In this document: in pieces, positions 1 to 32,662 of the stretch
Layout: every line of letters begins with the position of its first letter
Numbering within the stretch: the stretch's first letter is position 1
Assembly: GCA_020049335.1 (NCBI GenBank)
Contig: JAIFKX010000219.1
Coordinates: 1 to 32,662 of the forward strand
DNA from: Paludibacter sp.
GTDB lineage: Bacteria; Bacteroidota; Bacteroidia; Bacteroidales; Paludibacteraceae
DNA: 32,662 nucleotides
Reading direction: 5' to 3'
Notes under the pieces: model-generated
Told to the model about the DNA's origin: nothing
The model's database searches: none
What the model saw: the letters and a program-made list of their open reading frames with translations, nothing else
Made by a program: the position numbers and the translations under genes

Positions 1-1087
1 CTGCGCCTCCTGTATTGCCGGTTATAGTTTTATTCCACATTTCGCTTCCATTGCTTGTATTAATTGCATGTAAAGTGCTGTTTGTACCGTTAGCAAGACA
101 ATAAAGAACGCCATTGGATGATAAGGCCGGGAATGCACCAAATGCACCGGCTCCGGTGAAACTCCACTTCTGTGAGCCATTCGGGTTGATTGCATAAACT
201 TTACTATCAGTTCCGCATTGATAAATGGTACCATCGTTGCCTACAACAGCTCCACCACCGTATGTTATGGTTGTAATCTGGAATACCCAATTAATAATAC
301 CAGTCACACGATCAACTGCAAATAAATGTCCTGCAGGCGTAGATGTTGGGATGTAAATGGTGTTTCCATCAGGTGAAAAAACAGGGTTCGATGTTTTAAC
401 ATAGCCCGAAAAACTGCCTGACCTTAATTCAATTGACGACCAAAGAAATCCCACAGGGGCTACAGAAGGTGTAGCTGTAGTTGTTACTTTGTCGGATTTA
501 CCATTGGGATAAACAGCCTGCATTTCGAATGTGTACAATACATCGTTGGTTAAACCTGTAACTGTATAGCTTTCAACATCTTTCGTAACAGTTATATTAC
601 GGTCGCCTGACGCAATGGTTAACATATATTCGGTAAAATTGTTACTTTCAGGTTTTATCCATTTCAACTCCACCGAAGTATTTCCGGGAACTGCAATAAA
701 GCTTGCGGGTGCCGGTCTGGATGAAACAGGTCTCACTTTTGCCGAAATTTTACCACTTCGACCTTCATTTCCATAGATAGCCTGAATGTTAAACGTATAG
801 GTCTCACCATTCACTAAGTTGCTTACAACGTGGTTTGTTAAATCAGCTTCTAAGGTAACTTCTCCACCAACTATGGTGGCAGAGGTTGCAGTCCAAGTTA
901 ATAAATAGCCTGTCGGTTTTGCGTTTTCCATTGGAGTCCACGCAATATTAACTTCCATATCGCCCGGAGTGGCAACGATTGAAGCTACTTCCATCAGGTT
1001 TAAATTTACCCCTGGTAGATTTTCGTCATCACATGCTACAACGAATAAACTTGAAATTAAAATTATTGTGCAAATTATTTTATTCAT
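1..1087 (-). CDS. FN3 and PQQ-type beta-propeller lipoprotein, C-terminus cut by window edge
   Basis: This is an open frame of 362 codons from the ATG at 1087 to the window edge with no stop, so the C-terminus is missing. The N-terminus is a lipoprotein signal peptide (lipobox LFVVAC, Cys about residue 19, followed by DDE), so a surface or periplasmic lipoprotein is expected. Two fibronectin type III-like domains follow (about residues 25-110 and 115-200, with NLVNGETYTFNIQA and GLTNDVLYTFEMQA strands). From about residue 210 there are propeller blades of the PQQ/outer-membrane assembly type (VFSPDGNTIYIP, VVGNDGTIYQCG, ALSSNGVLYCLA, HAINTSNG). It starts 26 nt after susD of locus 1, so it is probably the third gene of that operon. 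A carbohydrate- or protein-binding accessory role is inferred. The ligand cannot be told from the sequence. Confidence 0.8.
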   Translation of the reverse strand, partial: MNKIICTIILISSLFVVACDDENLPGVNLNLMEVASIVATPGDMEVNIAWTPMENAKPTGYLLTWTATSATIVGGEVTLEADLTNHVVSNLVNGETYTFNIQAIYGNEGRSGKISAKVRPVSSRPAPASFIAVPGNTSVELKWIKPESNNFTEYMLTIASGDRNITVTKDVESYTVTGLTNDVLYTFEMQAVYPNGKSDKVTTTATPSVAPVGFLWSSIELRSGSFSGYVKTSNPVFSPDGNTIYIPTSTPAGHLFAVDRVTGIINWVFQITTITYGGGAVVGNDGTIYQCGTDSKVYAINPNGSQKWSFTGAGAFGAFPALSSNGVLYCLANGTNSTLHAINTSNGSEMWNKTITGNTGGA

Positions 1088-1113
1088 TTCGTGTTAAATT
1101 TGAGGGTTAATAA

Positions 1114-2511
1114 TTAGTTGTAGCCATTATTTTGCCACAGTAAATCTGTATTATTGATTCGTTCGAGTTCTGTTTTAGGAATTGGATATAAAAATTGGTA
1201 ATCCGATAGCGAATGACCAACCTGAGCCATCACTTCTTTAGCATATCCCATGCGCACTAAATCGTACCAGCGATGTCCTTCAAAAGGAAATTCACGTTGA
1301 CGTTCCACAAGGATTCTTTTTCGGAAACTTTCCTGATCCGGTATTTCTGAAATATTAATATCTGCATTGCATGCACGTTTGTACACATCGTTCAGACTTT
1401 TGTAAGCAGGGGAAGTTACAGAGTTTGTAAACGCAATTTCATTTAAGGCCTCAGCATACATCAGCAATACATCGGCATAACGAAGCAAAATAAAATCATT
1501 TCCAACCCGGGTAGTTGTGATGTTCCTTACATCATAAAACTTTTTGAGCACATAAAGATTAGTCTCTGCCTGAATATAGGTAATCAGGTCTTTACGCTTG
1601 TCATTCGGATTTGTATAGGATGCCAACAGTTGAGGCGATGGATTTACCGCATCGGCCGGATTACCAATAGTTTGCCAAAAGCCATGACCTTCACCATCTA
1701 CGTTTTTATTAAAGCGAACAGCAAAAATAATTTCATCATTCATTTTTTTAGTAACATCAAAAATATCAGCAGGATTAGTCTGAAGCGTATAACTTCCAAT
1801 CAAACCACTTAAAACATCCCTGGCTTTTTCCCATTGTCTGAATGTTAAATACACTTTTCCTAACAATGCTTTTGCAGCTCCCAGCGTTGCCCGTCCGGCG
1901 TTGCTGGCGTTATAAGTTGCCGGCAATAAGTTTTCATTAACAATGGTTTCCAAATCTCCGGCTATTAAATTATACATTTCTTCGTCCGAACTGCGTCCAA
2001 TTTGTAAAGCCTCCGTTACAGTAACCGTTTTGCGGGTTGTAGGCACTCCACCCCAAATCCGATACATATTAAAATAGGTCAACGCCCGTATAAACATTGC
2101 CTCACCTTTGTACTGATTCTTCAATTGCAGGTCAAAAGTGGCTGCATCTATCCTGTCTAAAACAAGATTACAGCGATATACGCCATTGTTAAAATTTGCC
2201 CAGGCACTTGATAAAATACCATTTGCAGGCGTTTCTACAAACTGATCAATATCGTATCTGTCCTGCGTGCCGGCTGTTGGTGCAGTGATATACATATTGT
2301 CGCTGCGATATTCCGAAAGTTCTTCGTAAAAACTTACCTGACCTTGTAGTTTCGAGTAACAACCCAACACAGTGATATTAAAATCTTCTGCTTTCTTAAA
2401 AAGGTTCTCTGTGGTTACTTTATTATACGGTGTCAGCGTTAGAAAATCGTCTGAGCAACCGTACATAAAAGCAACAGAGCTAATTATCAATAAAAAATTT
2501 CTTATATTCAT
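1114..2511 (-). CDS. SusD/RagB-family outer-membrane nutrient-binding lipoprotein, locus 1
   Basis: This 465-residue protein starts with a lipoprotein signal (lipobox FMYGC, Cys 19) followed by SDDFLTLTPYNK, the usual SusD opening. The TPR-like SusD fold is indicated by NLVLDRIDAA, KGEAMFIRALTYFNMYRIWGG, the mid-protein AAKALLGKVYLTF segment and the C-terminal hallmark ILVERQREFPFEGHRWYDLVR ahead of LYPIPKTEL. SusD proteins sit as lids on the SusC channel at the cell surface and capture oligomeric nutrients. The gene starts 20 nt after susC (2532-5948) and is followed 26 nt later by the FN3/propeller lipoprotein. The ligand is unknown. Family assignment is firm. Confidence 0.95.
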   Translation of the reverse strand: MNIRNFLLIISSVAFMYGCSDDFLTLTPYNKVTTENLFKKAEDFNITVLGCYSKLQGQVSFYEELSEYRSDNMYITAPTAGTQDRYDIDQFVETPANGILSSAWANFNNGVYRCNLVLDRIDAATFDLQLKNQYKGEAMFIRALTYFNMYRIWGGVPTTRKTVTVTEALQIGRSSDEEMYNLIAGDLETIVNENLLPATYNASNAGRATLGAAKALLGKVYLTFRQWEKARDVLSGLIGSYTLQTNPADIFDVTKKMNDEIIFAVRFNKNVDGEGHGFWQTIGNPADAVNPSPQLLASYTNPNDKRKDLITYIQAETNLYVLKKFYDVRNITTTRVGNDFILLRYADVLLMYAEALNEIAFTNSVTSPAYKSLNDVYKRACNADINISEIPDQESFRKRILVERQREFPFEGHRWYDLVRMGYAKEVMAQVGHSLSDYQFLYPIPKTELERINNTDLLWQNNGYN

Positions 2512-2531
2512 AACAGTTGATTTTTAAAGTT

Positions 2532-5500
2532 TTAGAATGAAATATTTAATCCTAGAGTAAGAATTCTCGCCAAAGGATAGGTACCATAATCTTCTCCGGG
2601 AGTCAATGAATTAGTAGGTCGAATACTTACTTCCGGATTATAACCTGAGTAATTTGTCCAGGTGAAAAGATTCTGACCCGACATGTAAACTCTTAGTTTT
2701 TCAAGTGCCAGCTGCTTTGTGAGATTTTTAGGCAAAGTATAGCCTAATGTTAAGTTTTGAAGTCGTAAGTACGAACCATCTTCAATATGCCAGGTCGAAG
2801 TGCGGGTGTTATTCCCTTTTTGTTTTCGGTTTGCGCGATTTACTTCTCCGTTGCCGGGTTCAGCTGCACTTATCCAACGGTCAAGAGCAATAATTGTCCC
2901 ATTGGTATTGCCTTCCATATTATCAATATACCGACGGTTCAGATTTAAAATTTCATTACCATAAACTCCCTGAAAAACAACACCTAAGTCTAAGTTCTTG
3001 AACGAAAGTGTTCCATTAAAACCGTATGTAAAATCAGGCATATAATTTCCAACAACCATACGATCTTTATCCACATCAAGTACGCCATCTTTATCCACGT
3101 CAACAAAGCGGAAGTCGCCTGCCTGTGTATTTGCAAAATGCGGATATTGTTTCAATTCATCCTGATTCATAAAAACGCCATCTTCCACTAAAAGATAATA
3201 AGAGCCAATAGGGCTGCCAACCTGTGTGATGTAATAAGCATGATTTACGCTTCCGGTTGCAATAATCGGTGTATTTCCCGGACCTAAAGCCTTCACTTCA
3301 TTTATATTTTTGGAGAAATTGGCTGATACAGTATATTTTAGGTCAGATGTAATTTTTTTTGTAGATGTTAAAAGAATCTCAATACCTTTGTTATTTACTT
3401 TTCCTATATTCATTCGGGCAGTACTCTGACCGGCAGTATGTGGAATTGGTACATTCAAAAGCATATCGGTAGTGTTACTGTTGTAAAGCTCCAGCGTTAA
3501 ACCGAGCAGTCCTTTAAAAATTTGAACATCAAAACCCACATTTACCATACTTGATTTTTCCCACGATAAATCGTCATTCTTAGGCTTATCGGGACTATAT
3601 CCGGTGGTTAAGTTTCCATCACCGGTACCCAAAATATAATTATCAAAAGCCATTGTTGGTAAATGTTCGAAATTTCCAATCTGGAAGTTTCCGGTTAATC
3701 CATAGCTTGCACGCAACTTTAAATCGTCTAAAAAGTTTTTCGTATTTGCCAAAAATTTTTCGTCGCTGATTCGCCATGCCGCAGAGGCTGAAGGGAAATA
3801 GCCCCAGCGATTATTTTTTCCAAAACGTGATGACCCATCAGCACGAATAGCAGCAGATGCCATGTATTTACCTTGATAGCTGTATTGTACACGAGCTAAA
3901 TAGGATGCCAGCGACCACTCTTCAATGTTTGAATTTCCGGTAGTTACAGTTCCGGCACTTAACGATTGTATATAATCATTCGGGTAATCGGTAGCTGTTA
4001 CATTATTACTTTTAAAAGTTTCTTTTTGAGCAGATTGAACGAATACTGCATTAATACTGTGCTTGTCGTCAATGGTTGTGTTGTAGTTCAATTTGTTCTC
4101 TATCAGCCAATTAAAATAAAAAGATGAAGAGCTGTAACCAACCGGATTGGAATGGCTATCGTAATAAGTTCGCCCAAGTAAGGGAAGTTCCGAAGAACGA
4201 TAGGTATCATTGTGTGAACCATAAAAATCGCCTCCCACAGAAGCGTTGTAGGTCAATCCCTTTACAATTTCATATTCACCATAAATTTTACCTACGGTTG
4301 CATACCTGTCAACCACATCGGATTGTAACTTTGCCAATGCTACCGGATTTAAAATTTCATTGTGTTGGTAGTCATTCCCTATCCTCCAATAGCCATTGCC
4401 CTGAAAATTATAGCTACCATCGGGGTTGTAAACAGGCCAAAGAGGTGGCATGGCTAAAGCAGACTGAACAATTCCACCATCAGTATATGGCCCGGATGCA
4501 TTCACCCGATTCGATTTTGAGTAGGATGGTGCGAAATTTACTCCGAATTTAAACTTATCATAGTTTCCATCCAAATTAAGCCGAAGACCATATTTCTCAA
4601 AATCCGATTCGATTACAACACCCTCGTTCAGTAAATAATTTCCGGAAACAAAATACCTTGTGTTTTTACCTTTGCCCGACAATGATATATTTTGACTGGT
4701 AGTATGTGCTGTACGAAAAATTTGATCTTGCCAATCGGTATCAACAAGTCCCGTTTCGCCCAACAAATAGGGGAATAATTCAGGTGGAATTCTATGATAC
4801 GACTGCGGACGCACACTATTAGGGTCATCGGCTAATCCGGTGGGAACTTCGTCGAGGTATGCATTGGTATGTCCATCTCTTGCAGCTTCTGCAAATTGAT
4901 AGGCATTCATCAAGGGCAGTTTTTTTGAAACATTTTGAGTACCATAATGGGCATCATATTTTACCGACAACTTTTCCGACATTCCTTGTTTGGTAGTAAT
5001 GATTATAACTCCATTGGAACCTCTGCTTCCGTAAATTGCGGCAGAAGAAGCATCTTTCAAAACCTCAACTGATTCAATATCATTGTTGTTCAGGTTTGAG
5101 AATCCTCTTTCGAGTGGAACACCATCAACAATATATAAAGGTTCATTCCCTGCAGTAGCAGAACTTATTCCCCTCACTCTAATTCGTACGGCACCTTCGG
5201 GATCGCCGCTGGGTTGTAATACCTGAACTCCTGTCATTTTACCTGCCATTCCTTGTCTGAAATCGGATATTGGAATGTCTGCAAGCTGACCTCCTTTTAT
5301 TTGCGAAATAGAGGTTGAAATATCTCCTTTATTTTGTACACCATATCCAACCACAACCACTTCATCAAGCAACTTAGTGTCTTCTTTGAGCACAATTTTG
5401 TACTGACTGGCAGCGCCTACTCTAAGCTGTTCCTGCAGATAACCCACATAAGAGATTGAAAGATTCGATTGATTTTCAACATCTAAAGTAAAAGCCCCAT

Positions 5501-5948
5501 CCACATTCGTAATAGTTCCGGTGTTAGAACTTTTTACAATAACTGTAGCTCCAATAATCGGGTCGCCTTTTTCATCGGTTACCAAGCCGGTAATTTTTTT
5601 TGATGGATTTTCGGTTGGTTTTAATTTAGCTACAAGCACAACGAGATTTTTTTTCTCAAGTTTGTAATTAATGTCAGTATTTGAAAGTAGGGTTGACATT
5701 GTTTTATCGATAGAAACATTGGTTACTGTCAACGAAGTAGTTTTGTCAAGACCTTTGAGACCTTCGCTATAAAAAAAACGATAGTCACTCTTGGACTCTA
5801 TAACCCTTAGGATTTCTTTTAACGATTTATTCTTTGCATCAACTGTTATTTGTGCTGTCAGGGTTGTCGCAAAAGATAGAAATAGAAATAGAATACAGCT
5901 CTTTAGCATAGTCTTCCATTGGGGATTGGTACTGATTTTTCTTTTCAT
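2532..5948 (-). CDS. SusC/RagA TonB-dependent receptor with N-terminal STN signalling domain, locus 1
   Basis: This 1138-residue outer-membrane transporter has a signal peptide ending near residue 32. An STN (secretin/TonB N-terminal) domain covers about 33-105 (ITVDAKNKSLKEILRVIESK). A carboxypeptidase-regulatory-like domain follows at about 118-200 (KKITGLVTDEKGDPIIGATV). Then come a TonB-box-like LLDEVVVVGYG, the plug (LYIVDGVP, VLKDASSAAIYGSRGSNGVI) and a 22-strand-type barrel ending in LGLNISF. STN domains are the periplasmic contact to FecR anti-sigma factors, and fecR (6119-7135) lies directly upstream, so this receptor should both import and signal. A terminator and a bipartite promoter-like motif lie in the 170 nt between fecR and this gene. 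Part of the regulatory-like domain is nearly identical in DNA to that of the locus 2 susC. Confidence 0.96.
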   Translation of the reverse strand: MKRKISTNPQWKTMLKSCILFLFLSFATTLTAQITVDAKNKSLKEILRVIESKSDYRFFYSEGLKGLDKTTSLTVTNVSIDKTMSTLLSNTDINYKLEKKNLVVLVAKLKPTENPSKKITGLVTDEKGDPIIGATVIVKSSNTGTITNVDGAFTLDVENQSNLSISYVGYLQEQLRVGAASQYKIVLKEDTKLLDEVVVVGYGVQNKGDISTSISQIKGGQLADIPISDFRQGMAGKMTGVQVLQPSGDPEGAVRIRVRGISSATAGNEPLYIVDGVPLERGFSNLNNNDIESVEVLKDASSAAIYGSRGSNGVIIITTKQGMSEKLSVKYDAHYGTQNVSKKLPLMNAYQFAEAARDGHTNAYLDEVPTGLADDPNSVRPQSYHRIPPELFPYLLGETGLVDTDWQDQIFRTAHTTSQNISLSGKGKNTRYFVSGNYLLNEGVVIESDFEKYGLRLNLDGNYDKFKFGVNFAPSYSKSNRVNASGPYTDGGIVQSALAMPPLWPVYNPDGSYNFQGNGYWRIGNDYQHNEILNPVALAKLQSDVVDRYATVGKIYGEYEIVKGLTYNASVGGDFYGSHNDTYRSSELPLLGRTYYDSHSNPVGYSSSSFYFNWLIENKLNYNTTIDDKHSINAVFVQSAQKETFKSNNVTATDYPNDYIQSLSAGTVTTGNSNIEEWSLASYLARVQYSYQGKYMASAAIRADGSSRFGKNNRWGYFPSASAAWRISDEKFLANTKNFLDDLKLRASYGLTGNFQIGNFEHLPTMAFDNYILGTGDGNLTTGYSPDKPKNDDLSWEKSSMVNVGFDVQIFKGLLGLTLELYNSNTTDMLLNVPIPHTAGQSTARMNIGKVNNKGIEILLTSTKKITSDLKYTVSANFSKNINEVKALGPGNTPIIATGSVNHAYYITQVGSPIGSYYLLVEDGVFMNQDELKQYPHFANTQAGDFRFVDVDKDGVLDVDKDRMVVGNYMPDFTYGFNGTLSFKNLDLGVVFQGVYGNEILNLNRRYIDNMEGNTNGTIIALDRWISAAEPGNGEVNRANRKQKGNNTRTSTWHIEDGSYLRLQNLTLGYTLPKNLTKQLALEKLRVYMSGQNLFTWTNYSGYNPEVSIRPTNSLTPGEDYGTYPLARILTLGLNISF

Positions 5949-5993
5949 AAATACTATGATTTAATAATTGAATTTCTTATTGGTTATTAGGTT

Positions 5994-6021
5994 TACAGTT
6001 CAACAATAATTTTCCACTACT
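5994..6021 (-). promoter_or_regulatory. Putative ECF sigma promoter of susC, locus 1
   Basis: On the minus strand this reads AGTAGTGGAAAA, 9 nt, AACTGTA, ending 45 nt before the susC ATG. The same two boxes with the same 9-nt gap occur before fecR of this locus (7163-7190). Repetition at fixed spacing upstream of exactly the two genes expected to be controlled by the adjacent ECF sigma factor is the evidence. No published consensus was matched. Confidence 0.6.
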
Positions 6022-6048
6022 CTAAAAAAATATTTAACAAAGATTTGA

Positions 6049-6090
6049 AACAAAAAACAGCAAGCCGAATCAAATATCAACTTGCTGTTT
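6049..6090 (-). terminator. Intrinsic terminator after fecR, locus 1
   Basis: Arms AAACAGCAAG (minus, 6090-6081) and CTTGCTGTTT (6064-6055) form a perfect 10-bp stem with a 16-nt loop. On the minus strand they are followed by a T-rich tract (TTTGTTT). The stem starts 28 nt after the fecR stop, so it separates fecR from the susC promoter motif. Confidence 0.85.
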
Positions 6091-6118
6091 ATGAGAATTA
6101 CCTTTGTTCATCAGGATT

Positions 6119-7135
6119 TTATGGATTATACTGATCCAATAATTTCTGATTTTCAGAAAAAGTAACCTGTTGATTGTTTATTTGAAATGAGACTGGCGAA
6201 GTTAAAGTGATAATATTGAGAACACTCTCTAAACTATTATTGTTAATTGTTCCGGTGTATCGTTGATTTTTAAGTTTTTCAGTTGCAAATACTACTTCAA
6301 CATTATAAATACGTTGAATTGTTTTGGCAATATCGCCCAGTGACTCATTTTCAAAACGCAGTTCATTGTGTATCCAACCTGTAAAATCAGTAGCATTCGT
6401 TACCTTGCTCAACGCTTTCCTGCGTTTGGTTTTATCGTACATTATCCTGTCATTTGGCAGCAATATTGCCGCACCATCGGGCGTAGTAACCCGCACTTTG
6501 CCCTGCATAAGTATCGACGAAATTAACTTGTCTTCTTTATAGGCTTTAACTCCAAATGCTGTACCCAATGCTTCTACAGCCATATCTTTACTCCGTACTA
6601 CAAAAGGCTTTTGTGGATTATGAGCCACTTCAAAATAGGCCTCACCATCCAACTGAAGTTCTCTTTTCTTGACATTAAAAGTAGCAGAATAAGTAAGTTT
6701 GGACTCAGAATTCAACCATACTTTACTACCATCGGGTAGCGTAATGTTTGCTTTTTGACCACGCTCCACAGCTACCACCAACGGAGCTTTCGTAGCTTCA
6801 TTTCTCGACATATAAAAATACATTCCGGCAGCGGTAAGTAGCGGTAAAATAAACATAGCAGCTACCCTTATCCACTTATTCAACTGTATTCGTTTAGGAG
6901 TCTGATTTGCTTTTTTGGTTTTGTCTGTAAATTCAATTTCGGTTTTAATATTTCGAAGCATTCGTAGTTGAACTTCACTGTCCATTGTTGACGACGAAGC
7001 ATTAATTTGTTGCTCAAGCCACAATGTGATTTCTGCGTTGTCATTTATCCAACGGCTTAAACGAGTAATTTCATCAGGGGTAGCCCTTTTTTGAATATAA
7101 CGTTCAAATATTTCAATACATTCTTCCTTTTGCAT
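6119..7135 (-). CDS. FecR-family transmembrane anti-sigma factor, locus 1
   Basis: This 338-residue protein begins with a cytoplasmic N-terminal part (about 1-85) that would bind the ECF sigma factor. A single transmembrane segment follows at about 88-109 (AAMFILPLLTAAGMYFYM), then the periplasmic FecR domain (KANITLPDGSKVWLNSESKL, GEAYFEVAHNPQKPFVVRS) and a C-terminal DUF4974 region (IQRIYNVEVVFATEKLKNQRYTG, given in part). The family relays ligand occupancy from the STN domain of a TonB-dependent receptor to sigma release by proteolysis. It lies 74 nt downstream of its sigma gene and upstream of susC. A bipartite promoter-like motif lies 27 nt before its start, which suggests transcription by its own sigma partner. 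Confidence 0.94.
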   Translation of the reverse strand: MQKEECIEIFERYIQKRATPDEITRLSRWINDNAEITLWLEQQINASSSTMDSEVQLRMLRNIKTEIEFTDKTKKANQTPKRIQLNKWIRVAAMFILPLLTAAGMYFYMSRNEATKAPLVVAVERGQKANITLPDGSKVWLNSESKLTYSATFNVKKRELQLDGEAYFEVAHNPQKPFVVRSKDMAVEALGTAFGVKAYKEDKLISSILMQGKVRVTTPDGAAILLPNDRIMYDKTKRRKALSKVTNATDFTGWIHNELRFENESLGDIAKTIQRIYNVEVVFATEKLKNQRYTGTINNNSLESVLNIITLTSPVSFQINNQQVTFSENQKLLDQYNP

Positions 7136-7162
7136 ACTGTTTCGGTACTATATATAATGATA

Positions 7163-7190
7163 TACAGTTATTAATTGCTTTTTCACTACT
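7163..7190 (-). promoter_or_regulatory. Putative ECF sigma promoter of fecR, locus 1
   Basis: On the minus strand this reads AGTAGTGAAAAA, 9 nt, AACTGTA. It matches the susC-proximal copy at 11 of 12 and 7 of 7 positions with identical spacing, while the 9-nt gap differs. It ends 27 nt before the fecR ATG. Confidence 0.6.
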
Positions 7191-7209
7191 TTGTCGTAAA
7201 AATTTAATG

Positions 7210-7794
7210 TTAAATTATCATCGATGCAATAAGTATTGCTAATATATTATCGTAATGTGCTTTTATTTCACTTTTCATAAACGAAAGTGCTTTCGAAAGT
7301 TGCGTTTCAATAGTGCTTTCCGTAATATTTAGTTTTTGTGCAATTTCTTTGTTCGAGAGTCCATCTTTCCTGCTTAAAATGAAAATTTCTCTCCGCTTGG
7401 GTGGTAATTTGTCGGCTAATTTATCAATATATTCTTCCAGTAAATTTTTATCTAGCTCTTTTTCAGTACTATCATCATTCTCCACGGTTCTCACCTTCAC
7501 ATATTCTTCGTAAATAAACTGAATAGTTTGGTGTTCGTATTCATTCAGCAGCATATTTTTGGCAATTGTACACAAATAAGAAATAAACGATTTATCCGGA
7601 TTAACGTATTCCTTTGTTTCCCAAACTTTTATAAAAGTCCGCTGAACCAACTCCTCCGCAATATAACTATCGCCTTTCGACACCTTCATTACAAAATTAT
7701 ACAGTTTGCCACTATACCGATGATAAAGGCTCTCAAAAGAGGGCGATGAGCCTTTTTTGAGCAATTCCAATTCTTCTTTTTCGGAGAGAGGCAT
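7210..7794 (-). CDS. ECF-type RNA polymerase sigma factor, locus 1
   Basis: This 194-residue sigma-70 family protein of the extracytoplasmic-function class has region 2 at about residues 18-85 (SLYHRYSGKLYNFVMKVS, AEELVQRTFIKVWETKE) and region 4 at about 125-180 (LPPKRREIFILSRKDGLSN, helix-turn-helix NKEIAQKLNITESTIETQL). It heads a sigma-fecR-susC-susD series, the classical cell-surface-signalling order. A TAnnTTTG box and a 13-bp inverted repeat lie upstream. It is not close in sequence to the locus 2 sigma factor, consistent with a different promoter specificity. Confidence 0.95.
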   Translation of the reverse strand: MPLSEKEELELLKKGSSPSFESLYHRYSGKLYNFVMKVSKGDSYIAEELVQRTFIKVWETKEYVNPDKSFISYLCTIAKNMLLNEYEHQTIQFIYEEYVKVRTVENDDSTEKELDKNLLEEYIDKLADKLPPKRREIFILSRKDGLSNKEIAQKLNITESTIETQLSKALSFMKSEIKAHYDNILAILIASMII

Positions 7795-7818
7795 TTGTGA
7801 ACTGTTTTATATTGAAAA

Positions 7819-7864
7819 TAAAAATTACTACTGTAGTATCAATTTACAAATGTAGTAATTTTTA
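7819..7864. repeat. 13-bp perfect inverted repeat before the locus 1 sigma gene
   Basis: Arms TAAAAATTACTAC (7819-7831) and GTAGTAATTTTTA (7852-7864) are perfect complements around a 20-nt spacer. The left arm is also the first half of an odd palindrome TACTACTGTAGTA (7826-7838), so TACTAC can pair with either of two GTAGTA copies. The repeat overlaps the TAnnTTTG box, so it could be an operator or a leader switch. Confidence 0.6.
7847..7854 (-). promoter_or_regulatory. Housekeeping -7 box of the locus 1 sigma gene
   Basis: The minus strand reads TACATTTG, matching the Bacteroidota -7 consensus TAnnTTTG, 52 nt upstream of the sigma ATG. A good -33 TTG-type element is not apparent. Confidence 0.5.
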
Positions 7865-7923
7865 GAGAAAGAAGATATGTTTGAAAATAAAAGAGCTTTT
7901 TCTAAATAACTTCACAATATAAA

Positions 7924-9180
7924 TTACATTATTCGAAATGCGTTGGCTTTCTGCGCAATTTCGGAGGGTGCAGCTTTGTATTTCGCAGCAATTTTTCGCC
8001 AGTTCGAAACAGCATTTATCACATCGTCCTTTATTTCGGTTGCACGTTTTTCGGAAAGTAAATAGTAAGGAGCGGTTTTTAATACCAATTCAATATCCAA
8101 CGAATTGTCTTCTTCATCGATATTTAGCTTCAATCCCGTACCTGTTTCGTTTGCATTTATGTCATAAGCCGGCGATAAGGTCCAACCTGCTTCCGTATAA
8201 AGAAATCCGTGATTTCGCAAATGGTCATCTGTGTTGGAAACGCAAACTGAAAAAAGTACACGTCGAAAAAGCTCCTCGAGGTTTGCGGTTACAGCCGTAC
8301 ATTCAGATTTTATAAACCCAACTAAATCAACATAACTTACGCCACTATCTGCATCATCTCCATCTGTTCGTTGAAGCAGTGTCATAGCCGAAGCAAAATG
8401 AATACGTTTATTATCATTTGTCCTGTCGAATCGCTGCGATAAATAGGTGTGATTATTAGATGCAAGCTTTTTTACAGATGCATTTGGAACTGTAATTTTT
8501 GCTTGAATGGCCAAGTCATGAACAATCATTTCCCACAATCCAATATCAGTATCATCATTTTTACTCGGAAATTTGGCAATCCATTGCTTCCCGTTTGTAT
8601 CCACAACATCTGCTTTAGGACGAGCACCACCTAACGATGATCCGGGCGCAATCAATTGATTTATCCATTTCAAAGAAGCCTCATCCAATTCATCAGCATT
8701 TTTCTCATACTGTTCTACGGCATATTCAAGATCCCGAAGCGAAGTCCACGGAGGAGCTGCTAATCGCTGGTCGTTACTTAAAAAATCGCCCTGCTCAGCA
8801 TCCTTGAAGCGTAAACCACCCATTCGATGACTATCGTGAACGCCCAACAGAAAATCAATGCCAATTAAACTACGCGGAGTTCTTTTCTCCATTTTCGACA
8901 AAAGAATTTCCCTGCGTTTCATCAACAATTGTCCCCATCTGTCGGGAGATGCATCTTTAAAAATGCCAAAGTTTTCATTCGCAGACGCATAGTGTTTGCC
9001 TGCAAAAAGAGGTAATTCAGGATCAATTGCTATGCCGCTTTTTAGCCATTCTTTGTCGTACTCAAAAGAATAAACCACTTTGCCCCGAAGCGAAGCAAAA
9101 TAAATGCATCCTACGAGTTTGGGCGAAGCGAATATATACCAATCCGCGTAAACAAGAATTTCTTTTTCCTTAGTTTGCAT
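7924..9180 (-). CDS. hipA: HipA-type serine/threonine kinase toxin
   Basis: This 418-residue protein has the HipA N-subdomain (about 10-110) and HipA-like kinase core (about 175-395). Visible motifs are the glycine-rich SLGGARPKAD (182-191), the catalytic-loop NTDDHLRNHGF (316-326, Asp and Asn both present) and the metal-binding LSPAYDINAN (335-344), so it looks catalytically intact. E. coli HipA phosphorylates glutamyl-tRNA synthetase and promotes dormancy; the target here is unknown. It starts 9 nt after hipB and is co-transcribed with it. Length is normal for the family (about 420-440). Confidence 0.93.
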   Translation of the reverse strand: MQTKEKEILVYADWYIFASPKLVGCIYFASLRGKVVYSFEYDKEWLKSGIAIDPELPLFAGKHYASANENFGIFKDASPDRWGQLLMKRREILLSKMEKRTPRSLIGIDFLLGVHDSHRMGGLRFKDAEQGDFLSNDQRLAAPPWTSLRDLEYAVEQYEKNADELDEASLKWINQLIAPGSSLGGARPKADVVDTNGKQWIAKFPSKNDDTDIGLWEMIVHDLAIQAKITVPNASVKKLASNNHTYLSQRFDRTNDNKRIHFASAMTLLQRTDGDDADSGVSYVDLVGFIKSECTAVTANLEELFRRVLFSVCVSNTDDHLRNHGFLYTEAGWTLSPAYDINANETGTGLKLNIDEEDNSLDIELVLKTAPYYLLSEKRATEIKDDVINAVSNWRKIAAKYKAAPSEIAQKANAFRIM

Positions 9181-9189
9181 TGCAGTATA

Positions 9190-9531
9190 TTATTCAAATT
9201 CAGGAATTTCTGAATTTCCTTTGTCAATAATTGGTTCAATAACCGAATTCAGCTTTTTGGTTTTCGGAGCTCTTTTCTTCACTATCAATCCGGCATCCTG
9301 TATTTGTCGGCCTATCGGGTCTTTATCAGCCAGTAACAACAAATCGTCTTCGAGGCGTAAAATTGATAATACCTGCAAATAATTTCCCAACGAAACTGTA
9401 GCAATCCCAGCTCGTTCTGCCATCGAACGAATGGATAACTTCCGTCGTAAACGGGCTAATTTAATATTCTCGCCAAGTGTAGCGAGAATTTTCTGTTGCT
9501 TTTGAGTAAAACTTATTGCTTTCGATTGCAT
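9190..9531 (-). CDS. hipB: HipB-type antitoxin with apparent loss of the recognition helix
   Basis: This 113-residue protein is the antitoxin partner of the HipA that follows 9 nt later. Residues 21-43 (ENIKLARLRRKLSIRSMAER, then AGI) match helices 1-2 of a HipB/Xre helix-turn-helix, and residues 44 onward (ATVSLGNYLQVL, LEDDLLLLADKDPIGRQIQD) match the later part. In family members known to me, AGI is followed by about a dozen residues of the type SRxTLxxIEKG, which form the DNA-recognition helix. Those residues are missing here and the frame stays open. The C-terminal basic tail (KKRAPKTKK) is retained. It may still bind HipA but is unlikely to bind its operator normally. Confidence 0.85.
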   Translation of the reverse strand: MQSKAISFTQKQQKILATLGENIKLARLRRKLSIRSMAERAGIATVSLGNYLQVLSILRLEDDLLLLADKDPIGRQIQDAGLIVKKRAPKTKKLNSVIEPIIDKGNSEIPEFE

Positions 9532-9550
9532 AACATTTGATATTTCAATA

Positions 9551-9558
9551 CAAAAGTA
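9551..9558 (-). promoter_or_regulatory. Promoter -7 box of hipBA
   Basis: The minus strand reads TACTTTTG, matching TAnnTTTG, 19 nt upstream of the hipB ATG. The region is very AT-rich and the -33 element is unclear. Confidence 0.5.
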
Positions 9559-9562
9559 TATA

Positions 9563-9597
9563 TAATAATTGAAACATCATATATTATTAGTAATAAT
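9563..9597. repeat. AT-rich alternating inverted repeats upstream of hipB, possible operator
   Basis: TAATAAT (9563-9569), ATTATTA (9583-9589) and TAATAAT (9591-9597) alternate. The last two form a 15-nt odd palindrome ATTATTAGTAATAAT at 9583-9597. The position just upstream of the -7 box fits a HipB-type operator, but the low complexity of the sequence weakens this. Confidence 0.35.
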
Positions 9598-9660
9598 CTA
9601 TCATTTTAATTCCTTGGAAAGAAACTAATAATATGAATTGAATATGAAGTTATATTTATA

Positions 9661-9707
9661 GGGCATAAACAACAATGCCCGAAAACTCATTGCTGAGTCT
9701 CGGGCAT
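9661..9707 (-). terminator. Hairpin ending the locus 2 operon
   Basis: Arms ATGCCCGA (9675-9682) and TCGGGCAT (9700-9707) pair perfectly, with an inner ACTCA/TGAGT extension and a 4-nt loop. On the minus strand it follows the stop of the L-domain gene by 47 nt and is followed by TGTTGTTTATG, a poor U tract. A further GGGCAT at 9661-9666 can pair with ATGCCC at 9675-9680, giving an alternative fold. Confidence 0.65.
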
Positions 9708-9754
9708 GCTAACGTAACCTCAAAATGTTTTATTAAAAATCAACCTAAAAGATA

Positions 9755-10966
9755 TTACTCCTTTAGTATTTTAGCCGAATATTTTAAACCAAATAAATCA
9801 CTAATTTCAAGAATATACATTCCTGTAGTTATATTTGATGCATTAATGGAGTTTTCCCCATTTGTCAAGCTGCCAACCATTACTTTTTGACCACTTAAAT
9901 TACTTAATGCATAGGTTGCTTCTCTATCTATACAAATGTTTAATTGATTATTTACTGGATTAGGATAGGATAAAAATTCAAATGATTTGTAATTGGTAGT
10001 ATTTGTCAAATCTTGACATGCAGTAGGGAAATTACTTAATAAAGGGTTATATCCATTTCCTGTAACTACATATGTAGTGAAATTCCCTGATGCGACTAAA
10101 GCATTCAGTCCACATAAACTTTTTAAAATCGTGTTGTCCTTTACGTCTATAGCAGCTCCTGCTCCCAAACTCGTTAAATTATCTAATCCTGTTAAATTAG
10201 ATAATAACGGATTGGTACGAACATAAAGACTTCCACCTGCACTTGTTAAACTCGAAAGACCAGAGATACTCGTTAAAGCGTTGTTCGACGTAATTTCAAC
10301 ATTTCCCCCTACACTTGTTAATCCCGTAAGATCATTGATATTCGCTAAAGAGTTGTTCAACGTTATTTTAAGTAGTCCTGTTATGTTTGTTATTGAAGAA
10401 AGTGTTCCTAAAGAAGTCAGTGCAGGATTTGAGTTTATTTCTAATAATCCGTTAATAATTCCATAATTTATAGCGCTGATATCTGATAAAGCGGTATTGT
10501 TGTATATTGTAATTCCACCAGTTAAGGGTGGGTTTATTAAATTCCCAAGACCATTTAAGCTTGTCAGATTAAGATTGTCACGAATAATAATTGCGCCACC
10601 CAAAGAGGTTAATCCTCCAAGTGGTGCAATACTTGTAAGCCCATCACAATCTCTAATTACCAAAGTTCCTCCCACAGAAGTAATATTTGACAAACTACTA
10701 ATACTTGTAACGATAGGACTTATTGATTTTAATTGTAAATAGCTGCCGACTTGCACAATGTTCTGTAATTTAGAAATGTCGGTAATAGTCGAACCCTGTA
10801 CATTCACAAAACCAGTGACTGTAATTTGTGAACACGGAGGTGACCAAGCATCCAATTGCGCCTGGGTAGTAAAATTCAGATCTCCTGTAAATGTACATTG
10901 CGCATTAGCAGTATAACCTGAAATTAGCATAATGCTTAAGCTCAAAAAAAAGGAAATTTTCTTCAT
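9755..10966 (-). CDS. Secreted leucine-rich receptor-L-domain-like repeat protein with T9SS sorting tail
   Basis: This 403-residue protein has a signal peptide ending at NAQ (about residue 22). About ten 20-25-residue repeats follow (consensus like LTSLGGLSSLTSVGGxLxIxNN, from about 60 to 300), resembling the receptor L-domain/leucine-rich solenoid. From about residue 330 there is a type A T9SS C-terminal sorting domain (SYPNPVNNQLNI, LSNLSGQKV, ITTGMYILEI, KILKE). It should be exported through the type IX system and anchored or released at the cell surface. It is the last gene of locus 2 and ends before a hairpin at 9675-9707. Binding or adhesion is inferred and no enzyme motif is seen. Its last repeat resembles the C-terminus of the preceding FN3 lipoprotein. 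Confidence 0.88.
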   Translation of the reverse strand: MKKISFFLSLSIMLISGYTANAQCTFTGDLNFTTQAQLDAWSPPCSQITVTGFVNVQGSTITDISKLQNIVQVGSYLQLKSISPIVTSISSLSNITSVGGTLVIRDCDGLTSIAPLGGLTSLGGAIIIRDNLNLTSLNGLGNLINPPLTGGITIYNNTALSDISAINYGIINGLLEINSNPALTSLGTLSSITNITGLLKITLNNSLANINDLTGLTSVGGNVEITSNNALTSISGLSSLTSAGGSLYVRTNPLLSNLTGLDNLTSLGAGAAIDVKDNTILKSLCGLNALVASGNFTTYVVTGNGYNPLLSNFPTACQDLTNTTNYKSFEFLSYPNPVNNQLNICIDREATYALSNLSGQKVMVGSLTNGENSINASNITTGMYILEISDLFGLKYSAKILKE

Positions 10967-11038
10967 GATGATTTGTTTTTTTTGGTGAATATAAAATTGA
11001 ATTTATTTGAAAATTTTACTTTCTAAATGTTTAAAAAA

Positions 11039-12310
11039 TTAATGACAATTATCCAAAATTTCTTGCTTTGTTGGGTTTGAAGCGTTACCCGTAACTGTGT
11101 ATGTTGCAGGTGCACCTCCAGCGTCAATTAGGTTTTTCAGACCGCAAAAATTGGATAGATTTTTATTATTGGTAATGTTTATATAAGTTGCAATAAATGT
11201 TAATTTGCTGAATGCATCCAAATTTGTAATACCTGTACCTACAATATCAAACTTACCTTCAATTCTCTCTAAATTTGAAAAATTACTAATATTTGATATA
11301 CCTGCAACATTCATTTTGAGTTTTCCAGCCAAAATTGCTACAATATCTTTATCAAAAGCATCCATATCAGTTTGACTTGCCGGACTGAAATTTCCGAAAC
11401 GTATTTTTTTTGTAACCCCAGCAGAATAATTCCCGCTTGCATCTTTTGTTTTTAAAATAAGGGTATAGTTTTGTTCATAAGTTCCATCAATTGTAAAACT
11501 ATTATTTGTACCTTGAATAGTTACAGTTTTTGGGCTTGTAGAGCCGTAATAATAAGTTAACTCGGATTCTTGAAAGTCTGCATCCGACGGATTTGCCCAC
11601 GATATGGTAAACTGTAATTTGGCATAATCTCCTGAAAGAGTAATATTTGAAACTTCAGCCGGAGGTATATTGTCACCTTCAGTAGGTGTTGTTTTTACTG
11701 AAGTACCTGTTGAGATATTGCCTACTTCATCTTTTGTTTTTAAAACAATTGTATATTGTGTTCCATTTGTTAAGCCTTCAATAACATAAGAATCAATTTC
11801 TTTCCCAAGAGCTACGAATCCACCTCCCGGCTCATAATTTAATTCATATCCAGCCAAGTCAATTGATGATGGTTTAGTCCAGCTCAAGGTAATTTTCGAG
11901 TCACTAGAAACTGCTAAAAAATTAGTCACTTCAGATGGAGGATTTCTATCAAGTACACTTGGTGTTGCAGATATTGATACTCCTTTTGAAACACCTCCTG
12001 ATATATTTTTAACCAATAACGTAAATGTATAATTAGTTCCTCCTTTAAGATTTTTAATGGTAAAAGTTTCTAAGTTTTTATCAATAGGAAAAGCATCTAT
12101 TACAAGCGGTTCGATGGTTACCCAATATTCCTTTGTGTCAGTATCTGCTGGTTTAGTCCAAGATAAAACCACTTCTTCTATTCCTACTACTGCGGTAAAA
12201 TTTGATGCATCCGAAGGTATAGTAATTTTTTCATCATCATTTGTGCATCTTACTGAGAATAGGCTAAATATTATAACAACAAAAATGCTGCTTTTAAATT
12301 GTCTTTTCAT
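11039..12310 (-). CDS. Lipoprotein with three FN3 domains and an L-domain-like C-terminus
   Basis: This 423-residue protein has an N-terminal hydrophobic signal ending in FSVRC (Cys about 23) followed by TNDDE. That is lipoprotein-like, although Arg directly before the Cys is atypical. Three fibronectin type III domains follow at about 33-117, 123-208 and 215-302 (repeated ASNFTAVVGxEEVVLSWTKP and GLTNGTQYTIVLKTKDEVG type strands). Residues about 310-423 are a short leucine-rich L-domain-like region ending CGLKNLIDAGG and TYTVTGNASNP, matching the last repeat of the T9SS protein encoded next. The gene is 29 nt after the first GDPD stop. It is probably a surface binding protein serving the SusCD-2 system. 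The ligand is unknown. Confidence 0.85.
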   Translation of the reverse strand: MKRQFKSSIFVVIIFSLFSVRCTNDDEKITIPSDASNFTAVVGIEEVVLSWTKPADTDTKEYWVTIEPLVIDAFPIDKNLETFTIKNLKGGTNYTFTLLVKNISGGVSKGVSISATPSVLDRNPPSEVTNFLAVSSDSKITLSWTKPSSIDLAGYELNYEPGGGFVALGKEIDSYVIEGLTNGTQYTIVLKTKDEVGNISTGTSVKTTPTEGDNIPPAEVSNITLSGDYAKLQFTISWANPSDADFQESELTYYYGSTSPKTVTIQGTNNSFTIDGTYEQNYTLILKTKDASGNYSAGVTKKIRFGNFSPASQTDMDAFDKDIVAILAGKLKMNVAGISNISNFSNLERIEGKFDIVGTGITNLDAFSKLTFIATYINITNNKNLSNFCGLKNLIDAGGAPATYTVTGNASNPTKQEILDNCH

Positions 12311-12339
12311 GATTTCAATTGTTTTTTATTAAAACGTTT

Positions 12340-13269
12340 TTATCTTAAGCCTTTTGAATTTAAGTATTTTATTAAAGCTTCTGGCTCGTCCGTAAATATG
12401 ATATTTGCTCCATTTTTTAATGCCCAACCCCAACCATTATCTGGGTTCACTAAAGACTCTTCATCAGTATGGCCTGCACATTGATCTATTGTTGTAGTAT
12501 TAATCCAAACAGGAATGTGGCTATTAGCTGCATTTTTTATTAATGAAAATGATTTAGAATCCTCTTCCTTAAACCAAAAGGCAAAAGCTGCTGGCTTAGG
12601 CATAAAACCCTCTTCAAATTCAGAAAAATATTTATCCAAATTTGAAATACTATTATGTACACCTGGTACAAAATAAGATTTGCTTAAGAGGTTACCATAT
12701 CTTTTTTTTGCATCACCTAAGTTTATGAAATCCATAAAAAGGGATTGACTTACCGAATTTGTTTTGTTTAAAATGGGAATTACATAGTCTAAGAGAAGTT
12801 CTGATTTATCTATAAATACCAACGCTTTGTTTCCTACAGTAATCATGACTTCTTCTAATGTTGGGATACGCTCCTTTGTGATAGAACCATTTTTATCTTT
12901 TAAATAAAATTGTTTTATTTCATTTAATGTATGATAGCTAACTTTACCAGTACCATTAGATGTCCTATCTAGTGTTTTATCATGCATCACCACCAATTTA
13001 TAATCAAGTGTTATCCGAACATCTATTTCAATGATGTCAACTCCCAATTCTAAAGCATGTTTAATGGCACTTAAAGAATTTTCCGGTGCGTCACCATGTT
13101 TAAAACCTCCAGCTCTGTGAGCGGCTACCATAACATATTTATCTGATGGAAAATTAAATTGACGTGTCTCAATGGTTCCTATTTTCTCAACCGAATTCTG
13201 TTGCGAACATGCCACAATGGATAAAAATAATACTGAAATGGATAAAAATACTGTTTTAAATATACACAT
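12340..13269 (-). CDS. Glycerophosphodiester phosphodiesterase, lipoprotein
   Basis: This 309-residue GDPD-family TIM barrel is predicted to hydrolyse glycerophosphodiesters to glycerol-3-phosphate and an alcohol. The signal sequence ends in a good lipobox (LSIVAC, Cys 21), so it is membrane-anchored, possibly at the surface. Catalytic and metal residues are in place: AAHRAGG (His51, Arg52), APENS (Glu63, Asn64), IIEIDVR (Glu81, Asp83) and VVMHDKTLDRTSNG (His96). The HR-to-EN segment is a few residues longer than in its neighbour. It follows the second GDPD gene by 24 nt in the same operon as susCD-2, which suggests that the phosphodiester or its product is the cargo. Confidence 0.93.
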   Translation of the reverse strand: MCIFKTVFLSISVLFLSIVACSQQNSVEKIGTIETRQFNFPSDKYVMVAAHRAGGFKHGDAPENSLSAIKHALELGVDIIEIDVRITLDYKLVVMHDKTLDRTSNGTGKVSYHTLNEIKQFYLKDKNGSITKERIPTLEEVMITVGNKALVFIDKSELLLDYVIPILNKTNSVSQSLFMDFINLGDAKKRYGNLLSKSYFVPGVHNSISNLDKYFSEFEEGFMPKPAAFAFWFKEEDSKSFSLIKNAANSHIPVWINTTTIDQCAGHTDEESLVNPDNGWGWALKNGANIIFTDEPEALIKYLNSKGLR

Positions 13270-13293
13270 ATTTATTATTTTCTTTGTTCATTA

Positions 13294-14208
13294 TTAATCG
13301 TGAAAACCTCTAATACGTAAGTAATGCAGCAATGTTGCTGGTCTGTCTGTACAAATTAAATCTGCTCCAAGTTCGATAACTTTTCCCCAGTTCGCATCTG
13401 GGTCAATTTGTGCAAGGTCATCATTATATCCTCCGGCGGTATCTTCCCAAAGTGTTGTTAACATTATTCTTCCTTTGGCCTCTTTTGTTCTTTTTATTAG
13501 ATTTTTTGCATCATTTAATTCCTTTTTTTCAAAAGAAAATATGAAAATAGATTCCGTTTTTAGTTTCAAAAAAGGCATCATATAAGTATCAGAACTCGAT
13601 GCAGGTGATACTCTGGGCATATAATTTATATAATCAATAATGTTTCCATACTTAGATTTAATTTCACTATAGGTTTTATTCCCTTCATAGAAAACTTGGT
13701 CTTCCATTTTTAATTCTTTTACCATTTTTACAACCTCAGGCAGGTAGTCATAGTTTTTATCTAAAAAAACCAAAATTTTATTCTTACATAACTTTAATGC
13801 CTCTAATAGAGTAGGGACTTTTTGAGAAGTAGCCATGCCGTATCCATTTTTTAAATATAAACTATCTATTGACTTAAAATTCTTGTCATTGATTAATCCT
13901 ATTCCTGTGCTTGTTCTGTCAAGAGTTTTATCATGCATTAAAATAATTGTACTATCTTTAGTTATTTGAAGGTCTATTTCCACCATGTCTACCCCCATAT
14001 CAATACATTTTTGTATAGCGGGAAAGGAGTTTTCTGGAGCATTTCGCCAATCTCCTCTGTGGGCAACAACCATAACTTTGTTTCTAAATAAGTAATTTAG
14101 GTCTTGAGCTGTATTTTTGTTAACGATATATGTATTTTTCACTTGAGCATAAAAACTATTTGTTCCCATGTTAAGAGATATTAATACAAACAAAATCCGA
14201 ATTTTCAT
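13294..14208 (-). CDS. Glycerophosphodiester phosphodiesterase, secreted without lipobox
   Basis: This 304-residue GDPD-family protein starts at the ATG at 14208, which gives a clean type I signal peptide (MKIRILFVLISLNMGTNSFY, then AQ). A longer frame to 14364 overlaps susD and adds 52 basic residues before the signal, so it was rejected. Catalytic residues are complete: VAHRGDW (His50, Arg51), APENS (Glu59, Asn60), VEIDLQ (Glu77, Asp79) and MHDKTLDRTSTG (His92). The lack of a lipobox Cys suggests a soluble periplasmic enzyme, whereas the adjacent paralogue is a lipoprotein. Two GDPDs in tandem with different anchoring suggest hydrolysis on both sides of the import step. The gene and its surroundings are very AT-rich. 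Confidence 0.93.
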   Translation of the reverse strand: MKIRILFVLISLNMGTNSFYAQVKNTYIVNKNTAQDLNYLFRNKVMVVAHRGDWRNAPENSFPAIQKCIDMGVDMVEIDLQITKDSTIILMHDKTLDRTSTGIGLINDKNFKSIDSLYLKNGYGMATSQKVPTLLEALKLCKNKILVFLDKNYDYLPEVVKMVKELKMEDQVFYEGNKTYSEIKSKYGNIIDYINYMPRVSPASSSDTYMMPFLKLKTESIFIFSFEKKELNDAKNLIKRTKEAKGRIMLTTLWEDTAGGYNDDLAQIDPDANWGKVIELGADLICTDRPATLLHYLRIRGFHD

Positions 14209-14317
14209 TTTATGGATATTCTTATTATTTATTTTTTGTTGTAAAAATTTAATCGAAAGATTTGTTACCCTATTCTTTCTGTTTTTTTTACAAACAGGAT
14301 CCTTCTGATTCATCTTT

Positions 14318-15739
14318 TTAGAAACCGTAACCGGGATTTTGAGTAATTTTGCCATTTGTAGCATCTACTTGGCTTTGAGGTATAGGATATAATAGATTTT
14401 CGTTTGTGACTGTATTCATAACTCCTGACTCTGAAGTATGTGCATTCATAACTTGAATTGCTTTACCTGTCCTAACCAAATCAAACCATCTATGGTTTTC
14501 AAAGGCTAATTCCCATCTTCTCTCATTGGCAATGGCTATCCTAAAACTATTTTGTTCAGGTAAATCTAAAGAGGTCAATGAAGATAAACCCGCCCTGTTT
14601 CTAATTTTGTTTAAAAGGGTAAATGCTTCGTCATCTGCAATATACCCTTGCTCGTTTAATGCTTCGGCCAGCATTAAGACAACATCTGCATATCGTAAAA
14701 CAATAAAATTATTTCCACCATCTAAATCTTTAAATGGAGTATCTATATATTTTTTAGTGTACAAAACGTCACTAGTTGTTTTTCCCATAGTTACATCCCT
14801 TCTAATATCGCCAACTGGATATGAATTATAAATATCTTGAGTTGGCAGGTTATCGCCAAAGGTGGTTCCAATGCCTCCAATTAGATAAGAGGCGCCAAAA
14901 GGTGTAAACAAATTTGCATAAGGGCTACCTTCTCCTATTCCTCCTTTTTTGAATTGAATTTCAAACAATGATTCAACACTGTTTTCATTCGCTAATCCAA
15001 AATTATCGGCGTAATTCGGTAAAAGCACACCTGAAACATTCCTTAAAGCAGCAATGGCCTCTGTAAAGTTCCCTAAAGTCAATTGCACCTTGCCTAACAA
15101 GGCATAAGCAGCATTTTTGGTGGCTCCTCCTGGTCTCAAAGCATTAGTATTTAGTGATTGGCATGCTTCTGTTAAATCTTTAATTATTAGAGCATAAACA
15201 TCAGCTTTTGGAGTTCTTACCAACTCAAAGGCTTCAAAAGGATCTCCATATTCTTTGGTAACTAAAGGTACATCTCCAAACAATCTAACTAAATTGAAAT
15301 ATGTCAGTGCTCTAATAAATTTTATTTCACCTATTTGAACAGTCTTATTAGGATTAACGGATACGGATTCAATTCTTTTTAATACGATATTACACCGTTG
15401 AATTCCTTTATAGCAGTCTTTCCAAGCTAATTCCACCACATTACTGGTTGCCTCCATTCTAAACAAATCAACATCTCCGAATACACCTCCACTGCTGGTT
15501 GTACTTTGTTGTTTGGAATTATCCGACCGTACTTCCATCAAATAAATAAAATATTGACGGTATTGTCCAGTCAATTGTAGACCATCATAAACTCCCACAA
15601 CGGCTTGTTCTATTTGTTCGGGCGTACTATAAAAATTACCAGCACTATTTTGCGAAATTGGGCTTAGTTGTATTAAGTCTTCATTGCAAGATGAAAACAC
15701 TCCTGTAATGGCTATGATAATAACGAACTGCTTATACAT
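14318..15739 (-). CDS. SusD/RagB-family nutrient-binding lipoprotein, locus 2
   Basis: This 473-residue protein has a lipoprotein signal (lipobox VFSSC, Cys 17) then NEDLIQLSPISQNS. SusD features are GIQRCNIVLKRIESV, IGEIKFIRALTYFNLVRLFGD, NAAYALLGKVQLTLG and the C-terminal NERRWELAFENHRWFDLVRTG with LLYPIPQSQVDA. It starts 14 nt after susC-2 and should form the lid of that transporter. Downstream are two GDPD genes, so a glycerophosphodiester-containing ligand is inferred rather than seen. Confidence 0.95.
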   Translation of the reverse strand: MYKQFVIIIAITGVFSSCNEDLIQLSPISQNSAGNFYSTPEQIEQAVVGVYDGLQLTGQYRQYFIYLMEVRSDNSKQQSTTSSGGVFGDVDLFRMEATSNVVELAWKDCYKGIQRCNIVLKRIESVSVNPNKTVQIGEIKFIRALTYFNLVRLFGDVPLVTKEYGDPFEAFELVRTPKADVYALIIKDLTEACQSLNTNALRPGGATKNAAYALLGKVQLTLGNFTEAIAALRNVSGVLLPNYADNFGLANENSVESLFEIQFKKGGIGEGSPYANLFTPFGASYLIGGIGTTFGDNLPTQDIYNSYPVGDIRRDVTMGKTTSDVLYTKKYIDTPFKDLDGGNNFIVLRYADVVLMLAEALNEQGYIADDEAFTLLNKIRNRAGLSSLTSLDLPEQNSFRIAIANERRWELAFENHRWFDLVRTGKAIQVMNAHTSESGVMNTVTNENLLYPIPQSQVDATNGKITQNPGYGF

Positions 15740-15753
15740 AAAATTAATGTTAA

Positions 15754-18700
15754 TTATAATGTTAAATTAAATCCTGCTACTATGGTTTTGGCAACAGGAT
15801 ACGCCCCGTAATCAAAACCTGGTGTAGTGGTTCTACTACTATTAAATGAATTATTGTTTGATGAAACTTCTGGATTATAACCAGTATATTTAGTTAGTGT
15901 AAATAGGTTGGTTGCAGATAAATATACAGTGGCACTTTTCATGGATAATTTTTTCAGAAAATTCCCTGATATATTGTATTTAAGTGAAACCTTCTTTAGC
16001 CTAAAATAAGAAGCATCCTCTACAAATAAATCGGATTGCTCATAGGTTTTTACGTGTTTTCCGGGAGATGCATATGTAGCATCCGGATTTAATGTAGTAT
16101 AATAATTATTTATGTCATTGTGACCATTAGACCATCCCTCTAAATTACGAATAAAAAAACTGGTACCATTAAATACCTCATAACCTTGTTTACCCTGAAT
16201 TAAGAAACTAAATGCAAAATTTCTATATTTAAAGTTGTTTGAAAAACCAAACGTGTAGTCTGGAAAGAAATCACCTGAAATATATTTGTCATTGGATGTT
16301 ATTTTTCCATCCTCGTCAAGGTCAGCAAAGATATAATCCCCCAAACGCATTTCAGGCTGTGTTACGGGATAATTATTAATTTGTTCCTGACTATTAAAAA
16401 CTCCAATTTTTTTATAAGTATAATATGACCCCATAGGTTTACCAACCTCAGTAATATGATAATCCTTCAATATTCTTTCTTGTCCTGGTCCCAACTCCAA
16501 AACTATATTTTTATTGGTTGATACGTTCATAGTGCTACTCCATTTTACAACACCCAATTTTATATTTGCTATACTTAATGCAAATTCAAAGCCTGAGTTT
16601 TGAACCTTACCTATATTTCTCAATGAAGAAGTATAGCCTGAGTGAGCAGGAACAGGAACTTCTAATAACAATCCATTGGTAATGGCATTATAATAATCGG
16701 CTGTGAAACTTATCTTATTTTTGATTAAGCCTATATCAATTCCAAAATCAAGTGTATTGGTTTGTTCCCATGACAAATTTTGATTCGGCGATGTATTAGG
16801 TGCATAACCAGTCAAATCATCATAATTAGCATTCCCTAGTAAAGGAATAGCGCCATAATTTGGTATTCCATTATTGCCTGTAACTCCCCAACTTGTACGC
16901 AGTTTTAAGTCGCTAACTATTTTACAAGTAAAATACTCTTCTTTATTTATTCTCCAAGCTCCCGAAAAAGATGGAAACCATCCCCACTTTGTATTTAATC
17001 CAAATCGAGATGAACCATCACGTCTTATTGACCCGCTTAAAATGTACTTCTCTTGATAATCATAATTAAATCTACTAAAATAGGATATTAATGCCCATTT
17101 TTCCTGAAATTTTGGGAAGGTGGTTGTAATTACACCATCTACTTGACTAATTTGAGCCAAAAGAGGATTTGAGCCTGTGGTATTCATATCCTCAGTTTGG
17201 TAGGACTGTCCTAATAATAACTTAAAGTTATGTTTATCAAAAAAAATATTTTGATAGGTAGCAGTATTTTCGAACATCAAATTTTGACGCTCGTAAAAAG
17301 ATTTGAATGCAGTAGATTGGGCATTTTCTACTAAAACGGAATAAGAACCAACTGTATTGGGGCTGAATGTTTTTCGGTCAGATGAGGAATAGTCCAGCCC
17401 AAGATATGACTTAATCATAATGTTCAAAGAAGGACGAAATTCTATATAGGCTCCACCTAATAAATCTCTTTGAATTCTTTTATCCGTATTTAAGAGTGCT
17501 AATGCAACAGGGTTTTCGACTGGTGCTTGCCCGTTATCAATAGCAAATCTCATCATATCATCGCTTAAATTTAAGCTACCATCAGAATTGTATGGCTTAA
17601 ATGATGGGTTTGCTATTAATGCAGTCATAATTACACCATTTCCTTTATGATCATCATCTGATACTCTATTTCTATCCGAAAACGTTGGAGCTAAATATAT
17701 AGCTGCTTTAAACATTTTTTGAAAATCAAAATTAAGATTGAATCTGAAATTAACTCTTTGATATTTTGAGCCTAAAACAATACCATCCTGATTTAAATAA
17801 CCACCAGATATAAAATAATCCATATTCTTAGAACCACCTGAAGCTGTGACACTAATATTATGCATAGGTGCAATTTTAAAAATCTCGTCTTGCCAATCAG
17901 TGTTTACAATACCAGGAATACCTATTAAATAAGGTTGATTCTGAGGTAATGGAGCTTTACCTCTATTAATTAATGCTTGAGCACCAAACTTAGCCCTTTC
18001 ATAAGCGTCCTGCATTTCTACTGTTTTTTCTACCTCTTGTAATCCAGTATATCCATCAAACGTTAATTTAAAGCCGCCTTTATCTCCCTTTTTTGTAGTA
18101 ACAAATATCACTCCGTTAGATCCTCTAGAACCATAAATTGAAGCTGAGGCAGCATCTTTTAATATATCGATTCTCTCAATATCACTAGGATTGATAGAAT
18201 TAAGATTTAAGTTCTCAGAAGGTAATCCATCAATTACAATTAAAGGTTTGGCATTAGCAGATATTGTGCTCACGCCTCTAATGTTAATAGTTGAACTGCT
18301 TCCAGGATCTCCAGATGTTTGTACTATCTGAACACCAGCCAATTGCCCTGCAAGACCTTCTTCAAAACTAGCTATTGGGGAGCTTAATAGATCTTCAGAT
18401 TTTAAAGTTGAGATGGAATTTGTAGTCTTCACTTTAGATTGTGAGCCATAACCTATAACTAAAACTTCGTTTAATGCCTTTGATTCTTCTTTAAGTACAA
18501 TAATTATATTACCTTTAGTAGAAGCATTTATTTCCGTACTAATGTATCCAATATACGAAATTGATAGAACAGCTTGATCAGTAGCCTCTATGCTAAACTT
18601 ACCATTTACATCTGAAATTGTTCCTGCATTTGAACCAATTATTTTAACTGTAGCTCCAATTATCGGGTCGCCTTTTTCATCGGTTACCAAGCCGGTAATT

Positions 18701-19047
18701 TTTTTTGATTGATTAACAGTGTTTTTTTGATCGGCATTTTTCTTTTCAACCAAATACAATTTATTTTTTTTGATATCGTAATCAAGGTTTGTTCCTATTA
18801 AAAGTTGCTTTAAAGCATCTTCTACCGGAATGGAATTGACGTTAATACTCACTTTTCTATTCAGGTTAACCAATTGCTCGCTATAAACGGGCGATAAACC
18901 TGTTTGTTGTTTGATGGAATTCAACACTTTCTCGAATTTTTCATTCTTAAACGAAAGCGTTACTTTCTGAGCAGAAGCATTAAATACGAATACAGTCAAA
19001 AAAAATGTGAGCAAAATTACTTTTGGAAATGGTCTTTTCTTTTTCAT
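15754..19047 (-). CDS. SusC/RagA TonB-dependent receptor with STN domain, locus 2
   Basis: This 1097-residue outer-membrane transporter has a signal peptide ending at NASAQ (about residue 27). An STN domain covers about 28-102 (VTLSFKNEKFEKVLNSIKQQ). A carboxypeptidase-regulatory-like domain follows at about 117-200 (KKITGLVTDEKGDPIIGATV). Then come the TonB-box-like LNEVLVIGYG, the plug (KPLIVIDGLP, ILKDAASASIYGSRGSNGVI) and the barrel, ending AGFNLTL. STN plus an upstream sigma-fecR pair indicates a signalling transporter. A terminator and a bipartite promoter-like motif precede it. The gene is AT-rich compared with the fecR-2 and sigma-2 genes upstream. The regulatory-like domain contains a 64-nt block differing from susC-1 at one base. 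Confidence 0.96.
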   Translation of the reverse strand: MKKKRPFPKVILLTFFLTVFVFNASAQKVTLSFKNEKFEKVLNSIKQQTGLSPVYSEQLVNLNRKVSINVNSIPVEDALKQLLIGTNLDYDIKKNKLYLVEKKNADQKNTVNQSKKITGLVTDEKGDPIIGATVKIIGSNAGTISDVNGKFSIEATDQAVLSISYIGYISTEINASTKGNIIIVLKEESKALNEVLVIGYGSQSKVKTTNSISTLKSEDLLSSPIASFEEGLAGQLAGVQIVQTSGDPGSSSTINIRGVSTISANAKPLIVIDGLPSENLNLNSINPSDIERIDILKDAASASIYGSRGSNGVIFVTTKKGDKGGFKLTFDGYTGLQEVEKTVEMQDAYERAKFGAQALINRGKAPLPQNQPYLIGIPGIVNTDWQDEIFKIAPMHNISVTASGGSKNMDYFISGGYLNQDGIVLGSKYQRVNFRFNLNFDFQKMFKAAIYLAPTFSDRNRVSDDDHKGNGVIMTALIANPSFKPYNSDGSLNLSDDMMRFAIDNGQAPVENPVALALLNTDKRIQRDLLGGAYIEFRPSLNIMIKSYLGLDYSSSDRKTFSPNTVGSYSVLVENAQSTAFKSFYERQNLMFENTATYQNIFFDKHNFKLLLGQSYQTEDMNTTGSNPLLAQISQVDGVITTTFPKFQEKWALISYFSRFNYDYQEKYILSGSIRRDGSSRFGLNTKWGWFPSFSGAWRINKEEYFTCKIVSDLKLRTSWGVTGNNGIPNYGAIPLLGNANYDDLTGYAPNTSPNQNLSWEQTNTLDFGIDIGLIKNKISFTADYYNAITNGLLLEVPVPAHSGYTSSLRNIGKVQNSGFEFALSIANIKLGVVKWSSTMNVSTNKNIVLELGPGQERILKDYHITEVGKPMGSYYTYKKIGVFNSQEQINNYPVTQPEMRLGDYIFADLDEDGKITSNDKYISGDFFPDYTFGFSNNFKYRNFAFSFLIQGKQGYEVFNGTSFFIRNLEGWSNGHNDINNYYTTLNPDATYASPGKHVKTYEQSDLFVEDASYFRLKKVSLKYNISGNFLKKLSMKSATVYLSATNLFTLTKYTGYNPEVSSNNNSFNSSRTTTPGFDYGAYPVAKTIVAGFNLTL

Positions 19048-19087
19048 TTAATATATTTAAGAAGTTGCTATTTCTGAAAATTTACAT

Positions 19088-19119
19088 AATTAACACACCA
19101 GCGGTCAAAAGGTATGAGT
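19088..19119 (-). promoter_or_regulatory. Putative ECF sigma promoter of susC, locus 2
   Basis: The minus strand reads ACTCATACCTTTT, 12 nt, GTTAATT, ending 40 nt before the susC-2 ATG. The 13-nt box recurs exactly before fecR-2 with a GTTTAAT box at the same 12-nt spacing (20240-20271). It differs from the locus 1 motif, as expected if each sigma factor has its own promoters. Confidence 0.6.
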
Positions 19120-19123
19120 GCAT

Positions 19124-19180
19124 TTAAAAAAATACCTACCAAAGTTCTCACTTTAATAAGTGTGTACTTAGGTAGGCATT
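19124..19180 (-). terminator. Intrinsic terminator or attenuator between fecR and susC, locus 2
   Basis: On the minus strand, arms at 19180-19158 and 19153-19131 pair through AAT, G-U, CCTACC, AAGT and CACTT segments with a few internal mismatches and a 4-nt loop. Seven T residues (19130-19124) follow directly. It sits between fecR-2 and the susC-2 promoter motif, as in locus 1. Confidence 0.75.
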
Positions 19181-19183
19181 AAA

Positions 19184-19218
19184 TCTTTGTTCTTTACTCT
19201 TTGTTCTTTGCTCTTCTT
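19184..19218. repeat. Heptamer tandem array TCTTTRY, five units
   Basis: Five consecutive 7-nt units read TCTTTGT, TCTTTAC, TCTTTGT, TCTTTGC and TCTTCTT on the plus strand, ending exactly at the fecR-2 stop codon (19219). The unit family is the same as in the array before rnpA (29433-29495), in opposite orientation. Confidence 0.75.
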
Positions 19219-20205
19219 CTAATTTCTCTCCGAAATACGGTATTTCCCTTCGTAGTTTTGTTTAAAGCTTACTTTTGATACTTTTTCCAAATCACTCAGC
19301 ACTTCATCGAGATTACTTTTATTGGTGGAAATGCTAAATCGGTAGTTCAATAAAGCTGAGTCGCTTACATCAAACTGCACTTCATATTGCCTTTCAAGCG
19401 TTTTAATAATTTCCCTAAGTGGTGTGCGGTAAAAATTCAGGCTTTTGGTGCGCCAGGCTGTGTGTAAAGTCATGTCGGGGGCTGTGGTTATTTTACAAAC
19501 TCCGGTTGTGCGGTCGTATTCGACACTTTCGCCCACTTTCAAGGGATAAGTTTTGTCGGTTTTGTCGGCTATATTTACACTTCCTTCTTCCAATGCTACT
19601 CGTATCTTTTTGTCTTCAGGATATGCTCTCGCGTTAAAATGTGTGCCGGTTACTTTTACTTTAATATCCTTTAAATCCACCTCGAATGGTCGGGTCGATT
19701 CTTTGGCTACCGCAAAATAACCTTCGCCCGTTAGTTTTACTTTTCTACTAAAAAGCCCGAAGGTTTTTGGATATTGGAGTCGTGAGCCCGAATTGAGCTG
19801 TACTTGTGTACCATCCTGAAGCACCACATTAAGTTGTTCTCCGTAAGGCACTACAAACTCAGCCATTTCTTCGGATTGAAAAACGCCCGAATGATTCGCC
19901 ACATACATAAATGCGCCTGCCAACACCAAAAATGGCACGAGTACAGCCGCCACCACACGAAACCGGAATGTGCGAACCCGCAAGTTGAGCTGCGAAAGGA
20001 AACGAACTTTCATTCGTTTTGAAGGAATTTCATTTTCTATCCATTCTTCCAATATCTTTTCGTTAAGTAAATATGATTCGCGGTCGTATCGTTGCGCGAA
20101 ATAAGCCTGTCCCTCCTCCGTTGCAAACCATGCAGCTACCTGTCGGGCTTGTTCGGGAGTGGCTGTTTTCGAAAATACGTTATCTATAATTTTGGGGTCA
20201 AACAT
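19219..20205 (-). CDS. FecR-family transmembrane anti-sigma factor, locus 2
   Basis: This 328-residue protein has a cytoplasmic sigma-binding part at about 1-77 and one transmembrane segment at about 78-98 (VVAAVLVPFLVLAGAFMYV). The periplasmic FecR domain (LNVVLQDGTQVQLNSGSRLQ, GEGYFAVAKESTRPFEVD) and a C-terminal DUF4974-like end (IIKTLERQYEVQFDVSD) follow. It lies 81 nt after sigma-2 and ahead of susC-2 and should transmit the receptor's STN signal to sigma-2. Base composition is much higher in G+C than the susCD and GDPD genes downstream (34 of 60 at 19921-19980 by my count). A bipartite promoter-like motif lies 34 nt upstream. Confidence 0.94.
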   Translation of the reverse strand: MFDPKIIDNVFSKTATPEQARQVAAWFATEEGQAYFAQRYDRESYLLNEKILEEWIENEIPSKRMKVRFLSQLNLRVRTFRFRVVAAVLVPFLVLAGAFMYVANHSGVFQSEEMAEFVVPYGEQLNVVLQDGTQVQLNSGSRLQYPKTFGLFSRKVKLTGEGYFAVAKESTRPFEVDLKDIKVKVTGTHFNARAYPEDKKIRVALEEGSVNIADKTDKTYPLKVGESVEYDRTTGVCKITTAPDMTLHTAWRTKSLNFYRTPLREIIKTLERQYEVQFDVSDSALLNYRFSISTNKSNLDEVLSDLEKVSKVSFKQNYEGKYRISERN

Positions 20206-20239
20206 TTTATAATTAATTATTCATAACTATTACAATTCT

Positions 20240-20271
20240 ATTAAACATTTATATAGGAAAAAGGTATGAGT
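20240..20271 (-). promoter_or_regulatory. Putative ECF sigma promoter of fecR, locus 2
   Basis: The minus strand reads ACTCATACCTTTT, 12 nt, GTTTAAT, ending 34 nt before the fecR-2 ATG. The 13-nt box is identical to the susC-2 copy (19107-19119), and the second box agrees as GTTWAWT at identical spacing. Confidence 0.6.
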
Positions 20272-20286
20272 TAAATGTCAAATTAT

Positions 20287-20883
20287 TTATAAAAAATATT
20301 TCAATGCTATTACAATAAATAGAAATTTGTCTATTTTTGAACGCAACAACTTAATTACCTGCGTATAATGCGATTTAACGGTCGGTATCGAAATATTCAT
20401 AGTATCTGCCACTTCCTGATTCGACATGCCCTGTTGAATTTTCAACAAACAAACTTCGCGCTTTTGGGGTGGCAGTTGCTCTATGAGTTTATACAAATGT
20501 GTTTTAAAGTCTGCATCCTCCAATTCATGCAGGAAGCCCGCTTCCATTTCTTCGTTGAACTGTGCCAATTCGTAGTTTTTCTGCAATGCCATGTTATTAT
20601 GCCTGATTTCGTTCAGCACATAATTTTTCAGAATGGTAAAGAGTAAATTCTTGATACCCGTTTTGTAGTCGAAGGTTTCGCGCCCTTCCCACAAGCGCAT
20701 AAAAGTATGTTGCACCGCATCCTCCGCATTGCTTTCGGACATTAAATACCGGCAAGCCAACACATACAAATATCGGTGATAGGTATCGAATACAACCGAA
20801 AAGGCTCGTTCGTTCCCATCCCGCAACTGCATAAGCAGTTCGTAATCAATATGTATATGGTCTTTTTGCACGCTGACAATCAA
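20287..20883 (-). CDS. ECF-type RNA polymerase sigma factor, locus 2
   Basis: This sigma factor of up to 198 residues has region 2 at about 28-90 (AFSVVFDTYHRYLYVLACRY, AEDAVQHTFMRLWEGRE) and region 4 at about 130-182 (LPPQKREVCLLKIQQGMSN, helix-turn-helix NQEVADTMNISIPTVKSHY). The longest frame begins at TTG (20883); a GTG four codons later (20871) is an equally possible start, and there is no ATG before region 2 except at residue 18. It heads the locus 2 sigma-fecR-susCD series. A TAnnTTTG box lies 46 nt upstream of the TTG. Confidence 0.93.
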   Translation of the reverse strand: MIVSVQKDHIHIDYELLMQLRDGNERAFSVVFDTYHRYLYVLACRYLMSESNAEDAVQHTFMRLWEGRETFDYKTGIKNLLFTILKNYVLNEIRHNNMALQKNYELAQFNEEMEAGFLHELEDADFKTHLYKLIEQLPPQKREVCLLKIQQGMSNQEVADTMNISIPTVKSHYTQVIKLLRSKIDKFLFIVIALKYFL

Positions 20884-20929
20884 TTAAAATAAACGAAAAG
20901 AATACTCTGAAAGGATTTTTTTGAAAGTG

Positions 20930-20937
20930 CAAACTTA
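20930..20937 (-). promoter_or_regulatory. Housekeeping -7 box of the locus 2 sigma gene
   Basis: The minus strand reads TAAGTTTG, matching TAnnTTTG, in the 137-nt gap between the restriction-modification gene and sigma-2. No clear -33 element was found. Confidence 0.45.
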
Positions 20938-21020
20938 CTATATTTTTTCAGATTTTCGATAGTTTGAATAAAATGATTAGGTGAGAACTTAAGGATTGCT
21001 TTTAAATCCGATATGGAAAT

Positions 21021-24000
21021 TTATTTTACTCCTGACCCTTCCACAATCTTAATTTCCTCTTCCGTCAACTCATACAGCTCATATACCATTCTATCAATTC
21101 CCCTGTCCGTAGATTCTATTTGGTTTTTAATCTCGAGGGCTTTGGTTTGTTCGGCGGCGAAGTAGTCTTCCCATTCGGCTTCCTGAGCGAGAGTGAATTT
21201 TATCTTTTTCTTGCCGAGTTCTGTTACGAAATCTTTATAAGTGAGTGTATACCAATTTTGCAGTTTTACAGGCAATTCTTCCAAGTCGAACTTGCGCTGA
21301 AGCATACGTTGGAATTTTTGAGAAACGGCGTTTAGTTGTTTGGTTAACAACAGTATTTTACTGGCTTCGCTTACAAAAGGCTCTTGCTGCTCAGCATTAT
21401 CAAATAAAAAAATTGGAAAGTTTCGAATATCTTCTGGCAGAATACTGACTCCTCCTTTTAGCATAATCAAATAATAATATGTACTTAGTTTTGAATTTAT
21501 TAAAGCCAAAATAGCCAAATCATTTATTTCATTATTTTTATTCAAATGTGCTGATTTTGGTCGCTTAGCTGGGACAATATAGTCTTCAATCTCAACTCTT
21601 TTTGAACATATTATTAATTTTTGGTCGATATAATACCCTTCATTGTCATAAGTTGCATTCAAACCATCCGAAATAGCGCGAATTAATATTTTGTTTTTAT
21701 TATGTAATTCAGGGAAGGTTGGTCTTGACATGATATTTATATCATATTCCAAGTATTTCTTGTCAAAATCAATATAATACCGACTAACATCTTTTCCTTC
21801 AAGATATGGAACACATTTATCATTTACCTTTTCTGCAAAAAGGAAATCATCTTTTTTTCTACCATCAATTTTACTAAATGCAACTATACCTTTGCTAACA
21901 TAATATATTGATTCAAATAAAACGCTTTTTTCTTTAATTTTTTTTGTAATTTGTATAGAACTATCATTTAAATCTAATCTAAATTGGAAAGATTCTGTTT
22001 TTGTAAATTCATTTTGATTAATCTCAAAATAACAATCCTGAAAATCACTTATCTTTAATTTAGGTTTGAATATTTTCACTAAATTATTATCTGATTTTTT
22101 CTTTGTTATTACTAAAATGCAGACCTCAACCATTACATCAGCGAAAACTCTAAATCCAGTAAAATCAACAATTTGGGTTAGAGTATTTTCTTCAATGATT
22201 TTTTTTCTAATAAGAGTACCATATGGCACTGACATAATTACTGAGGGTATAATATAGCTAATATGACCGTTTCTTTTTAAGATACTAATTCCTTTTTCAA
22301 TAAATAACACATATAAATCATACTTTAAATGTGTTGTTTTGTATGATTTTGATAGATTAAAATAGTCTCTATCGAGACTTCTCATGTTATAAATATTTAC
22401 ATACGGCGGATTTCCTATCACCACATCAAACCCTTTATTCCCAATTTGATATTCTGCTTCGGGTGCCGAAACTGCTTTAAGTTTATCGGCATATTCGGTC
22501 AGTTGCTTGGTTATTTCCAATGCTTCTTTTGATAAGGCAATTCCCTGTTCGGCTTTTTGCTGTGCTTCGAGCGATTTTTCTTTAATTAGTTGCAGATAAT
22601 CGGGCGTTTGGGGTATTTCTTCAATAATTCTTGCTTCCATTTCTGCACTTACGCCAAACACTTGCGGAAATTCTTTTTCCCAGTTGAATGCTTTATCGCC
22701 TGCAACGGTTGGGTCGTCAATCAGTGAATTACCGCATTTAATATTGTTGTTCAGGTCGTTCAGTTTGCGGTTGGGTTGTGCGGTACGTAGCCACAGCGAC
22801 AGTTTGGCAATTTCCACACTTTCCTCGTTTATGTCCACTCCAAAGAGGTTGTTTTCCAAAATGCTTTTTTCCACATCGCTCAGCACCAGCGTATCGCCAA
22901 ATAGTTTTGCCTGCAATTCGTCGATATAGCGATGTTCGCGTATCAAAAAATCCAATGCCTCTACCAAAAATGCCCCCGAACCACAAGCCGGGTCGCATAT
23001 TGTGATTTGCAATAACCATTCGCGATAGGCAGTAAGTTTGTCAAACAGCAGCTTTTTGGCAGTTTTATTTTGCTTTTTGTCGGCGCTGTAATCCTCGTCT
23101 TTTAACCCGAGTTCTGCTTGTTTCTCCTCACAAAGTTTGCCTACAGTATTTTCTACTATGTATTTGGTAATGTATTTGGGCGTGTAAACAACACCATCGC
23201 GTTTGCGTTTGGTTTTCGATTTGTCGAATTCCTGACCTGCAGCCGCTGCTGAAAGTTCATCCAATTCGTTCAGCGAATTTTCAAAAATATGCCCTAAGAT
23301 ATTTACATCTACCTCGCTGGCAAAATCGTAATCGGAGAGTTTTAGCGTGTGTCGGTAAAGCAACTCATCGTCAATTTGCACCACATCCAATACATCATCG
23401 GGCTTAAAAAGTCCACCATTATAAGCAAATATATCGTGGTGTTTGCCTTTGTGTCCGGTGTTCAGATAACCGAAATACAATTTAAACCGACTGTACAAAG
23501 GAGTGTATGCATCCAAGTCTTTCAGGTCGTTCCATTGTTTCAGAATTTCACGCACCGAATTGGGCGGGAGGAGTTGGCGGTCTTCGGCAAACAGCAAAAA
23601 CAAGAAGCGGTCGAGCAGTTTCTGCGATTTTTTAAATAGCAGTAATTCGTCCATTTCGGGATTTAGTGCCACTAAATTCTGATGCAGTTCGCGTTTAAAA
23701 AGCGAATAATCTTTGTACAGATTTTTGGTAATGCTGTCTTCTTCGCTTATCGAAGCATTTTTGATTTTTTTGGGCAGGTCGGCAGCAATACTTTCGTAAG
23801 CCAAACAAACCCAGAGTAATTCAAACTCCTTGAGAGTAAGCGTAAACAGGTTAAACTCGATGTGTTCAATGGCATTGTCGATATAAAATCGCAGCTTTTC
23901 GAAGTTGGAAATAACAATGTAAGTACATTCGGGTTGGTTATTTTTATAGCCAAAAGCCTGTGGCTCTACTTTATCTAAATCGGTGGTTTCGGTACCTTTC

Positions 24001-24329
24001 AGCTCGATAATAGCGCTAACCAAGGGGGCATGCCCCCTTGTCGAAGGAGAAATAATAATTGCTCCATCCGCCTTTTTGCTATCCTTTACGTTTTTATATT
24101 CGGTAGTGAGGTTAAATTCGGCATTGGGATTGAGCTTGTAGCCGAGAATATTGACAAATAAATCGCGCAAAAATCCTTCCTGATACTGCTCTTCTTTACT
24201 TGCACGAATGTTTTGCTGTACTTCGGGGTTATGAAAATGGACTTTAAACTGAGCGTAAGCAGCATGTATTTTCTCCGAATTTAGAGCCTTTAGGTGTTTA
24301 TTTAAAACTGTATTTTGATAAAATGCCAT
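21021..24329 (-). CDS. Type IIG (Eco57I-class) restriction endonuclease-methyltransferase
   Basis: This 1102-residue single-chain restriction-modification enzyme has an N-terminal PD-(D/E)xK nuclease candidate (Asp88 in KADGAI; Glu109 and Lys111 in AIIELKG). A helical linker follows, then an N6-adenine methyltransferase core with SAM motif DPACGSGAFLVEAL (Asp446) and catalytic NPPY (Asn640-Tyr643, in GNPPYVNIYN). A TaqI-like C-terminal target-recognition region (about 650-980, with YLEGKDVSRYYIDFD) precedes a helical tail. All activities are on one polypeptide and no separate R, M or S gene is adjacent. Oddities are a 20-bp palindrome adding RGHAPLV between the nuclease strands, and a strikingly AT-rich recognition region. 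It could also be solely a defence methylase of the PglX type, but the nuclease motif argues for type IIG. Confidence 0.88.
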   Translation of the reverse strand: MAFYQNTVLNKHLKALNSEKIHAAYAQFKVHFHNPEVQQNIRASKEEQYQEGFLRDLFVNILGYKLNPNAEFNLTTEYKNVKDSKKADGAIIISPSTRGHAPLVSAIIELKGTETTDLDKVEPQAFGYKNNQPECTYIVISNFEKLRFYIDNAIEHIEFNLFTLTLKEFELLWVCLAYESIAADLPKKIKNASISEEDSITKNLYKDYSLFKRELHQNLVALNPEMDELLLFKKSQKLLDRFLFLLFAEDRQLLPPNSVREILKQWNDLKDLDAYTPLYSRFKLYFGYLNTGHKGKHHDIFAYNGGLFKPDDVLDVVQIDDELLYRHTLKLSDYDFASEVDVNILGHIFENSLNELDELSAAAAGQEFDKSKTKRKRDGVVYTPKYITKYIVENTVGKLCEEKQAELGLKDEDYSADKKQNKTAKKLLFDKLTAYREWLLQITICDPACGSGAFLVEALDFLIREHRYIDELQAKLFGDTLVLSDVEKSILENNLFGVDINEESVEIAKLSLWLRTAQPNRKLNDLNNNIKCGNSLIDDPTVAGDKAFNWEKEFPQVFGVSAEMEARIIEEIPQTPDYLQLIKEKSLEAQQKAEQGIALSKEALEITKQLTEYADKLKAVSAPEAEYQIGNKGFDVVIGNPPYVNIYNMRSLDRDYFNLSKSYKTTHLKYDLYVLFIEKGISILKRNGHISYIIPSVIMSVPYGTLIRKKIIEENTLTQIVDFTGFRVFADVMVEVCILVITKKKSDNNLVKIFKPKLKISDFQDCYFEINQNEFTKTESFQFRLDLNDSSIQITKKIKEKSVLFESIYYVSKGIVAFSKIDGRKKDDFLFAEKVNDKCVPYLEGKDVSRYYIDFDKKYLEYDINIMSRPTFPELHNKNKILIRAISDGLNATYDNEGYYIDQKLIICSKRVEIEDYIVPAKRPKSAHLNKNNEINDLAILALINSKLSTYYYLIMLKGGVSILPEDIRNFPIFLFDNAEQQEPFVSEASKILLLTKQLNAVSQKFQRMLQRKFDLEELPVKLQNWYTLTYKDFVTELGKKKIKFTLAQEAEWEDYFAAEQTKALEIKNQIESTDRGIDRMVYELYELTEEEIKIVEGSGVK
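24021..24040. repeat. Perfect 20-bp palindrome inside the restriction-modification gene
   Basis: CAAGGGGGCATGCCCCCTTG is its own reverse complement. It is in frame and encodes most of RGHAPLV between the Asp88 and Glu109 strands of the predicted nuclease. It is far richer in G+C than its surroundings and looks like an inserted palindromic element. Confidence 0.8.
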
Positions 24330-24370
24330 GATAAAGTTTTTTGAAACTGATTTTCGTTTTTTTGAAAGCC

Positions 24371-24378
24371 CAAAACTA
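24371..24378 (-). promoter_or_regulatory. Promoter -7 box of the restriction-modification gene
   Basis: The minus strand reads TAGTTTTG, matching TAnnTTTG, 41 nt upstream of the ATG at 24329. Confidence 0.45.
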
Positions 24379-24413
24379 CAAAAAATAGTTCACATTCACA
24401 CTTATTTATTAGA

Positions 24414-24421
24414 TAATTTTG
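24414..24421 (+). promoter_or_regulatory. Possible divergent -7 box before the small ORF
   Basis: The plus strand reads TAATTTTG, matching TAnnTTTG, 40 nt upstream of the small ORF at 24462. It is back-to-back with the box of the restriction-modification gene. Confidence 0.3.
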
Positions 24422-24461
24422 GACATTCATAAACTAACAAGTCAGCGGAACGCAACCAGCT

Positions 24462-24638
24462 ATGCAAATCTTACTGGAATATCCTTTTGAAGAAGAAAAC
24501 ATCGCTTCCGAAAAGCAAATCTCTGAAGAAATAACGTTGATACTCACTTTAGGTATTGAATTTGGTAAAATAGGCTACGGCAATATTACCGAACCTGTAA
24601 AATATGCTGGTACGGGAAAAGTAATACGAGTGGGGTGA
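24462..24638 (+). CDS. Small hypothetical protein, possibly a gene remnant
   Basis: This 58-codon ORF from ATG to TGA is on the plus strand, in the 336-nt gap between the restriction-modification gene and the hybrid regulator. The product opens MQILLEYPFEEENIASEK and ends GNITEPVKYAGTGKVIRVG. I do not recognise a family. It has no obvious ribosome-binding site. A different plus frame just before it (about 24420-24480) also reads like protein (KLTSQRNATSYANLTGISF), so the stretch could be a decayed gene tail with a frameshift. It is acidic at the N-terminus and has no membrane segment or signal peptide. Confidence 0.3.
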   Translation: MQILLEYPFEEENIASEKQISEEITLILTLGIEFGKIGYGNITEPVKYAGTGKVIRVG

Positions 24639-24665
24639 AAAGAGCTTGTTTTTCAATAATTTTTA

Positions 24666-27600
24666 TTATTCTTCCATTTCCTCCACTGTTTCCTCCGTTT
24701 TTCTGAATGCCGACGGAGATACTCCAAACTGTTCTTTAAAACATTTGGCAAAATACTTGGGTGAGCTAAAGCCGAGCATGTAGGTTATATCCGAAATGTT
24801 GTATTCGGGATTGTTGGAGAGCATGGCGGCGGCTTTTTTGAGTTTTACGGTTATAATAAAATCGTTAGGCGTTTGGCCAGTTATTCCTTTAATTTTGCTG
24901 AATAGTTTGGTGCGACCCATGGCCATTTCGCTGGCGAAAAGTGGCACATCAAATTCGCTGCTGTCGATGTATTTTTCGATTATGAGTTGTGCTTTTTCCA
25001 AAAACTCACGGTCGAGATTGTTGGTGGCAATTTGGCGTGGCGAGAAATCGGTTTGTTTGCTAAAGCGCTCTTGCAACAATTTACGGCCATTTACCAAATT
25101 ATTACAACGGGTAATTAATGTTTTGATATTGAATGGTTTGGTCACATAATCATCGGCTCCCAAACGTAGTCCTTCGATGTTGTGCTCTACGGCTGTTTGC
25201 GCTGTAAGCAACACTACTGGAATATGGCAAACTGTGAAATTGTTTTTAATTTTCGAACACATTTCGGTACCCGACATGCGCGGCATCATTACGTCGCTCA
25301 GTACAATAGATGGTTGATGCTCAATGGTCATTGCAAGTCCTTCTTCGCCATCGGCAGCCGTATAAATTTTATAAATTGGCTCAAAAACTGTTTTCAGCAT
25401 TTCGCGCAGCTCGTCATTATCCTCCACAATAAGCATGGAATAATGCGGTTCGTTGTTTTCGGTTTGCTGATTAATAACTTCCTGCATAAATTCGGCATCA
25501 ATATCAGTAAGCTGTTGTATGCAATTTGTATCAATGTCCTCTACTTCCACAATATCTTCCTCTTTGAAATGCGACGAACCTTTCTTTAACGTTACGGTAA
25601 ATCGACTTCCAACCTGTGGCTGACTTTCGACAGTTATTTCGGCATTGTGTAGTTCTAAAATATTTTTTGTAAGCGCTAATCCGATACCCGTGCCCGGCAC
25701 CATATTGCTAGTTTGTAAACCATTTTCGGCCTGATAAAAACGGTCGAAAATCTTATCCACTGCTTCGGCACTTATACCCACACCGCTATCGAGTATCGAC
25801 ACCAGAACTGCCTCTCCGGCTTGTTCCACCTGCAAACTAATGGAACCATTTTTGGATGTATATTTGAATGCATTGGATATCAGGTTATAAAACACTTTTT
25901 GCATTTGTGAGGCATCGAACCACAGCGGAAGTTCGGTTTCTTTACATTCGAAATTAAACTTAATCTCCCGATAATTAGCGTATTCGACAAACGACAAATA
26001 CACTTCGTACAAAAACTTCACAAAATCATGCTGGCTCACCTTCAGTTGCAAATGTCCTTGTTCGCTTTTACGGAATTCGAGCAGTTCGTTTATTAAACTC
26101 TGCATATTCAGCGTGTTACGTTTAACGCTCAAAATGCGGTTGTACACGGCTGGTTGTATATTATGCATTTGCAACAACATATCCACTTGCCCTTTGATAA
26201 GCGTAAGCGGTGTACGAAACTCGTGCGAAATATTGGTAAAAAAGCGTAGTTTTGACTGATTAACTTCCTCAATATGTTCTTTTTCTTTCTTTTCGTACGA
26301 AAGCGAAGTCTCCAAAAGCAAACGTGAGCGGCTAAACCGAATGTACCACGATATAATTAAAACAACCAATAATGCATACACCAAAAACGCATACCAGGCA
26401 AAATAAAACGGTGGGTAAACCCGAATATTCAAATCGGTTGACGTGAGAATTTGCTTATCGACAGGAGAAAGGGCTTGCACCACCAATTTGTATTTACCCG
26501 AACCCAGATTCATAAAATTCAGCTTGGAAATACCCTGTGGTAATTCCGTCCACGCATCCGAAAAACCTTCGAGCCTATACCTGTAAACTGGCTGATTGGC
26601 AGGGATATAGTTGTTCGAAGCAAATTCAATGGTCAACATGGTTTGTTTGTGGTTTAGCTCCACAAGCTTGGTGTAAGCCAATGATTTTTCAAGAACTCCG
26701 TTCTCATCGTTCGGTTGCACCAGTTTATTGTTTATCCACAAATTTATAAGATTCAGGTTGAATAACCGATGCGGAATGGATAAGTTTTCTTCGTTGAACG
26801 ATACCATACCGTTCATACCAGTCAGAAAAATCTCGCCTTTGCGCGTTAAACACTGGCCACCACTATACAGCGAGTTGAGCGGCAATCCATTTTCGGCACT
26901 GAAATTATGAATTTTATTATTTTCAACATCGAGCATACTAAAGCCTTTGGTGGTTGAAATAATCAGATATCCAAAACGCGATTCGAGGATATTACTTATA
27001 AAATCGTTGATTAATCCATCGTGTTTCTGATCGTAATGCCGGAACGAGTCCGATTCAGGCAAATACAGATTGAGACCACCTCCACTTGTACCTATCCAGA
27101 CACGTCCCTTACTATCGACCATTATTTTGGATGCGTTATCAAAACTCAGACTTGTGGAATCCTTTCCATCGAAACGATAGGTATCAATTTTCTGACTTTT
27201 CAGGTTGTATTTGTAAACGCCACTAAAGCCGGCAACCCACATATTTTCGGACTTGTCAATTTTTACATCCTGAATGTAATTGACCAACTTATGCAATTTT
27301 GCTGAAAACAGGCTGTATTTTTTTGTTGTTTTATCAAATAAAAATAAACCACCATGTGTTCCTGCAAGTAAATAATTCTGATAGGGTACAATGGAGCTTA
27401 AAACGTCCGTTTGTGCCCATTCTGGTTTAATCTTGTTGTATGGTGTAAAAATATTGGTTTTGGTATTTAGCATACAAATGCCACCAAGATGCGTTGCAAG
27501 CCACAGTTCCCTGTTTTGCTGGTCGTAATAAGCTGCTTTAATGTTTTCGGATGTTAATCCATCGGCTGTGCCAAAAATTTTATATGCGTTGTTTGTTGTG

Positions 27601-28724
27601 TTGTAATAAATCAAACCATTGCCCTCGGAACAGAGGTAGAGATTTTCATTCTCATCTTCAACAATGCTACTGATAATGGGGAAAGGCTTGTTGCGGAAAA
27701 CGCCATCCTGCAAAGTGTGTTGTGTGTAAAAATTAATGTCAGGATTAAAATAATTGATACCGCCAAAATACGTCCCCACCCATATAGTGCCCTGATTATC
27801 TTTGAGTAATGACCAAACCGACTCGTTCGAAAGTTGTCGACTGTTTTGTCCTTCGGTGTTGTAATGTTTAAATATATTGGTGCCTGCCACCAGACAGTCG
27901 AGCCCTTTTTTTGTTCCTATCCATATCGAACCGTTATTGTCTTCGCACACCACGCGCACAAAATTCGACGAAACGGAACTTTCAGGATTTTTCGGATTGT
28001 AAGTGTAGTTAGTGAGTGTGCCAGAGCGGTCGATTTTGAACAGTCCTTTTTCCCAGGTCGAAATCCATAAGTTTTTTTTACTGTCTTCGAATAAGTGTGA
28101 CACCTGACTGCAATCGGGTAGGAGTGAGCGTACTTTTTTGTTTTGGTCAATTACAAAAACACCCGACGATAGTGAGCCTAAAATTATACGTTGGTCGGCC
28201 GTTTGAAGTATCTTTTCGATAGGAGAGGTACATTGATTTACAGCGCAATATAGTTTCTTTACACCATCTTTATAACTATACAGCTTGTTTCCTTCAGTAA
28301 TCCAAAGGTTTTGAATGCCATAATTCATTCCACTCACACTTTTTCGATGTATGCTTTTCATTGTCGACGTGCTGATCGAATACTCATTCACTCCGTTGTG
28401 TGAACGAATATACACATGACCATTTTTGTCGCCACAAACGGTGAGTATTAGGTTTTCGCCAAGTGAGTTCGTGTCGTTAGGTTCGGGGCGTAGTATTTGC
28501 ATTCCGTTTCCATTGTAACGGTTCAGGCCTTCGCGCGTGGCAAACCACATAGCGCCAAGTTCATCCTGATAGATGCTATTGACGGATAATTGCGATAATC
28601 CTTGTTCGATACCAATTTTTGAAAAATAAATATCGTTGGAAGAAAATGAATTGATAGAGCAGAAAATCGCTACAAAAATTAGTTGTATTTTTTTTATTTC
28701 CATGTCCATATTTGCATTTTTCAT
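24666..28724 (-). CDS. Hybrid two-component system regulator (sensor kinase, receiver and AraC output in one protein)
   Basis: This 1352-residue HTCS regulator has a signal segment at about 10-28, then a periplasmic sensor of Reg_prop beta-propeller repeats (about 40-690, e.g. GAMWFATREGLNRYN, GSIWIGTKKGLDCL) and a Y_Y_Y domain (about 700-775). One membrane helix lies at about 779-803. The HisKA domain has His834 (NISHEFRTPL). The ATPase domain follows (NLISNAFKYTS, DSGVGIS, GTGIGLAL). The receiver has phospho-acceptor Asp1144 (LSDVMMPRMSG) and conserved Thr and Lys (LLTAQT, VTKPF). The AraC helix-turn-helix is at the C-terminus (ISDITYMLGFSSPKYFAKCF). All catalytic residues are present. HTCS proteins usually sense a glycan breakdown product and activate a nearby utilisation locus, but none is adjacent here. 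Confidence 0.96.
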   Translation of the reverse strand: MKNANMDMEIKKIQLIFVAIFCSINSFSSNDIYFSKIGIEQGLSQLSVNSIYQDELGAMWFATREGLNRYNGNGMQILRPEPNDTNSLGENLILTVCGDKNGHVYIRSHNGVNEYSISTSTMKSIHRKSVSGMNYGIQNLWITEGNKLYSYKDGVKKLYCAVNQCTSPIEKILQTADQRIILGSLSSGVFVIDQNKKVRSLLPDCSQVSHLFEDSKKNLWISTWEKGLFKIDRSGTLTNYTYNPKNPESSVSSNFVRVVCEDNNGSIWIGTKKGLDCLVAGTNIFKHYNTEGQNSRQLSNESVWSLLKDNQGTIWVGTYFGGINYFNPDINFYTQHTLQDGVFRNKPFPIISSIVEDENENLYLCSEGNGLIYYNTTNNAYKIFGTADGLTSENIKAAYYDQQNRELWLATHLGGICMLNTKTNIFTPYNKIKPEWAQTDVLSSIVPYQNYLLAGTHGGLFLFDKTTKKYSLFSAKLHKLVNYIQDVKIDKSENMWVAGFSGVYKYNLKSQKIDTYRFDGKDSTSLSFDNASKIMVDSKGRVWIGTSGGGLNLYLPESDSFRHYDQKHDGLINDFISNILESRFGYLIISTTKGFSMLDVENNKIHNFSAENGLPLNSLYSGGQCLTRKGEIFLTGMNGMVSFNEENLSIPHRLFNLNLINLWINNKLVQPNDENGVLEKSLAYTKLVELNHKQTMLTIEFASNNYIPANQPVYRYRLEGFSDAWTELPQGISKLNFMNLGSGKYKLVVQALSPVDKQILTSTDLNIRVYPPFYFAWYAFLVYALLVVLIISWYIRFSRSRLLLETSLSYEKKEKEHIEEVNQSKLRFFTNISHEFRTPLTLIKGQVDMLLQMHNIQPAVYNRILSVKRNTLNMQSLINELLEFRKSEQGHLQLKVSQHDFVKFLYEVYLSFVEYANYREIKFNFECKETELPLWFDASQMQKVFYNLISNAFKYTSKNGSISLQVEQAGEAVLVSILDSGVGISAEAVDKIFDRFYQAENGLQTSNMVPGTGIGLALTKNILELHNAEITVESQPQVGSRFTVTLKKGSSHFKEEDIVEVEDIDTNCIQQLTDIDAEFMQEVINQQTENNEPHYSMLIVEDNDELREMLKTVFEPIYKIYTAADGEEGLAMTIEHQPSIVLSDVMMPRMSGTEMCSKIKNNFTVCHIPVVLLTAQTAVEHNIEGLRLGADDYVTKPFNIKTLITRCNNLVNGRKLLQERFSKQTDFSPRQIATNNLDREFLEKAQLIIEKYIDSSEFDVPLFASEMAMGRTKLFSKIKGITGQTPNDFIITVKLKKAAAMLSNNPEYNISDITYMLGFSSPKYFAKCFKEQFGVSPSAFRKTEETVEEMEE

Positions 28725-28749
28725 TTCAAACTGATGTTACCAATTTTTT

Positions 28750-28971
28750 TTACTTCACAGGGTCGTAGCCGCTTCCACCCCACGGATGACAGCTTCCGAT
28801 ACGTTTTATTGCTAAAAAACCACCTTTAAAAATGCCATGTTTCAATACAGCTTCCACGGTATATTGTGAGCAAGTAGGTGTGTATCGGCAACTCGAGTGT
28901 AGCAGTGGCGAAATGCTGTAACGGTACAAATATACCGGAAGTAAAACAATATGACGAATAAGTCTTTTCAA
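28750..28971 (-). CDS. yidD: Membrane protein insertion efficiency factor YidD
   Basis: This 73-residue protein matches the YidD family over its whole length: an amphipathic N-terminal helix ([18 protein letters not shown]), the Cys-rich [14 protein letters not shown] (28-41) and [14 protein letters not shown] at the end. YidD acts at the inner membrane with YidC. The start is TTG at 28971: no ATG precedes the conserved opening in frame before an upstream TAG, and AAAGAGA lies just upstream as a possible ribosome-binding site. It follows rnpA after a heptamer repeat array, the classical rnpA-yidD order. Confidence 0.93.
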
Positions 28972-28981
28972 AATTCTCTTT

Positions 28982-29044
28982 ACTATAAACTATAAACTAT
29001 AAACTATAAATTACAAACTATAAACTACAAACTACAAACTATTT
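28982..29044. repeat. Heptamer tandem array ACTATAA, nine units
   Basis: Nine 7-nt units of ACTATAA and variants (ATTACAA, ACTACAA, ACTATTT) fill the gap between yidD and rnpA, and the last unit overlaps the rnpA stop codon. There are no spacers, so it is not a CRISPR array. Confidence 0.85.
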
Positions 29045-29426
29045 ATAGCTTTTCAGCGATTTGATTGAGCGCCTTTGTCATTTTACGGCTCAAAGTTTCA
29101 TAATCCATTTCACTATTGGCTACATAATTAAATGCAATTTGAATTTCAATTTCTTTTTCGGTTGCTAACTCATTTATTTTGAGTTTGTTTAGTCGATATG
29201 CTTCGCGCATCAACCGCTTGATTCGATTACGATCAACAGCATGTTTGAAACGCTTTTTAGGAACGCTAACCAATACTTTTACCGGAATATTTTCAACTCC
29301 AACTGTAACTTTATACACCACACGCAAAGGATAAACTATAAATGCTTTTCCTTCGGCATATAGCTTACTTATACGAATTTCGCCGCATAAATGTTCTTTT
29401 TTGGGAAATGTAAAAGTAGGTGTCAT
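29043..29426 (-). CDS. rnpA: Ribonuclease P protein component
   Basis: This 127-residue protein assists the catalytic RNA in 5' maturation of tRNA precursors. The family signature is clear: VLVSVPKKRFKHAVDRNRIK and RLMREAYRLNK, with the RNR basic helix at 66-68. Length is typical (about 115-135). It is preceded by a heptamer repeat array ending 6 nt before the start codon, which replaces the usual leader, and is followed by a second array and yidD. The upstream hemD gene ends in a terminator, so rnpA needs its own promoter. No exact TAnnTTTG box is visible between the terminator and the start. Confidence 0.95.
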   Translation of the reverse strand: MTPTFTFPKKEHLCGEIRISKLYAEGKAFIVYPLRVVYKVTVGVENIPVKVLVSVPKKRFKHAVDRNRIKRLMREAYRLNKLKINELATEKEIEIQIAFNYVANSEMDYETLSRKMTKALNQIAEKL

Positions 29427-29432
29427 TTTTTA

Positions 29433-29495
29433 GAGCAAAGAATAAAGAATAAAGAGCAAAGAATAAAGAGCAAAGAATAAAGAGCAAAGAATAAA
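29433..29495. repeat. Heptamer tandem array GARYAAA, nine units, before rnpA
   Basis: Nine 7-nt units alternate mostly GAGCAAA and GAATAAA on the plus strand (a 14-nt higher-order period with one duplicated GAATAAA). They occupy the leader region of rnpA from 6 nt upstream of its ATG. The unit is the reverse complement of the TCTTTRY family found after fecR-2. Confidence 0.85.
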
Positions 29496-29507
29496 GATTG
29501 TAATTTA

Positions 29508-29557
29508 CATAAAAAAATAATCCCAAAAGTACTGAAAATGTTCGATACTTTTGGGAT
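29508..29557 (-). terminator. Intrinsic terminator after hemD
   Basis: A perfect 12-bp stem, ATCCCAAAAGTA (minus, 29557-29546) with TACTTTTGGGAT (29531-29520), encloses a 14-nt loop. The minus strand then runs TATTTTTTTATG. It begins 24 nt after the hemD stop. Confidence 0.9.
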
Positions 29558-29581
29558 GTACTAAAATTATATTTTAAAAGC

Positions 29582-30340
29582 TTACTTTTTGAAATTCTTT
29601 ACATATTCTTTCATATAGTTTTCGAGCGCTTTGGTCATCGAAGGAGCTTCAGTCGTTGGAGCTTGAAAATCAAGACGTAAACCAAAATCCTTCATTGCCT
29701 GAGCAGTTGTAGCTCCAAAGCAACCAATTTTTATGTCGCCTTGTTCAAAATCAGGAAAACTCTTTTTAAGGGCCGAAACTCCAATTGGACTAAAAAACAA
29801 CAACATATCATAATCAAATTGCTCCTCTGGCGAAAAGTCATTTGTAACAGTACGATACATTACCGCCTTTTGGAAGGTAACTTTCGATTTTTCCAAAGCC
29901 AATAAAGTTTCCTCGTTAAGAACATCGGATGTAATTAAAAGAAATTTTTCATCGGTATGCTTATTCATAACCGTTACTAAATCAGCCATTTTACCAGTAT
30001 TCCCAAAAAACACTTTGCGTTTGCGATAATGAATATAATGTTGCAGATACACTGCTACAGCTTCTGTTACACAAAAATACTTCATCGTTTCGGGAATGGA
30101 AATACGCATCTCGTCGCATAAACGAAAAAAATGATCTATGCCATGACGGGCATTAAAAATAATGGCTGAGTAATCTAAAATTGAAATTCGTTGAGTGCGA
30201 AATTCTTTTGCCATAATTGGCTCCACTTTGAGCATTTGACGAAAATCTATCTTAAAACCATATTTTTCACTCAAATCGAAATAGGGCGATTTCTCGGAGG
30301 TGGGCTGTGGTTGCGAAACCAATATCTTCTTAATTTTCAA
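29582..30340 (-). CDS. hemD: Uroporphyrinogen-III synthase
   Basis: This 252-residue protein of the HemD fold cyclises hydroxymethylbilane to uroporphyrinogen III in haem and cobamide synthesis. Evidence is the Bacteroidota-type opening KIKKILVSQPQP, the two-domain alternation (IIFNARHGIDHFF, FCVTEAVAVYLQHYI) and the second-lobe DMLLFFSPIGVSALKKSFPD and KIGCFGATTAQAMKDFGLRL motifs. HemD sequences diverge strongly, so the context helps: it follows DUF4271 by 18 nt and precedes rnpA, a common Bacteroidota arrangement. The start is TTG at 30340, with no in-frame ATG nearby. A strong terminator follows. Confidence 0.9.
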   Translation of the reverse strand: MKIKKILVSQPQPTSEKSPYFDLSEKYGFKIDFRQMLKVEPIMAKEFRTQRISILDYSAIIFNARHGIDHFFRLCDEMRISIPETMKYFCVTEAVAVYLQHYIHYRKRKVFFGNTGKMADLVTVMNKHTDEKFLLITSDVLNEETLLALEKSKVTFQKAVMYRTVTNDFSPEEQFDYDMLLFFSPIGVSALKKSFPDFEQGDIKIGCFGATTAQAMKDFGLRLDFQAPTTEAPSMTKALENYMKEYVKNFKK

Positions 30341-30358
30341 TGCTATAAACTAAAGTAA

Positions 30359-31186
30359 TTAAACTAATTTTGATAAATATTGAAACACCTGAATTACAAT
30401 AATTACAGGTAAAATTTCAAGGGTGCAAAGATACAACAATAAATACAAAGAAACTACAACTTTATGCAAAAAAATCTGAACGAGTTTTACTGCAACTAAA
30501 AATAGGCCTAAAGACATGATAATCAGACCTGAAACAGGTATTAATTCTAATGAAACATCTTTTGCATATAAATGAAAAAGCATAATTGGATAAAACAAAA
30601 TTGAAACGAAGTATACGACATTCAGATAATTATCCAACAACGATTTGACAATTCCATTATCTATAAAAATATATGAAATCAATTTCGTGGATATATATTT
30701 TACTAAGAAAAACAAAAGAACAACAACCACAAATTGAATATAAACGAAAAAGCTGAAAGCCTTAGCTTGTTGATGAAAAGCAAGATAACTGAAGAGAGAG
30801 ATAGATGTTACCGATATAACAAAAAAATAAAATTTTTGCTCTATATTATCAATCGATGTTTTATGAAAAATGCTTCCACGATCTTTTGAATTAAAAAAAG
30901 TAGTAAAAATATTTAAAGGCGATGAAATAGATCTCAGAAACGAAACAACAAATACGCCAAACATGAAAAGCAAAACCAGAAAAACCCAATTCTGATCCGA
31001 AGGTGCTCCTACAGCTAATACGCCGTCGTACCCTTTAAAGGCATGTAAAGCGATAGAGTCGGCGCGCGCAATGGAATCCACACGCGCAATGGAATCGGCC
31101 GAAAGTACCGAATCGCGATATAGCAGCGAGTCCATAACTAATTGAGCTGAATCGCTCAGTATGAGTATACTATCTTTTTCTGGCAT
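30359..31186 (-). CDS. DUF4271 integral membrane protein
   Basis: This 275-residue protein has an N-terminal soluble stretch (about 1-60) rich in DSIAR/DSIAL repeats (ARVDSIARADSIALHAFKGY). About seven hydrophobic segments follow, beginning NWVFLVLLFMFGVFVVSFL (about 66) and ending EILPVIIVIQVFQYL. This layout is that of DUF4271 proteins encoded next to hemD in Bacteroidota. Function is unknown; location is the inner membrane. It starts 26 nt after the LOG gene stop and is followed 18 nt later by hemD, so all three are probably one transcript. Confidence 0.85.
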   Translation of the reverse strand: MPEKDSILILSDSAQLVMDSLLYRDSVLSADSIARVDSIARADSIALHAFKGYDGVLAVGAPSDQNWVFLVLLFMFGVFVVSFLRSISSPLNIFTTFFNSKDRGSIFHKTSIDNIEQKFYFFVISVTSISLFSYLAFHQQAKAFSFFVYIQFVVVVLLFFLVKYISTKLISYIFIDNGIVKSLLDNYLNVVYFVSILFYPIMLFHLYAKDVSLELIPVSGLIIMSLGLFLVAVKLVQIFLHKVVVSLYLLLYLCTLEILPVIIVIQVFQYLSKLV

Positions 31187-31212
31187 TGTTTAATTATATG
31201 AACTTTTAAAGG

Positions 31213-31791
31213 CTAAATTGCGGCAAATTTACGTACGCTTATATCCCAAACTTTTGCATTTTTTATTGCCGGAATTACCTCATTGGCCGAATTTACGACA
31301 ACCCAAATATCTCGATGCAATTCACGCATAAAATTTTCTTCAATCGCTTTGTGCAACATTGAAATCAATGGATCGTAGTAACCATTAATATTGACAATAA
31401 TAATGGGCTTTGTAAAAATTCCTAATTGCTTCCAAGTAATCACTTCTAACAACTCCTCAAATGTGCCACAACCACCAGGCAATGCCACAGCTGCATCAGA
31501 CATGAACGCCATTTTTTCCTTGCGTTCGTGCATAGTTTCGGTAACAATAAGATTCGAAAGATGCTGATGATTCCAATTTTGATCGCACATAAACTGCGGA
31601 ATTACGCCTGTAGCGGTACCACCATTTTCGAGCACCACATCGGCTAATCGCCCCATTAAACCATTGGACCCGCCTCCATACACCAACTCCAATTTGTTTT
31701 CGGCAAATAGTTTGCCCAATTCTGAAGCAGCTTCGAAATAAAGAGGATTAATTTGTGTACTCGAAGCACAATAAACACATATAGATTGCAT
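31213..31791 (-). CDS. LOG-family nucleotide 5'-monophosphate phosphoribohydrolase (TIGR00730 type)
   Basis: This 192-residue Rossmann-like protein releases free base from cytokinin riboside 5'-monophosphate or AMP-like nucleotides. Visible motifs are SICVYCASS at the start, VYGGGSNGLMGRLADVVL (38-55), the catalytic MHERKEKM (87-94) and PGGCGTFEELLEVITWKQLG (105-124). The start was set at the ATG at 31791, because the family begins with this strand. A longer frame to 31869 adds 26 residues with no conservation and runs over the promoter. The physiological substrate in non-plant-associated bacteria is not settled. It is divergent from the epimerase gene. Confidence 0.92.
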   Translation of the reverse strand: MQSICVYCASSTQINPLYFEAASELGKLFAENKLELVYGGGSNGLMGRLADVVLENGGTATGVIPQFMCDQNWNHQHLSNLIVTETMHERKEKMAFMSDAAVALPGGCGTFEELLEVITWKQLGIFTKPIIIVNINGYYDPLISMLHKAIEENFMRELHRDIWVVVNSANEVIPAIKNAKVWDISVRKFAAI

Positions 31792-31819
31792 GAATATAAA
31801 ATTCTTTGTTTTAAAAATG

Positions 31820-31827
31820 CAAAAATA
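31820..31827 (-). promoter_or_regulatory. Promoter -7 box of the LOG-DUF4271-hemD unit
   Basis: The minus strand reads TATTTTTG, matching TAnnTTTG, 28 nt upstream of the ATG at 31791. Confidence 0.5.
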
Positions 31828-31840
31828 CAGTTTCTTTCCG

Positions 31841-31848
31841 TATTTTTG
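31841..31848 (+). promoter_or_regulatory. Promoter -7 box of the epimerase gene
   Basis: The plus strand reads TATTTTTG, matching TAnnTTTG, 26 nt upstream of the ATG at 31875. It is divergent from the LOG promoter in an 83-nt gap. Confidence 0.5.
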
Positions 31849-31874
31849 ACCATCGAAATTTAAAAACAAATAAA

Positions 31875-32662
31875 ATGATTTTAGTTACTGGTGCCACTGG
31901 CTTAGTTGGCGGACATTTACTCTGGCATTTACTTCAGGAAAATATTACTGTTAATGCTATAAAACGACCTACGAGCAACTTAGAACCGCTTCGTCAGATT
32001 TTTAATTTTTACACACCGCATGCCGATGCTTTTTTGCGACGAATACAATGGCGCATTGCCGATGTTTGCGACGAAAAATCAATTACAGAAGCACTCTCTG
32101 GCATCGAAACAGTGTATCATTGTGCGGCAGTAGTTTCGCTTGGCAATGGTGGCAACGAATTAATTGCAACCAACCTTAATGGAACGAAAAATGTGGTAAA
32201 TGCGGCATTAAAAAACAAGATAAAACGTTTTTGCTTTGTTAGTTCCATTGCAGCTTGTGGACACTCACTTGGCGATGAGCTTATAACCGAAACAACTGAA
32301 ATTGGCAATATTGAAATGCGCTCAGCATACTCCCGTAGCAAATATTATTCAGAACAAGAAGTTTGGAAAGGAATAAAAGCTGGGTTGAATGCGGTTATCG
32401 TAAATCCAGGTGTTATTTTAGGGTTTTCGGGAACAAGCAAAGGAAGTTCAGAGCTATTTGCGCGAGTTCGCAAAGGCTTGCCATTTTATACATACGGCGG
32501 TAGTGGCTATATTGATGTGCAGGATGTAGCAAAACTGATGATAAAACTTACGAATGGCACTGTAACAGCTGAGCGTTTTATATTAGTTGCCGAAAACTGT
32601 TCCAATAAAGATGTTTTAAGTTGGATGGCTGATGGATATGGCAAAAGGCGACCAACAATTGG
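31875..32662 (+). CDS. NAD-dependent epimerase/dehydratase, C-terminus cut by window edge
   Basis: The frame is open for 262 codons to the window edge. This is an extended short-chain dehydrogenase: dinucleotide-binding VTGATGLVGGHLL (Gly6, Gly9, Gly12), then VYHCAAVVSLG (the strand-4 region). The catalytic SS of FVSSIAACG and the YSRSK pair (Tyr152, Lys156) follow, with VNPGVILG after them. Nucleotide-sugar epimerases, dihydroflavonol reductases and sterol-type dehydrogenases share this pattern, and the dihydroflavonol-reductase-like group is a reasonable guess. The substrate cannot be assigned. It is the only convincing plus-strand gene in the window. Confidence 0.88.
   Translation, partial: MILVTGATGLVGGHLLWHLLQENITVNAIKRPTSNLEPLRQIFNFYTPHADAFLRRIQWRIADVCDEKSITEALSGIETVYHCAAVVSLGNGGNELIATNLNGTKNVVNAALKNKIKRFCFVSSIAACGHSLGDELITETTEIGNIEMRSAYSRSKYYSEQEVWKGIKAGLNAVIVNPGVILGFSGTSKGSSELFARVRKGLPFYTYGGSGYIDVQDVAKLMIKLTNGTVTAERFILVAENCSNKDVLSWMADGYGKRRPTI

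What the first reader, a model, noticed from the sequence alone, without database searches (positions are those of the whole stretch)
9755..20883. Putative surface system for glycerophosphodiester uptake: sigma-FecR-SusCD with two GDPDs and two binding proteins
Seen: ECF sigma, FecR, STN-type SusC, SusD, two intact GDPDs, an FN3 lipoprotein and a T9SS-exported leucine-rich protein, all in one direction with short gaps. Known: SusCD systems import oligomers and SusC-FecR-sigma senses the cargo. Known: GDPDs cleave glycerophosphodiesters from phospholipids or teichoic-type polymers. Inference: the locus harvests such compounds as a phosphorus or glycerol source, with one GDPD anchored and one soluble. 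A SusCD operon built around GDPDs instead of glycosidases is a good candidate for an under-described utilisation locus.
Basis: partly seen in the sequence, partly recalled or inferred. Interest (0 to 1): 0.75.

Follow-up and report, generated by a model that had tools for sequence, protein, structure and literature searches.

The report
Glycerophosphodiester uptake locus with borrowed sensor
A Bacteroidota bacterium carries an operon that looks built to import and cut glycerol-phosphate compounds such as lipid headgroups, and its on-switch appears to be a shared module that relatives place in front of quite different cargo, including sugar-cutting enzymes.

Summary
In detail: eight same-strand genes (20883 to 9755) encode ECF sigma, FecR, STN-type SusC, SusD, two GDPDs, an FN3/Receptor-L lipoprotein and a Receptor-L protein with a T9SS tail. 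Both GDPDs keep the catalytic residues and carry DUF4996. In 7 of 10 other genomes with DUF4996 (395 sampled) a GDPD directly follows SusD; in 6 it is the DUF4996 enzyme (0.08 expected). The window's SusD and SusC plug-barrel each group with GDPD-linked partners from two other families (99/98, 99/95). Organophosphate-type transporters, PI-PLC and alkaline phosphatase accompany relatives. Glycerophosphodiester uptake and cleavage is the best reading, close to published Pus loci. Less expected is regulation: sigma, FecR, susC promoter and STN domain form a genus-level cassette; of 8 other loci, 3 carry glycosidases, one a GDPD-type barrel, four other or unresolved cargo. DNA homology stops inside SusC's NTE, and one barrel type occurs under two cassettes. 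SusC is thus a mosaic; induction by cargo, rather than phosphate starvation, is predicted. Substrate and induction are untested.

The parts
20287..20883 (-). ECF sigma factor (TTG start in the ORF list)
   Evidence: TIGR02985 140 bits, Sigma70_r2/r4_2; 72-82% identical in the 7 orthologous loci where the gene was fetched
20255..20270 (-). promoter-like element CTCATACCTTTT upstream of fecR
   Evidence: the inner 8-mer TCATACCT stands upstream of fecR in 6 of 9 loci with the orthologous FecR and with one change in the other 3 (L061, L065, L066)
19219..20205 (-). FecR-type anti-sigma
   Evidence: PF04773 + PF16344; orthologues 65-83% identical in 8 of 47 other genus genomes
19131..19180 (-). terminator-type hairpin between fecR and susC, followed by a T run
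   Evidence: -21.8 kcal/mol for 66 nt, z -5.1; similar hairpin-plus-T stretches are visible by eye in the fecR-susC gaps of the orthologous loci
19103..19118 (-). promoter-like element CTCATACCTTTT about 70 bases upstream of susC
   Evidence: exact in the window and in 7 of 7 orthologous loci with a SusC; none of 37 other SusC upstream regions is within one mismatch
15754..19047 (-). SusC (TonB-dependent transporter with STN, NTE, plug, barrel)
   Evidence: TIGR04056 865 bits, PF07660, PF13715, PF07715
18745..18888 (-). STN signalling domain of SusC (codons 54-101)
   Evidence: Pfam match; codons 28-110 are 64-86% identical to those of the 7 SusCs with orthologous sigma/FecR
18446..18714 (-). 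NTE (CarbopepD_reg_2) region of SusC, codons 112-201: the mosaic joint
   Evidence: 75-86% DNA identity to L045, L048 and L074, whose DNA matches the rest of the window susC only in short patches; a DNA match in 27 of 48 genus genomes, own included, often codons 113-151 only
14318..15739 (-). SusD lipoprotein
   Evidence: PF07980, PF14322; clade 99/98 with the GDPD-linked SusDs of L024 and L025
13294..14208 (-). GDPD-a, GDPD + DUF4996, type-I signal peptide by eye (start revised from 14364)
   Evidence: best solved relative 3i10, E 1.6e-56; catalytic residues intact
12340..13269 (-). GDPD-b, GDPD + DUF4996, lipobox LSIVAC by eye
   Evidence: 3i10, E 2.4e-44; 32% identical to GDPD-a; catalytic residues intact
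11039..12310 (-). FN3 + Receptor-L lipoprotein, probable surface binding protein
   Evidence: PF00041, PF01030; lipobox followed by Thr-Asn-Asp-Asp-Glu, read by eye
9755..10966 (-). Receptor-L/leucine-rich protein with T9SS sorting tail, probable surface binding protein
   Evidence: PF01030, PF18962, TIGR04183
9670..9711 (-). terminator-type hairpin after the last gene
   Evidence: -23.0 kcal/mol for 51 nt, z -5.7

Best explanation
A glycerophosphodiester utilisation locus with its own cargo sensor. The SusD lid and the two Receptor-L proteins catch glycerophosphodiester-containing molecules at the surface (inferred; too large or too scarce for porins, for example lysolipids, glycerophosphoglycans or teichoic-type fragments). 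SusC imports them with TonB energy. Periplasmic GDPD-a and lipid-anchored GDPD-b release sn-glycerol-3-phosphate, which an organophosphate-type MFS transporter encoded elsewhere in the genome (beside a third GDPD on contig C253) could take in. Loaded SusC signals through its STN domain to FecR, freeing the ECF sigma, which reads the CTCATACCTTTT promoters before fecR and before susC. Shown by sequence: gene content, intact catalytic residues, conserved synteny, shared SusC/SusD clades, the conserved promoter-like motif, two terminator-type hairpins, and the mosaic SusC. Inferred: substrate, localisation, operon structure, direction of regulation. The sensor half (sigma, FecR, promoter, STN) is a genus-level cassette joined within the NTE domain to a plug-barrel, SusD and GDPD unit of wider distribution.
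For: Domain content; GDPD catalytic positions kept in both enzymes (the choice of positions is recalled from GDPD structures). A GDPD is the gene directly after SusD in 7 of 10 other genomes with DUF4996; in 6 it is the DUF4996 enzyme itself, in G351 a GDPD without a DUF4996 match, the DUF4996 enzyme following two genes on. Expected 0.076; P 2.5e-11 for 6 and 8.5e-14 for 7, in a simple model. In the genus 3 of 4 other genomes with the family have GDPD behind SusD: directly in G396 and G461, with one gene between in G458. The window SusD groups with two GDPD-linked SusDs of other families, 99/98; the GDPD label needs 6 changes on that tree against a shuffled mean of 10.1, 0 of 500 as low. SusC plug-barrel: same three rows, 99/95; label 5 changes against 8.6, 1 of 500 as low. 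Organophosphate-type MFS beside such GDPDs in G351, own C253, G461 and G396; PI-PLC, alkaline phosphatase and PHP beside one (L026), a type-I phosphodiesterase beside another (L024). Mosaic: FecR and STN identities correlate (rho 0.66), FecR and barrel do not (0.06); the AU test rejects barrel monophyly of the window with the 7 sigma-orthologues, p 3e-62; DNA homology with the 7 loci stops at SusC codons 132-169 but for short patches.
Against: No enzyme assay or expression data exist for this locus. 20 further SusD-relative loci from the hits were fetched and none shows a GDPD-like ORF by blastp to the window enzymes (some, such as L108, are cut by contig ends), so the SusD family at large is not GDPD-specific; the closest single SusD (L107, 46-49%) is one of these. 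In 3 of 10 genomes the DUF4996 gene is not directly behind SusCD (L023, L028, L029). GDPD-linked SusCs and SusDs fall in several places on the trees. GDPD-type enzymes can have other activities (AvrBs2 makes a sugar phosphodiester; PMC12807533, passages). No glycerol-3-phosphate transporter lies in the locus itself, and the MFS relatives score below the GlpT cut-off. The NTE is a conserved protein motif, so part of its DNA identity could come from constraint rather than recombination.
Confidence: 0.7

Rival explanations
1. A phosphate-starvation locus of the Pus kind: SusCD plus phosphodiesterases switched on by low phosphate, with sigma/FecR only fine-tuning.
For: Pus loci of Flavobacterium pair SusCD with periplasmic phosphodiesterases or PhoA and were reported as induced under phosphate depletion only (PMC8115612, passages). 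L026 combines a SusCD-GDPD locus with SusCD-PI-PLC-PhoA-PHP, which recalls PUSI and PUSII.
Against: The promoter-like element goes with the sigma/FecR orthologue, exact in 8 of 8 loci and within one mismatch in 0 of 37 control regions, and the same element stands before loci with glycosidases (L060, L063, L064). No Pho box was searched for, because no Bacteroidota consensus was at hand.
Confidence: 0.3
2. A glycan locus in which the GDPDs only strip phosphoglycerol or similar substituents from an imported oligosaccharide; the nutrient is the sugar.
For: None of 20 further SusD-relative loci shows a GDPD-like ORF; the sensor cassette stands before glycosidase genes in 3 of 8 other loci; the Receptor-L proteins could bind glycans.
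Against: No glycosidase family is matched by any of the eight proteins, and the two GDPDs are the only enzymes recognised; related loci pair GDPDs with organophosphate-type transporters.
Confidence: 0.2
3. The STN/barrel contrast is a rate effect: STN, FecR and sigma evolve slowly while the barrel of the same orthologous gene evolves fast, with no recombination.
For: Signalling domains that must match FecR are expected to be constrained (general knowledge).
Against: The window barrel groups with other families' SusCs and not with the sigma-orthologues (AU p 3e-62). L061 and L074 share plug-barrel at 87% but STN at 41% and FecR at 43%, which one order of rates cannot give. Two sets of partners match adjoining DNA blocks of the window susC.
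Confidence: 0.05
4. The gdpd genes are housekeeping phospholipid-turnover genes that happen to follow susCD.
For: GDPDs are common: the control search rings in 11 of 14 named genomes.
Against: A GDPD directly follows SusD in 7 of 10 genomes against 0.076 expected, with linked clades across families.
Confidence: 0.05

Closest known systems
Pus (PusCD) phosphate utilisation systems of Flavobacterium johnsoniae, PMC8115612 (passages and section 16 seen)
   Same: SusCD pair with phosphodiesterase or phosphatase instead of CAZymes; predicted organophosphorus uptake
   Different: PUSI/PUSII enzymes are PI-PLC, a metallophosphatase and PhoA, and the loci are known by induction on phosphate depletion; here a GDPD-DUF4996 pair, Receptor-L proteins and a sigma/FecR/STN sensor; low-phosphate induction unknown
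B. thetaiotaomicron BT4724-BT4727 (TonB receptor, RagB/SusD, GDPD family protein), one table passage of PMC10434189
   Same: SusC/SusD-like genes listed close to a GDPD
   Different: only a table entry in an iron study; locus not read here, subfamily of its GDPD not tested
Fec-type cell-surface signalling (FecA-FecR-FecI; PMC11658791 and PMC9249621, passages)
   Same: receptor signalling domain, FecR, ECF sigma, target promoter
   Different: receptor is SusC with an added NTE; cargo proposed to be a phosphodiester; cassette joined to a barrel of other descent
PupA/PupB engineered chimeras (Koster 1994, as told in PMC9249621, passages)
   Same: swapping the N-terminal signalling domain re-directs signalling while the barrel sets the cargo (shown for PupBA; PupAB transported but no longer induced)
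   Different: made in the laboratory in siderophore receptors; here a natural counterpart in SusC, inferred from sequence
PDB 3i10, putative glycerophosphoryl diester phosphodiesterase
   Same: best solved relative of both GDPDs, aligned over nearly the whole enzyme
   Different: named 'putative' in the listing; its function was not looked up

Membership tests
GDPD (PF03009) with DUF4996 (PF16387) | both family profiles over their cut-offs | tested here: met
   GDPD-a 83.5 and 62.4 bits, GDPD-b 82.1 and 79.8 bits
GDPD (PF03009) with DUF4996 (PF16387) | catalytic H-R, E-N, E-x-D, H-D residues (set recalled) | tested here: met
   kept in both window enzymes; over 21 rows the only departures are one D-to-N in L073_7 and one in L020_10
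GDPD (PF03009) with DUF4996 (PF16387) | hydrolysis of glycerophosphodiesters | not testable with these tools
   needs enzyme assay
Pus (PusCD) system | SusCD pair co-localised with phosphoesterase | tested here: met
Pus (PusCD) system | induction under phosphate depletion | not testable with these tools
   no expression data
Pus (PusCD) system | orthology to one of the six published PusCD forms | not tested
   their sequences were not fetched
Polysaccharide utilisation locus | SusC and SusD homologues side by side | tested here: met
   TIGR04056, PF07980
Polysaccharide utilisation locus | carbohydrate-active enzymes in the locus | tested here: not met
   no glycosidase or lyase family among the Pfam matches of the eight proteins
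ECF sigma / FecR / STN cell-surface signalling | sigma, FecR and a receptor with STN domain encoded together | tested here: met
ECF sigma / FecR / STN cell-surface signalling | cognate promoter before the target operon | tested here: inconclusive
   conserved element in 8 of 8 cognate loci, 0 of 37 controls within one mismatch; binding by the sigma not shown
ECF sigma / FecR / STN cell-surface signalling | transcription induced by cargo through the receptor | not testable with these tools
   needs reporter assay

The most novel reading that the evidence does not exclude
In this genus the NTE-coding stretch of susC acts as a recombination joint: sigma-FecR-promoter-STN sensor cassettes are exchanged onto SusC barrels of unrelated cargo, so a switch used before glycosidase loci can be re-fitted to glycerophosphodiesters and one barrel can be re-fitted with another switch. 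Bacteroidota would thereby rewire which nutrient triggers which operon without evolving a new sensor.
Probability: 0.55. Interest if true: 0.75.

Novelty: new variant of a known kind. Interest (0 to 1): 0.58.

Why it matters
It extends SusCD uptake from glycans to a recurring GDPD-based phosphodiester locus found in several Bacteroidota families, relevant to how these bacteria may get phosphorus and glycerol from lipid and cell-wall debris. The mosaic SusC gives a concrete, testable route by which a bacterium could couple an existing sensor to a new nutrient, with a natural pair (L061 and L074) in which the same barrel type carries two different sensors.

Tried and rejected
Considered and set aside: a private oddity of this genome (rejected: a GDPD directly follows SusD in 7 of 10 other genomes); broken GDPDs (rejected); recent tandem duplication of the two GDPDs (not supported: 32% identical, and apart in the tree, although both stand on long branches and no starred set holds either); one long transcript from sigma to the last gene (not favoured); a simple rate difference instead of mosaicism.

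Led nowhere: the genome-contig scan gave only two weak hits in Clostridiales/Ruminococcaceae MAGs (L017, L018); Rfam gave no match in the window; no paper of the library holds the word DUF4996, and BT4724-4727 turned up in one paper, in a table. Printed precedent for natural sensor exchange in SusC was sought only; none of the listed titles reports it, and of the 25 listed papers three were opened for passages (PMC7782687, PMC11658791, PMC9249621). Whether it is in print elsewhere is not known. Xu et al. 2007, recalled as relevant to ECF sigma and SusC evolution, is not held.

Rows dropped and limits of the counts: the SusD tree left out loci L030-L033 (the window, or cut copies of loci used elsewhere) and SusD rows of 380 residues or fewer, and its bootstrap had not quite settled; the SusC plug-barrel tree used 32 of the 38 SusCs (left out L035, L038, L111, L112, L114, L124). 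The FecR tree used 31 hand-picked rows. The motif control used 37 SusC upstream regions chosen from the loci fetched. The adjacency model assumes 0.85 genes per kb and independent genomes. Group labels were set after seeing the gene tables, so the AU p-values are nominal; the larger AU set also contains L061, whose barrel belongs with L074.
Full report
What is there. On the - strand from 20883 to 9755 lie an ECF sigma factor, FecR, an STN-type SusC, SusD, two GDPD proteins, an FN3/Receptor-L lipoprotein and a Receptor-L protein with a T9SS tail. Both GDPDs match PF03009 and PF16387 (DUF4996) above the cut-offs. GDPD-a most likely starts at 14208, giving a type-I signal by eye; GDPD-b has a lipobox by eye. 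A hairpin plus T run separates fecR from susC (z -5.1) and another strong hairpin follows the last gene (z -5.7), so sigma-fecR and susC-to-last-gene look like two units. The generic scan did not list these two hairpins. A search of the own genome for Receptor-L found no match outside this locus, but it also missed the leucine-rich protein that hmmscan finds, so it is not sensitive.

Is the order real elsewhere? DUF4996 occurs in 11 of 395 sampled Bacteroidota genomes, own included. In 7 of the 10 others (G351, G261, G363, G182, G095, G138, G253) a GDPD is the gene directly after SusD on the same strand. In 6 of these it is the DUF4996 enzyme; in G351 it is a PKD-GDPD without a DUF4996 match, followed by a PKD/PQQ-propeller lipoprotein and then the DUF4996 enzyme. 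In 3 (G269, G190, G077) no GDPD directly follows SusD. With SusD counts of 3 to 55 in those ten genomes, 0.076 such cases are expected; P is 2.5e-11 for six and 8.5e-14 for seven under a simple model. In the genus, 5 of 48 genomes have the family: besides the window's own, G396 and G461 have SusD followed by two GDPDs (the DUF4996 one second; in G461 a 330-residue protein lies between), G458 has SusC-SusD, one gene, GDPD, and G463 has it without SusCD nearby.

Does the transporter go with the enzyme? In a 50-row SusD tree the window SusD groups with L024 and L025, both GDPD-linked and from two other families (99/98); L075, L021 and L026, all GDPD-linked, form another clade (100/100). The GDPD label needs 6 changes against 10.1 after shuffling, 0 of 500 as low. 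The SusC plug-barrel tree gives the same two clades (99/95 and 100/100), joined at 87/86; the label needs 5 changes against 8.6, 1 of 500 as low. Against this, 20 further SusD-relative loci show no GDPD-like ORF, so any specificity lies in sub-clades, not in the family, and L022, L027, L020 and the L072/L074 pair are GDPD-linked outside these clades.

What else travels with it? Beside GDPDs of this kind lie MFS proteins whose best NCBIfam models are PgtP/UhpC/GlpT, all below cut-off, so an organophosphate-type transporter not resolved further (L019, L020, L072, L076), a PHP-domain protein (L019, own genome), and in L026 a second SusCD with PI-PLC, alkaline phosphatase and PHP; a type-I phosphodiesterase follows the GDPD of L024. 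Catalytic positions are kept in both window enzymes. The best solved relative of both is 3i10.

The sensor. FecR orthologues (65-83%) occur in 8 of 47 other genus genomes; sigma is 72-82% identical in the 7 loci where it was fetched. Their FecRs form a 9-row clade with the window's (99/99). The cargo behind these eight differs: GH29 (L060), GH3 and a weakly GH30-like protein (L063), GH43 and GH36 (L064), an FAD oxidoreductase with a golvesin domain (L062); L061 carries a barrel of the GDPD type; L047, L065 and L066 are unresolved, and L066 has no SusC after fecR. L060 is not a clean glycan case: its contig ends in a fragment of the same organophosphate-type MFS (94 residues, 97% to L076), and its SusC and SusD group with those of the GDPD locus of G351, with a long-branch warning. 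The 12-mer CTCATACCTTTT stands about 70 bases before susC in the window and in 7 of 7 orthologous loci with a SusC; of 37 other SusC upstream regions none is within one mismatch, and the one at two mismatches is L074, whose sigma and FecR are the next relatives (45% and 42%). In 1400 shuffles of the seven regions 2 came within one mismatch and none was exact. Before fecR the inner 8-mer TCATACCT is exact in 6 of 9 loci and one change away in 3. In the own genome the exact 12-mer occurs four times: twice here and twice inside ORFs; at two mismatches the reversed control pattern is more frequent than the pattern, so weaker hits mean nothing. By exact matches the sigma's targets are this locus alone, in an assembly 83% complete.

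The mosaic. Window SusC and the 7 sigma-orthologue SusCs are 64-86% identical in the STN region but 24-33% in the barrel, below the 35-39% to several SusCs of other families. FecR identity tracks STN identity (rho 0.66) and not barrel identity (0.06). Holding the window with the 7 orthologues for the plug-barrel is rejected, p 3e-62, and with L060 alone p 0.0015. DNA homology to the 7 loci runs, in one or two blocks, from the sigma or fecR gene to SusC codons 132-169 and then ends apart from short patches; homology to L045, L048 and L074 covers codons 112-201, the NTE, plus short patches. L061 (G461) and L074 (G396) give the mirror case: FecR 43%, STN 41%, plug-barrel 87%, with DNA homology starting at codon 113. 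NTE DNA is found in 27 of 48 genus genomes, own included, often only its first half, and in six places of the own genome, the query itself included; conserved protein sequence may explain part of that. In the laboratory the PupBA chimera behaved as such a splice should (PMC9249621, passages). The sigma-FecR stretch is also richer in G+C (0.39-0.40) than the rest of the locus (0.28-0.36).

Reading. The locus most likely imports and cleaves glycerophosphodiester-containing molecules and is switched on by that cargo through SusC-STN, FecR and sigma. Substrate, cargo induction and phosphate dependence are inferences. It resembles the Pus loci (PMC8115612), which share SusCD plus phosphoesterase but are known through phosphate-depletion induction; membership is open because induction could not be tested and orthology to the six PusCD forms was not tested. 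It is not a PUL in the strict sense, since no CAZyme family was matched.

Limits. No structure was obtained (server busy). The G461 locus is inferred across a contig break: L061 ends at the start of susD and L072 begins inside susD.

Noticed in passing
window 2-7794: A second sigma-FecR-SusC-SusD system followed by an FN3 + PQQ-propeller lipoprotein cut by the contig start; its SusC is 58% identical to one on own contig C64. Cargo unknown.
   Followed up: partly
window 7924-9531: HipA-like protein with a 113-residue partner of no Pfam match; an 83% identical HipA lies near the GDPD locus of G461 (L072).
   Followed up: no
window 21021-24329: Eco57I-type restriction-modification protein directly upstream of the sigma gene.
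   Followed up: no
window 24666-28724: Hybrid two-component regulator (Reg_prop, HisKA, receiver, AraC-type HTH) with no SusCD directly beside it.
   Followed up: no
L026:1100-9499: SusCD followed by PI-PLC, alkaline phosphatase and PHP protein next to a SusCD-GDPD locus: recalls PUSI and PUSII beside the GDPD type.
   Followed up: partly
L028:9979-11619: A GDPD-like part followed by an alpha/beta-hydrolase-like stretch (read by eye) in one 546-residue protein beside another GDPD.
   Followed up: no
window 18457-18888 (SusC codons 54-197): STN precedes NTE here, whereas a passage of PMC7782687 says that NTE precedes STN in all cases.
   Followed up: no
L020_10, L072_1, L074_2, L027_6, L028_5, L028_6, L029_7: The Lys of the LDK motif is replaced in these 7 of 21 GDPDs, among them the three GDPDs that directly follow SusD in two-GDPD loci outside the window; this hints at a different specificity.
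   Followed up: no
L060:1-284: The GH29 locus under the orthologous sigma cassette ends, at the contig edge, in a fragment of the organophosphate-type MFS that stands beside GDPDs in relatives.
   Followed up: partly
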